From Clostridiales bacterium (GTDB lineage Bacteria > Bacillota > Clostridia > Christensenellales > Aristaeellaceae), in assembly GCA_015056265.1 (NCBI GenBank), contig SVGR01000002.1:1-51650 (forward strand): 51,650 nucleotides of DNA. The letters run 5' to 3'. Shown one piece after another: positions 1-51,650 of the stretch; within the stretch, counting starts at the first letter, position 1; every line of letters starts with the position of its first letter. Position numbers and translations under genes: made by a program. The notes under the pieces were generated by a model. That model did not search any database. It had not been told where the DNA came from and was given only the letters and a program-made list of their open reading frames with translations.

Positions 1-207
1 TATCGTCCCCAGTTCTTCTTCCGCACCACTGACGTGACCGGCTCCATCAAGCTGCCCGAAGGCGTTGAAATGGTAATGCCCGGTGACAACGTGGAAATGG
101 AAGTAGAAATCATCACCCCCATCGCCATCGAACAGGGTCTCCGCTTCGCTATCCGTGAAGGCGGCCGTACCGTGGGCGCCGGCGCTGTGGCCCGTATCGC
201 CGAATAA
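1..207 (+). CDS. tuf: Elongation factor Tu, C-terminal end (partial)
   Basis: The window opens inside this gene; the last 68 codons are present and end at TAA. EF-Tu carries aminoacyl-tRNA to the ribosome in a GTP-dependent way. The visible part is the end of the third beta-barrel domain, with the family-typical stretches [22 protein letters not shown] and the closing [13 protein letters not shown]. It is followed within 20 bases by a strong terminator, so it is the last gene of its operon (usually rpsL-rpsG-fusA-tuf, outside this window). Identification is secure because the C-terminus is very conserved. Confidence 0.97.
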
Positions 208-223
208 TTCGAACAGAGTTTTC

Positions 224-253
224 ACCCGCTGAAGTTCGCTTCAGCGGGTTTTT
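224..253 (+). terminator. Rho-independent terminator after tuf
   Basis: Perfect stem ACCCGCTGAAG / CTTCAGCGGGT with a TTCG tetraloop, followed by five T. It lies 17 bases after the tuf stop codon and is a textbook intrinsic terminator. Confidence 0.93.
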
Positions 254-260
254 GTTGCGC

Positions 261-287
261 AAAAAAGCCCGGCTAATGCAGCCGGGC
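261..287 (-). terminator. Rho-independent terminator for the minus-strand nuclease-like gene
   Basis: Read on the minus strand: stem GCCCGGC / GCCGGGC around a 7-base loop, then six T. It sits just past the stop of the convergent EEP-family gene, back to back with the tuf terminator. Confidence 0.88.
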
Positions 288-304
288 CGAAACACATGGA
301 GAAT

Positions 305-1060
305 TCAGTCATCCTTCCATACGGCATGGATGAAATCGTGATCGGAATAATAGATACCGCCCCGTGCTTGATGCAGCACTTCCAGATCGAATGCATCCTT
401 TGGCTGATTGGTCAGGATGTAGTCAATCTTGTTGTTTTGCAGACGTCCGTAGGCATGGAAAGAGCCGGGAATATCCGCTGTGATATCCTGAACGCAGGAG
501 GCCGTGATCAATTGGTAGGCGGGATCAGCGGGCTGAAAATTGAAATCTCCGGTGATGAAAAGGGGCAGAGAATAGGTCGCTATCAATTGCGCCGCTTTAC
601 TCAGTACCAGGGATAGCCCCTTTTTTCTGGCATCGTCCCCTTCGTGATCCAGATGAGTATTCATCACATACAGCATTTTGCCGCTGGCATGATGATAGAA
701 TTTCCCCCAGGTGCATACGCGCGGACAGATGCTTTGATCTGCGTACCGGCTGCCGGGCACATAGGGGGTGGGGCTGAGCCAGAAAGTTTCCTCTGCCAGG
801 CAGAGATAGGAGGATTTTTTATAAGCTATCGTGCAGGATTCGCCGGAGAGATTTTTCTCCCGACCGACGCCCAGAAAACCATATTCCGGCAGGCTTTGGG
901 AAAGATGATCTTTGGTAACGGGCAGCATTTCCTGAAAGCACAGAAAATCTGGCGCTGCATCCCGCACAAGATTGATAATATAGGGCAAACGATAAATCAG
1001 ATGATGGGGGCCGTCCTCCGGCGCGGGATAACGGATATTCATGGTCATGATCGATGACAT
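305..1060 (-). CDS. Endonuclease/exonuclease/phosphatase (EEP) family protein
   Basis: 251 residues, no signal peptide, so probably cytoplasmic. The EEP-fold metal-site motifs appear in order: N-terminal MNIRY, FLCFQE (metal-binding Glu) near residue 42, NTHLDHEG (His/Asp), TGDFNF (catalytic Asp/Asn), KIDYIL, and C-terminal YSDHDFI with the catalytic Asp-His. This layout fits a Mg-dependent phosphodiesterase/phosphatase. Relatives include sphingomyelinases, DNase I-like enzymes and many uncharacterised proteins, so the substrate cannot be named. The start at 1060 is supported by AAAGGAG about 10 bases upstream. It is transcribed divergently from gpr and ends convergent with tuf. Confidence 0.85.
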   Translation of the reverse strand: MSSIMTMNIRYPAPEDGPHHLIYRLPYIINLVRDAAPDFLCFQEMLPVTKDHLSQSLPEYGFLGVGREKNLSGESCTIAYKKSSYLCLAEETFWLSPTPYVPGSRYADQSICPRVCTWGKFYHHASGKMLYVMNTHLDHEGDDARKKGLSLVLSKAAQLIATYSLPLFITGDFNFQPADPAYQLITASCVQDITADIPGSFHAYGRLQNNKIDYILTNQPKDAFDLEVLHQARGGIYYSDHDFIHAVWKDD

Positions 1061-1083
1061 GATGATTCAACTCCTTTGTCAGC

Positions 1084-1112
1084 ATTATATCAGCATACGC
1101 AGCCAAATACAA
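1084..1112 (-). promoter_or_regulatory. Sigma-A type promoter for the EEP gene
   Basis: On the minus strand TTGTAT - 17 bases - TATAAT. The -10 is perfect and the -35 weak. It lies 24 bases upstream of the start codon. Confidence 0.65.
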
Positions 1113-1119
1113 GAACCGA

Positions 1120-1150
1120 TGAATAAAATCTTGCTTTTCTGATCACAGTA
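1120..1150 (+). promoter_or_regulatory. Possible forespore (sigma-G/F-like) promoter of gpr
   Basis: TGAATA - 18 bases - CACAGTA lies 21 bases before the gpr start. It resembles the forespore sigma-G pattern (-35 around TGNATA, -10 CATNNTA) with one -10 mismatch. No sigma-A promoter is visible on this strand in the same gap. gpr is a forespore gene in Bacillus. The assignment is inference from a motif match. Confidence 0.45.
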
Positions 1151-1171
1151 GAAACAAGGGGGGGAAGAATT

Positions 1172-2098
1172 ATGCAGATCAGAACGGATCTGGCCATGGA
1201 GAGCCGTGCCTGTGCGGGCGGATTAAAAGGAGTAACAACACGCACCGCCCAGAACGGGCGGATGGAGGAAACATACGTGACCATCGAAACGGAGGAGGCC
1301 GCCAAGAAACTGGCCAAGGCTTGCGGCAGGTATGTGACGTTGTCCCATCCGGAATTGGCCCGGGCAGATGTGGAGGAACGCAAAGAAATCGTCAGGGCAC
1401 TATCGAAAATCATCAGGGATATGCTGCCGGGAAATGGGGATTTGATGATCGTGGGCCTGGGCAACCGGCATATTACGGCGGATGCACTGGGCAGCCGGGT
1501 GCTGGAAAGCTTATTGGTAACCCGACACTTGCGACAGGTAATAGAGCCGGAGCTGCAGGGAAGGCTGCGGGGGGTATGTGCCGTGGCGCCTGGGGTATTG
1601 GGGATTACCGGCGTGGAAACAGCAGAAATGGTGCAGGGCATTGTAGAGAAGGTGCATCCCTCGGCGGTGATTGCTATTGACGCCCTGGCGGCCCGCGAGA
1701 CGGGACGTATTTGCACGACCATTCAGGTGACGGATACGGGGATCCGTCCCGGCAGCGGGGTGGGCAATCACAGGCGGGGGCTGACACAGGATACCCTGGG
1801 TGTGCCGGTGATAGCAATCGGGGTGCCCATGGTGGTGTATGCTGCGGTGATCGCCCGGGATGCGCTGAGCATGCTGCTGGAAGATTTCGACGCTGAGGAG
1901 AATGAGCATGCCGTGGCGGCAGATGCGCTGGCAGACAAGGTGACCAGGCAGGGACTGGGGGATTTGGTGGTGACGCCCAGGGAGGTTGATTGCCTGGTGG
2001 GCAAGGTCGCCCAGATTATTGCTGCCGGGCTGAATCAGGCGCTGCAGCCCCGGCTATCGGAGGAAGAAATTTTGTTGCTTTCGCATGATGGGCCTTGA
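1172..2098 (+). CDS. gpr: Germination protease GPR
   Basis: 308 residues. GPR is an aspartic-type protease made in the forespore as a zymogen; on germination it cleaves the small acid-soluble proteins (SASP) that protect spore DNA. Family landmarks: N-terminal IRTDLAMES (the propeptide processing region), VGLGNRHITADALG near residue 95, AVIAIDALAAR near 170, and VTDTGIRPGSGVGNHR near 190, which holds conserved Asp residues. The start at 1172 follows a G-rich ribosome site. spoIIP follows directly, as in many Clostridia and Bacilli. This is direct evidence for an endospore former. Confidence 0.96.
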   Translation: MQIRTDLAMESRACAGGLKGVTTRTAQNGRMEETYVTIETEEAAKKLAKACGRYVTLSHPELARADVEERKEIVRALSKIIRDMLPGNGDLMIVGLGNRHITADALGSRVLESLLVTRHLRQVIEPELQGRLRGVCAVAPGVLGITGVETAEMVQGIVEKVHPSAVIAIDALAARETGRICTTIQVTDTGIRPGSGVGNHRRGLTQDTLGVPVIAIGVPMVVYAAVIARDALSMLLEDFDAEENEHAVAADALADKVTRQGLGDLVVTPREVDCLVGKVAQIIAAGLNQALQPRLSEEEILLLSHDGP

Positions 2099-2127
2099 TG
2101 GGACATATGCTATTCTGGGGTGATAGC

Positions 2128-2958
2128 ATGCGGATATATGTGATTTCCTTGAAACGGGCGCTGGCATGGGTTATGGCAGGGGCCCTTTTTATGATGGCGG
2201 TGCAGGGCGTGAGAGGCTATTATGGGGAGGAGCTGTATTCCGCTAGGGCAGTTTCCATTGATCTGACCGAAAAGAAGGACGCGGGCTTTACCCTGGAGGT
2301 AATTGCCGTTCGGCAACCGGATGAAAAGCAATACCGGGTATTTATCTATCACACCCACACCTACGAGGCCTATGAGATGGCAGATGGGCAGGTTTATACG
2401 CCTACAGAAACATGGCGCACTGCGGACGCACAGTTTAACGTTTGCCGGGTGGGAGAGGCACTGGCCCAGGAATTGCGCAAGGCGGGCCTGCATGTGACGC
2501 ATGATACCGCAGCCTATGAAATGCCGCGGCTGTCCACTGCCTATTCCCGCTCTTTGGAGGGGCTGCAGCGAGCGGCAGCAGAAGGATATGATCTGTATAT
2601 TGATTTGCATCGGGATTCCTATTCACAAGGAAACGGCCCCAATATCATATCGGTTAATGGGCAGGCAGCAGCCAGATTTTTGTTCCTGATCGGTCAGGGG
2701 ACGGGAACAGGATTTGATGAAAGGCCGGATTGGAGAAAAAACGCGGAGACGGCCAGAATCATTTCTGATGCCATCAACGCCCAGGCAGAGGGCCTGAGCC
2801 GGGGCGTCAGCTTGAAAAGTGGGCGCTATAATCAGCATGCGGCATCCCCCTCCATGCTGATTGAAGCGGGCAATAACAAAAATACATTGACAGAGGCATT
2901 GGCGGCGGTTCCATGCCTTGCGCAGGCCATTTGCCGGTATTTTGATGGGCTGGAATAG
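2128..2958 (+). CDS. spoIIP: Stage II sporulation protein P
   Basis: 276 residues from the chosen ATG. SpoIIP is an amidase/endopeptidase that works with SpoIID and SpoIIM to thin septal peptidoglycan during engulfment. An N-terminal membrane anchor (ALAWVMAGALFMMAVQGV) is followed by the amidase-like domain with IYHTHTYEAYE near residue 73, YIDLHRDSY near 159 and MLIEAGNNKN near 245; these carry the presumed zinc-binding His and Glu residues. The frame stays open back to 2095, overlapping gpr, but GGGGTGAT ending 7 bases before 2128 favours this ATG and puts the hydrophobic segment at the N-terminus. No terminator separates it from gpr, so they are probably co-transcribed. Confidence 0.93.
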   Translation: MRIYVISLKRALAWVMAGALFMMAVQGVRGYYGEELYSARAVSIDLTEKKDAGFTLEVIAVRQPDEKQYRVFIYHTHTYEAYEMADGQVYTPTETWRTADAQFNVCRVGEALAQELRKAGLHVTHDTAAYEMPRLSTAYSRSLEGLQRAAAEGYDLYIDLHRDSYSQGNGPNIISVNGQAAARFLFLIGQGTGTGFDERPDWRKNAETARIISDAINAQAEGLSRGVSLKSGRYNQHAASPSMLIEAGNNKNTLTEALAAVPCLAQAICRYFDGLE

Positions 2959-2960
2959 AA

Positions 2961-2989
2961 TTGCCAGGATCAGCTTTTTGTGATATACT
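2961..2989 (+). promoter_or_regulatory. Sigma-A promoter for the membrane protein/murI pair
   Basis: TTGCCA - 17 bases - TATACT, directly after the spoIIP stop and 28 bases before the next start. Good match in both boxes and optimal spacing. Confidence 0.75.
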
Positions 2990-3017
2990 GAAATGAATCA
3001 CAAAAGAGGGAGAAACC

Positions 3018-3608
3018 ATGATGAAATCCTGGTGTTTAAATCAGATGCGCAGGGAATACAGGGGAAAAATCTGCCTGTGTATTTTGTGCGCAGCAATTTT
3101 TCTTGCCTTGGGGCTGATCCTTTTGATGATTGGAAGCGATGGGCTTTCCGGACGTCAGCGGCAGCCGGTAGCCATCGGATGCCTGGCAGCGGCCGTATTA
3201 TGCTGCGGGCTTTATCTTGCCATCAGTGATCAGAAATGGCTGTTTTCCCATACGGCCCTGGGGCGCTTTTTGAAAGGCATGGGACCCCAGGATGCCGTGC
3301 TGGATCATCTGGATCGGCAGGCGGCCCAGGCCGTGTGGATCAGCCCCGTATTCATGCTTACGGAAAAATGGCTGATACTGTTTTTGCCGTCCCCATCCCG
3401 GCTGGATCCCTGGCGGAAGGTGACCCTTCCGATACCAAAGTCCAGCCTGTTTCTGCTTCGGTACAGGAAGGAGCGCAAGGGATACAAAGTGCTGGTTGAC
3501 TTTCAGCAGAACGGGCATCCATTGTGGGTATTTCTGGAAAAGGAAGCGGATATTCGTGCTCTGCAGAGATGGACACAGATACGGGAGATGGAAGCGGATG
3601 AACAATGA
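3018..3608 (+). CDS. Small two-helix membrane protein of unknown function
   Basis: 196 residues; I do not recognise a family. Two hydrophobic helices lie near residues 15-37 (CLCILCAAIFLALGLILLMI) and 50-72, with a short loop between them. A soluble C-terminal half of about 120 residues follows, rich in Lys/Arg/Trp (SRLDPWRKVTLPI, SLFLLRYRKERKGYKVLV). This resembles small bacterial proteins with a PH-like beta domain behind a membrane hairpin, which is only a guess. GAGGGAG precedes the start. The end overlaps murI by 11 bases, so the two are translationally coupled and share the promoter at 2961. Confidence 0.75.
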   Translation: MMKSWCLNQMRREYRGKICLCILCAAIFLALGLILLMIGSDGLSGRQRQPVAIGCLAAAVLCCGLYLAISDQKWLFSHTALGRFLKGMGPQDAVLDHLDRQAAQAVWISPVFMLTEKWLILFLPSPSRLDPWRKVTLPIPKSSLFLLRYRKERKGYKVLVDFQQNGHPLWVFLEKEADIRALQRWTQIREMEADEQ

Positions 3609-4368
3609 GAAAAATCTGGCCCCCATCGGGTTTTTTGATAGCGGCGTGGGCGGTGTAAGTGTGCTGCGGGAGGCGGTGGCACGTTTGCCTCACGAGCGCT
3701 TTGTTTTCTATGGAGATACCCTTCATGCTCCTTACGGAACCAAATCCCCGGAGGAAGTTCGCGCCCTTTCGGTGAAGGTGATGGAGCAGCTGCTGGCAAA
3801 GGGCTGCAAGGCCATTGTCATTGCCTGCAACACCGCTACCAGCGCCGCTGCCGCGTACCTGAGGGAATGGTATGATTTGCCCATCATTGGAATGGAGCCG
3901 GCGCTAAAACCAGCATCTCTTTTGCATCGGCAGGGGATCGTGCTATCCTTGGCGACGCCCGGCACCATCGCCGGGGAAAAATATGCCCGGCTGATGGATC
4001 GGTTCGGGGAAGGGGTGGTATCGCTGCCCTGTCCCGGGCTCATGGAATATGCGGAGCGGCTGGAAATGGAAGGGGAAGGGCTGCGTGGATATCTTCAAGG
4101 GCTGTTTGCACCCTATCGGGATCAGCCGGTGAAGGCCGTCGTGCTGGGCTGCACCCATTATGTCTTCCTCAAAAAGGCGATCGGTGCTTTTTTCCCCGAT
4201 ACGCCTTTGATTGACGGCAATGAGGGAACTGTGCGCCAATTGATCCGCCGGCTGGCAGAAACGGGACGCCTGGCACCGGATGATGCAAAGGGCGGTGTGG
4301 AGCTGATTTCCTCCGGGGGCCCGGAGGCAGAAGATGTGATGCGTCGATTGCTGGAACAGAACGCATAA
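3598..4368 (+). CDS. murI: Glutamate racemase
   Basis: 256 residues, the usual length. Interconverts L- and D-glutamate to supply D-Glu for peptidoglycan. Motifs: GFFDSGVGGVSVLRE at the N-terminus, FYGDTLHAPYG, the first catalytic cysteine in IACNTATS near residue 78, and the second in VLGCTHYVFL near residue 185. The frame is open upstream to 3496, but homology starts at the ATG at 3598, which has GGGAGATGG before it. It overlaps the preceding membrane-protein gene by 11 bases. Confidence 0.96.
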   Translation: MNNEKNLAPIGFFDSGVGGVSVLREAVARLPHERFVFYGDTLHAPYGTKSPEEVRALSVKVMEQLLAKGCKAIVIACNTATSAAAAYLREWYDLPIIGMEPALKPASLLHRQGIVLSLATPGTIAGEKYARLMDRFGEGVVSLPCPGLMEYAERLEMEGEGLRGYLQGLFAPYRDQPVKAVVLGCTHYVFLKKAIGAFFPDTPLIDGNEGTVRQLIRRLAETGRLAPDDAKGGVELISSGGPEAEDVMRRLLEQNA

Positions 4369-4452
4369 TCCGGAAAACACAGATAAACGACAATTCCGGG
4401 GAAAATGTTACATATTCTTCTGATAATGAACTGGCGCAAGACGGTAAAGATA

Positions 4453-4461
4453 TGCTATAAT
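4453..4461 (+). promoter_or_regulatory. Extended -10 promoter for the DegV gene
   Basis: TGC-TATAAT, an extended -10 with a perfect hexamer, 42 bases before the start codon. No convincing -35 lies 16-18 bases upstream, which is normal for extended -10 promoters. Confidence 0.65.
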
Positions 4462-4502
4462 ACTTCGGGTGAATCTAGGAAAACAATCAAGAGGAGATTA
4501 TC

Positions 4503-5345
4503 ATGAAAATCAAGATTACTGCTGACAGCACCTGCGATCTGTCTGCGGAATTGCTGGCCCGTTACGATATCACGACCATTTCGCTTACCGTGATCAAGGC
4601 GGGACAGGCCTATCGGGATGGGGTGGATATTCAGCCCCAGGATATTTTTAGCCATGTGGATCAGGGCGGCGCCCTGTGCAGCACCTCCGCTGTCAATGCA
4701 GAGGATTACCGCTTTTTCTTTGAAAAATGGATCAAGGAATATGATGCGGTGATTCATATCAATATTGGTTCTGGTTTTTCTTCCTGTTATCAGAATGCTA
4801 CAATTGCCGCTGCAAATTTTACGAATGTGCATGTGGTGGATAGTATGAATCTTTCTACCGGCCAGGGGCTGTTGGTGATTGAAGCGGCCCAAATGGCCCG
4901 GGACGGCATGAATGCACTGGAAATCTGTAGCCGGCTTAACGCTATCCGGGGCCGGGTGCAGGCCAGCTTTATCTTGGATCGATTGGATTATATGCAGAAG
5001 GGTGGCCGCTGCTCTGCGGTGGTGGCGCTGGGCGGAAAGCTGCTCAAAATCAAGCCCTGCATTGCCGTTCGGGAAGGCAGCATGGGCATGGTGGAAAAAT
5101 ACCGGGGAAATTTTGCCAAATCTGTGGAGAAATACGTGAAAGATATCCTGAAGGATAGAAAGGATATCCGCACCGATCGGGTGTTTATTACCCATACCCC
5201 GGTGGATGATGAGGCCGTTCAGGCGGCCCGTGAGGCCGTTGAAAAATACGGCGAATTTAAGGAAGTGCTGGAAACCAGTGCCGGCTGCACCGTGTCCTGC
5301 CATTGCGGGCCGGGAACGCTGGGCGTGCTGTTCCTTTGTAAGTAA
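4503..5345 (+). CDS. DegV family (fatty-acid binding) protein
   Basis: 280 residues. DegV/FakB-type proteins bind one fatty acid between two domains and, when paired with the kinase FakA, present it for phosphorylation. Family signs: ITADSTCDLS at the N-terminus, the TSAVNAEDY segment near residue 60 and the ligand-contacting SSCYQNA near residue 95, then LDRLDYMQKGGRC and VFITHTPVDDE. GAGGAG precedes the ATG. It is monocistronic, with its own extended -10 promoter. Whether it serves fatty-acid uptake here is unknown, because no fakA is in the window. Confidence 0.9.
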   Translation: MKIKITADSTCDLSAELLARYDITTISLTVIKAGQAYRDGVDIQPQDIFSHVDQGGALCSTSAVNAEDYRFFFEKWIKEYDAVIHINIGSGFSSCYQNATIAAANFTNVHVVDSMNLSTGQGLLVIEAAQMARDGMNALEICSRLNAIRGRVQASFILDRLDYMQKGGRCSAVVALGGKLLKIKPCIAVREGSMGMVEKYRGNFAKSVEKYVKDILKDRKDIRTDRVFITHTPVDDEAVQAAREAVEKYGEFKEVLETSAGCTVSCHCGPGTLGVLFLCK

Positions 5346-5775
5346 GAAAACACCGCGGGGCTCTGTACAGCGCAAAACGAAGCATGCCTCTGCGGCCCCC
5401 GTACCCCCGCACCAGGGACGTTATCCCTGGCCCCATCTTCGGACGGAGAAAGCTTTATTAACAAACAATTTCTCGATGAGGCAATAGAGAACGAACGGTA
5501 AAGACATAGTTAGCTCCACAGGCAGGGCGACAATGCCGCCCGCCGGATGCTCAGAATCCGGGAAACCCAAATATTGGCGAAGGAGAAAGCTCACTTTCTC
5601 TCTCGCCATATTTTTATGGTTTAGCGCTGCCCATGGAAAACTGTATTTCTTCTTTGTGTCTCTGTGTTCCGTGCTGAAAATCCATCGTTTTAGACGTTTG
5701 TGTTTTCGAAAGGCAGAGTCCAGAGGAGGAATTCCTCTGGCGTGGGGTATAGGGGCTGCGGAAGCCGCTGCTTCG
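5346..5775 (+). repeat. Composite intergenic repeat, copy A
   Basis: This gene-free stretch has three parts that reappear in the same order and orientation at 32550-32860. Part one is a GC-rich segment (GCGGGGCTCTG, later CCCCCGCACCAGG and the palindrome CCAGGGACG/TTATCCCTGG). Part two is a hairpin containing GGAGAAAGC and ACTTTC at 5575-5614. Part three, at 5700-5755, starts TGTGTTTTCG, then AAGGC and GAGTCCA, and holds the palindrome CCAGAGG / CCTCTGG at 5720-5740. No coding potential was seen. I infer a dispersed structured element, not a gene. Confidence 0.55.
5575..5614 (+). terminator. Hairpin with T-rich tail inside repeat copy A
   Basis: Stem TGGCGA plus GAGAAAG pairs with CTTTCTC plus TCGCCA, followed by TATTTTTAT. 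It can act as the terminator for the DegV transcript. The core GGAGAAAGC..ACTTTC is kept in copy B. Confidence 0.6.
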
Positions 5776-5850
5776 TTGTCACGCATATTTTTCAGATACA
5801 GTAATAGAATACCGGTTATTTGCTCATCCTAAAAGGAGACGGATTGCCTC

Positions 5851-5879
5851 TTCACAAATGGGAACATATGTGCTATAAT
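5851..5879 (+). promoter_or_regulatory. Sigma-A promoter of uvrA
   Basis: TTCACA - 17 bases - TATAAT, with an extended -10 TGC, ending 30 bases before the uvrA start. Strong match. No SOS (DinR/LexA) box was recognised by eye. Confidence 0.8.
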
Positions 5880-5909
5880 GCAACGGTAAGCAATCCTGTG
5901 GAGGCAGAA

Positions 5910-8720
<2,811 letters not shown>

Positions 8721-8753
8721 AAAAGCCTCCCTGCATTTGAGCAGGGAGGTTTT
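8721..8753. terminator. Bidirectional terminator between uvrA and the SpoIID-like gene
   Basis: Stem CCTCCCTGC / GCAGGGAGG with a 6-base loop, A-run before and T-run after, between the ends of two convergent genes. Confidence 0.9.
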
Positions 8754-8767
8754 ATCGTCCGGTAGGT

Positions 8768-10474
8768 TTATTTTGCGTCGTCTCGGTTAACGAAGCTTTC
8801 CATCACGTAGCCCGTCACGTCATCCGTGCGCACCATCAGCCAATCCCCCAGATCAGAAAGGACGATCAATTGCTGGCCGTAATAGAGAAGCCGCAGCACG
8901 TCGGATTGTGTATTGGCTTCGGCGCGCATGTTCAGATAGGAATTGACCCCAATATTGGTGACCGATACGGTATATTGACCGGGGGCAGGGGTGGATTTGA
9001 GGGGCGCCGGGGTGGGCCGGGGTGTGGGTGTGGCCGCCGGGCCGGGCGTGACAAGGAAGCTTTGTTCCAGCGCTTTGGGAAGCTGATGGGTATATGAAAG
9101 GGTTTTCAGTTCCATCCCCGGATAATAGAAACGAAGGATTTGATCATAGGTCCAATTGTAATCCCGGGCCATGCACTGGGCGCCCCGCTGGCTCATGCCT
9201 ACGCCGTGGCCGTAGCGGCGGGATTGAATCGCAAAATAATCATCCGTTTCTGAGACCGTGATGATTTCATTGCTGCCGCCGTTGATGGACAGGCCAAGGG
9301 CGCTTTCCACCAAGGGGAATACATCCAGCGCAATCACCACCGGCTGGGCCAGCGGCTGCATTTTGGTCCAGGTTTCCCGGGTCTGAGGCTGAGGCGCAGG
9401 GGTTGGGGGCGGCGCAAACATGGAGATTTCCTCTTCCACCTCTTCCGTAATCAGCCGTCGGCCCTCCACATTTAGGGAGAGTTTCAGCAGGGTCATGACT
9501 TTGGAGGGGGAATCCTGATAGAGGGGGACCGCCATTTCGGCGTTTTCAATGCCTGTCACCCGGATGTAGTTCACATCCCCGTCATAGCCCATGGATTCCA
9601 TGGTTTCAGACAGTCGGCCCAGCACTTCGTCCTGCAGCCGGCCCAGGCCGGATGCATCGGCCATGCGCTTGGGCAGCAGGGCGGATTTGACCACGCTTTC
9701 TTTATTCTCCACGTCGTAGGGATCATCGAACATTTGCAGATAGCCGTAATCCCCGCCGTCATTGCCCCAAACATGGTGTACCAGTTCGGTTTGCCCGCCG
9801 TTGCTGGCGGAATAGTAACAATTGGCCATCAGGCCCTTGTAATATCCGCAGACGCCTTTGGTTTCCTGTACGGCTTGGACTGCGCTGGTGTTTTCTTTCT
9901 TCACGCCATAATATGCCTGATCGTTGGTGTTATCCACCACGTCATAATCGGCGTGGGCGCCCACACGCTTCATCACATAGGTTCGGGCGGCCACAGCCTG
10001 GGCCTTGAGGGCTTCCAAGGGGAAGGTATCGCTCATTTCATATGGCACCACTCCCAGCAGATATTCCTCCACAGGGGCATGCAGCACCGGGCGGATATGG
10101 CCGTTATTGATAGTCAATACCAGATCCCCGGGATGCAGTTCATAGGCGCCGTTGATGCGCAAGCCGTTTTCTTCCCCCTGGGGAACGGCATGCCGGGTGA
10201 GGGTAAGGGTTTTGCCGGCGTCAAAGGCCATGCCCTCATAGTAGACCATGAGTGTGCCGGTGGCGCTGGAAATCACCAGATCGCTGCCCCGCTGAAAGGC
10301 CATACTGCCCAGAGTATAACTGCCGTCCAGGGAAATTTCTACCCGATTGGTAAGATTCAGCCGGGTGAGCAGCACCCGCACAACACCGGATACGGTTTGC
10401 GCCCGGGCGGGGATTGCGATGGGCAGCATCACCATTACCAACAAAAGGCAGAGCCATTTGACTGATTTTTTCAA
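8768..10474 (-). CDS. Secreted SpoIID/LytB-domain protein with C-terminal SH3
   Basis: 568 residues. SpoIID-type domains are lytic transglycosylases acting on peptidoglycan glycan strands, during spore engulfment or in vegetative wall turnover. An N-terminal signal peptide (KWLCLLLVMVMLPIAIPARA) leads into the SpoIID domain: VEEYLLGVVPYEMSD near residue 137, ALKAQAVAARTYVMKR, and GHGVGMSQRGAQCMARDY near 410. An internal Pro/Thr-rich linker (PGPAATPTPRPTPAP) precedes an SH3 domain at about 500-568 (SYLNMRAEANTQSDV). The start is TTG at 10474 with GAGGAGG 6 bases before; an earlier in-frame TTG at 10489 lies in the ribosome site. It is longer than sporulation SpoIID, so a vegetative or spore-coat role is also possible. 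Confidence 0.88.
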   Translation of the reverse strand: MKKSVKWLCLLLVMVMLPIAIPARAQTVSGVVRVLLTRLNLTNRVEISLDGSYTLGSMAFQRGSDLVISSATGTLMVYYEGMAFDAGKTLTLTRHAVPQGEENGLRINGAYELHPGDLVLTINNGHIRPVLHAPVEEYLLGVVPYEMSDTFPLEALKAQAVAARTYVMKRVGAHADYDVVDNTNDQAYYGVKKENTSAVQAVQETKGVCGYYKGLMANCYYSASNGGQTELVHHVWGNDGGDYGYLQMFDDPYDVENKESVVKSALLPKRMADASGLGRLQDEVLGRLSETMESMGYDGDVNYIRVTGIENAEMAVPLYQDSPSKVMTLLKLSLNVEGRRLITEEVEEEISMFAPPPTPAPQPQTRETWTKMQPLAQPVVIALDVFPLVESALGLSINGGSNEIITVSETDDYFAIQSRRYGHGVGMSQRGAQCMARDYNWTYDQILRFYYPGMELKTLSYTHQLPKALEQSFLVTPGPAATPTPRPTPAPLKSTPAPGQYTVSVTNIGVNSYLNMRAEANTQSDVLRLLYYGQQLIVLSDLGDWLMVRTDDVTGYVMESFVNRDDAK

Positions 10475-10539
10475 GCAAATCCTCCTCAATAACCAATGAT
10501 TCCACAGAATAAACGGATGAACGATGGGGTTTTATCCTG

Positions 10540-11190
10540 TCAGCCATTGATTTTATACAGCAAATTGAAATCCCTCACCGTGGACAGGGCCACCCAAAAG
10601 AGGGCATGGGTCTGCTGCCAGCCGCAGATCAGATCCTGCCGGTTGCGGATGGGGGAGATGATTTCGCTGCCGGGGATGCATTCCCGTACTGCATCCCGCA
10701 CACGGGGATCGGCGCTTTCGCTGTAGGGATCGGCGGCCAGTACCTGCTTTTCGCCGTTTACGATTCGGGCGCCGGTCAGTGCCACAATATGCCCCACCCG
10801 AAGATTGCACAGGGCGGCATTGCCCTGCATCAGATGATCGTGCAGGGTATCCAGATCGTTGCGCAGCCCGTCAAAATTGTAGGAAAAGCCGCATTTTTCT
10901 GCCATTCCCTTTTCCTGCATGGCGGCCAGTAATGCAGGCCGGTCGGTGCCGTCGTCGCCGCGGCCGCCGTTCTCACAGGAGAAATCTGCCAATTCCTCCG
11001 GGATCACCCGCTCTCCATTCAGGAAGCAGGCGGCGTGGGCGATGGAGAATATCCCGCATCCTGCATTGCTCAGCGTTTCGCCGCAGCCCTGGTACTCGTA
11101 GGGGTGGTTCCATTCCCGGCTGCGCTGATTGCAGATATCATAATGTGTGCCCTGATAATCCACGGTGATATATTTTCCGGTTGCATTCAT
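10540..11190 (-). CDS. C39-like papain-fold protein, cytoplasmic
   Basis: 216 residues without signal peptide. The pattern GCGIFSIAHAACFLNGE near residue 45 (Cys at the start of a helix) and GHIVALTG near 132 (His) match C39-like cysteine-peptidase folds. A late DPYSES segment could give the third catalytic residue. Substrate unknown; whether it is an active peptidase is inference. AAAAAGGAG lies 9 bases before the ATG. It is upstream of the SpoIID-like gene with a gap of only 65 bases and no terminator, so the two are likely one transcript. Confidence 0.7.
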   Translation of the reverse strand: MNATGKYITVDYQGTHYDICNQRSREWNHPYEYQGCGETLSNAGCGIFSIAHAACFLNGERVIPEELADFSCENGGRGDDGTDRPALLAAMQEKGMAEKCGFSYNFDGLRNDLDTLHDHLMQGNAALCNLRVGHIVALTGARIVNGEKQVLAADPYSESADPRVRDAVRECIPGSEIISPIRNRQDLICGWQQTHALFWVALSTVRDFNLLYKING

Positions 11191-11224
11191 AGTATGCGCT
11201 CCTTTTTATGATATATACAATATT

Positions 11225-11253
11225 ATTATAGCAAAAAGCGACGAAAAAACCAA
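11225..11253 (-). promoter_or_regulatory. Promoter for the C39-like/SpoIID-like pair
   Basis: Minus strand TTGGTT - 17 bases - TATAAT, about 35 bases before the start. Perfect -10, moderate -35. Confidence 0.55.
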
Positions 11254-11276
11254 TGGCAAGTTTTCCTCAGGAATAA

Positions 11277-11305
11277 TTTACAGAGGGGAAAAAGCATGAT
11301 ATAAT
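11277..11305 (+). promoter_or_regulatory. Sigma-A promoter of the MATE gene
   Basis: TTTACA - 17 bases - TATAAT, ending 35 bases before the start codon and divergent from the preceding promoter. Confidence 0.8.
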
Positions 11306-11340
11306 TATGTTTAAATTGTGCTTGACAGGGAAAGGGGGAA

Positions 11341-12792
11341 ATGGAGATGATTCAATTCTTCCGCCGCTTTTTTACGCCGGCGTGTTTTGTGAAAAAGGAT
11401 CAGGTGCTGGGTGAATTGCCCCAGGGTATGCAGGCCTACCGGGATGTATGGCGCATTGCATTGCCCAGCGTGATTGAAATGGTGCTGATGAGCCTGATTG
11501 GCTCTGTGGATACCATGATGGTGGGGAATGTGTTGGGGCCGGAGGGGCTGTCCTCCGTAGGGCTGCCTACCCAGCCTCGTATGCTGCTGCTGTGCATCTT
11601 TTTTGCCCTGAATGTGGGCGTTACCGCCATTGTGGCCAGAAGAAAAGGGGAAGAGAGGCAGGAGGCGGCCAACAGCACATTACGCAATGCCATGATGCTG
11701 GCCCTGTTCTTATCCCTTGTGATGATGCTGGTGGCCACGTTCTTTGCGGAGCCGCTGATGCGCCTGGCGGGCGGCGATAGCGCGGAGAGCGAAAAAGTAT
11801 TCAGTGATGCGGTGGATTATTTCCGGATCATGAGCTATGCCCTTCCCATTAATGCCCTTTCCATGTGTATTTGCGCCGCCCAGCGGGGCATTGGCAAAAC
11901 CCGCATCACCATGTGGGTGAATGTGGTCAGCAATCTGACCAACGTATTTTTCAATTTCTGCCTGATTGGCGGCAATCTGGGCTTCCCCAGGCTGGAGGTA
12001 AAGGGCGCCGCCATCGCCTCTGTGATCGGTATGTGCGTGGGTTTTGTGATGGCCCTTGGCACGCTGCTCATTGGCGGAAAGTGGAAAGGATATTTGCATA
12101 TCTCCATCCGGGATAAGTGGCGTTTTGAGAAGGACGCCATGAAATCCATCGTCAAGGTGGGTGGCAACGCCGCCATTGAGCAATTGGGTGTGCGGTTCGG
12201 CTTTTTCATCTACGGCCGCATTCTCTTTTCTCTGGGCACTACCATGTATGCTGCCAATCAGATCTGCATGCAGCTGCTGAATCTTTCCTTCACCTTCGGG
12301 GACGGCTTTGGCGTGGCGGGGACGGCGCTGGTGGGCCAGAATTTGGGCCGTAAGCGGGCGGATCTATCCATGATCTACGGTAAAGTGTGCCAGCGGTATG
12401 CCATGGTGGTGGCCATCCTGCTGGGCGCCTCCATCATCATCTTCCGCTATCAGCTGGCGGGCTTGTTCATCGGCGCAAATACGGAAAACGCCGGCCAGGT
12501 GCTTGAGTACGCCGCCCAGACCATGTTTGTACTGGCGGCGGTGCAGCCCTTCCAGACCACGGCTGTGGTGCTGTCCAGCAGCCTTCGGGGAGCAGGGGAT
12601 AATCTGTATGTTGCCATGGTGTCCACCACTTGCGTCAGCGTGGTTCGGCCCATCATGGCGGTGCTGGCGGTGAATGTGCTGCATCTTGGCCTGACGGGGA
12701 CTTGGATTTTCGGCCTGTCTGAAATCGTGCTCCGGGTAGTGCTGCTCTATCCTAGGTTCAACAGCGGCAAATGGAAGAACAAGAAAGTATAA
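11341..12792 (+). CDS. MATE family efflux transporter
   Basis: 483 residues of mostly membrane helices in two similar halves, as expected for a 12-helix MATE (multidrug and toxic compound extrusion) cation antiporter. N-half: IALPSVIEMVLMSLIGSVDTMMVG, the usual first MATE helix with its conserved Asp. C-half: IVKVGGNAAIEQLGVRFGFF and GTALVGQNLGRKRADLS. A cytoplasmic N-terminal tail of about 35 residues precedes the first helix. The G-run ribosome site is close to the ATG at 11341; the ATG at 11347 has better spacing and is an alternative start. Drug substrates cannot be predicted. Monocistronic. Confidence 0.9.
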   Translation: MEMIQFFRRFFTPACFVKKDQVLGELPQGMQAYRDVWRIALPSVIEMVLMSLIGSVDTMMVGNVLGPEGLSSVGLPTQPRMLLLCIFFALNVGVTAIVARRKGEERQEAANSTLRNAMMLALFLSLVMMLVATFFAEPLMRLAGGDSAESEKVFSDAVDYFRIMSYALPINALSMCICAAQRGIGKTRITMWVNVVSNLTNVFFNFCLIGGNLGFPRLEVKGAAIASVIGMCVGFVMALGTLLIGGKWKGYLHISIRDKWRFEKDAMKSIVKVGGNAAIEQLGVRFGFFIYGRILFSLGTTMYAANQICMQLLNLSFTFGDGFGVAGTALVGQNLGRKRADLSMIYGKVCQRYAMVVAILLGASIIIFRYQLAGLFIGANTENAGQVLEYAAQTMFVLAAVQPFQTTAVVLSSSLRGAGDNLYVAMVSTTCVSVVRPIMAVLAVNVLHLGLTGTWIFGLSEIVLRVVLLYPRFNSGKWKNKKV

Positions 12793-12853
12793 ATACGGTT
12801 ATAAAATCCATCCAGACGGCGCATCCTGACTGTAAAAAGGAGGGATGCGCTGC

Positions 12854-12991
12854 ATGTATATTCTGGAATGGGACAAGGATAAGCACCGGCAGAAACGGAA
12901 AGCCAGGCGGGCCTTCCGCAGCTATGCACGAAACGGATGGGAAAGCCCCTGGATTCGAAAAAACAGCTGGTGGCAGGCCATTCGCAAATGA
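12854..12991 (+). CDS. Possible 45-residue Trp/Arg/Lys-rich peptide
   Basis: This reading frame in a 332-base gap starts 10 bases after AAAAGGAGGG, one of the strongest ribosome sites nearby, and runs 45 codons to TGA. The peptide is very basic, with four Trp (YILEWDKDKHRQKRKARR near the N-terminus, ending with NSWWQAIRK). No signal peptide or family was recognised. It could be a small regulatory or antimicrobial-like peptide, or a chance frame. The ribosome site and an uninterrupted frame are the only positive evidence. The rest of the gap holds only the yicC promoter. Confidence 0.35.
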   Translation: MYILEWDKDKHRQKRKARRAFRSYARNGWESPWIRKNSWWQAIRK

Positions 12992-13088
12992 TTTGCAAAT
13001 GAAGTGGCGGGATGGTGAAATCTTTTCTGGAAAGTTTGCGAATCTTGCTGAAAATCAAAATTTGGGCTTTTCAGCGGCCGGCTTTGTA

Positions 13089-13097
13089 TGGTATAAT
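13089..13097 (+). promoter_or_regulatory. Extended -10 promoter at the head of the housekeeping cluster
   Basis: TGG-TATAAT, 27 bases before the yicC start, with no good -35. Probably the main promoter of the long cluster to 27380, since no terminator was seen inside it. Confidence 0.65.
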
Positions 13098-13124
13098 TAC
13101 AAGGTTTAAGGAGGGATTTTGCCC

Positions 13125-14000
13125 ATGAGAAGCATGACGGGTTACGGTCGGCGGCTGGTAAGCCGGGACGGACGGGAAATGACGGTGGAAATCAAGACGG
13201 TGAATCACCGTTTTCTGGATGTGTCCCTCAGAATGCCCCGGGCTCTTTCCTTTGCGGAGGAAGCGGTGCGCAAAAAGCTGTCCCAGCGTCTGCGCCGCGG
13301 CCATGTGGATATGAATGTGACCTATCTTAATCTCCGGGCCGACGCCCGGATCGTCCGGGTGGATGAAGGACTGGTTTCCCAGTATCAGGATGCTGTTGCC
13401 CGGATCGGCCGGATCCTCAACGGCACCGGGGAAATTGATCTGGCTTCCTTTATCGCAGCGCAGCCCGATGTAATGCAGGTGACCGTGGCGGAAGAAGACC
13501 AGGAAGCGGTGCTGCAGTTGCTGCTGGATACCATGGAAGCGGCTCTTTCCGATGTGGAAGATATGCGCAGTCGGGAAGGAGAGGCTCTGCGCCAGGATCT
13601 TTCCCTGCATCTTGACGAGGTTGCCTCCCTCCGGGATGAAATCGCCCGGATTGCCCCGGAAGTGCCCCGGATCTATCAGGAAAAGCTGAAAGCGCGGCTA
13701 TCCGAACTGGGCGTTCAGGAACTGGATGAGCAGCGCCTCTATCAGGAGGTGGCCCTGATGGCCGATCGCTGCGCCATTGACGAAGAATTATCCCGGCTGA
13801 TCAGCCATTTTGATCAGGTAAAGGAAGCGCTATCCGGGAACGGCGAAGTGGGGCGGCGGCTGGATTTCCTGGTGCAGGAACTGAACCGGGAAGTGAACAC
13901 CATCGGCTCCAAGGCCTCTGACGCACGGATCACCAAACTGGTGGTTGCGGCCAAGAGCGAAATTGAAAAACTGAGAGAACAAGTGCAGAATGTGGAGTGA
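13125..14000 (+). CDS. yicC: YicC/YloC-type endoribonuclease family protein
   Basis: 291 residues. The family (YloC in Bacillus, YicC in E. coli) is reported to be an endoribonuclease and is usually encoded before remA and gmk, as here. Signature parts: N-terminal MRSMTGYGR, VEIKTVNHRFLDVS, RRGHVDMNV, and the C-terminal DUF1732-like segment GRRLDFLVQELNREVNTIGSKA, which carries the conserved acidic residues. ATG 13125 is 8 bases after AAGGAGGGA; an upstream TTG at 13119 is too close to that site. Confidence 0.93.
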   Translation: MRSMTGYGRRLVSRDGREMTVEIKTVNHRFLDVSLRMPRALSFAEEAVRKKLSQRLRRGHVDMNVTYLNLRADARIVRVDEGLVSQYQDAVARIGRILNGTGEIDLASFIAAQPDVMQVTVAEEDQEAVLQLLLDTMEAALSDVEDMRSREGEALRQDLSLHLDEVASLRDEIARIAPEVPRIYQEKLKARLSELGVQELDEQRLYQEVALMADRCAIDEELSRLISHFDQVKEALSGNGEVGRRLDFLVQELNREVNTIGSKASDARITKLVVAAKSEIEKLREQVQNVE

Positions 14001-14006
14001 TTTGCA

Positions 14007-14264
14007 ATGAAGCTGCTGAACATCGGCTTTGGCAATCTGGTCACAGCGGAAAGAATTATTGCCATAATTACCCCGGATTCGGCACCGGTGAAAAGAATAA
14101 TCAATGAAGCCCGGGAAAAAGGAATGCTGGTGGATGCCACGGCGGGCCGCCGCACCCGGGCGGTACTGATGATGGACAGCGGCCATGTGGTGCTTTCCGC
14201 CGTTCAGCCGGAAACCATTGCGGGCCGTATCCAAAGCGATACGGAGGAGGGGAAAGGCAAATGA
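14007..14264 (+). CDS. remA: RemA family extracellular-matrix regulator
   Basis: 85 residues, the normal size. In Bacillus RemA is a DNA-binding activator of biofilm matrix operons and forms ring-shaped oligomers. Conserved features: [31 protein letters not shown], and [16 protein letters not shown], with the Arg-rich patch used for DNA binding. The ribosome site is GGAGTGAT across the yicC stop. Its stop codon overlaps the gmk start (ATGA). Confidence 0.95.
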
Positions 14265-14860
14265 AGGAAGAAAGAAAGAGCATGCTGATCGTCATCTCCG
14301 GGCCTTCGGGCACGGGCAAGGGCACCATTTGCGAACGATTGCTTGCAGAGGATCCCAGTCTCACGTTTTCCGTCAGCGCCACCACCCGCTATCAGCGGGA
14401 TAACGAAATCGACGGGGTACATTATCACTTTATTTCTGAGGCGGAATACGATCGGCTGTTGGCGGAGGATGCTTTCCTGGAGCATGCCACTGTGCACGCA
14501 CACCGCTACGGTACCCTAAAATCCCAGGTGCAGCAGCTGATGGATAAGGGCCTGAACGTGGTATTGGATATCGATCCTCAGGGCGCAAAAGAAGTGATGC
14601 GCCAGCGCCCCGACTGCGTATCTATCTTTATTCTGCCCCCTTCCTATGAGGCGCTTCGGGTGCGGCTGCATACCCGCAACACCGATGATCCCAGGGAAAT
14701 TGAACGCCGCTTGGGCAATGCCAGGGGTGAAATCGAACAAATGCATCTGTACCAGTATGCGGTGGTCAATGATGATCTGGAACTGGCCTATCAGCAGGTT
14801 TCTGCCATCATCGCAGCCGAAAAACAGCGTACTGCCAGGTATATTCCTGTGATAGAATAA
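14261..14860 (+). CDS. gmk: Guanylate kinase
   Basis: 199 residues. Phosphorylates GMP to GDP with ATP, also a control point for (p)ppGpp in Firmicutes. P-loop [10 protein letters not shown] near residue 13, the GMP-binding [19 protein letters not shown] near 38, and [10 protein letters not shown] near 101. It overlaps remA by 4 bases and is followed 15 bases later by rpoZ, which has its own ribosome site. Confidence 0.97.
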
Positions 14861-14875
14861 AAGGAGGAACAAAAA

Positions 14876-15091
14876 ATGTCTGTGAACAAGCCTGCTATTG
14901 ATGAACTGTGCGAAAAGGTAGATTGCCGGTATACCCTGGTTGTTGAAAGCGCCAAGCGCGCCCGGGAACTGGTGGGGGGCGCCCAGCCTCTCATCGATCC
15001 CAAGGATAAGAAGCCCGTTTCCATCGCCGTGGACGAAATCAACAGGGGTCTGCTCACCTATCGGCGCAATCTGGAAGATGAAGAAGGCTGA
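14876..15091 (+). CDS. rpoZ: DNA-directed RNA polymerase omega subunit
   Basis: 71 residues. Omega helps fold the beta-prime subunit and assemble RNA polymerase. Features: PAIDELCEKVDCRYTLVVES then AKRARELVGG, which is the conserved omega helix, and VSIAVDEINRGLLTYRR near the end. AAGGAGG lies 8 bases before the ATG. The usual gmk-rpoZ-coaBC order supports the call, and its stop overlaps coaBC by one base. Confidence 0.95.
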   Translation: MSVNKPAIDELCEKVDCRYTLVVESAKRARELVGGAQPLIDPKDKKPVSIAVDEINRGLLTYRRNLEDEEG

Positions 15092-16302
15092 TGCAGATGA
15101 AGGCATTGGAAGGGAAGCAGATCGTACTGGGAATTACGGGAGGCATCGCTGCCTATAAGGCCTGTGATCTTTGCTCCCGGCTGCGGAAGGCAGGGGCGGA
15201 TGTCTTCGTCATCATGACGAAAAACGCCTGCGAATTTGTAGCGCCCCTGACTTTCGAAACCCTGTCCAACCATCCGGTGGTTACCGATACCTTCAAGCGG
15301 CCCGATACCTGGGAAGTGGAGCATGTGGCCCTGGCCAAGCGCGCGGATCTTTTTGTCATTGCCCCCGCAACCGCCAATATCATGGCCAAAATGGCCCACG
15401 GTATTGCCGATGATATGCTGTCCACCACCGTACTTGCCACACGTGCCCCCATCCTCATCGCTCCTGCCATGAATACAGGCATGTGGGAGAATATTGCCAC
15501 CCAGGAAAATGCGGAAATCCTGAAAAAGCGGGGCGTATGTTTTGTGGGACCGGAGGGCGGTTATCTGGCCTGCGGGGATACCGGCGCCGGCAGAATGAGC
15601 GAGCCTGCGGAAATCTTTGCAAAAATTGAAGAAATCCTTAGCCCCAACCAGGATATGGCGGGGCTTTCGGTGTTGGTAACGGCGGGCCCCACCCAGGAGA
15701 AGCTGGATCCTGTACGCTATATCTCCAACCGTTCCAGCGGAAAGATGGGCTATGCCATCGCGGAAGCGGCTGCCCGACGGGGAGCGAAGGTGACGCTGAT
15801 TACCGGGCCTACCAATCTTTCCATCCCTCAGGGGGCGGAAGGGGTAAAGATTCTGTCCACACAGGATCTGTATGATGAAATGATCAGCCGCTGCGGGAAT
15901 GCCGATATCATTATTCAGGCTGCTGCCCCGGCGGATTTCACCCCGGAAACGGTGGCGGATGAAAAAATCAAAAAGCAAATGGACGGGAATATGACCCTCA
16001 CCCTGAAGCAGACCCCTGACGTGGCCAGGGCCGTGGGCGAAAGAAAGCGCCCGGGGCAGACGCTGATCGGCTTTGCGGCGGAAACCAATGATGTATTGGA
16101 AAATGCTCAGGGGAAGCTTAAGAAGAAGAATCTGGATATGATTGTGGCCAATGACGTCACCGTCCCCGGCGCAGGCTTTGACGTGGATACCAATATCGTC
16201 ACTTTTATCACGCATCAGGGCATGGAATCCCTGCCCTGCATGCAAAAGACCCAGGTGGCGGAGGAATTGCTCCATCGCGCCCTGAAACTGCACAATCGCT
16301 AA
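15091..16302 (+). CDS. coaBC: Bifunctional phosphopantothenoylcysteine decarboxylase/synthetase
   Basis: 403 residues, the normal fused length. Makes 4'-phosphopantetheine for coenzyme A: the C-terminal CoaB half joins phosphopantothenate to cysteine, and the N-terminal CoaC half (FMN-dependent) decarboxylates the product. CoaC: GITGGIAAYKACDL, EHVALAKRADLFVIAPATAN, the substrate-binding PAMNTGMW near residue 125 and ACGDTGAGRM near 160 with the active-site Cys. CoaB: TAGPTQEKLDPVRYISN and SSGKMGYAIAE near 212-225. It starts at 15091, overlapping the rpoZ stop. Confidence 0.96.
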   Translation: MQMKALEGKQIVLGITGGIAAYKACDLCSRLRKAGADVFVIMTKNACEFVAPLTFETLSNHPVVTDTFKRPDTWEVEHVALAKRADLFVIAPATANIMAKMAHGIADDMLSTTVLATRAPILIAPAMNTGMWENIATQENAEILKKRGVCFVGPEGGYLACGDTGAGRMSEPAEIFAKIEEILSPNQDMAGLSVLVTAGPTQEKLDPVRYISNRSSGKMGYAIAEAAARRGAKVTLITGPTNLSIPQGAEGVKILSTQDLYDEMISRCGNADIIIQAAAPADFTPETVADEKIKKQMDGNMTLTLKQTPDVARAVGERKRPGQTLIGFAAETNDVLENAQGKLKKKNLDMIVANDVTVPGAGFDVDTNIVTFITHQGMESLPCMQKTQVAEELLHRALKLHNR

Positions 16303-16314
16303 GGGAGGGATAGG

Positions 16315-18537
16315 GTGTACGCGGAAATCATCGTGGATATTGCTTCCGAGCAGGTGGACCGCGTATTCACCTATGCCGTGCCGGATATGATGCCTGTGCA
16401 GCCGGGGATGCGGGTGAAGGTGCCCTTTGGCCCCCGGGAAAAGGAAGGGTTCGTCATCCGATTGAAGGATGATCCCGGCTATGACGAAAGCAAGATCAGG
16501 CCCATCCTTTCCACGCTGGAGGATTATCCTGCCCTGCTGCCCGAACTGATGGAACTGGCCTGGGAAATCCGCCAGAAGGCCCATTGCCCCCTGTGCGAGG
16601 CGCTGCGGCTGATGCTGCCCGCCGAAATGCGGGGCGGCAGAATCAAAGTAAAAACTGAGGAATATGTAAAGCTTCTTATTCCTCAGGATCAGGTAGAGGA
16701 GGCTATCAGCCGCCAGGGACGCTCCGCCAAGCGGAAGCTGCTGCTGACCCTTTTATCTGATGGGCGGCCACACTCCCTGGAGGAACTGAGGGCCATGATC
16801 CGGGATGTGCGGCCTGCCCTTCAATTCCTGGTGGAAAAGGAAATGATCCAGGTATATGAAAAGGAGGCGCTGCGGTCGCCTTATTACGGCAGTGCTGATG
16901 CGTCCCCGGATCCGGAGCTGACGGATGAACAGACGGAGGCATTATCTGAACTGATTCCGGCGCTGCATGCCCCGCAAAAGCCTTTCCTGCTGCATGGGGT
17001 GACGGGATCCGGCAAGACGGAAGTATACATCCGCCTGGTGCGCAAGGCCCTCTCCATGGGAAAGGGCGCCATCATCCTGGTGCCGGAAATTGTGCTCACG
17101 CCCCAGATGATCAACTGGTTCCGTTCTCGCTTCGGGGATACCATGGCGGTGCTCCATTCCCGCCTTTCGCCAGGGGAACGATTTGATGAATGGCGCCGCA
17201 TCCGCTTCGGAGATGCACGGATCGTCATCGGCGCCCGGTCGGCAGTGTTTGCCCCGGTGGATAATCTGGGTGTGATCATCGTGGATGAGGAGCATGAGCA
17301 GACCTATCTTTCCGATCGTTTCCCTCAGTATGACGCCCGGGAGATTGCGGTTTCCCGCGGCAAGCGGGAAAATGCCGTGGCGCTGCTTTCCAGCGCCACC
17401 CCCAGCATTTATTCCTATGCCATGGCCCGCCGGGGAGATTATATGCTGCTGGAGATGCCCCATCGGGTGCTGAACCGGCCGTTGCCAACAATTCATCTTG
17501 TGGATATGCGCAAGGAGCTGCGCTTGGGCAATCACGGCATGTTTTCCAATCTGCTGCTGCAGAAACTGGATGACTGCATCGGTAAGGGGCAGCAGGCCAT
17601 GCTCTTCATTAACCGCCGAGGGTATGCTAGCTCCGTCAACTGTCGCAAGTGCGGCGAAACCATTCGCTGCGACCGCTGTGACGTTTCTATGACCTATCAC
17701 AGCGTGGATCAGACGCTGCGCTGCCATTATTGCGGGGCTGTCCGGCCCATGCCGAAAACCTGTCCCGCCTGCCAGAGCACCTATATCCGTCCCATGGGTA
17801 CGGGTACCCAGAAAGTAGAGGAAGAACTGAACAAGCGCTTCCCGGGCGCCGGGGTGATCCGGATGGATGTGGATACCACCGGCGGCAAGAACGCCCATTT
17901 TGAACTGGTGGATCGGTTCCGGGCCGGGCAGGCGAAGATTCTGCTGGGTACCCAGATGATTGCCAAAGGGCTGGATTTCCCAAGGGTCACCTTGGTTGGG
18001 GCGGTGATGGCGGATCTGACGCTGAATTTCCCCGATTACCGCGCGCCGGAACGCACCTTCCAGCTGCTGGTGCAGGTGGCCGGCCGGGCCGGTCGGGGGG
18101 AAAGGCCGGGGGAAGTGGTGATCCAGACCTATCAGCCCGATCACTATGCCATCGCCGGGGCTGCTACCCAGGATTACCGGGCGTATTTTGACCGGGAGTT
18201 TCAGCGGCGAAAGGCCGATCTGTATCCCCCCTTTACCATGATGGCCCGCTTCCTTTGCGAGGCAAAGGAAATGGAAGTGGCAAAGGCTACGGCTGAAATG
18301 CTGAGGGAGCGGGTGACAAAGGAGTTTTCCGATACGCCCCTGGGCAGGCGCATCCTGTTTATCCGCTCGGATGAAGCGCCTATCAATCGCATTCAGGATC
18401 GGGCACGGGCCCATGTGCTGATGAAATTGCTCAATCATCCCGATACCGACGGAATTTTATCCCGGCTGCAGGAAATGGCCGGGGAGGATTATGCCGCACG
18501 GGTGGTGCTGGAAATCAATCCTGCATCCCTTGCGTAA
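16315..18537 (+). CDS. priA: Primosomal protein N' (replication restart helicase PriA)
   Basis: 740 residues. PriA recognises stalled forks and D-loops and reloads the replisome. An N-terminal 3'-end binding domain ([18 protein letters not shown]) is followed by helicase motifs [14 protein letters not shown] near residue 227 and VDEEHEQTY near 323. Eight cysteines of the zinc-binding insertion lie at about 443-487 ([23 protein letters not shown]), and the C-terminal motifs [16 protein letters not shown] and [13 protein letters not shown] complete the enzyme. The start is GTG at 16315 after GGGAGGGATAGG. It lies in the usual order coaBC-priA-def-fmt. Confidence 0.97.
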
Positions 18538-18550
18538 TCAGGAGGATAAA

Positions 18551-19018
18551 ATGGTCAGAAAAATTGTTAAGCTGGGCGATGACGTGCTGCGGAAAATCAG
18601 CAAACCGATGGAAAAATTTGATCTGCGCCTGTGGCTGCTGCTACGGGACATGGCAGATACCATGTATAAGGCCGACGGCGTGGGCCTGGCTGCTCCTCAG
18701 GTGGGCATTTTGCGCCGGGTGGTGGTGATCGATATCGGCGAAGGGCTGATCGAATTAATCAATCCTGAAATCATTGCTGCAGAAGGCGAACAGGCCGGAG
18801 CCGAAGGGTGCCTGAGCGTTCCCAATCGCCGGGGACATGTGGTGCGTCCTAATAAGGTGACGGTGAAGGCACAGGATCGCAAGGGCAAGCCCTTCGAAAT
18901 CACCGGCGAAGGCCTGATGGCCCGTGCTTTGTGCCACGAGATCGATCATCTGGACGGCATCGTATATGTGGATAAGATGGAATATGAAATTTTTGATGAG
19001 GACGAGGAGAACGATTGA
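18551..19018 (+). CDS. def: Peptide deformylase
   Basis: 155 residues. Removes the formyl group from the N-terminal Met of new proteins, partnering Fmt. All three metal-site motifs are present: [10 protein letters not shown] near residue 43, EGCLSVP near 88 and HEIDHLDG near 130 (HExxH). ATG 18551 follows AGGAGGATAAA. The frame is open to 18491 inside priA, but homology begins here. Its stop overlaps the fmt ATG by one base. Confidence 0.97.
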
Positions 19019-19968
19019 TGCGCATCGTTTTTTTAGGCACCCCTGAATTCGGCGTTCCTTCCCTGAAGGCCCTGGTGGAAGCGGGGTATCAGGTGGTGGG
19101 CGTGTTCACCCAGCCTGATAAGCCCAAGGGGCGAGGCAATAAAATGCAGCAGAGCCCTGTGAAGGAATGTGCCCTATCTTATGGCATTCCTGTATTCCAG
19201 CCGGTGAAAATCCGCATCGACGGGGTGGAGGATCTGCGCGCTCTCAAGCCCGATTTGTGTGTTACTGCTGCCTTTGGCCAGATCCTGTCCCAGGAAATTC
19301 TGGATATTCCCACCATCGGAACTGTGAACGTACATTCTTCTCTTCTGCCCAAATACCGGGGCTCTGCCCCCATTAACTGGGCCATTATGGAAGGGGAGAC
19401 GGTTACAGGCGTCACCACCATGATGACGGATAAGGGCCTGGATACCGGGGATATTCTGCTTCAAAAGAAAATGGAGATCCTGCCCGGGGAAACGGCGGAG
19501 GAACTGACCGCCCGGATGGCCCCTGTGGGTGCAGCATTGCTGCTGGAAACCATTCGCCGCATCCAGGCTGGGGATTGCCCTCGGGTGCCCCAGAATGAAG
19601 TGGAAATGAGCTATTTCCCCATGCTGAAGAAGGAAATGGGGGAAATTGACTGGCGGATGAGCGCCCATAGTATCGTCTGCCGGGTGCGGGGGCTGACCCC
19701 CTGGCCTGGATGCTATATGCTGCTGGATAATGGGGAAATATTGAAAGTCTGGACGGCAGAGGAAGTGCAGGGCGAGCGCCATGCCCCCGGTACGGTGATC
19801 AGCGCCGATCCCAAGGCCGGCTTGGTGATCGCTGCCGATGAAAATTATGTGCGTATTGTGGATATGCAGGCCCAGGGGGGCAAGCGCATGAACGCCAGGG
19901 ATTATTTGCGGGGACATCCGCTGAATGCCAAGGTTTGCGTAAAGGGAGAGGAAGAAAACAATGGATAA
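19018..19968 (+). CDS. fmt: Methionyl-tRNA formyltransferase
   Basis: 316 residues. Transfers a formyl group from 10-formyl-THF to Met-tRNAi. Motifs: [16 protein letters not shown], the folate-site VNVHSSLLPKYRGSAPINWA near residue 105 (catalytic Asn/His), and a C-terminal domain with RGLTPWPGCYMLL. GAGGAG lies a few bases before the ATG. It is coupled to def upstream and overlaps rsmB by 8 bases downstream. Confidence 0.97.
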   Translation: MRIVFLGTPEFGVPSLKALVEAGYQVVGVFTQPDKPKGRGNKMQQSPVKECALSYGIPVFQPVKIRIDGVEDLRALKPDLCVTAAFGQILSQEILDIPTIGTVNVHSSLLPKYRGSAPINWAIMEGETVTGVTTMMTDKGLDTGDILLQKKMEILPGETAEELTARMAPVGAALLLETIRRIQAGDCPRVPQNEVEMSYFPMLKKEMGEIDWRMSAHSIVCRVRGLTPWPGCYMLLDNGEILKVWTAEEVQGERHAPGTVISADPKAGLVIAADENYVRIVDMQAQGGKRMNARDYLRGHPLNAKVCVKGEEENNG

Positions 19969-21598
19969 GAAGCCTGAAGGGCAGAAAAAGACCCCTGCTT
20001 TCGAAAAAAAATTCGATAAAAAGCCCCGGCCTGTGGGGAACGCCAGGGGACAGTCGGCCCGTGCCTTCGATAAAAAGGATGGCAAGCCTTTTGGCCGTCC
20101 CGCTTCCAAGGATGGCAAGCCTTTTGCCAAGCCTGCTGCCCGTGACGGAAAGCCTGCCTTTGGCAAGCCCTTTGGCAATCCTGCCGATGGAAAGTTTCTG
20201 CCCCGGGATCGCAAGCCTGTGGATCGCAAGCCTGTGGAAAGAAAGCTTGATCCGGCGCTGCCCTCCACCAATTCCCGGAAGGTGGCGCTGGAGATTTTCC
20301 AGGATGTTATCCGGAAGGATGCTTATGCCGCCTTGTCCCTGGATGATCGGCTTTCCCAGGCCAATCTGACGCAGCTGGATAAGCGCTTTTGCGCCAGCAT
20401 TGTTTACCGCACACTGGAAAACCTGATCCGCATCGATTATGCCCTCAGCTTCTTCCTTAAAGATGCCGAAGCGCTGGAGCAAAATGTGCGGGATATTCTG
20501 CGCATCAGCGCCTGCCAGCTGCTGTTCCATGATCGCATCCCCGATAATGCGGTGGTGGACGAGGCCGTGAAGCTAACCCGCAGCCTGGGCCTGGAGGGCC
20601 TTACCGGCCTTACAAATGCGGTGCTGCGAGGGATGATTCGGGGCAAGGATGAGATCAAATGGCCTCAGCCGGAGGAAGGCGCCCGTTATCTTTCCATTAT
20701 GTATTCGGTGCCCCAGTGGCTGGCGGAAAAACTGCTTTCCACTTACGGCCCTGAAATGGCCCGGGAGATTTGCGCTTACCGCAATCAGAGCCATTTTACC
20801 ACCCTTCGGCCCAATCTGATGCTTTGTACCGACGAGGCATTTGAAGCCATTCTGAGCAAGAAGGTCTGGGAATGGGAAAAGGGCGCCGTGCCCCACGCAT
20901 TCCGGGTGCGAATGGCTTCTGAAATCGCAAGGGATGCCGATTATCTTTCCGGCAAATTCTCCATTCAGGGGGAAAGCAGCATGCTGGCCGCCCAGGCACT
21001 GGATGTGAAGCGGGGCATGCAGGTATTGGATTGCTGCGCTGCCCCCGGTGGCAAGACCGCCTATTTGGCGGAAATGATGCAGGGTACCGGACGGGTGTAT
21101 GCCTGGGATCTGCATGAGCACAGGGTCAACCTGATCCGGGCCATGATGAAGCGGCTGAATATCGAAAATGTGCGTCCCATTGTTCGGGACGCCTGCCAGA
21201 TGAAGGAAGATCTGGTTTCCTCCATGGATGCGGTGCTGCTGGATGCGCCCTGCTCCGGGCTTGGGGTCATGGATAATAAACCGGATATCAAGCAGCGTAT
21301 GACGGCGGAATCGGTGAAAGAACTTGCCGAACTCCAAGAAAAGCTGCTGGATACCTGCTGCCGGTATGTGAAGCGCGGCGGCACATTCGTCTATTCTACC
21401 TGCAGCATGCTGCCGGAAGAAAACTGCCTGCAGGTGAAAAGATTCCTGGAAAAGCATCCGGAATTTCAGATTATGCCCCTGCCTGCTTCCTTCGATGAAA
21501 AGTTCCGTGCCCAGTATACTGATACAGGATTGCAGCTTTTGCCCCATCGGGACGGTGTGGAAGGGTTCTTTATTGCGCGGATGCGCAGGGTGAAATAA
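19961..21598 (+). CDS. rsmB: 16S rRNA m5C967 methyltransferase with a repetitive N-terminal extension
   Basis: 545 residues, about 95 longer than typical RsmB. Core: NusB-like RNA-binding domain at about 100-240 (RKVALEIFQDVIRKDAYAAL, DKRFCASIVYRTLENLI), then the SAM-dependent domain with VLDCCAAPGGKTAYLAE near 355, LLDAPCSGLGVM near 427 and VYSTCSMLPEEN near 477, giving the two family cysteines. The first 95 residues are a Lys/Pro/Gly/Asp-rich, low-complexity tail with repeated DGKPF and RKPV units, probably disordered and RNA-contacting (inference). GGGAGAGGAAG precedes the ATG, and fmt overlaps by 8 bases. fmt-rsmB-rlmN is a common order. Confidence 0.93.
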   Translation: MDKKPEGQKKTPAFEKKFDKKPRPVGNARGQSARAFDKKDGKPFGRPASKDGKPFAKPAARDGKPAFGKPFGNPADGKFLPRDRKPVDRKPVERKLDPALPSTNSRKVALEIFQDVIRKDAYAALSLDDRLSQANLTQLDKRFCASIVYRTLENLIRIDYALSFFLKDAEALEQNVRDILRISACQLLFHDRIPDNAVVDEAVKLTRSLGLEGLTGLTNAVLRGMIRGKDEIKWPQPEEGARYLSIMYSVPQWLAEKLLSTYGPEMAREICAYRNQSHFTTLRPNLMLCTDEAFEAILSKKVWEWEKGAVPHAFRVRMASEIARDADYLSGKFSIQGESSMLAAQALDVKRGMQVLDCCAAPGGKTAYLAEMMQGTGRVYAWDLHEHRVNLIRAMMKRLNIENVRPIVRDACQMKEDLVSSMDAVLLDAPCSGLGVMDNKPDIKQRMTAESVKELAELQEKLLDTCCRYVKRGGTFVYSTCSMLPEENCLQVKRFLEKHPEFQIMPLPASFDEKFRAQYTDTGLQLLPHRDGVEGFFIARMRRVK

Positions 21599-21599
21599 G

Positions 21600-22628
21600 A
21601 TGATTGAATTCATGGGATTGTATCCCGATGAACTGAAAAAAGTGCTCTCCGACCTGGGGGAAAAGCCCTTCCGGGCCGGCCAGGTGTTTTCCTGGCTGCA
21701 TAAGGGAGCAAAATTTGAGGAAATGACCAATCTTTCCTTGGCGCTCCGACAGAAGCTTTCGGAAAACGGTGTGGATCAGCCCGTTTCCATCCGGGAAAGC
21801 CGGGTATCCAAACTGGATGGAACGGAAAAATTCCTCTTCGCCCTTCGGGACGGCAATTGTATTGAGGGCGTACTGATGCGCTATCATTACGGGGCAACCC
21901 TGTGTATCTCCACCCAGGTGGGGTGCAGGATGGGCTGCAAATTTTGCGCCAGCACCCTGGAGGGGTGTGTGCGCAATCTGACGGCGGCGGAAATGCTGGG
22001 CCAGGTGCAGTGTGCCAATCGCCAGCTGAACGGGGAACGGGTACACAATATCGTGCTCATGGGCAGCGGCGAACCCATGGATAATTACGATCAGGTGGTG
22101 CGTTTTCTGCGGCTGGTTTCCCATCCGGAAGGGCTGAATATCGGCCTGCGCCATATATCGCTGAGTACTTGCGGCCTGGTGCCGCAAATGAAACGGTTTG
22201 CGGAGGAAGGGCTGCCGGTCACGCTGTCCCTTTCTCTCCATGCCCCCAATGATGAAATTCGCAGGCAGCTGATGCCCATTGCTTCCCGCTATACCCTGGC
22301 GGAAACCCTGGACGCCTGCCGCTACTATATCGAAAAAACCGGCCGCCGAGTGGTATTTGAATACGCATTGGTGGACGGCGTCAACGCTGCGGAAGAAAAT
22401 GCAGAAGAATTATCACGGCTGCTGCGGGGGATGCAGTGCCATGTGAATCTGATCCCCCTTAATACTGTAAAGGAACGCAATCTGTTCGGTGTTACGGAAA
22501 CACAAGTGAAGGCATTTCTTTTTGTCCTGGAAAAGCGCCATATATCCGCCACCCGCCGCCGGGAAATGGGCGATGATATCGAAGGCGCCTGTGGCCAGCT
22601 GAGAAAGAAAGTGTTACAGGAGGAATAA
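21600..22628 (+). CDS. rlmN: 23S rRNA (adenine2503-C2)-methyltransferase, radical SAM
   Basis: 342 residues. Methylates A2503 in 23S rRNA and A37 of some tRNAs by a radical SAM mechanism. The iron-sulfur motif C-x3-C-x2-C is at CRMGCKFC near residue 109; the N-terminal FRAGQVFSWLHKGAKF, GSGEPMDNYD near 155 and LSLHAPNDEIRRQLMPI near 218 are typical. A conserved methyl-carrying Cys lies in the C-terminal ARRREMGDDIEGACGQL-like segment. It starts one base after the rsmB stop. Confidence 0.96.
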   Translation: MIEFMGLYPDELKKVLSDLGEKPFRAGQVFSWLHKGAKFEEMTNLSLALRQKLSENGVDQPVSIRESRVSKLDGTEKFLFALRDGNCIEGVLMRYHYGATLCISTQVGCRMGCKFCASTLEGCVRNLTAAEMLGQVQCANRQLNGERVHNIVLMGSGEPMDNYDQVVRFLRLVSHPEGLNIGLRHISLSTCGLVPQMKRFAEEGLPVTLSLSLHAPNDEIRRQLMPIASRYTLAETLDACRYYIEKTGRRVVFEYALVDGVNAAEENAEELSRLLRGMQCHVNLIPLNTVKERNLFGVTETQVKAFLFVLEKRHISATRRREMGDDIEGACGQLRKKVLQEE

Positions 22629-22630
22629 CC

Positions 22631-23338
22631 ATGCGGGTAGCATCCAGAACCCATCAGGGCAATGTGCGCGCATCCAATCAGGATGCGCTGATTGTGCAGC
22701 CGGGGGAACACGGATTGTACGGCGTAGCTGACGGTATGGGCGGCCACAACGCCGGGGACGTGGCCAGCCGGATGGCGGCGCTGCTGCTGGGGCGGGTACT
22801 GGAGGGGGCCATGCCATCGGTTGATCTGCTGCAGGGGGGCATCGAAGAGGTAAACCTGATGATCTATCAGGAACAGACTGCCGATGTGAACCTGAGCGGC
22901 ATGGGCACTACCCTCACCGTCATTTGGGAAGATGATCAGGAAATTATCATGGGTCATGTGGGGGATAGCCGGGCATACCGGATCCGCAACGGCCAGATCG
23001 CCCTGCTGAGCCAGGATCATTCCATGGTGGGCGATCTTATGCGCCAGGGCCTGATCACCCAGGAGGAAGCTCTGCGCCATCCCTACCGCAACGTGATCAC
23101 CCAGGCCCTGGGCGGGGCCGAAACCATCAAGGCTGATGTGGAAATTCTGGATAAGCGCCCCGGCGATAAATATCTGATCTGCTCCGATGGGCTGTATGAA
23201 TACGTCTCCGATGAAACCATGCTGGCCATTCTGCTTCGCACGCCGCTGGAGGAAGCGGCGGATATGATGCTGCAATTGGCCCTGGAGGGCGGCGGGAAAG
23301 ATAATATTTCCCTGGTGATTGCGGAGGTGACGGCATGA
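22631..23338 (+). CDS. prpC: PP2C-type serine/threonine phosphatase
   Basis: 235 residues. Dephosphorylates targets of the adjacent PASTA kinase. All PP2C metal-site motifs are seen: ASNQDALIV near residue 16, GVADGMGGHNAGDVAS near 34, GMGTTLTVIW near 87, GHVGDSRAYRI near 108, SQDHSMVG near 128, LICSDGLYEYV near 177 and GGKDNISLV near 220. It begins 2 bases after rlmN and overlaps the kinase gene by 4 bases (ATGA), so the pair is translationally coupled. Also called stp in related species. Confidence 0.95.
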   Translation: MRVASRTHQGNVRASNQDALIVQPGEHGLYGVADGMGGHNAGDVASRMAALLLGRVLEGAMPSVDLLQGGIEEVNLMIYQEQTADVNLSGMGTTLTVIWEDDQEIIMGHVGDSRAYRIRNGQIALLSQDHSMVGDLMRQGLITQEEALRHPYRNVITQALGGAETIKADVEILDKRPGDKYLICSDGLYEYVSDETMLAILLRTPLEEAADMMLQLALEGGGKDNISLVIAEVTA

Positions 23339-25035
23339 TCGGACGCGTGCTGGACAATCGTTATGAACTGGTGGAAATGGTGGGTAAGGGCGGTATGGCG
23401 CTGGTTTACCGGGCCATGGACCGCAGAACCGGCCATTCCGTGGCGGTAAAAATCCTGCGGCCGGAGTTTAATCAGGACAAGGAGTTTCTGGGCCGTTTTC
23501 AAAGGGAGGCTACCACCGCCAGCAAACTGAATCACCACAATATTGTGAATCTGCTGGATGTGGGCCGGGATGGAGAAATCCATTTCCTGGTGATGGAGTA
23601 TGTGCGGGGTCGCACCTTGAAAGAGGTCATCCGCCAGAAAGGCGCCCTGCCTTATAATGTGGCTGCTCAGATCGGTATCCGCATTCTTTCTGCGCTGCAG
23701 CATGCCCATAAAAACGGCATTATTCACAGAGATATTAAACCCCAGAATATTCTGGTACATTCCGATGGCCATATCAAGGTGGCGGATTTCGGCATCGCCC
23801 GGGTGGCGGGCAGTAATACCATCAGCACCGATGATATGGTGATGGGATCCGTCCATTACTTTTCGCCGGAACAGGCCAAGGGCGAAAGTGTCACCTTCTC
23901 CAGCGATCTGTACAGTGTTGGGGTGGCGCTTTACGAAATGATCACAGGTCAACCGCCCTTTGATGGAGAAACCCCGGTGGCAGTGGCCCTGCAGCATATC
24001 AGCCTGAAGGCAAGGCCCATGAGTGAGTTCAACCCGGCCATCCCCCCTGCGATTGAGCGGGTGGTGGCCAAAGCCATGGAAAAGCGGCCGGAGATGCGCT
24101 ATCAGAGCGCTCTGGAAATGGCCCAGGATCTGCAGCGCGCCTTGCAGGAGCCGGATGGCACCTGGCTGGGGCGGCTGCCGGATAAACCCATTCCCTCTCT
24201 TTCTACGCCTACAGGGCGTCAGTCTACCATCCATATCCGCAAGCGGAAAATCCGTAACCGCATTATTACAGCGGCGGCTGCGGCGGTGATGCTGATTGGC
24301 CTTGGCATTGCCACCTGGATGATTTTTGATAAAATCATGAATATCGTCCAGGTGCCCTATTGTATCGAGGAAACGGAAGCCGATGCCATTCGGGAGCTGC
24401 AGCGGAAGGGGCTGGCAGGGGATACCTACCGGATCAGTGATGAATCTGTGCCGGCGGGATACGTCATCAAGCAGGAACCGGCATTTGATACCCAGATGCG
24501 TAAGGGGGATTCGGTCACGCTGTGGATTTCCACCGGGCCTTCGGAAAAGGAAGTACCGAAGCTGACGGATATGCCGGTGGAAGAGGCCAGGGCGCTTCTG
24601 GAAAAGATGGGACTTACGTTGGTGATCTATGGCGAGCGGCGGATGTCCTCCTCTCCTTGGGATACGGTATTGGAGCAAAATCCCCTGCCTGGGGAAATCC
24701 TGCCTGATAACGAGCCCATTTTGGTGATCCTTAGCGGCGGCAGCGTAACCCTTCCCGATCTGGTCAATATGGATTATACTGAGGCCATGCTGCTGATCCA
24801 GAAGCTCAGGATCAATTGTAAGGAAATTCGTCAGATTCCCACTACCGATGACTCTCAGCTCAATCGTATTGCCGCCCTGGAATACAGCGATAAATCCGGC
24901 ACCCGCTACGAATCGGGCCAGCAGGTAATGGAAGATCAGATTGATGTGATCCTGGCCATATACGTAGAGGCCCAGGAAGCAATCGTATCTGATGCAGGCG
25001 GGGATGCATCCCTGCCTGAAGGAGGAAACCATTGA
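23335..25035 (+). CDS. prkC: PASTA-domain serine/threonine protein kinase
   Basis: 566 residues. A membrane kinase sensing muropeptides or lipid II outside and controlling wall growth, division and germination. Cytoplasmic kinase at about 10-275: glycine loop VGKGGMALVYRA, catalytic Lys in VAVKIL, HRDIKPQNIL and DFGIAR. One helix near 309-331 (AAAAAVMLIGLGIATWMIF) is followed by three extracellular PASTA units at about 340-405, 406-470 and 471-540, with linkers such as EVPKLTDMPVEEAR and TLPDLVNMDYTEA. Family members often have 3-4 PASTA units. It is coupled to prpC upstream and touches rsgA by one base. Confidence 0.96.
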   Translation: MIGRVLDNRYELVEMVGKGGMALVYRAMDRRTGHSVAVKILRPEFNQDKEFLGRFQREATTASKLNHHNIVNLLDVGRDGEIHFLVMEYVRGRTLKEVIRQKGALPYNVAAQIGIRILSALQHAHKNGIIHRDIKPQNILVHSDGHIKVADFGIARVAGSNTISTDDMVMGSVHYFSPEQAKGESVTFSSDLYSVGVALYEMITGQPPFDGETPVAVALQHISLKARPMSEFNPAIPPAIERVVAKAMEKRPEMRYQSALEMAQDLQRALQEPDGTWLGRLPDKPIPSLSTPTGRQSTIHIRKRKIRNRIITAAAAAVMLIGLGIATWMIFDKIMNIVQVPYCIEETEADAIRELQRKGLAGDTYRISDESVPAGYVIKQEPAFDTQMRKGDSVTLWISTGPSEKEVPKLTDMPVEEARALLEKMGLTLVIYGERRMSSSPWDTVLEQNPLPGEILPDNEPILVILSGGSVTLPDLVNMDYTEAMLLIQKLRINCKEIRQIPTTDDSQLNRIAALEYSDKSGTRYESGQQVMEDQIDVILAIYVEAQEAIVSDAGGDASLPEGGNH

Positions 25036-25919
25036 TGGAAGGAACCATTATCCGGGGCCGGGGCGGGCTGTATACCGTCCGTGATGATCAGGGTGATGAA
25101 TATGTGCTCCGGGCCAAAAAGAAATTCCGCCGTCAGGGCTTGTCGCCGTTGGTTGGGGACAGGATTGTGTTTACCCCTGGAGACATCAGCGATGAACATG
25201 GCTGGGTTGAGGAAATCCTGCCCCGTATCAGCCAATGTCTGCGGCCGCCGGTGGCCAATGTGACGCTGCTGTGCATCGTCATGGCGCCCCAGCCGGCCCC
25301 TGATTGGATGCTGGTGGATAAACTGCTGATTTATGCTGCTAAGCAGCATTTAAAGCCTCTGCTGATTATTAACAAGGCCGATCTGGATGAAAATGATCAG
25401 GTGCTGCAGCTGGCAAAGGATATGTATCGGGACGCTGGGATGGAGGTGCTGTCCGTCAGCGCCGCCCGGGGCCTGTATACGGAAGAATTGATGCAGCGGC
25501 TGGAGGGGGAAACCTGTTGTTTTTCCGGCCAGTCTGGGGTGGGAAAATCCACCCTTCTCAATGCCCTTTTTGATCTCAAAGTGGAAACAGGAGACATCAG
25601 CCAGAAAATCCTGCGGGGAAAGAATACCACTCGCCATTGCGAACTGTTTACCCGGGGTGGCATCCGCCTGATTGATACCCCCGGCTTCAGTCTGCTGGAG
25701 ATGGAAGAGGTATTTGATCCCGTGCTGCTCAGGGATTATTATCCGGAGTTTGTGTCCTATGAAGGGCAATGCCGCTTTTCTCCCTGCTATCACGGCAGCG
25801 AACCGGGCTGCGCGGTATTGGCGGCCGGGAAAGAAGGGCGTATTCATCCCAAACGGCTGGAACGATACCATACATTGCTGGCGGAGTGCCGCCAGGCATG
25901 GAGGGAACGATATGATTGA
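25035..25919 (+). CDS. rsgA: Ribosome small-subunit GTPase RsgA
   Basis: 294 residues. A circularly permuted GTPase that helps mature the 30S subunit. OB-fold N-terminus, then permuted motifs G4 NKADLD near residue 112, G1 GQSGVGKST near 165 and G3 DTPGFS near 213, and a C-terminal zinc module with CRFSPCYHGSEPGC near 245. ATG 25035 is 4 bases after the AGGAGGAAACC site in the end of prkC. The prpC-prkC-rsgA-rpe order is standard in Firmicutes. Confidence 0.96.
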   Translation: MEGTIIRGRGGLYTVRDDQGDEYVLRAKKKFRRQGLSPLVGDRIVFTPGDISDEHGWVEEILPRISQCLRPPVANVTLLCIVMAPQPAPDWMLVDKLLIYAAKQHLKPLLIINKADLDENDQVLQLAKDMYRDAGMEVLSVSAARGLYTEELMQRLEGETCCFSGQSGVGKSTLLNALFDLKVETGDISQKILRGKNTTRHCELFTRGGIRLIDTPGFSLLEMEEVFDPVLLRDYYPEFVSYEGQCRFSPCYHGSEPGCAVLAAGKEGRIHPKRLERYHTLLAECRQAWRERYD

Positions 25920-26553
25920 ACTGGCGCCGTCCCTGCTTGCGGCCGATCTGCTGCATCTGGGCAAAGAGGTGGAAATGATGATGGACTGCGGGGTGAGCAC
26001 CCTGCATTTCGATGTGATGGACGCCCATTTTGTACCCAATTTGTCCTTTGGCCCCTCCCTGTGCAAAACGGTGAAGGCCGCGCATCCTGCATGCACCATG
26101 GATGTGCATCTGATGATGGATAACCCTTTGGATTATGTACAGGTATTTGCCGATGCCGGGGCCCATACCTTGACGCTGCATCTGGAGGTGCTGGAGGATG
26201 TGCCCGGTGCCATGGGGGCAATCCGCCGGGCAGGCATGCGCTGCGGCCTGTCCGTAAAACCCAAAACACCGGCAGAAAATCTGCTTCCCTATCTGAATAC
26301 GGTGGATCACATTCTCATCATGACGGTGGAACCGGGATTTGGCGGGCAGAAATTTATGCCGGAACAAGTGGAAAAGATCCGTCTGCTGCGCAGTGCAGGC
26401 TTTACCGGCGTGATTTCTGTGGATGGGGGCGTGAATGCAGAAAATGCTGCGCTGCTGGTCCGGGCCGGAGCCAATCATCTGGTGATGGGCACCGCGTTTT
26501 TTCGGGCGGATAATCCCCGCAGGATAGCCGATGCGATCAAGGAGCTTACATGA
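25912..26553 (+). CDS. rpe: Ribulose-phosphate 3-epimerase
   Basis: 213 residues. Interconverts ribulose-5-P and xylulose-5-P in the pentose phosphate pathway. Motifs: LAPSLLAAD at the N-terminus, HFDVMDAHFVPNLSFG near residue 34 (metal His and Asp), DVHLMMDNP, MTVEPGFGGQKF near 138 and VDGGVN near 170. GGAGGGAACGAT leads into the ATG. It overlaps rsgA by 8 bases and rsmA by 4. The frame is open far upstream inside rsgA, but that part is a shadow frame. Confidence 0.96.
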   Translation: MIELAPSLLAADLLHLGKEVEMMMDCGVSTLHFDVMDAHFVPNLSFGPSLCKTVKAAHPACTMDVHLMMDNPLDYVQVFADAGAHTLTLHLEVLEDVPGAMGAIRRAGMRCGLSVKPKTPAENLLPYLNTVDHILIMTVEPGFGGQKFMPEQVEKIRLLRSAGFTGVISVDGGVNAENAALLVRAGANHLVMGTAFFRADNPRRIADAIKELT

Positions 26554-27380
26554 AACAGAAAAAAGGCAAGCCCGGGGAATTCCACCATAAGCGCAGCCTG
26601 GGCCAGAATTTCCTGACGGATGAAGCGCTGTTTGAACAATTGGTGGATCTGTCCGGCGTGGGTCCGGAAGACTGTGTGCTGGAAATCGGGGCCGGGGCCG
26701 GGGGAATGACGCAGGTGCTTTCCCGCCGCTGCAAAAAGGTGATTTCCATTGAGATTGACGATGCGCTGCTGCCCATTCTGGGGGTGGTGCTGCAAAAGTG
26801 CGGCAATGTGCGGCTGGTGCATGGGGACGTGATGCGGCTGAATCTGCCGGAAATCACCGGGGAACTGGGCCCCTTCCATGTGGTGGCCAATATCCCCTAT
26901 TATCTCACTACCGAATTGATGAATCTGCTGCTCACATCGCAGATGCCCATTCAATCCATCAGTGTGATGGTTCAAAAAGAAGCGGCGGAGCGAATTGTGG
27001 CCCGGCCTGGAGAAGAGGGCTACGGTATGCTGGCGGTGCGGTCTCAATATGCATTCAATCCTCAGATTGTGCTGGATGTGCCTGCCTGCCTTTTTACTCC
27101 GCCGCCCAAAGTGGACAGCGCATTTGTGGTGATGCCCCGCCGGGAACGGCCGGTTGTAGCGCCTTTGGATGAAGGGATGTTCTTTCGGGTGGCGGCGGCG
27201 GCCTTTGCCATGCGCCGCAAGACCATGGAAAATAATCTAATCGCCTCTTTCCGGGTGCCCAGGGAGCAGGCGGCGGCTTGGATGGGGGAAGGCGCCCTGC
27301 CCGCCGGCGCCAGAGGTGAAACCCTGAGTCTGCAGGATTTTGCCGCGCTTTCGGACGCCATCTGCCGCAGCCGCTCCTAA
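26550..27380 (+). CDS. rsmA: 16S rRNA dimethyladenosine transferase (KsgA)
   Basis: 276 residues. Dimethylates the adjacent adenines A1518/A1519 of helix 45 in 16S rRNA and acts as a late 30S assembly checkpoint. Motifs: HKRSLGQNFLTD near residue 11, VLEIGAGAGGMTQVLS near 43 (SAM loop), and catalytic NIPYYLTTELM near 113, followed by KEAAERIVARPG. The ATG overlaps the rpe stop (ATGA). rsmA at the end of the prkC-rsgA-rpe cluster is not its most usual place, but it fits the ribosome-maturation theme. Confidence 0.96.
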   Translation: MKQKKGKPGEFHHKRSLGQNFLTDEALFEQLVDLSGVGPEDCVLEIGAGAGGMTQVLSRRCKKVISIEIDDALLPILGVVLQKCGNVRLVHGDVMRLNLPEITGELGPFHVVANIPYYLTTELMNLLLTSQMPIQSISVMVQKEAAERIVARPGEEGYGMLAVRSQYAFNPQIVLDVPACLFTPPPKVDSAFVVMPRRERPVVAPLDEGMFFRVAAAAFAMRRKTMENNLIASFRVPREQAAAWMGEGALPAGARGETLSLQDFAALSDAICRSRS

Positions 27381-27393
27381 ACCGGGCGGGATG

Positions 27394-27422
27394 TTGACGC
27401 AGACCGGATATTGTGGTAGAAT
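27394..27422 (+). promoter_or_regulatory. Sigma-A promoter of the Ter stress module
   Basis: TTGACG - 17 bases - TAGAAT, 56 bases before the TerD start. Near-consensus, so probably the start of an independent transcript. Confidence 0.8.
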
Positions 27423-27478
27423 GACATATAAACTGTAATCAATTTGCATCAGCAATGGATCATTAAGGAGGAAATACC

Positions 27479-28057
27479 ATGCCTGTTAATCTCAGCAAGG
27501 GACAAAAAGTTGATCTGACCAAGACGAATCCCGGCCTTCAGCGGCTGCATGTGGGCCTGGGCTGGGATACCAACCGTTATGACGGAGGCTATGATTTCGA
27601 CCTGGACGCCGTGACCTTTATGCTTCAGGGCAATGGCAAAGTGGGCTCTGATGACGATTTCGTATTCTTTGGCAACAAGCGCCATGCTTCTGGTGCCGTG
27701 GAATCCATGGGCGATAACCTCACCGGGGCCGGTGATGGGGATGACGAAGTGATCAAGGTGAATCTGGCCCTGCTGCCCGCCCATATTGAACGGGTTACCT
27801 TTGCCGTGTGCATCTATGATCCCGAAGTGCGCCACCAGAATTTTGGTCAGGTGGAAAATGCTTTCATTCGCATTGTCAATGAAGATAATGGGGAAGAATT
27901 GATTCACTTTGACTTGGGTGAAGATTTCTCCATTGAAACTTCCGTGGTGGTGGGTGAACTGTACCGCTACAACGGCGAATGGAAATTCAATGCTATCGGC
28001 AGCGGTTTCCAGGGCGGTCTTGCTGCCCTGTGCGTCAATTACGGCGTGAACGTATAA
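27479..28057 (+). CDS. terD: TerD family stress protein
   Basis: 192 residues, the full single-domain length. TerD proteins bind calcium and belong to tellurite/chemical stress modules. Typical parts: [18 protein letters not shown] at the N-terminus, GLGWDTN, the acidic calcium-site loops [11 protein letters not shown] near residue 40 and [12 protein letters not shown] near 84, and the C-terminal [23 protein letters not shown] precedes the ATG. A short terminator follows, so the downstream genes may be partly attenuated. It most likely works with the YceG-like and TelA proteins here (known gene-neighbour association). Confidence 0.93.
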
Positions 28058-28064
28058 AATAATG

Positions 28065-28086
28065 GTCCCATACAGATGGGACTTTT
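28065..28086 (+). terminator. Short terminator or attenuator after terD
   Basis: Stem GTCCCAT / ATGGGAC with a 4-base loop and a TTTTCTC tail, 8 bases past the stop. Confidence 0.75.
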
Positions 28087-28192
28087 CTCATTCCAGTGGT
28101 CAATTAAATTATTGCGGATTTGCCGGGCAGGCGTGGAAAACGCTTTGCTCGGCTGTCGCACATATGGCCCATCATACAAAAGGAGAAAGAAT

Positions 28193-28783
28193 ATGAGCCA
28201 GAACGGTAAAAAATTGAAAATCAGCTTTAATTCCCCGGCGGTGCTGGGCTTTACCGGTATTTGCCTGATTGCCATGCTGCTGGATTGGATCACAGGACAG
28301 GCATCCACCCGGCTGGTTTTCAGCGTATATAATTCTTCCCTTCTGGATCCGCTCACTTACGTTCGTTTCTTCGGGCATGTGTTCGGTCATGCGGATTGGG
28401 ATCATTTCCTGGGCAATATCATGTATTTCCTGATCCTGGGGCCCATGCTGGAGGAAAAATACGGCACTGCCAATACCATTTTTCTGGTGTTGGCCACCGC
28501 CCTGATTACTGGGCTCATCCAGTATATCTTCTTCCCCGGCGTGATGCTGCTGGGCGCCAGCGGCGTGGTATTTGCTCTGATTCTGTTGGCTTCCATTACC
28601 AGCGCCAAGGATAAGAATATCCCCGTCACCTTCATCCTGGTGGCCGGGCTCTACATCGGCCAGCAGGTTTATCAGGCCATCACCGTTCAGGGCAATATTT
28701 CCTATATGGCCCATATCGTGGGCGGTATTGTGGGCGCCGTACTGGGCTTCTTGATGAATCACTGGAAAATGAATCGTTATTGA
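28193..28783 (+). CDS. Rhomboid family intramembrane serine protease
   Basis: 196 residues and about six membrane helices, a minimal rhomboid. Cuts membrane-anchored substrates inside the bilayer. Conserved features: the HADWDHFLGNIMYF segment near residue 66 (family HWxHxxxN), nucleophile serine in LLGASGVVFA near 122, and catalytic His in YMAHIVGGIVGAVLGF near 172. AAAGGAGAAAGAAT precedes the ATG at 28193; the frame runs on upstream through the terminator and is not coding there. It lies between terD and the YceG-like gene, 14 bases before the latter, so it is probably functionally tied to the module. Confidence 0.88.
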   Translation: MSQNGKKLKISFNSPAVLGFTGICLIAMLLDWITGQASTRLVFSVYNSSLLDPLTYVRFFGHVFGHADWDHFLGNIMYFLILGPMLEEKYGTANTIFLVLATALITGLIQYIFFPGVMLLGASGVVFALILLASITSAKDKNIPVTFILVAGLYIGQQVYQAITVQGNISYMAHIVGGIVGAVLGFLMNHWKMNRY

Positions 28784-28797
28784 AGGGATGAACACAG

Positions 28798-31395
28798 GTG
28801 AGACGCGGCCACGCAAGTGATATGCAGGCGCTGCTTACCCCCAATCGGCAGGAGGCCTATTTCCTTCGGCTGAACGGATACAGCAGCGCCGCAGAGAATC
28901 AACTGATCCGCCTGTATGAGGCGGCACGGCAAAGCGGCGTGATCATGGAGGGGAAGATCCCCAATCCTACAGACGCCAATTTGGCCTATTATAACGAAAT
29001 GCTCGGTATGGATTTCCGTCTGGAAATCCCCTTTATTGCCGGAAATATGGGCAAATGGCTGCCCCGGATGAATCATACCCAGCAGCAGGGCATGGCTCAG
29101 GCGCTCTTTGATACCTTGAAAAAGATGGAGTTGGCAGGCAAAACCCTGGGTATGTTGAAAAACGCCTATACCCGCTTTATGTGCTGGCTTTATTTCAAAT
29201 TTGAGCGGGTGGCGGTGAAACTAGGCAGCGGAAACATTCCGCTGGTGCTTTACCAGGGGGAAATGACTGCCTTTGAACTGAATTTTTTCACCATTCTTTG
29301 CAACGCCGGGTGCGATATTCTGTTCATTCAGTGCGGAGGCGACGATGCCTATCTGAAACTGGATCCTCGGGGTGAGTATTCTGATTTGGTGCAGCTGCCG
29401 GGTGCCAGGCCTTTCCCGGCGGGATTTTCCGTCAATGCTCTGTATAAGGAGCATGTGAATCGCCAGATGGCCATGCAGCGTCCTGTTTCTTCCAATCCTT
29501 CCGGCGGAGTGAATCTGCAGCGTCCCGGCACGGCACCTGCAAGCGGCGGAGTGAATCTGCAGCGTCCCGGCGCGGCACCTGCAAGCGGCGGAGTGAATCT
29601 GCAGCGTCCCGGCGCGGCACCTGCAAGCGGCGGAGTGAATCTGCAGCGGCCCGGCACGGCCGCGCCTGTGCCTGCTCCGCCTCCTCAGCCTCGGGTGAAT
29701 ATCCAGCGGACAGCGCCGCAGCCCATGAATCGGCCGCCGGTTGCTCCTCCTCAACGGCCTGTTGCCGCCCCCACATCTGCGATTCCGCCCCGTCCGGCCC
29801 AGCCTATCCGGGAACAGCCTTTGCAGATTCCCAGGACGGAGTATGTGATTTGCCCCAACGCCTGGATGGATGGGGGCAATACCTTTGAAAACATCGTTAC
29901 GCCCTGTGGCGGCAGAGGCACCGATGAGAAGCTGATCTACACCTGCTTCTTGCGGATGGAGGGTGTGGAGGATAAGCTGACTTATCCAAACGAACTGCTT
30001 CAGATGCATCTGAGGTTAAAGGAAGGCGGCAGGAAGACCCTGATCCTGGAAGAGGGGATCGCGCCGCCTACATCTGACGAGATCGCCCAGATCCGCCGTC
30101 AGAACTATCCCACAATCAATACGGCCATCAACCATCTTGCGGATAATTTCCGGGGCGGTGTGGCCCTAGGATTGCAGAATCTGGCGGTAAAGGCCTTCAT
30201 GGAAGTGCTGGAGGAGGAAAGTAAAAAGCCGGGCGTCAACGTCAACAAGATCGTCAATACGGCGGTGTATTTGCTCTGCTGGTTCAAGCGGTATTATCCC
30301 GCCCTGTTGGAGGGATGGCAGCCCAAGAAGCTGGGATGCCTCATCCATCTGGGCCCTTGCAAAGGGGAGCGGGAGGCGCTCTTCCTGCGGATGATGGCTA
30401 AGCTGCCTGTGGACGTGATCATACTCTGCCCCAATTTGGAAGAAGCCTGCATTTTGCAGGATCCTATGTTGTTTGTGCAGAAATTTGCGGAGAGTCTGGT
30501 GATCCGCCATCTGCCCCGGGAGAACGGCCAGGTGCGCATCAATACCGCTGCCTCCAATGCGGAACATGATCTGGACAGCACCCTTTATCACAATACCGGT
30601 CTGTATCGGGATCGGCAATTTGATGTGGCCCAGGCGCTGCTGCTGGATTCTACCTATGAGGAAATTTCCCTTTATTGGGATCAGGAACTGAAATACCGTC
30701 CCGGATTCAATACCGTGAATGAAACCGTGATGCTGCCGGTGCTTTTTGCCCAGGTAAGCGGCATCAAAAACGGGGATCAGCGGACGTATTGGCAATCGGT
30801 GAAAAAACTGATGACTCCCAACGCCCACGTAATCAAGGGCTTCCCCTTCTATCACCCGGTGGGCACCGATTTTACTGCATCCAGCGTGGTGGAATTCTTC
30901 CGCAACGGAAAAATCCAGCGGGAAAAGATCAAGAATCACCGCAACTATCCCTTTGCCCTTTTCCGGGCTGAGGTACAGGAGCATATCTTCAACAAACTGC
31001 AAACCCTCATCGATCAGCGTATGATTCGGGGCACCTTTGAAAACGGCACGGAATACCAGATCGTGGCTACCATTCTGAATCTGAAAAAAGAACTGATCCG
31101 GATGATTCAGCAGTTTGATTTTACCAAGAAGAATCCCAAAGTGCTTTGTATCAACACCGGGGAAACCGCCGCATCCAAGGAGGATGCCATCATTCTGGCG
31201 TTCCTTCATCTGGTTGGTTTTGATGTGGTATGCTTTGTACCCACGGGCTATCAGTGCCTGGGCCAGTGGTATAATACCAGCCCCCTGGTGGAGCATCAGA
31301 TTGGGGATTACGTCTATGATCTGACCATCCCGGATCTGAACAACATCGTCATCCAAAACCCCAATGGGTGGAATATATTCAGGAGAGGAAGATAA
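28798..31395 (+). CDS. Large YceG-like protein of the Ter-associated module
   Basis: 865 residues, no signal peptide or membrane helix. Position directly before telA, plus the shape of the conserved N- and C-terminal parts, match the YceG-like component of Ter stress modules (yceG-yceH in Bacillus). Its reaction is unproven. A nonconserved Pro-rich middle at about 225-345 contains 14-residue repeats. Three stretches share a strand-Gly-helix-strand pattern: LVLYQGEMTAFELNFFTIL near 150, CLIHLGPCKGEREALFL near 513 and VLCINTGETAASKEDAIIL near 781. The start is GTG after GAAGGGATGAA; the ATG at 28822 is an alternative. It is much longer than the about 540-residue Bacillus form. Confidence 0.7.
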   Translation: MRRGHASDMQALLTPNRQEAYFLRLNGYSSAAENQLIRLYEAARQSGVIMEGKIPNPTDANLAYYNEMLGMDFRLEIPFIAGNMGKWLPRMNHTQQQGMAQALFDTLKKMELAGKTLGMLKNAYTRFMCWLYFKFERVAVKLGSGNIPLVLYQGEMTAFELNFFTILCNAGCDILFIQCGGDDAYLKLDPRGEYSDLVQLPGARPFPAGFSVNALYKEHVNRQMAMQRPVSSNPSGGVNLQRPGTAPASGGVNLQRPGAAPASGGVNLQRPGAAPASGGVNLQRPGTAAPVPAPPPQPRVNIQRTAPQPMNRPPVAPPQRPVAAPTSAIPPRPAQPIREQPLQIPRTEYVICPNAWMDGGNTFENIVTPCGGRGTDEKLIYTCFLRMEGVEDKLTYPNELLQMHLRLKEGGRKTLILEEGIAPPTSDEIAQIRRQNYPTINTAINHLADNFRGGVALGLQNLAVKAFMEVLEEESKKPGVNVNKIVNTAVYLLCWFKRYYPALLEGWQPKKLGCLIHLGPCKGEREALFLRMMAKLPVDVIILCPNLEEACILQDPMLFVQKFAESLVIRHLPRENGQVRINTAASNAEHDLDSTLYHNTGLYRDRQFDVAQALLLDSTYEEISLYWDQELKYRPGFNTVNETVMLPVLFAQVSGIKNGDQRTYWQSVKKLMTPNAHVIKGFPFYHPVGTDFTASSVVEFFRNGKIQREKIKNHRNYPFALFRAEVQEHIFNKLQTLIDQRMIRGTFENGTEYQIVATILNLKKELIRMIQQFDFTKKNPKVLCINTGETAASKEDAIILAFLHLVGFDVVCFVPTGYQCLGQWYNTSPLVEHQIGDYVYDLTIPDLNNIVIQNPNGWNIFRRGR
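29502..29660 (+). repeat. 42-bp tandem repeat, 3.8 copies, in the YceG-like gene
   Basis: Units start at 29502, 29544, 29586 and 29628; the fourth is cut short at about 33 bases. Each encodes the 14 residues SGGVNLQRPGTAPA (or GAAPA). Copies two and three are nearly identical at DNA level, which indicates recent slippage or recombination. Copy number is in frame, so it can vary without breaking the gene. Confidence 0.95.
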
Positions 31396-31397
31396 AT

Positions 31398-32540
31398 ATG
31401 GGTCTTGATTTTACCAGGAAGCCTGCCCCCGTGGAAACTGCTGCTCCCGCACCCCAGCCGGAACCCGAAGTGGTGGAAAGCTATGATATCATTGCTGACC
31501 GGCAGGAAATGAACAAGGCGCTGACCAACGGCCCCGAAGTGGACGCCCTGGCCAGCACCATCGAAATCGACAATCTGGATACCATCGTTACTTTCGGTGC
31601 CAAGGCTGCTGAGGAAATCTCCAAGGCATCTGACGTGGTGCTCAACAGCATGAATATGACCCAGCTGGATGGGTCCAACGAAATGCTGGGCATCCTGGCC
31701 AAGATCATGGACAAGTTTGATATCGATGAAATCAAAGAGAATCCTTCCTTGTTTGGCAAGCTCTTCGGCGGCCTGCGCAAGCAGCTGGAAAAGATCCTTT
31801 CCAAGTATCATACCATGGGCGAAGAAGTGGATAAGATCTACGTGCAGCTCAAGCAGTATGAAAGCGAAATCAAGCAGTCCAACAAAAAACTGCAGACCAT
31901 TTTTGATGCCAACGTGCATTACTACCATGAACTGGTGAAGTATATCCTGGCCGGCGAACAGGGCTGTCGTGAAATTGAAGCGTACATGGCCCAGCGTCAG
32001 GCGGATATGGACGCTACCGGCGACCGTTCCATCCAGTTTGAATTGCAGTCCCTGCAGCAGGCCTTGATGATGCTGGAACAGCGTACCCAGGATCTGCGCA
32101 TTGCGGAAAATGTGGCCATGCAGTCCATCCCCATGATCAAGACCATGCAGTTCAGCAATATGAACCTGGTGCGCAAGATCAATTCCGCCTTCATCATCAC
32201 GCTGCCCGTGTTCAAGCAGGCCTTGGCCCAGGCCATCATGCTCAAACGTCAGCGCATCCAGGCTGAGGCTATGTCCGCTCTGGATGAAAAGACCAATGAA
32301 ATGCTGCTGAAGAACGCCCAGAATACCGCTGCTCAGGCTGTTATGACCACCCGTCTGGCCTCCGGCAACTCCATCAAGATCGAAACCCTGGAATCCTCCT
32401 GGCAGACCATTATGAAGGGCATCGAAGAAACCCGTCAGATTCAGGAAACTGCCAAGCGGCAGCGCAATGAGGATCAGGTGCGTCTGGAACGGATCAAGGA
32501 AGAATTCAACAAGAATTATCATATGCCCGCCAAGAAGTAA
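31398..32540 (+). CDS. telA: Toxic anion resistance protein TelA
   Basis: 380 residues, all-helical. TelA/YceH-family proteins are linked to tellurite and other toxic-anion tolerance and co-occur with TerD and YceG. Landmarks: Pro/Ala/Glu-rich N-terminus, ASTIEIDNLDTIVTFGAKAA near residue 50, a coiled-coil-like SKYHTMGEEVDKIYVQLKQY near 135, SNKKLQTIFDANVHYYHEL near 162 and the C-terminal TRQIQETAKRQRNEDQVRLE. AGAGGAAGATAAAT precedes the ATG, 2 bases after the upstream stop. It ends the module. Confidence 0.92.
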   Translation: MGLDFTRKPAPVETAAPAPQPEPEVVESYDIIADRQEMNKALTNGPEVDALASTIEIDNLDTIVTFGAKAAEEISKASDVVLNSMNMTQLDGSNEMLGILAKIMDKFDIDEIKENPSLFGKLFGGLRKQLEKILSKYHTMGEEVDKIYVQLKQYESEIKQSNKKLQTIFDANVHYYHELVKYILAGEQGCREIEAYMAQRQADMDATGDRSIQFELQSLQQALMMLEQRTQDLRIAENVAMQSIPMIKTMQFSNMNLVRKINSAFIITLPVFKQALAQAIMLKRQRIQAEAMSALDEKTNEMLLKNAQNTAAQAVMTTRLASGNSIKIETLESSWQTIMKGIEETRQIQETAKRQRNEDQVRLERIKEEFNKNYHMPAKK

Positions 32541-32549
32541 TTTTTCGGG

Positions 32550-32860
32550 TTTTGCGGGGGCTCTGCGCCCCCGCCTCTCGCACCAGAATATTGCTCAGAA
32601 CCAGGTTCCTGTTCGGCGGCTGGGCTACTTCTGCTGTTCAGCGGGTGCCATGTATCCGGAAAAACAAAAAAACGCCGGAGGAGAAAGCCAACTTTCCTTC
32701 CTGGCGTTTTTTATTTGCTTTGTTCATGAGAATAGCGCGTATGTTTTTGTATCTTGGCATTTTGCATGGAAAGCGTAGCTTTTATGCAGCTGTGTTTTCG
32801 CAAGGCGGAATCCAAAGGATGGAATCCGCTGCGCAGGGTACAGGGACACGGATACCTCTG
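32550..32860 (+). repeat. Composite intergenic repeat, copy B
   Basis: Same order of parts as copy A at 5346-5775. GC-rich hairpin GCGGGGGC / GCCCCCGC at 32554-32574, followed by CTCTCGCACCAG. Central hairpin with GGAGAAAGC and ACTTTC at 32671-32712. Right part at about 32792-32850 starting TGTGTTTTCG, then AAGGC, AATCCA and a GGAATCC direct repeat. No protein-coding sign. The rest of the gap up to 32940 shows nothing I recognise. Confidence 0.5.
32671..32712 (+). terminator. Terminator of the Ter module (in repeat copy B)
   Basis: Imperfect stem AACGCC..GAAAG / CTTTC..GGCGTT with six T after it and an A-rich run before it, so it may work in both directions. Confidence 0.75.
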
Positions 32861-32940
32861 TGTGGTTTTCTCCCCATATGCCGGTTGCCCGTTATGAACG
32901 CATAGATACCGTACGGATACGATAATCGCTAATTTAGATC

Positions 32941-32973
32941 AAAAAAGAACGCCCATCCATGGGATCGACGTTC
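32941..32973 (-). terminator. Terminator of tRNA-Leu
   Basis: Minus strand: GAACG..CCCAT / ATGGG..CGTTC stem followed by TTTTTT, directly after the CCA end of the tRNA gene. Confidence 0.85.
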
Positions 32974-32974
32974 C

Positions 32975-33060
32975 TGGTGCGAGTGGCGGGGATCGAACCC
33001 GCACGCCCAGAGGGCACAAGATTTTAAGTCTCGGTTGTCTGCCAGTTCCAACACACTCGC
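32975..33060 (-). tRNA. tRNA-Leu (anticodon UAA)
   Basis: 86 bases on the minus strand with encoded CCA. Acceptor stem GCGAGTG / CACTCGC, discriminator A, anticodon loop CTTAAAA (anticodon TAA) on stem CGAGA / TCTTG, a long class II variable arm (TGCCCTCTGGGCG region), and T arm GCGGGTTCGATCCCCGC. Reads UUA and UUG leucine codons. It has its own promoter and terminator and no other tRNA beside it. Confidence 0.97.
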
Positions 33061-33069
33061 GCAAAAAAC

Positions 33070-33099
33070 ATTATACTCTATATTCCCCCTTTACGTCAA
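33070..33099 (-). promoter_or_regulatory. Promoter of tRNA-Leu
   Basis: Minus strand TTGACG - 18 bases - TATAAT, ending 10 bases before the tRNA 5' end. Strong match expected of a stable RNA gene. Confidence 0.88.
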
Positions 33100-33120
33100 G
33101 TGAAAATCCTCTGCCACCGG

Positions 33121-33150
33121 TGGACAGCATTTGCTGTTCCGTGGTATAAT
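33121..33150 (+). promoter_or_regulatory. Sigma-A promoter of the vanW-type gene
   Basis: TGGACA - 18 bases - TATAAT, 85 bases before the start codon, divergent from the tRNA promoter. Confidence 0.7.
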
Positions 33151-33235
33151 AAGCAGGTTAATGAAACAGTTTCTGATGAAACATTTACTGGCTGTGCTGC
33201 ATCTAATGGGCAAATACCAAGGAGGAAATCCATTC

Positions 33236-34402
33236 ATGAAAAAGCTGTTGCTGCTCTTATGCCTGTTGCTGCTGCCCCTGACATATACGCTGGGGGAAGA
33301 AAACCATTTGTATACCGCTGTTACCAAATCGGAATTTCATCTGCGCCCCGCAAAGGAAGCACCGGATTTTTTATCCTACGTTCCAGTGGGAACCCGGGTC
33401 AGAATTTATGAAGTTTCCGGGGATTGGTGCCGGGCGGTGATCTTGGGAGAAGAAGGCTGGTGCAAGCTGCGGTGGCTGGATCATTTTTCTGCGGCGCATA
33501 TCCAGATGGAAGCGCAGTATGAAGCCATCACCCACAAGGAATTGAAGCTGCGGCTGCAGCCGGACAGCAGCATTGTGGTAGGTACAGCCCCTTACGACCG
33601 GTTTGTAGACGTCTATGAGTATGGGGAAGAATGGTGCCGGATCGGCTATGAAGACGTGGTAGGATGGTGTAAGACCAGTCAGCTGTGGGCTTTCCGATCC
33701 CTAAATGTGGCCAAGTATCCAGCGCTTCATGTGACACCCAATCTGGGGATGGTTACCCTCAGCCAGGAAGCATGGATTGCCAGCGATGATTTTGTGGGCA
33801 TGATGGCCCGGTCCGGTGCAATTATTTGCGTGCGTGCGGCGGATGATCATGCTTACTCCCTGCCGGTATGGCGCACGGAAGGAACTATATCCCGGGAGGC
33901 TGGGGAATTGATCCCCTTCATTCCTTGGGAGGAAGCCCAACCCGGTGATGTAATCGGCGGCTTCACTACCTTTTATGACGAAAACTACGGCAAGGATCTG
34001 GCCGCCAACCGGGCCTATAATATCGATCTGGCCTGCCGGCGAATCCATAATACTGTGATGCAGCCGGGGGATCACTTTTCCTATAATGCCTTATGTGCCC
34101 CGTACAAGGTGAGCAACGGTTATCTGATTGCCCCCAATATCAGCAAGTCCGGAAAAGGCTATGGCGGCGGTGTGTGTCAGCTGACCACTACCCTTTATAA
34201 CGCAATTTTGCCCCTGCCGCTGCAGATTGATGAATGGCGGGTGCATCAAAAGATCGGCGTGGTTTATATTCCCCAGTATTATGATGCGGCGGTTGGCAGC
34301 TTTTATGATCTGGAATTCAACAATACCTTGCCTTATCCCATCCGTATTTTTGCCCAGCCTCAGGAGGGGGCGGTAACGGTGCTGATCTACCGGGCGGAGT
34401 AA
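33236..34402 (+). CDS. Secreted VanW-domain protein with two SH3-like domains
   Basis: 388 residues. A signal peptide (KKLLLLLCLLLLPLTYTLG) leads to two SH3-like repeats at about 24-85 (SEFHLRPAKEAPDFLSYVPV) and 95-150 (ELKLRLQPDSSIVVG), likely wall-binding. The VanW domain follows at about 270-386, with NTVMQPGDHFSYN and GKGYGGGVCQLTTTLYNAI. VanW is named after an accessory gene of glycopeptide-resistance clusters, but its activity is unknown; most members are not resistance genes. AAGGAGGAAAT precedes the ATG; the frame is open further upstream but lacks a ribosome site. Its 3' 222 bases are duplicated at 43031-43252. Confidence 0.88.
   Translation: MKKLLLLLCLLLLPLTYTLGEENHLYTAVTKSEFHLRPAKEAPDFLSYVPVGTRVRIYEVSGDWCRAVILGEEGWCKLRWLDHFSAAHIQMEAQYEAITHKELKLRLQPDSSIVVGTAPYDRFVDVYEYGEEWCRIGYEDVVGWCKTSQLWAFRSLNVAKYPALHVTPNLGMVTLSQEAWIASDDFVGMMARSGAIICVRAADDHAYSLPVWRTEGTISREAGELIPFIPWEEAQPGDVIGGFTTFYDENYGKDLAANRAYNIDLACRRIHNTVMQPGDHFSYNALCAPYKVSNGYLIAPNISKSGKGYGGGVCQLTTTLYNAILPLPLQIDEWRVHQKIGVVYIPQYYDAAVGSFYDLEFNNTLPYPIRIFAQPQEGAVTVLIYRAE
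34166..34387 (+). repeat. Long direct repeat, left copy (vanW 3' end)
   Basis: Matches 43031-43252 without gaps at a constant offset of 8865 bases, with four mismatches seen by eye (about 98%). Similarity stops sharply at both ends; the right end is 15 bases before the vanW stop. Confidence 0.95.
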
Positions 34403-34435
34403 AGGGCGTTCATAACTCCCTCCCCCAAAAAATAA

Positions 34436-34487
34436 ATCCGGTGCAGTGAGCCTGCTATGCAGCACGGCTTTCGCACCGGATTTTTTT
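34436..34487. terminator. Bidirectional terminator between vanW-type gene and AraC regulator
   Basis: Stem ATCCGGTGC / GCACCGGAT with a long internal arm, A-run before and T-run after, between convergent genes. Confidence 0.85.
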
Positions 34488-34498
34488 CGTGCCCGGGA

Positions 34499-35353
34499 TC
34501 AGGGGGGGTCTTTCACCAGATCTTTGCGGAAACTCCGGGGAGACACGCCGAAATTCTTCTTGAAAAGGGAGGAAAAATAGGATAAATCGCTATAACCCAC
34601 TGTTTCGGCAATGGCCTGGATGCTCATCTCCGTTTCCAGCAGCAGCTCCTTTGCCCGGTTCATCCGCTTGACGATGATATAGGCTACCAGCGGAATCTGC
34701 ACATAATCATGGACGCATTTATAGAGATTGGAGCGGCTGATGAGAAAATGCTTGCACAGATCATCGATTTTGATGGATTCTTTGATGTGCATCATGATAT
34801 ATTCATCCAATTTGCTGATGAATTCGGTCTGGGATCGGGTGATGATTTTATCGGAATGCAGATAGAGGGCGATGGCATCCAGCAGCGTTTGATAGGCCTG
34901 GATCTTATTGATGGAAATGGTGGGGATACTTTCAATGGTTCGGGCCAGCAATTGGGGATCGCAGGGATAATTGGACAGGGTATTATTGAAAATTTTCATC
35001 CGCTCAAAGAGGGCGGTTTCTTTATACAGTGTCTGCCCGATGCGGATGAAGCCGATGGTGGCCCCGTCCCGCTGGATGGGGGCGATGGATTCGATCAGCC
35101 CGGCGTGGCAGGTGTAATTGTGCCGGCGCATGGTTTCCTTGGCAATATTGAAATTTATGGCGTCGCATTCCACACATTTGAGGAAAAAACGTTGGTCATG
35201 GGCACGCATCATTTTGCAGTAATCGCATTCGGTATCCGAAGGATAGCCTATAATGCAGACGCCGTTCATATCCAGCAGTCCGATCGCCATATCGGTCAGT
35301 TCATAAAAGGCCTTCATCATGGCCATAACTTTGTTCCTGTTAAGCAGCAGCAT
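34499..35353 (-). CDS. AraC family regulator with PocR sensor domain
   Basis: 284 residues. N-terminal PocR-type ligand/sensor domain at about 10-160 with its cysteine pattern CDYCKMMR, CVECDAINF and TCHAGLIESIAPI. The C-terminal AraC DNA-binding domain at about 185-280 has two helix-turn-helices: IDDLCKHFLISRSNLYKCVH and IAETVGYSDLSYFSSLFKK. PocR domains sense small hydrocarbon or sugar-like ligands, often in carbohydrate loci. GGAGGTGAC before the ATG is an excellent site. It is divergent from the solute-binding-protein gene and probably controls that transcript (see the repeats at 35535). Confidence 0.92.
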   Translation of the reverse strand: MLLLNRNKVMAMMKAFYELTDMAIGLLDMNGVCIIGYPSDTECDYCKMMRAHDQRFFLKCVECDAINFNIAKETMRRHNYTCHAGLIESIAPIQRDGATIGFIRIGQTLYKETALFERMKIFNNTLSNYPCDPQLLARTIESIPTISINKIQAYQTLLDAIALYLHSDKIITRSQTEFISKLDEYIMMHIKESIKIDDLCKHFLISRSNLYKCVHDYVQIPLVAYIIVKRMNRAKELLLETEMSIQAIAETVGYSDLSYFSSLFKKNFGVSPRSFRKDLVKDPP

Positions 35354-35373
35354 GCCGTCACCTCCGCTTCATC

Positions 35374-35382
35374 AGTATAACA
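35374..35382 (-). promoter_or_regulatory. Extended -10 promoter of the AraC regulator
   Basis: Minus strand TGT-TATACT, about 20 bases before the start codon; weak -35. Confidence 0.5.
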
Positions 35383-35433
35383 TAGAAACGAAAATTGCGA
35401 TAAAATTCATGAAATAAAGATACAATAACTAAA

Positions 35434-35566
35434 GTTTTCAAATAAAAATGCAAATTATGGTTGCATTGGCATGAAAAAAGGCGGAAATAAGGGCAAATCA
35501 AGAAAATTTTGCGCCGAATATTATGCTAATACTCATAGTTTGAAAACGGTTGTTTATAGTTTGGAA
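35434..35566 (+). promoter_or_regulatory. Candidate operator of the PocR/AraC regulator
   Basis: Two direct repeats, ATAGTTTGAAA (35535-35545) and ATAGTTTGGAA (35556-35566), are 21 bases apart start to start, which is two helical turns and typical of AraC-dimer sites. They end 11 bases before the TG of the downstream promoter. The 9-mer TTTGAAAAC of the first repeat recurs inverted at 35434-35442. The 324-base divergent gap holds otherwise AT-rich sequence. Confidence 0.55.
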
Positions 35567-35576
35567 GGTGGCAGAA

Positions 35577-35585
35577 TGCTATAAT
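35577..35585 (+). promoter_or_regulatory. Extended -10 promoter of the solute-binding-protein operon
   Basis: TGC-TATAAT, 92 bases before the start codon, with no good -35; this suits an activator-dependent promoter. Confidence 0.65.
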
Positions 35586-35677
35586 ATTTTCATCATGAAG
35601 CCGAAGAGGATCATAGATTTGCCCCGTGCACAGATCTGGATGCTGCAGGAATGCAGACAGTACAAGGAGGAAATAGG

Positions 35678-36922
35678 ATGAAAAGATGGATTGCATTTTT
35701 TCTGCTGGCGGCGCTTTTGGTATCGGCGCTTCCTGCCCTGGCGGACGAACGGAGTGATGAACTGTACAAGGCTATCAAGGGCACCACGGTGAAGATTCAT
35801 TTCTGCAATGAACCCACCGCCCTGGACAAAAAGATGATCAAGGCCTTTGAACTGAAATACCGCTGCAAGGTGGAGCCCTTTGTGATGACCTGGAACGATT
35901 GGAAAAACCAGATCCTCACCCTTGTGGTGGCGGGGAATGTGCCGGATGTGACCTCCGTTCCCGATGAGCCCTATCTCAAGTGGCTGTCCAATGGGCTTTT
36001 GCAGCCCCTGGATGATTATGTGATCGCCGATGACCCCATCTGGAATTCCCAGATTTGGGATATGACGGCCTGGGAGGGCAAGCATTACGGCGTCAGCGAT
36101 GGGGGTATTTCGCCTATCTATGTGATCTACAATGCCACGCTCTTCTACGAAAAGGGCGTGAAAAACCCCATGGAATATTACGAAGAGGGCAAATGGAACT
36201 TCAAGAATTTCCGCAAATGCGCCATTGAAATGACCGGCGATGGGATCGTTGGATGCGGCACGGACTGGAAATATACCTTTGCTCTGGCCAACGGCAATCC
36301 TATTGTAGAATTGGATCGGGAAAATGGGGAACTGAATCTGGTTCTCAATGAGGAAAACGCCGTTACCGGCATGGAACTGTATGTGGAATTGTACCAGGGC
36401 GGTTACTTTATGCAAGGCGCCTGCGCCATGCCCTTCGCCAATGGGGAACTGGCCATGTTCCTGGAACGGCCCGGCCTGATGGTGGGCGGCTATGACATGC
36501 GTAACACGACCCTCCAGAATGCTGAAATCGAATATGTTCCCATGCCCGTTGGCCCGGAAAATGATGAAGGGCTGGCCCCCTGCATCATCGGCTTCTGGAG
36601 CGTGCCCACCAAGGCGCAAAATCCTCTGGGTGGTATGGCCTGGGCCTACTTTGTAGCGGAATACAATGAAAAGCACAAGGATGATGAGGATGTGGTGGAG
36701 GGACGCCGCAAAACCTACACCGACGAACAATACGAATTCATCCGGGAATATGAAGAAAATACCACCTTCATCAATACCTTTGTCTACGGCGTGGGCGATT
36801 GGTATCAGGGGGATTGGGGTTATGCAGCCGATATGATCTTCAATGGCTTTACGCCCCAGGCGGCCTACGAAAAGTGGGAAAGCCAGTTCCAATTCTGGAT
36901 TGACGGGATGTTTATTGAATAA
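35678..36922 (+). CDS. Extracellular solute-binding protein (family 1, sugar type)
   Basis: 414 residues. Binds a sugar or oligosaccharide outside the cell and normally delivers it to an ABC permease. The signal peptide RWIAFFLLAALLVSALPALA ends in ALA-DE, a signal peptidase I site; no lipobox Cys is present, unusual for a Gram-positive binding protein, which is normally a lipoprotein. Body: KAFELKYRCKVEPFVMTW, GNVPDVTSVPDEPYLKWL near 90, and WSVPTKAQNPLGGMAWAYF near 309, as in MsmE/MalE-like proteins. AAGGAGGAAATAGG precedes the ATG. No permease or ATPase gene is nearby. Confidence 0.85.
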   Translation: MKRWIAFFLLAALLVSALPALADERSDELYKAIKGTTVKIHFCNEPTALDKKMIKAFELKYRCKVEPFVMTWNDWKNQILTLVVAGNVPDVTSVPDEPYLKWLSNGLLQPLDDYVIADDPIWNSQIWDMTAWEGKHYGVSDGGISPIYVIYNATLFYEKGVKNPMEYYEEGKWNFKNFRKCAIEMTGDGIVGCGTDWKYTFALANGNPIVELDRENGELNLVLNEENAVTGMELYVELYQGGYFMQGACAMPFANGELAMFLERPGLMVGGYDMRNTTLQNAEIEYVPMPVGPENDEGLAPCIIGFWSVPTKAQNPLGGMAWAYFVAEYNEKHKDDEDVVEGRRKTYTDEQYEFIREYEENTTFINTFVYGVGDWYQGDWGYAADMIFNGFTPQAAYEKWESQFQFWIDGMFIE

Positions 36923-36976
36923 ATCGGCATCCTTTCACTCATAGGACGTTACAACAAAAAGGAAAGAGGGATTTGA

Positions 36977-39850
36977 ATGAAAAAATGGTTCTCAATCATG
37001 CTCTGCATCGCCATGGTTCTGACGATGGTTCCTGCCGCCTTGGCGGAGGAAGCTGCCCCTGAACAGCAGACTGCTCCGGTGATTCCCGTGGCGGGAAGAC
37101 TGCTGGATTTCGAAACCGAAGATGCGGTGAAGGCCGCTACCGGCAATACCAATAAGAACTGGACCGTTTCTTACACCAATGACCATGCGGCCACGGGAAA
37201 TGGCGCTGTGGAATTTTCCTCCGAAACGGATGTGCACTGGGGCAACCAGATCTGGCTGAACCTGGGCAATGGCCTTGGGGACAGCGATGCGGCGTACGCC
37301 ACCTACATCGGCTTCCACATTCAGGCCGCCAAGGGCGCAGCCAACAACACCAAGCGAGGCAACGATTTCCTGATGCAGGATATCCAGATCACCGCTGACG
37401 GCGCCTGGTATACCCTGGTGGGCGGCTCCACCTACTATTGCCTGGCTGACGGCACCAACCAGTGGGTGCAGGATACCACCGATTTCTCCGCCCTGATGCT
37501 GGAAAGCGGCTTCTCCGGCTATGTGTTCATCCCCATCGCTTCCTTTGAAGCCGGCGGCGAAGCCCTGGATCCTGCCAAGGTGTTCTCCAAGAAGAACGCT
37601 ACCTTCCTCGTTTATCACGTCCATGCGGCTGGCGGCGACTACGGCTCCATCTACATGGATACCGTTTGCTACTCCACTGCTCCCGCTCTGGGCGGCGCGC
37701 TGCGGAATTTTGAAACGGAAGATGAAGTGAAGGCTGCCACCGGCAACTCCAGCAAGAGCTGGACCATTTCCTACAGCAATGAACACGTGGGCACCGGCAC
37801 GGGTTCCCTTCAGGTTTCCGCTGAAACGGATGTGCATTGGGGAAATCAGGTCTGGATCGATCTGGGTTCCAAGCTGGGCCAGACTGATATCGTGAACGCC
37901 GGCTTTATCGGCTTCCATATCCAGGCCGCCAAGGGCGCTGCCAACGGCAGCCGCCGCCCCGATGCATTCCTGCTGCAGGATATCCAGATCACCGCTGAGG
38001 GCGCTTGGTATACCTTTACCGGCGGCGCTTCCTACTATTGCCTGGCCGATGGCAGCAACCAGTGGACCAGCGATACCCTGGACGGCAATACCCTTATGCT
38101 GGACAGCGAATTCAGCGGCTATGTGTATCTGCCCTTCTCCGGTTTCCAGGCTGGCGGCGAAACCATGAATCCCGCCGAGGCTTTCTCCAAGGATGGGAGC
38201 ACCTATTTCGTCTTCCATGTCAATGCTGCCGGCGGCGAATACGGCTCCTTCTGGCTGGATAACATCGCCTATCAGCAGGGTTTTGTGATGCCGGAAGCCG
38301 GTGAAAAGGTGGAAGAAATCCTGTACGAAGATATCGACGCCGTTTCCTATGCCGTGGATCAGGCTGCCATCAAGGCCGTTAACGGCGAAGGAGCCCTGCC
38401 TGCTGCCCAGGAAGCCGTGCTCCTGGTGGACTTTGAAGAACTGGACGCCGATAAGTATTATCCCATCTACGCTGCCGATCGTACCCAGAAGGAATTCTCC
38501 AAGCTGCATACCGGTACCGGTATGTACGCCATGAAGGTGTACAGCGGCAAGGAACGCAATTGGGACGGCGCGGTGAACTACATGGTGATGGGCGACGGCA
38601 TTGCCAATGAAGGCACTCCTGCCGCCGATGCCAAGTGGTTCGGCTATCATATCAAGACCCCCAACGTGCCCAATTTCCAGATTCAGGACGTGCAGCTGAC
38701 CGCTGCCAGCCAGTGGTACACTTTGAAGGGCGGCGCAGATTACTATTACCTGGAGGATGGCGCTTCCCAGTGGCAGAAGGGCGAAACCAAGGGATCTTCT
38801 ACCTTCCTGCCTGCCAATTGGAGCGGCTTTGTGGCCTTCCGCGTTGAAGATTTCATCAGTGACAGCAAGACCCTGGTGTTTGGTGAACTGTTTGGCTCTA
38901 ACCGCCGGGCCATTTGCCAGGTACACTACAATCTGATGGGCGGCCCCCACGGCTCCGTGTTTGTGGACAGCTATTTTGTGCTGACCGATGAACTGGATCC
39001 CGCTGCCGCTACCCTCACCCAAAACGGTGAATACCTGGCCGGTCTCACTGCCGCTCCCGTGAACGACGTGCTCAAGACTGTGGCCGCCAGCGAAAAGATT
39101 CTGAAGATCGCCGGAGAACGCATCTATGCCCGGGAAAACACCGTGGCTGGCTTTAAGGCCCTGCTGACTGCTGAAGGCTGCGAAATCGCTGTGACCAAGG
39201 AAGGCGAAGCCGCTTCCGACGATGAAGCCCTGGCCCAGGGCATGGTGGTTACCGTTTCCAAGGACGGCGCAGCCATCGCTGCCTACTACGTGGCGGATGT
39301 GGCCAAGACCCCCGATCCTTCCGTTGTCTTCGCTCTCACCCTCAAAGAAGGTGATGAAAAACTGGGTGGTGTGGCTATCGATGAACATGGCATCTCCTGC
39401 CAGAATCTGAAGGCTGACGAATTGATCGCTGATAAGTTCAATGTGCCCTTCGGCACTGTGGCCCACGTGTTCAAGGATGGCGTGATGATGGACGGCGCTA
39501 CCCCCGTGGAAGAAGGCATGACCCTGCGCTGCTATGACGAGTGTGAACCCGAACTGTACTTTGAACTGGTCTTTGCCAATGTAGGCGTGATCGACTTCAC
39601 CAATGGTTATGCTCTGCAGCTGGCTGAAGGCGCTGCGGCTGCCATTGACGGCGGCGTTATCACCGTACCCGCCGGCACCACCGTTGAAGACCTGTGCGCC
39701 ATGCTGATCTATGTTGGCGCTGAGGATATGGGTCTGGTTCTGGATGCTGACGAATTCCCGATGGATGATGATGAAGTGATTGAAGCCGGTTGGATCCTGC
39801 TGATCGTGGACGATATGTTTGACGAACTGGCCCGCTGGACCATCCAGTAA
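36977..39850 (+). CDS. Large secreted protein with three carbohydrate-binding-like repeats
   Basis: 957 residues; no family recognised with confidence. A signal peptide (about 1-23) is followed by three repeats of about 190 residues at roughly 42-233, 241-432 and 480-672. Repeats one and two are closely alike (LLDFETEDAVKAATGN / LRNFETEDEVKAATGN; TDVHWGNQIW / TDVHWGNQVW; IGFHIQAAKGAAN in both; QDIQITA). The third keeps LVDFEELD, WFGYHIKTP and IQDVQLTA. Each looks like a beta-sandwich of the galactose-binding/CBM type (inference). A C-terminal part at 680-957 has three smaller repeated beta modules. There is no sortase signal or membrane anchor. It follows the binding-protein gene by 54 bases. 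Confidence 0.8.
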   Translation: MKKWFSIMLCIAMVLTMVPAALAEEAAPEQQTAPVIPVAGRLLDFETEDAVKAATGNTNKNWTVSYTNDHAATGNGAVEFSSETDVHWGNQIWLNLGNGLGDSDAAYATYIGFHIQAAKGAANNTKRGNDFLMQDIQITADGAWYTLVGGSTYYCLADGTNQWVQDTTDFSALMLESGFSGYVFIPIASFEAGGEALDPAKVFSKKNATFLVYHVHAAGGDYGSIYMDTVCYSTAPALGGALRNFETEDEVKAATGNSSKSWTISYSNEHVGTGTGSLQVSAETDVHWGNQVWIDLGSKLGQTDIVNAGFIGFHIQAAKGAANGSRRPDAFLLQDIQITAEGAWYTFTGGASYYCLADGSNQWTSDTLDGNTLMLDSEFSGYVYLPFSGFQAGGETMNPAEAFSKDGSTYFVFHVNAAGGEYGSFWLDNIAYQQGFVMPEAGEKVEEILYEDIDAVSYAVDQAAIKAVNGEGALPAAQEAVLLVDFEELDADKYYPIYAADRTQKEFSKLHTGTGMYAMKVYSGKERNWDGAVNYMVMGDGIANEGTPAADAKWFGYHIKTPNVPNFQIQDVQLTAASQWYTLKGGADYYYLEDGASQWQKGETKGSSTFLPANWSGFVAFRVEDFISDSKTLVFGELFGSNRRAICQVHYNLMGGPHGSVFVDSYFVLTDELDPAAATLTQNGEYLAGLTAAPVNDVLKTVAASEKILKIAGERIYARENTVAGFKALLTAEGCEIAVTKEGEAASDDEALAQGMVVTVSKDGAAIAAYYVADVAKTPDPSVVFALTLKEGDEKLGGVAIDEHGISCQNLKADELIADKFNVPFGTVAHVFKDGVMMDGATPVEEGMTLRCYDECEPELYFELVFANVGVIDFTNGYALQLAEGAAAAIDGGVITVPAGTTVEDLCAMLIYVGAEDMGLVLDADEFPMDDDEVIEAGWILLIVDDMFDELARWTIQ

Positions 39851-39862
39851 TTACGATTCGAT

Positions 39863-39896
39863 GGGGGAGGCGGTCATGGATCGCCTCTCCCTTTTC
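39863..39896 (+). terminator. Hairpin with T-run between two genes of the island
   Basis: Stem GGGGGAGGCG / CGCCTCTCCC and TTTTC tail, 13 bases after the stop. Partial readthrough would let the next two genes be made at lower level. Confidence 0.75.
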
Positions 39897-39921
39897 ATTA
39901 TCCAGTCATCAGGAGAATGCC

Positions 39922-41370
39922 ATGAGAAGAGCTATTGCGTGTTTATGCGTATTGCTGATGCTGTCCGCATCGGCCTTGGCGGAGGAAAAAATCTTTCGCT
40001 TTGATTCTGCGCCCCTCAGCGGAGACAATGCCCGTCAGATGCTGATGAACCCCGACCGTGGCCTGCGGCTGGAAGTATATCTGACGCTGGGAACGGCCAA
40101 ATATGTGCCTGACATGTTCGACAGCACCGGAAACTTCCGGGATCCCGTTCTGGCAAGGGACGCCATTCCCATGCTGTTGGATTTGATTGCCGAGTATGAA
40201 CCGGAATCCCCCCGGGTGGCCCAGGCCTATTTCTATCTCACTGAATACCAAAACCGGGATCTGGACCAGACGGCCATTGATAACATGAACGCTTATTTCC
40301 AGGTGTGCCGGGAGCAGAAGATCACCCTGGCCCTGCGGTTCGTCTATGTGTACAATCAGGGCCGGGATTACAAGCAGGAAGTGGTAAGCCTGGATCAGAT
40401 GATGCGCCACATGGAGCAAATTAAGCCCGTCCTTGCCGCTAATCGAGATTGCATTTCCTGGGTTCAGGCGGGGTTCGTAGGGGAATGGGGCGAATGCTCC
40501 CCCAATTCCCGGTGGAATAAGGAAGGCAAGCTGGGGGAAATCCTGGACGCCATCGTGCAGATGGTGCCTAAGGACGTATGGGTGACCACCCGCTACACCT
40601 GGGGACGGAAGCAGGCATCGGTGCTTGCCCGATCCAGAATCGGCTATCACGATGATTATGTGGTGGGCTTTTCCCATTATTGGGGCACTGCCGGGCAGTG
40701 GGAAAGCGATGAATATAACGATTTCACCGCCCTTTCCGGAAAAGTTTTGATGGAGGGCGAAATGCCCTGGGGCGGCGAATTTGCCAATCCGGATGTGTGG
40801 GGCGTGGCCAAGTATCTTGCCGATCTGCATTTTACTGCCTTCAGCCTGTATCATCACTACCGGGAATACGGCGTGGGGTACAGCCTGTATCAGGCCCGCA
40901 GCATCCAGGTGACCCGGGAAAACCTGGCGGAACACGGCCTGCCCGTGCCATATGACGCCTGGTTCCAGAACCAGGACGGCACTGATTGCTTCCGCAGCCT
41001 GTTTGATTACATCCAGGATTTTCTGGGGTATCACATCCAGCTGGATGCTGCGCAGGCGGTCCTTTCTGGAGACAAGGTGTATCTTACCTTTGACATGACC
41101 AATTACGGCTTTGCGGCCCCGCTGCTGATGAAATCCATGGAGGCGGTGCTGCTGGATGCGGAAGGCAACATTGCCGCCCGGAAGGATATCGCCAAATTGA
41201 GCAAGATCCAGCCCGGGGAAAGCATGACCTTTGAGGTGAACCTGGATCTGCCCAGCGCGGAAAACTACCGGCTGGGGATCCTCTTCACCAATGCGGCGGG
41301 TACCGGCGCCCGGCTGGCGAATGATCTGGCGTTTGAAAACGGCGTCAATATCCTGGGTGAATTGTATTGA
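39922..41370 (+). CDS. Secreted DUF4874/DUF4832-type barrel protein
   Basis: 482 residues. A signal peptide (RRAIACLCVLLMLSASALA) is followed by a probable TIM barrel with LMNPDRGLRLEVYLTL near residue 40, then QAGFVGEWGECSPNSRW near 181, where the GEWGE acids sit where retaining glycosidases carry catalytic Glu. A C-terminal beta domain starts near 375 (VYLTFDMTNYGFAAPLL). DUF4874/DUF4832 proteins resemble glycoside hydrolases, but to my knowledge none has a well-established substrate, so the reaction is open. AGGAGAATGCC precedes the ATG. Confidence 0.75.
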   Translation: MRRAIACLCVLLMLSASALAEEKIFRFDSAPLSGDNARQMLMNPDRGLRLEVYLTLGTAKYVPDMFDSTGNFRDPVLARDAIPMLLDLIAEYEPESPRVAQAYFYLTEYQNRDLDQTAIDNMNAYFQVCREQKITLALRFVYVYNQGRDYKQEVVSLDQMMRHMEQIKPVLAANRDCISWVQAGFVGEWGECSPNSRWNKEGKLGEILDAIVQMVPKDVWVTTRYTWGRKQASVLARSRIGYHDDYVVGFSHYWGTAGQWESDEYNDFTALSGKVLMEGEMPWGGEFANPDVWGVAKYLADLHFTAFSLYHHYREYGVGYSLYQARSIQVTRENLAEHGLPVPYDAWFQNQDGTDCFRSLFDYIQDFLGYHIQLDAAQAVLSGDKVYLTFDMTNYGFAAPLLMKSMEAVLLDAEGNIAARKDIAKLSKIQPGESMTFEVNLDLPSAENYRLGILFTNAAGTGARLANDLAFENGVNILGELY

Positions 41371-41385
41371 TAAGGAGACATACTG

Positions 41386-42882
41386 ATGGATAACAGAAAA
41401 CGCTTATTCAATGATCAGCTATTTCTGGATGAAAGCAAAGGCAGATTCGTGGATCTGCGTCACATCCAGGATGACCGGCGCATTCTGAAAAATCCCCACA
41501 AGGGATGGTACTGGCATTATGTGGAGAGCGGGTTTTTTGATGCTGAGCATACCCTGGATGTTTCCGGCCGTTGGATGGAGGATTATCATCAGGGCTATGA
41601 GTACTTCGACCGGGACGGCAGATACCTGATCCTGGACGATGTGACGGATTTCCCCGGTCTCAATCATCTGTATCTGCGCTTTACCTGGGGCGATATCGAG
41701 CACGAAATGGGTGTGTACGATTGGACCCCGGTGGATAGGATCATCAACGCCTGGAGCAAGAAGGGCTATACGTTTGCCATGCGGGTGACCACCTACATGG
41801 GCAATCTGTTTCCCGCTACCCCCCAGTACGTCCTGGATATGGGGGCAAAAACCAAGGATTTGTACCTCGATCAGATGTGGAGCAAGGAACCCGTCTATGA
41901 CGATCCCATTTATCTGGAGCGGCTGACCGCCTTCATGGAGGCGTACGGCAAGAAATTCAACGGCGATCCGCGGATCGAATACATCGATATGGGTACTTTC
42001 GGCACCTGGGGCGAGGCCAGCGCCAGCACCCTGTATTCCACCAATGTGATCAAAAAGCATATTGATCTTCATCTGGATAATTTCCCCGATACCTATATCA
42101 TGATCAATGACGATTATTTTGCCAATCGGGTTGGCCGTGAGATGCGGCCGGGGGAAACCCAGGAACTGCTCAATTACGTAAAGGACAAAGGGATGACCCT
42201 CCGGGACGATTCCATCGGCTACACTCCCTATGTGGACCGGGGCAATTATCACAATCTGCTGGTGCCCACAGTGTTTGACGCGCTGTATGATAACGGCCCC
42301 ATCGATATTGAATTTGACCATTCCTACCGCTATGAAACCTTGAAATGCGCCGATGGTGAAAGCGCCTTCCAGGATGGCTTCCGGGGCCTGGCCGCGCTGG
42401 AGCGGGGAAGGGTGACCTTTGCCGGGTTCCATAACTATCCCCGGAAATTCCTGGAACTGCACAACGGCATGGCCAAATACTGTGCCAATCGACTGGGATA
42501 CTGGTATTTCCTGGAGGGAATGCAGATCCCTGAGTGGAAGGCCGGGGAACAGGCGGAATGCACCTTGTATCTGACCAACCGCGGCTTCGCTCACGCCAAT
42601 CACCGCTATGCGCTGAAGCTGCGTTTCGTATCCAAGGAGCGGGATGAGGCCATTGAGGTGCTCTGCGACCAGACGGATAACAGAACCTGGGAGCCTAACG
42701 GCGTCGCCAGCTTTGACCGAGCCGTGGTGGAGAATATCCGATTCTCCTTGGAAAAGGTGCCTGCCGGGGCGTATACCTTACAGCTGGGTCTTTTCGATAA
42801 GGAACGGCCGGTGCATTTCGGCGTGTTCGAGGATCTGGATGAAGAGGGTTGGGTTACCATCGATCAGGTGAACGTGCTGTAA
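41386..42882 (+). CDS. Cytoplasmic DUF4832-type barrel protein
   Basis: 498 residues, no signal peptide. Same layout as the preceding protein: LKNPHKGWYWHYVESG near residue 35, LRFTWGDIEHEMGVYDW near 100 (beta-galactosidase-like), YIDMGTFGTWGEASAS near 198, and a C-terminal beta domain from about 385 (CTLYLTNRGFAHANHRYAL). I infer a paralogous, glycosidase-like pair, one outside and one inside the cell. TAAGGAGAC lies before the ATG, 15 bases after the upstream stop, so they share a transcript. Confidence 0.75.
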   Translation: MDNRKRLFNDQLFLDESKGRFVDLRHIQDDRRILKNPHKGWYWHYVESGFFDAEHTLDVSGRWMEDYHQGYEYFDRDGRYLILDDVTDFPGLNHLYLRFTWGDIEHEMGVYDWTPVDRIINAWSKKGYTFAMRVTTYMGNLFPATPQYVLDMGAKTKDLYLDQMWSKEPVYDDPIYLERLTAFMEAYGKKFNGDPRIEYIDMGTFGTWGEASASTLYSTNVIKKHIDLHLDNFPDTYIMINDDYFANRVGREMRPGETQELLNYVKDKGMTLRDDSIGYTPYVDRGNYHNLLVPTVFDALYDNGPIDIEFDHSYRYETLKCADGESAFQDGFRGLAALERGRVTFAGFHNYPRKFLELHNGMAKYCANRLGYWYFLEGMQIPEWKAGEQAECTLYLTNRGFAHANHRYALKLRFVSKERDEAIEVLCDQTDNRTWEPNGVASFDRAVVENIRFSLEKVPAGAYTLQLGLFDKERPVHFGVFEDLDEEGWVTIDQVNVL

Positions 42883-42889
42883 AATACGG

Positions 42890-42955
42890 ATTGCCAAAGT
42901 AGAAAGCAAACGAGCTTCCGGCGCCTGCTGGAAGCTTGTTTGCTTTAATGGCAAT
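42890..42955 (+). terminator. Long hairpin closing the island operon
   Basis: Inner 17-bp stem at 42903-42919 / 42930-42946 with one G-T pair and a 10-base loop, outer ATTGCCA / TGGCAAT. The 3' arm is T-rich but no U-run follows. It is either an atypical terminator or a structured element end. Confidence 0.55.
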
Positions 42956-43028
42956 GGGAATTATGTAAAAATGTAAATAATGATGGATTTATTATTGACA
43001 AACGGAAGATTATCGCTTTTTATAATCA

Positions 43029-43270
43029 TGGGCGGTGTGTGCCAGCTGACCACTACCCTTTATAACGCAATTTTGCCCCTGCCGCTGCAGATTGATGAAT
43101 GGCGGGTGCATCAGAAGATCGGCGTGGTTTATATTCCTCAGTATTATGATGCGGCGGTTGGCAGCTTTTATGATCTGGAATTCAACAATACCTTGCCTTA
43201 TCCCATCCGTATTTTTGCCAAGCCTCAGGAGGGGGCGGTAACGGTGCTGATCATTAGAAACGAAGAATAA
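43029..43270 (+). pseudogene. Truncated copy of the VanW-domain gene (3' fragment)
   Basis: Eighty codons encoding the last part of the VanW domain, from GGVCQLTTTLYNAI to VTVLI, then five unrelated residues and a stop. It lacks signal peptide, SH3 domains and the first two thirds of the VanW domain, so it cannot be a working protein. Only one residue differs within the copied part (Q to K in AKPQEG). The frame is open back to an ATG at 42980 but without homology or ribosome site. TTGACA at 42997 with TATAAT 20 bases on precedes it; spacing is poor. Confidence 0.9.
43031..43252 (+). repeat. Long direct repeat, right copy
   Basis: Partner of 34166-34387 in the same orientation. The four substitutions are at about 43042, in the CAGAAG and CCTCAG segments, and in GCCAAG. 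Confidence 0.95.
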
Positions 43271-43285
43271 AGATGTTTTCAGCAA

Positions 43286-43338
43286 TGAAAAAACGGTGCG
43301 GTATCCCTGCATGTATTGCGGGGTACAGCACCGTTTTT
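43286..43338. terminator. Bidirectional terminator between vanW fragment and thioredoxin-reductase gene
   Basis: Stem ACGGTGC / GCACCGT with inner TATCCC / GGG..TA pairing, AAAAA before and TTTTT after. Confidence 0.85.
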
Positions 43339-43392
43339 CCGAAACATGAAAAACAGAGGGAAGAGATGCGCCGACAGCAGGGGAGGCGGGGC

Positions 43393-44649
43393 TTATTTGC
43401 CTGCCAGATATTCCTCGGCCATATGCACTGCCATGGCACCGTCGGCTACCGCCGTCACTACCTGGCGCAGTTTTTTCGTGCGCACATCGCCCACGGCGTA
43501 GACGCCGGGGAGGGAGGTTTCCGTGGTTTCACCGGCTACGATGTAGCCGTTTTCCAGCAGCAATTGCCCTTCCGCCAATTGACTGGCAGGCTTGCGGCCG
43601 ATACTGACAAACACGCCGTCGCAGGGCACTTCCGTTTCTTCTCCGGTGAGGGTATTGCGCAGAAGAATGCCGGTAAGCTGCCGGTCGTTGTGGCGCAGTT
43701 CCTTTACTTCGTTGTTCCAGTGGAAGGTCACATTTTCGGCATCCATCAGGGGCTGATGATAGATTTTCGTGGCTCGCAGCTGATCCCGGCGATGCACTAC
43801 AATGACCTGTTTGGTGATACGGCTGAGCAGCAGCGCATCTGCAGCGGCGGTATCGCCGCCACCGATTACAGCCACTACCTTATCCCGGTAGAACATGCCA
43901 TCACAGGCGGCGCAATAGGCAATGCCTTTGCCCAGCAAATCCTTTTCACAGGGCAATCCCAACTCACGGGGGGTGGCGCCGGTGGCCAACACGACGGTTT
44001 TGGCATATATAAGGCCGTCGCTGGTGCTTATTTCTTTAATATCGCCGGAAAGCAGGGCCTGCTGCACAGTGGCAATTTTGGTTTTTGCACCGAATCGCTC
44101 CGCCTGGGCCCGCATTTGCTGGGCCAGGTCATAGCCCTCCACACCTTCGGGAAAGCCGGGATAATTGTCGATCTGGTGGGTCAGCGCCATCTGACCGCCG
44201 GCCGAAAGCTGCTCCACAAGCAGTACGTCCAATCCTGCGCGGGCTGCATACAGCGCCGCCGTGTAGCCGCCGGGCCCGCCGCCGATAATGATCATATCGT
44301 GGATATGGGCGTCTGTCAGCTGCTGCTTTGTGGGCAGATGCGGAGCAAGGAAACGATCAATATCCGCTTTGGCGGGCGGCTCCACAATTTGCCCCAGCAC
44401 TTCGCCCTTCCGATACAGCCGCAGGGTAGGGATGCGGCGAATTTCTTCCCGCTCCCGGATGCCGGGGAACAGATCCACATTGATTTTTACCACGGTCATC
44501 CGGCCGGCATGCTCATCGGCAATTTCATCATAAGGGCCCGCAATCCGGCGGCAGTCACCGCACCAGGGGGCCCAGAAATCCACCAGCAGCATCTCTTCGC
44601 TGGCAATGAGTGGATGAAGCTGTTGTTCGTTAATAGTGATTGCTGCCAT
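43393..44649 (-). CDS. Thioredoxin - thioredoxin reductase fusion
   Basis: 418 residues. Residues 1-105 are a thioredoxin domain with DFWAPWCGDCRRIAG (CGDC instead of the usual CGPC) and the cis-Pro segment RRIPTLRLY. Residues 112-418 are a reductase of the TrxB type: FAD loop IIGGGPGGYTAALYAARAG, redox site YCAACDG, NADPH loop VIGGGDTAAADALLL, and C-terminal GVYAVGDVRTK. It should pass electrons from NADPH through FAD to its own thioredoxin domain. The ATG at 44649 follows AAAGGA; 61 further in-frame codons upstream lack homology. Monocistronic between a terminator and a divergent promoter. Confidence 0.93.
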   Translation of the reverse strand: MAAITINEQQLHPLIASEEMLLVDFWAPWCGDCRRIAGPYDEIADEHAGRMTVVKINVDLFPGIREREEIRRIPTLRLYRKGEVLGQIVEPPAKADIDRFLAPHLPTKQQLTDAHIHDMIIIGGGPGGYTAALYAARAGLDVLLVEQLSAGGQMALTHQIDNYPGFPEGVEGYDLAQQMRAQAERFGAKTKIATVQQALLSGDIKEISTSDGLIYAKTVVLATGATPRELGLPCEKDLLGKGIAYCAACDGMFYRDKVVAVIGGGDTAAADALLLSRITKQVIVVHRRDQLRATKIYHQPLMDAENVTFHWNNEVKELRHNDRQLTGILLRNTLTGEETEVPCDGVFVSIGRKPASQLAEGQLLLENGYIVAGETTETSLPGVYAVGDVRTKKLRQVVTAVADGAMAVHMAEEYLAGK

Positions 44650-44739
44650 GGTGACGCATCCTTTCGCTGTTGATCTTACATTCATTTTATACCCGAAAAT
44701 GCATCGCTCGAATCGGAGAAAGGGACCAATTTGCTTTTT

Positions 44740-44768
44740 AGTATAGCAGACAAAGGATGATACCACAA
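44740..44768 (-). promoter_or_regulatory. Promoter of the thioredoxin-reductase fusion
   Basis: Minus strand TTGTGG - 17 bases - TATACT with an extended -10 TGC, about 90 bases before the start. Confidence 0.55.
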
Positions 44769-44847
44769 GATGTGCGGCAAAAAAAGGCAGATTCCAATGA
44801 ATTATTTTAATTGTTAAGAAAAAATGTAACAAATTCGTATCAAAAGG

Positions 44848-44876
44848 TTGACAAATGATAAAAAATCGATTTTAAT
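44848..44876 (+). promoter_or_regulatory. Promoter of the FAD-dependent oxidoreductase gene
   Basis: TTGACA - 17 bases - TTTAAT, 45 bases before the start. Perfect -35, moderate -10. The 272-base divergent gap is otherwise AT-rich and empty. Confidence 0.65.
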
Positions 44877-44921
44877 AATCGTGGGTGTATTTGCCCATAT
44901 CCTTGAAATGCGGTGAATGAA

Positions 44922-46319
44922 ATGAAAACAGATATTTTGATTGTGGGCGCGGGCCCTGCCGGTATTTTTACTGCGTTGGAGATGCTGCGCCAGGGGAGCC
45001 GGAAAAAAATAGTAATCGTGGAAAAAGGTGCCGCCATTGAGCGCCGTCACTGCCCCAAGGTGAAGACCGGGGAATGCATGAACTGCAAGCCTTATTGCCA
45101 TATCACCACCGGCTTTTCCGGGGCCGGTGCGTTTTCCGATGGCAAGCTATCCCTTTCCTACGAAGTAGGCGGCCAGCTGCCCGAATTGATCGGTGAAGAT
45201 TATGCACAAAAAATGATTGATTACACCGATAAGATTTATTTGGAATTTGGCGCCGATTCCCATGTGGAAGGGATCGGTCAGGGAGAAGAAATCAAAAAGA
45301 TTCGTCTGCGGGCCATCCGGGCGGGTTTGAAACTGGTGGATTGTCCCATTCGACATCTGGGTACTGAAAAGGCTCAGCAACTGTATCATGCCATTCAACA
45401 GCATCTGGTTGAAAACGGCGTGGAGATTTATTTCGGCTATAACTGCAACAACCTTTTGCTGGACGGTCAGCGCTGCATCGGCGTTGAAGTGGAGCATAAG
45501 GGCGTTAAGGAAGAGATCCGAGCTGAGCATACGGTGGTGGCCACCGGCCGCCGGGGCGCCGACTGGCTGGAAAAACTGTGCGGAGAGCATGGCATCGCCC
45601 ATCAGCCCGGCACCGTGGATATCGGCGTTCGGGTAGAGGTGCGCAATGAAGTCATGGAAACCGTCAACCGTGTGTTATACGAAAGCAAGCTGGTGGGCTA
45701 TCCCAAGCCCTTCAAGGATAAGGTGCGCACCTTCTGCCAGAATCCCGGCGGCTTTGTGAGCCAGGAGAATTATGATAACGATTTGGCGGTGGTGAATGGG
45801 CATTCCTACAAGGATTTAAAAACGGAGAATACCAATCTGGCCATTCTCTGCTCCCACAATTTCACCCATCCCTTCAATCAGCCTATCGCCTACGCCCAGA
45901 AAGTAGGGGAATTGACCAACATGTTGGGCAGCGGGAAGATCATGGTGCAGCGCTTCGGGGATATTCTGGATGGCAAGCGCACCTGGCAGAAGGAATTGGT
46001 GCGCGCCAATGTGCGCCCCACTTTGCCCGATGCTGTAGCGGGGGATATCACTGCTGCCATGCCTTACCGGGCCATGACCAATATCATCCACTTTATGCAG
46101 GCCATGGATGAAGTGGTGCCCGGTTTCGCCGGCTCTGAAACGCTGCTCTATTCTCCGGAACTGAAATTCTATTCCAATAAGATTCGTATGGATGCGGAAA
46201 TGAATACCAATATCCAGGGCCTGTACTGCCTGGGCGATTCCAGCGGATGGACCCGCGGCCTGATGATGGCCTCTGTGATGGGCGTTATTATGGGCCAGCA
46301 ACTGTCCAGGAAGGCCTGA
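44922..46319 (+). CDS. NAD(P)/FAD-dependent oxidoreductase, COG2509 type
   Basis: 465 residues. FAD-binding loop DILIVGAGPAGIFTAL at the N-terminus, VVATGRRGADWL near residue 205, and a C-terminal GLYCLGDSSGWTRGLMMASV that closes the flavin site. This pattern fits the widespread, uncharacterised COG2509 flavoproteins. A cysteine group CPKVKTGECMNCKPYC near residue 45 could bind a metal or serve in redox. GGTGA lies 5 bases before the ATG at 44922; GTG at 44913 is possible. It is divergent from the thioredoxin-reductase fusion, which suggests a redox theme but does not prove it. Confidence 0.85.
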   Translation: MKTDILIVGAGPAGIFTALEMLRQGSRKKIVIVEKGAAIERRHCPKVKTGECMNCKPYCHITTGFSGAGAFSDGKLSLSYEVGGQLPELIGEDYAQKMIDYTDKIYLEFGADSHVEGIGQGEEIKKIRLRAIRAGLKLVDCPIRHLGTEKAQQLYHAIQQHLVENGVEIYFGYNCNNLLLDGQRCIGVEVEHKGVKEEIRAEHTVVATGRRGADWLEKLCGEHGIAHQPGTVDIGVRVEVRNEVMETVNRVLYESKLVGYPKPFKDKVRTFCQNPGGFVSQENYDNDLAVVNGHSYKDLKTENTNLAILCSHNFTHPFNQPIAYAQKVGELTNMLGSGKIMVQRFGDILDGKRTWQKELVRANVRPTLPDAVAGDITAAMPYRAMTNIIHFMQAMDEVVPGFAGSETLLYSPELKFYSNKIRMDAEMNTNIQGLYCLGDSSGWTRGLMMASVMGVIMGQQLSRKA

Positions 46320-46337
46320 CGTGCCAGAAACTACCGC

Positions 46338-46367
46338 TTGATTTCCTGCCCTCCCGGGGGTTACAAT
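46338..46367 (+). promoter_or_regulatory. Promoter of the L,D-transpeptidase gene
   Basis: TTGATT - 18 bases - TACAAT, 36 bases before the start. Confidence 0.6.
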
Positions 46368-46403
46368 CAGGATGCGTACGGATGGATACACAAGGAGGAA
46401 AGC

Positions 46404-48092
46404 ATGAAAAAGCGGTTTTGGATTGTGTTTTTGATCGGGCTGCTGGCGGTCTTTTCTGCTGCCATCGCTCAGGAAGATACCCTGGGACTGGGTGCTGTGG
46501 GGGAGGATGTACTGGAATTGAACACCCGGCTGCGGCAGCTTAACTATACCACTGTCCGGGCTGGCAATGAATACACTCAGGCGACTCAAGCAGCCGTTTC
46601 CGCCGTGCAGGAAGCATATGGTATTCCCGTCACCGGAGAAGCAGATGGGGAGACCCTGGATATCATCTACGGCAATTGCTATCGTCCTCTCAGCCATGGT
46701 TCTCAAGGCAAGGATGTGTCTCTACTGCAGGAAAAGCTGCTGGAGCTGGGATACTATTGGGGTAATGTGAGCGGCAATTATCTGGAAGGCTCCACCGCCG
46801 CGGTGGAAATGTTCCAGAGGGAGAATGGGCTGCCGGTTACGGGAAAGGCTGATGTGAAAACCCAGGAATTGCTCTTCAGCATCCTGGCCAGGCCCACGCC
46901 AACCCCCACCCCTGTGCCTACGCCCACCCCTGTACCCACGCCAACCCCCACCCCCGGCCCCTACCGGGAGTTCAAACGGGAATTGAAATACGGCTCCACC
47001 GGCAGCGATGTGCAAATGGTACAGCAGCGGCTAATGGATTTGGGCTATTTCACTTTCTATAAGACCACAACCGGTTACTATAAAAATTCCCAGGCGGCTG
47101 TGCAGGCCTTCCAAAAGAACAATGGATTGCCGGTAACGGGAAATGTGGATAAAAATACATGGAATTTGCTCTTTAATGATGTGACGGTGGTGGATGCAAA
47201 CAGCACGCCTCACCCTACCCGTACCCCCGGCCCTGCCGCCTATTTCTTCGAGGTGGATATTAACAATCAGGTGGTGAAGGTGTGGAAATACAGCGAGGAA
47301 ACCAAGGATTATTCCATTCTGGATCGATCCTTCCTCTGTGCCACCGGCACCACCACCTATCCCACGCCCCTTGGTACCTTTATCCTCAGTGGCCGCCGTT
47401 CTTCGCACTGTAAGTTCCCCACATGGGGCGGCGGTGAAGGGCGGTATTGGACCAAGATCACCGATGAGATCGCTTTCCACAGTGTGCTGTATACCGACAG
47501 CAGCGATCCCATGACACTGAAGGTGAGTTCTCTTACCGGTCTTGGCAAGCGGGGCAGCCATGGCTGCATCCGGCTGACTGTGGCCGACGCCAAGTGGATT
47601 TATGATCATGTGGAGGAAGGTATGCGGGTGTGGATTCATGAGGATGCTGCCTCTGATCCGGAACTGCGCTATGCCATCAAGCCTGGGGAATTGAACAAGG
47701 AAAATATGATGCCCCGCACCACCCCAGCGCCCACTCCTTTCCCCGTATACGATGGGGCCAATCCCCCCGATGAAACCATCCGCAATCTCTATGTGGGCCG
47801 GGAAGGCGCAGACGTCTACTGGCTGCAGATGAAGCTAAAGGAAATGGGATTCTATACCGGTACCGTTACCGGCCAATACCGGGAAGGTACTGAGAAGGCC
47901 GTGAAAGCTTATCAGCGGGCAAGAGGCCTGACGGTGGATGGCAAAGCCGGGCAGCAAACCCTGAAAACCCTGTATAAGGAAGTAGAAAAGGCCAATGCTA
48001 CGCCCGTTCCCACGGTGCGGCCCACCGCTTCGCCTACGCCTCTCCCTTCGCCCACAGCCGTTCCTCCAGTGACGCAGAATGATGCGCTATGA
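46404..48092 (+). CDS. Secreted L,D-transpeptidase with four peptidoglycan-binding modules
   Basis: 562 residues. Makes 3-3 cross-links in peptidoglycan or attaches proteins to it, using a Cys nucleophile insensitive to most penicillins. A signal peptide (about 1-22, ending AIA) is followed by PG_binding_1 modules at about 28-92 and 93-160. Then come a Thr/Pro linker (PTPTPTPVPTPTP), a third module at 190-255, and the YkuD domain at about 278-420 with its active site in GSHGCIRLTVADAKW (His near 386, Cys near 388). A fourth module at 452-525 and a second Thr/Pro tail end the protein. Each module shows the repeated QxxLxxLGYY...F..NGLPVTG pattern. AAGGAGGAAAGC precedes the ATG. Confidence 0.93.
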   Translation: MKKRFWIVFLIGLLAVFSAAIAQEDTLGLGAVGEDVLELNTRLRQLNYTTVRAGNEYTQATQAAVSAVQEAYGIPVTGEADGETLDIIYGNCYRPLSHGSQGKDVSLLQEKLLELGYYWGNVSGNYLEGSTAAVEMFQRENGLPVTGKADVKTQELLFSILARPTPTPTPVPTPTPVPTPTPTPGPYREFKRELKYGSTGSDVQMVQQRLMDLGYFTFYKTTTGYYKNSQAAVQAFQKNNGLPVTGNVDKNTWNLLFNDVTVVDANSTPHPTRTPGPAAYFFEVDINNQVVKVWKYSEETKDYSILDRSFLCATGTTTYPTPLGTFILSGRRSSHCKFPTWGGGEGRYWTKITDEIAFHSVLYTDSSDPMTLKVSSLTGLGKRGSHGCIRLTVADAKWIYDHVEEGMRVWIHEDAASDPELRYAIKPGELNKENMMPRTTPAPTPFPVYDGANPPDETIRNLYVGREGADVYWLQMKLKEMGFYTGTVTGQYREGTEKAVKAYQRARGLTVDGKAGQQTLKTLYKEVEKANATPVPTVRPTASPTPLPSPTAVPPVTQNDAL

Positions 48093-48124
48093 GCGGAGCA
48101 GCACAGAAAAAAAGAAGGATTCTT

Positions 48125-48148
48125 GCCGCCTGTTTTCAGGCGGCTTTT
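48125..48148 (+). terminator. Terminator of the L,D-transpeptidase gene
   Basis: Perfect stem GCCGCCTG / CAGGCGGC with loop TTTT, followed by TTTT. Confidence 0.9.
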
Positions 48149-48149
48149 C

Positions 48150-48181
48150 AAATAAATAAGCGGCGCGGTTTGCGTCGCTTA
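48150..48181 (-). terminator. Terminator of the LacI-family gene
   Basis: Minus strand TAAGCG..CGC / GCG..CGCTTA stem followed by TTTATTTG. Confidence 0.65.
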
Positions 48182-48193
48182 TGGATTGTATAA

Positions 48194-49207
48194 TTATGCT
48201 TTTACGCTGTCCCTTTCCACGATGTGAAAAGGCACATGGCGGTGCTTCCGGTGGGGGGAAAAGCCGGTCATCTGCTCCAGAAGCAGTTCCAGCGTCTGCC
48301 GGCCCAGAGCAGCAGGGGAGAGATCCACAGACGTCAGCGGCGGCTGGCAGGTGCGGCCGGTGGGGGTATTATTAAAGCCAACCACCGATACATCTTCCGG
48401 TACTCTCAGGCCCTTTTCTTTTAACAGGGAAATCAGGCTCATGGCCATCAGATCGCCGGCCAGGATACCGTCCGGAGGGTTCTTTCCGGAAAACAACTGG
48501 CGGAATTTCTGCAGGTCTGGGGTACAAGTGCCCCAGCTCACTTCCACAACCGCCTGATCCTGGGGATTGAGCCCGGCGGCCCGGACAGCCTCCTCAAATC
48601 CCTGGCGGCGCAGAACGGATACGCTGTGGGCGGGAGAATAATCCCAGTATACCAGACGCTTGCAGCCGTGCTGGATCAGATGCTGGGCGGCGGCCCGCCC
48701 CACGGCCACGTTATCGTTATCCACCCAAAGCACATCATTTTCCAAAGCAGGATGGCCCAGCACCACAAAAGGAAAATTCATTTCCCACAGTTCATCCATC
48801 ATGGTATCACCGATGCGGCTGGTGAGCAGGATTACGCCCCCGACGATGCCGCTGCTTACCAATTGCCGGAGGGAATCCTCTTCATTATGGGCTTGACAGC
48901 CGGTGGACAGCATCAGATGATACCCTTCCTGGGCAGCGTATTCCCCGATGCCCCGGAGCACATCGAAAAAGAACGGCTCTGAAAACAGGGTGCTGGGGGA
49001 GGCGGGCAGCACAGCTGCGATGATATTGCTGGTGCGCTCCACCAGGGAGCGGGCCAGTAAATTAGGCCGATAGCCTAATTCCTTGACTGCCTGCTTTACC
49101 CGGGCGGTGGTTTCGGCGCTGATGCGGGGGCTGCCGGATAGCACCCGACTGACGGTGGAAACGGAAACCCCGGCGGCTTTTGCCACATCTTTGATGGTGC
49201 TTTTCAT
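48194..49207 (-). CDS. LacI family transcriptional regulator
   Basis: 337 residues. The helix-turn-helix at the very N-terminus has the classic TIKDVAKAAGVSVSTVSRVL and hinge ELGYRPNLLARSL. A periplasmic-binding-like sugar sensor follows (FFFDVLRGIGEYAAQEGYHL, DGILAGDLMAMSLISLL, VSVVGFNNTPTGR). It should repress sugar-use genes and release DNA on effector binding; the effector is unknown. AAGGAG is 8 bases before the ATG at 49207, and a TTG at 49222 overlaps that site. Divergent from a DeoR-type regulator; no catabolic gene is adjacent, so targets lie elsewhere. Confidence 0.93.
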   Translation of the reverse strand: MKSTIKDVAKAAGVSVSTVSRVLSGSPRISAETTARVKQAVKELGYRPNLLARSLVERTSNIIAAVLPASPSTLFSEPFFFDVLRGIGEYAAQEGYHLMLSTGCQAHNEEDSLRQLVSSGIVGGVILLTSRIGDTMMDELWEMNFPFVVLGHPALENDVLWVDNDNVAVGRAAAQHLIQHGCKRLVYWDYSPAHSVSVLRRQGFEEAVRAAGLNPQDQAVVEVSWGTCTPDLQKFRQLFSGKNPPDGILAGDLMAMSLISLLKEKGLRVPEDVSVVGFNNTPTGRTCQPPLTSVDLSPAALGRQTLELLLEQMTGFSPHRKHRHVPFHIVERDSVKA

Positions 49208-49238
49208 GGCAGACTCCTTCAAAATAAAATTCTTTTAC

Positions 49239-49266
49239 ATTATATGCCTTTTTATGAAAAAAGCAA
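49239..49266 (-). promoter_or_regulatory. Promoter of the LacI-family gene
   Basis: Minus strand TTGCTT - 16 bases - TATAAT. Confidence 0.6.
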
Positions 49267-49302
49267 GAATTTCAGCGCAAAGAAACAAAATAGATACCGG
49301 CC

Positions 49303-49331
49303 TTTACAAAGCGCGAAAAATATACTATGAT
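49303..49331 (+). promoter_or_regulatory. Promoter of the DeoR-family gene
   Basis: TTTACA - 17 bases - TATGAT, 36 bases before the start. Confidence 0.65.
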
Positions 49332-49367
49332 AAGAAAGCTGATTTGATTGCAATGGAGGAAATGCGC

Positions 49368-50147
49368 ATGGAGAAAATGGCCTATATTCCGGCGGAGCGG
49401 CAAAAGAAAATCATGGAATACATTGAGGTCAATACCAGTGCGCAAATCCATGAACTGGCGGAGATATTCCGGGTATCGGAAGCCACCATTCGTCGGGATC
49501 TGGACGATCTTGATCGACAGGGGGCACTGCGGCGCACCCATGGCGGCGCAATCAAGATGGACCGCAGCACGTCGTTTGAGCATATCTATTCTGAAAAAAT
49601 CGCCCTGATGACCGATGAAAAGCAGCGGATTGCAGAATATGCGGCCCGTCTGGTGCATCCGGGGGATACAGTAATGATTGATTCAGGCACTACCGCCTAT
49701 TTTATTGCCCAAGCCCTTTCCAAGATGGAGCGGCTGACGCTGATTACCAATGATCTGTATATCGCTTATCAAACCCCGCTGCATCCCTCCAGCAGCATGA
49801 TTGTTACCGGCGGTGTGCGCCGTCAGGCACGGCAGGAACTGGTAGGGACCATGACGGAGAATTTCCTGCGGGATACCCATGTGGATATTGCCTTTGTGGG
49901 CGCTGACGGAATTGATCTGGCAGGAGGCGTCACCAACGCTAATTTTGAAGAAGTGGGCGTGAAACGGCTGATGCTGAAATCTGCCATGCGCAGCGTTATT
50001 GTGGCCGATCACAGCAAATTTGGGCGCATTGCCCTAGCGCGGATTTGCGATCTTACGGATGCCGATTTGCTGGTGACGGACGATGGGCTGGATGGAGAAA
50101 TGCTGCACAGAATCGGGAAACTGTCGGTTCAGATCGAATTGGTATAG
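49368..50147 (+). CDS. DeoR/GlpR family transcriptional regulator
   Basis: 259 residues. N-terminal winged helix with IPAERQKKIMEYIEVN and VSEATIRRDLDDLDRQG, then THGGAI. The C-terminal DeoRC sugar-phosphate sensor has VMIDSGTTAYFIAQAL near 103, VTGGVRRQARQELVG, FVGADGIDLAGGVT near 180 and VIVADHSKFGR near 207. Typical repressor of sugar or sugar-alcohol genes responding to a phosphorylated intermediate; target unknown. ATG 49368 is 7 bases after TGGAGGA; two earlier in-frame ATGs lack spacing to that site. Confidence 0.93.
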   Translation: MEKMAYIPAERQKKIMEYIEVNTSAQIHELAEIFRVSEATIRRDLDDLDRQGALRRTHGGAIKMDRSTSFEHIYSEKIALMTDEKQRIAEYAARLVHPGDTVMIDSGTTAYFIAQALSKMERLTLITNDLYIAYQTPLHPSSSMIVTGGVRRQARQELVGTMTENFLRDTHVDIAFVGADGIDLAGGVTNANFEEVGVKRLMLKSAMRSVIVADHSKFGRIALARICDLTDADLLVTDDGLDGEMLHRIGKLSVQIELV

Positions 50148-50154
50148 ATGAATA

Positions 50155-50199
50155 GAAAAAACGGCGCTGCCTTTCGTTAGTGAAAGGGGCGCCGTTTTT
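50155..50199. terminator. Bidirectional terminator between the DeoR-type gene and nrdR
   Basis: Stem ACGGCGC..CCTTTC / GAAAGG..GCGCCGT, with AAAAA before and TTTTT after. Confidence 0.88.
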
Positions 50200-50210
50200 C
50201 GTGGGACAGA

Positions 50211-50687
50211 TCAACCCTGATCCCGCTTATCATCCCGATCGCTTACCAGGGATTTCAGTTCCTGCATGAAGGTGGGAATATCGGTGAAGGAGCGGTAGAC
50301 GGAGGCGAATCGGATATAGGCTACCTCGTCCAGATTGCGCAGGGCGTCCATCACCATTTCACCGATGCGGCGGGTGGTAATCTCCTCCTGCAGACTGTTG
50401 TAGGCCAATTGTTCAATGGAATTGACGATGGCCTCAATTTCAGATGCAGAGACGGGGCGCTTGTGGCAGGCTGCGATAATGCCGCTGCGCACTTTTTGCG
50501 CGTCAAACAACTCACGGGAGTTATCCTTCTTGATAACCAGCAGCTGCTGCACTTCTACCTTTTCATAGGTGGTGAAGCGGCGGCCGCAATTGATGCATTC
50601 GCGGCGACGGCGGATGGAATTGCCATCATCCGTGGGCCGAGAATCCACAACACGGCTATCGGCGCAATTACAGAATTGACATTTCAT
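50211..50687 (-). CDS. nrdR: Transcriptional repressor NrdR
   Basis: 158 residues, normal size. NrdR senses ATP/dATP through its ATP-cone and represses ribonucleotide reductase genes. N-terminal zinc ribbon MKCQFC..CADSRVVDSR and ECINCGRRFTTYE; the ATP-cone starts at about residue 48 (VIKKDNSRELFDAQKVRSGI). The C-terminus contains VAYIRFASVYRSF, a typical end. It has its own promoter upstream and is also downstream of ymxH on the same strand. Confidence 0.96.
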   Translation of the reverse strand: MKCQFCNCADSRVVDSRPTDDGNSIRRRRECINCGRRFTTYEKVEVQQLLVIKKDNSRELFDAQKVRSGIIAACHKRPVSASEIEAIVNSIEQLAYNSLQEEITTRRIGEMVMDALRNLDEVAYIRFASVYRSFTDIPTFMQELKSLVSDRDDKRDQG

Positions 50688-50732
50688 TGGGCATCATCCC
50701 TCTTTTGTAATGCTTGGGAAAGTGTTCAGGCA

Positions 50733-50761
50733 ATTATACCGCATTTTCCGGCGTTTGTCTA
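50733..50761 (-). promoter_or_regulatory. Sigma-A promoter of nrdR
   Basis: Minus strand TAGACA - 17 bases - TATAAT, 46 bases before the start codon. Confidence 0.75.
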
Positions 50762-50776
50762 TGGGTTTCGGCGGGA

Positions 50777-51031
50777 TTATTCATCAGCGAGATCGGCGCA
50801 TTCCAATTGCACCAGAATTACATTCTCGCCGATCTTGCAGATATGCTGCCAGGGGATTACTACGCCGGTTTTTTCCCCTTTGAGCACATTGGTAACCTTG
50901 AATTCCCCCGGTACCACCAGCGCCTCCACGCAACCGCTGACCGGGTTGAATTCGATATCCATTACCTTTCCCAGGCGTTTACCGTCCAGGGTATTGATCA
51001 CATCCTTGGTGCGTAGTTCTGAAAGGCTCAT
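50777..51031 (-). CDS. ymxH: YlmC/YmxH family PRC-barrel sporulation protein
   Basis: 84 residues. PRC-barrel fold with the family pattern LSELRTKDVINTLDGKRLG, DIEFNPVSGCVEALVV and IPWQHICKIGENVILV. Members are made during sporulation in Bacillus and Clostridium; function not defined. The ATG at 51031 has AAGGAGG 7 bases upstream; the ATG at 51037 is too close to it. It is followed by nrdR, with which it is often neighboured. Confidence 0.88.
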   Translation of the reverse strand: MSLSELRTKDVINTLDGKRLGKVMDIEFNPVSGCVEALVVPGEFKVTNVLKGEKTGVVIPWQHICKIGENVILVQLECADLADE

Positions 51032-51072
51032 GATCATTCCTCCTTTACGGCAGTATATGCCGGAGAGGGGAA

Positions 51073-51650
51073 TCAATTGCCGATGGATTCAATACCCCGC
51101 AGGATTTCCGGCTCCCGTACATCACGGACGGTGGTAAACACCTTTCGGGTGAGCAGCGCGCCGCTGCGGTAATACATGCAGATGAAGGGGCAATCCTCCC
51201 AGAACAGGCTCTGAATATGGTTGAGCTGCTGCTGAAAATCAAATTCATCGGTGGCAGCACGGAAACTCTTGAACAGATTATCCATGGATTTGGAAGAATA
51301 AGAGCCGTAATTACCGGTGTTGTAGGTGGTGAGCAGAAAGCCGGGATCGGGCACCACATCCATCTGGAAGGATGCAATGCATAGATCGAAATTGTGGGCA
51401 TTGAGATATTCTGCTGTTTGCTCAAAGCTGAGTACGAACACCGGGGCTTCAAAGCCAACCGCGGTGAGATAAGAAGAAATATGATTGGCAACCTGCACTC
51501 GGACGGAATTGCCCTGTTCTTCATACACATAGATGCGCAGACGCAGGCGCCGCTTGCTGCCGTTTACAATCTGGTCCAGCACATTATCGTCATCCAGGCT
51601 TTCCACCCATCCCGCCTGGGCCAGCAGTTCCCTGGCTTTATCAGGATTAT
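51073..51650 (-). CDS. ABC transporter substrate-binding protein, family 5, C-terminal part (partial)
   Basis: About 191 residues up to the window edge, where the gene continues. The first visible residues NPDKARELLAQAGWV are the hallmark of oligopeptide/nickel-type (SBP_bac_5) binding proteins. The later YNTGNYGSYSSKSMDNLF and CPFICMYYRSGALL fit the C-terminal lobe of that fold. Probably a lipoprotein delivering peptides to an Opp/Dpp permease encoded outside the window. It ends 42 bases before ymxH with no terminator seen. Confidence 0.88.
   Translation of the reverse strand, partial: NPDKARELLAQAGWVESLDDDNVLDQIVNGSKRRLRLRIYVYEEQGNSVRVQVANHISSYLTAVGFEAPVFVLSFEQTAEYLNAHNFDLCIASFQMDVVPDPGFLLTTYNTGNYGSYSSKSMDNLFKSFRAATDEFDFQQQLNHIQSLFWEDCPFICMYYRSGALLTRKVFTTVRDVREPEILRGIESIGN

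Follow-up and report, generated by a model that had tools for sequence, protein, structure and literature searches.

Unconventional circularizable structures consist of cargo bracketed by direct repeats. In principle, such cargo leaves as a circle with one repeat (PMC7843796). Excision through flanking repeats is described in the available parts of two reports (PMC5426353; PMC7843796), in the first of them without a recombinase of the element's own. That case is the H47 genomic island of Escherichia coli, which has no recombinase gene and imperfect flanking repeats of 148 and 144 bp. Its excision was detected by PCR and is RecA-independent (PMC5426353). Other described systems combine one homologous with one non-homologous junction. 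In E. coli, homology-facilitated illegitimate recombination or end-joined single crossover produces recombinants, most of which have part of the homologous gene duplicated, over 109-950 bp in the 14 that were sequenced (PMC3240628). In the available part of this report, the duplications are ascribed to single crossover of circles that lack part of the homologous segment, and the non-homologous junction usually shows 3-10 bp of microhomology. Homology-facilitated illegitimate recombination has also been proposed for displaced genes in the type VI secretion arrays of Vibrio cholerae, where gene-anchored incoming DNA pushes the old 3' part of a gene downstream of the new genes, as far as the available part of the report describes it (PMC5361080).

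We analyzed a stretch of 51,650 nucleotides (the window) from a Clostridiales bacterium. It contains 8.6 kb of sugar-type genes between two copies of a 222-bp piece of a VanW-domain gene (vanW). As in the E. coli systems, the arrangement can be read as one homologous and one non-homologous junction with a partial duplication, here of 222 bp, and no mobility gene. Unlike them, it is reconstructed from one genome and has 8.6 kb between the copies. Like the V. cholerae arrays it may contain a displaced 3' gene end; it differs from them in its VanW-domain gene, its sugar-type cargo and its single remnant, with no array. Two properties of unconventional circularizable structures are present, cargo bracketed by direct repeats and, by Pfam, no recombinase gene inside. 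Unlike the structures in PMC7843796, the cargo is not resistance and the repeat measures only 222 bp at 98.2% identity. The H47 island is similar in its imperfect repeats and missing recombinase gene. In contrast to that island and to those structures, the block described here is known from sequence alone.

The 222-bp direct repeat

The intact vanW gene (33236-34402, forward strand) encodes an SH3-VanW-domain protein (Pfam VanW, 5.9e-32; SH3_3). It probably starts at ATG 33236 rather than at the listed TTG 33131, judging from a promoter-like site at 33121-33150 in a promoter scan that found 18 sites against 10.6 expected. The protein scores 32.8 bits against the NCBIfam glycopeptide-resistance VanW equivalog, far below the cut-off of 365. 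Its left neighbor is a tRNA-Leu (TAA) gene (32975-33060, reverse strand, by ARAGORN), and positions 32975-33107 are 87% identical to L022 9735-9866.

The left repeat copy (34166-34387, forward strand) lies inside vanW and the right copy is located at 43031-43252 on the same strand. They are identical at 218 of 222 positions, without gaps and at an offset of 8865. The mismatches are at 34177, 34249, 34273 and 34355, and three of the four are synonymous. Exact runs of 71 and 81 bp are found within the repeat, the latter being the longest. Similarity breaks off abruptly at either end. A DNA search of the genome itself returned the repeat with E = 3.9e-107 and no third copy at E <= 0.001. Length, mismatches, offset and abrupt ends are all as given in the preliminary description. 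That description also took the repeat to be the last 222 bases of vanW. Instead, the gene continues for 15 bp past the repeat, its stop codon ending at 34402.

The right copy is a 5'-truncated vanW fragment (Pfam VanW, 1.7e-16 on the fragment ORF) with an in-frame end of its own (stop codon ending at 43270). The C-termini differ, ...VLIYRAE* on the left and ...VLIIRNEE* on the right. The left form (YR) is the commoner one, present in 8 of 13 distinct vanW orthologues. The Arg of the right tail is found in all 13, so this tail is possibly a genuine gene terminus. No recognizable relative of the right tail or its flank was seen among the vanW orthologues, the genus and the TrxR flanks compared. 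A hairpin was seen by eye beyond the in-frame end and is absent from the terminator-scan matches. The polarity of the differences is split. At the first site the right copy has the commoner codon (12 of 14 orthologue rows), at the third the left copy does (10 of 14), and at the fourth the left codon occurs in 5 of 14 rows and the right codon in none. Neither copy is therefore clearly older.

Sequences around the repeat were also compared. Outside the 222 bp, a single 9-bp inverted match is the only repeat of at least 9 bp that links the block ends. In a genus-wide search (E up to 1), the flanks gave short matches only, except in G005 and G011, where the matches extend about 15 bp past the repeat. 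The regions downstream of 13 vanW orthologues and the TrxR flanks of three relatives were considered as the origin of the right flank, with nothing convincing; among 26 orthologue-flank comparisons, the best (right flank against L037) was equaled by 1 of 300 shuffles. Neither the repeat nor the junction had an exact match in viral contigs.

AT-rich non-vanW sequence lies on both sides of the right copy, and by eye ATCAT stands on either side of it, the right one overlapping the last 3 bases of the repeat. Together with the absence of a third copy, these features favor an ectopic partial duplication, in which template switching copied the 222-bp vanW piece to the right of a resident cargo, independently of the arrival of the cargo. 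We consider this unlikely. An in-frame end with the Arg of all orthologues, and with a hairpin by eye, suggests a gene end and not a random target, and such a duplication does not account for the joint position of cargo and fragment between vanW and the gene for an FAD-dependent protein (FAD gene) to its right.

The genome is a 2.36-Mb draft in 176 contigs, 77.65% complete with 5.13% contamination, and is probably a MAG. In such a draft, two strains, or an empty site and another molecule, might have been merged through the repeat. Such an artefact is very unlikely, because the four mismatches split the repeat and reduce the longest exact run to 81 bp, and the junction between cargo and vanW shows no overlap beyond the repeat from which an assembler could invent a join.

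The cargo and its sister locus

The genes between the repeats are those named in the preliminary description. A PocR-sensor/AraC regulator (34499-35353, reverse strand) is followed on the forward strand by an extracellular solute-binding protein of the SBP_bac_8 family (35651-36922), a 957-aa protein with internal repeats and no Pfam family (36977-39850), a DUF4874/DUF4832 protein, type a (39922-41370), and a DUF4832 protein, type b (41386-42882). Secretion of the 957-aa protein was read by eye from its N-terminus. A hairpin at 42903-42946 (forward strand; seen by eye and not among the terminator-scan matches) is the possible right edge of the cargo.

The cargo is a shortened, collinear paralogue (43-71% amino acid identity) of a larger sugar locus found elsewhere in the genome, on contigs C77 and C5. 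The regulator is 43% identical to its counterpart on C77, the binding protein 67-69% to three binding proteins there, and the 957-aa protein 63% to a paralogue on the same contig. The type a protein is 60% identical to C5:5139-6587 and the type b protein 71% to C5:393-1877. C77 and C5 carry, in the same order, the regulator, three binding proteins, the 957-aa homologue, permeases, DUF5696, type a DUF4832 genes, GH35 and two type b genes. In addition to GH35, these contigs carry an alpha-galactosidase-like gene. Each of the two ends in a half of seemingly one DUF4832 gene, and they may thus be a single locus. By eye, the hairpin at the cargo end resembles one past the last gene of the C5 sister locus. 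The edges of the sister locus were examined as a second scar; the C77 edge has no gene fragment by eye and the C5 edge is close to the end of its contig. No permease stands beside the cargo binding protein, and the C77 permeases may serve it. The cargo is probably a set of binding and surface proteins under PocR/AraC control that borrows the permeases of C77 and C5.

The preliminary description proposed comparing the GC and codon use of the block with its flanks. Compared with 16 neighboring core genes, the cargo is in or slightly above range for both GC3 (0.649-0.694) and codon scores (0.013 to 0.069, against a core range of -0.126 to 0.054). Overall GC is likewise in or slightly above the core range of 0.507-0.597, save that the regulator falls under it at 0.483. 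This core-like composition argues against a recent foreign origin of the cargo, and fits its being old. The cargo proteins differ by 29-57% from those of the sister locus, indicating that the cargo is far older than the scar. The left and right repeat copies differ from the vanW gene of the relative G003 at 50 and 49 of 222 positions, and from each other at 4 of 222. Barring a reset by gene conversion, the duplication thus looks recent compared with the divergence from G003.

Relatives of the cargo proteins are scarce. The type a DUF4832 protein is absent from the 28 other genomes of the genus (E <= 1e-10), from 299 other genomes of the family (E <= 1e-20) and from 390 others of the class (E <= 1e-30). 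One of 397 other genomes of the phylum has a match, at 30% (E <= 1e-20); the samples overlap. No relative of the 957-aa protein was found in the 28 genomes (E <= 1e-5). Solved structures gave no match for either DUF4832 protein; the 957-aa protein had one weak match (E 0.048). Carriage by known replicons was also considered. Phage records matching a DUF4832 protein numbered zero, and the five matching plasmid records all have at most 28% identity. In viral contigs, the sole match was a weak one of 34 aa to the type a protein, with no relative of the 957-aa protein, vanW or the type b protein.

No integrase, transposase or recombinase was reported among the 40 window proteins scanned with Pfam, a scan that left aside two genes (25032-25919 and 27479-28057), most ORFs below about 150 aa and overlapping opposite-strand ORFs. 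All five cargo proteins lack a recombinase domain; the closest approach is a resolvase-HTH match below cut-off, in the AraC regulator. General recombination is therefore implied, one of the two possibilities that the preliminary description drew from the lack of mobility genes inside the block. An intact gene at one end and a truncated copy at the other also recall a site-specific integrative element, one that attached at the vanW 3' end and whose integrase has since been lost. Core sites of such elements are usually shorter than this repeat. Neither an integrase gene nor a repeat that reaches and restores the gene end is found here. Whereas a site-specific element leaves a restored 3' end, the repeat here falls short of the end of the gene and the two copies terminate differently, so that such a relic is highly improbable.

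The vanW-FAD interval in relatives

The locus was compared with 28 other genomes of the genus; they include no second strain of the species, which is represented by a single draft genome. The best vanW match, 63% identical in amino acids, is in G003, a goat-colon MAG. The gene row there is tRNA-Leu (TAA), vanW, FAD gene (91%), YkuD (77%) and LacI (84%). The FAD gene, at 44913-46319 on the forward strand of the window, directly follows vanW in G003, and the interval has no cargo, no vanW fragment and no TrxR gene. Homology to G003 resumes at 44847, placing the difference at about 34403-44846, TrxR included. The vanW locus without cargo or fragment that an insertion predicts is thus present in a relative; since TrxR is missing too and G003 is another species, it is an approximate empty site only.

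In the window, the right copy is followed by a thioredoxin/thioredoxin-reductase (TrxR) fusion gene (43393-44649, reverse strand; the ORF is listed to 44832, with a likely start at 44649). A fusion gene of this type (68-73%) is also present in three relatives, on other contigs in G003 and G004, and in G001. The core of the native FAD-gene promoter (44848-44885, forward strand) is recognizable in relatives. The FAD gene is paired with YkuD in each of the 12 fetched regions where it occurs (11 and G003). In the 11 of these 12 with a visible upstream side, vanW precedes the FAD gene in G003 only, and TrxR in none. An ORF lies downstream of vanW in six of seven loci inspected, and by eye these ORFs differ. 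A tandem vanW pair was considered as a source; G005 and G006 do carry two full-length VanW genes of this kind apiece, though not on one contig. A fragment shared by relatives would have spoken against insertion; no truncated copy was seen in the 28 genomes, in one search that scored the first 14 candidates per genome and another that scored all.

This arrangement suits a model in line with the preliminary description, the arrival of the cargo as a circle with a 3' piece of vanW, which entered vanW by single crossover and left repeats that still permit excision by general recombination. The geometry fits, with an intact gene, 8.6 kb and a 5'-truncated copy. The exact runs of 71 and 81 bp and the cargo-free vanW-FAD row of G003 agree with it, and excision between long direct repeats is documented in the available parts of PMC5426353 and PMC7843796. 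Nevertheless, the circle would need a prior illegitimate join of the cargo end to mid-vanW. The cargo is not foreign in GC3 and codon use, TrxR is also missing in G003, and the phage, plasmid and viral-contig searches showed no carrier. We therefore regard a circle as possible and not very likely.

A possible fusion of two haplotypes

An AT-rich spacer (42961-43030, forward strand) precedes the fragment. It resembles the FAD promoter region at 44814-44883, with an ungapped core match at 29 of 38 positions. The likeness was tested after it had been noticed. Out of 470 upstream regions (450 control and 20 FAD), the native FAD region has the highest score, 46 against 40 for the best control. The FAD set lies above 65 AT-matched controls (p = 8e-4), and 1 of 3000 resampled spacers matched as well. 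In a 333-kb scan of loci rich in FAD regions, other non-self matches of at least 24 were found just upstream of FAD genes, in G009 and G002 only. The part upstream of the -35 box was equaled by 175 of 3000 resampled spacers and is not significant alone. With a profile of 19 relatives' FAD promoters, the spacer came first after 12 true promoters, at E = 0.3 with the next, unrelated sequence at 0.57, again not significant alone. At the junction the spacer reads ATGGGC, as do several FAD leaders. Suggestive only, the likeness makes the spacer possibly a displaced FAD promoter. If it is, vanW and the FAD gene were once the immediate neighbors of the cargo on either side.

Our preferred reading, held tentatively and at somewhat less than even confidence, is that the repeat is the natural scar of a single non-homologous exchange that joined two versions of the vanW-FAD interval. 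Version one would have had the sugar cluster between vanW and the FAD promoter, and version two a thioredoxin-reductase gene in the same interval. At 43030/43031 the FAD promoter leader of version one would meet mid-vanW of version two, with about 3 bp (GGC) shared. No vanW homology exists left of 43031, and GGC is shared only if the spacer is an FAD leader. The left copy runs on from the intact vanW, whose orthologue holds the same site in G003. Left of the junction would then lie tRNA-Leu, intact vanW, the cargo and the displaced FAD promoter; right of it, the vanW 3' fragment, thioredoxin reductase, the native FAD promoter and the FAD gene. A single join of these two rows would explain the intact gene, cargo, displaced promoter, 5'-truncated copy and TrxR together.

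Two routes may lead to this fusion. DNA of a close relative could enter with homologous recombination on one side and illegitimate recombination on the other, or a trimmed fragment could be end-joined to a circle that then recombines by single crossover. Neither would require a dedicated mobility gene. The repeat, the insertion-free relative, the paralogy and the composition are direct observations, whereas the two haplotypes, the pathway and the function of the cargo are inferred, and either version may have been the newcomer.

Several observations support the fusion of two haplotypes. The G003 row lacks cargo, fragment and TrxR, and no truncated copy was seen in the 28 genomes. The duplication looks young, and the cargo looks older, with core-like GC3 and codon scores. 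The likeness of the spacer to the FAD promoter, the Arg of the right copy and the three synonymous differences of four point the same way, as does the E. coli precedent of partial duplications in the available part of PMC3240628. The reading is weakened by the post hoc nature of the spacer test, by the profile E of 0.3 and by one control at 40 against 46. The spacer differs from the native promoter at 9 of 38 positions and the vanW copies from each other at 4 of 222, a discrepancy that calls for unequal ages or a subsequent gene conversion. Among orthologues the left YR form is the commoner one, and the right tail with its flank lacks a recognizable relative. Neither predicted haplotype, vanW-cargo-FAD or vanW-TrxR-FAD, was seen in the genomes compared, which also counts against a fusion. 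As to the layout left by an integrated element in the preliminary description, the pairing of intact gene and truncated copy stands. A dedicated integrating element is not supported, given a repeat short of the gene end, an own end for each copy and the FAD-promoter-like spacer, whose likeness (with a profile that is not significant) points to fusion of two forms of the same locus.

More broadly, the vanW-FAD interval might be a recombinase-free exchange site, a proposal we hold to be quite unlikely as it stands. In this lineage, general recombination with vanW and the FAD gene as anchors would swap and stack sugar-cluster, TrxR and empty haplotypes there, and the repeat would let the sugar cluster leave reversibly as a circle. 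Excision of the block through the repeat may be possible. The locus provides a readable case in which the junction, a relative free of the insertion and an older sister locus are visible together, and it suggests that uncultured Clostridia may gain and shuffle sugar-type loci without mobile elements. If the haplotypes and the excision are confirmed, it would be an instance of natural homology-anchored gene capture outside the model competent species.

Genes flanking the vanW repeats

At 27479-32540, genes encoding TerD-like (named by eye), rhomboid, YceG and TelA proteins adjoin tRNA-Leu. The YceG-domain gene contains an internal 42-bp tandem repeat (29460-29702). TelA is matched at E <= 1e-40 in only two of the 28 other genomes of the genus, and in neither is the TelA cluster located next to vanW.

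Thioredoxin and thioredoxin reductase are fused in a single protein, encoded at 43393-44649 between the vanW fragment and the FAD-dependent protein gene. Strong matches to the fusion (E below 1e-190) are found in four of 29 genus genomes, the window's own included. The promoter region of the FAD gene (44821-44903) is recognizable in relatives with a profile from their FAD promoters. By eye, it contains a TGTAACA-like box and TTGACA/TATAAT, and a GGGC...GCCC leader is frequent.

Integrase-like ORF in a relative

In G003, the goat-colon MAG with the best vanW match, an ORF judged integrase-like by eye (19464-21086 of L022, the region carrying tRNA-Leu, vanW and the FAD gene in a row) adjoins tRNA-Arg(CCT). 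The ORF is located about 8 kb away from vanW.

Cargo gene repeats and the sister sugar locus

Within the cargo, the gene for the 957-aa protein contains internal repeats (37100-38065), spaced 600 bases apart and 75-80% identical.

The sister sugar locus, on contigs C77 and C5 of the same draft genome G000 (L123, L078 and L077), is large and lies 3' of genes named by eye as NusG- and L1-like. It encodes a regulator, three binding proteins, permeases, DUF5696 and a Yip1-domain protein, together with several consecutive DUF4832 type a genes, GH35 and two type b genes. The ends of the two contigs look like the two halves of a single gene.
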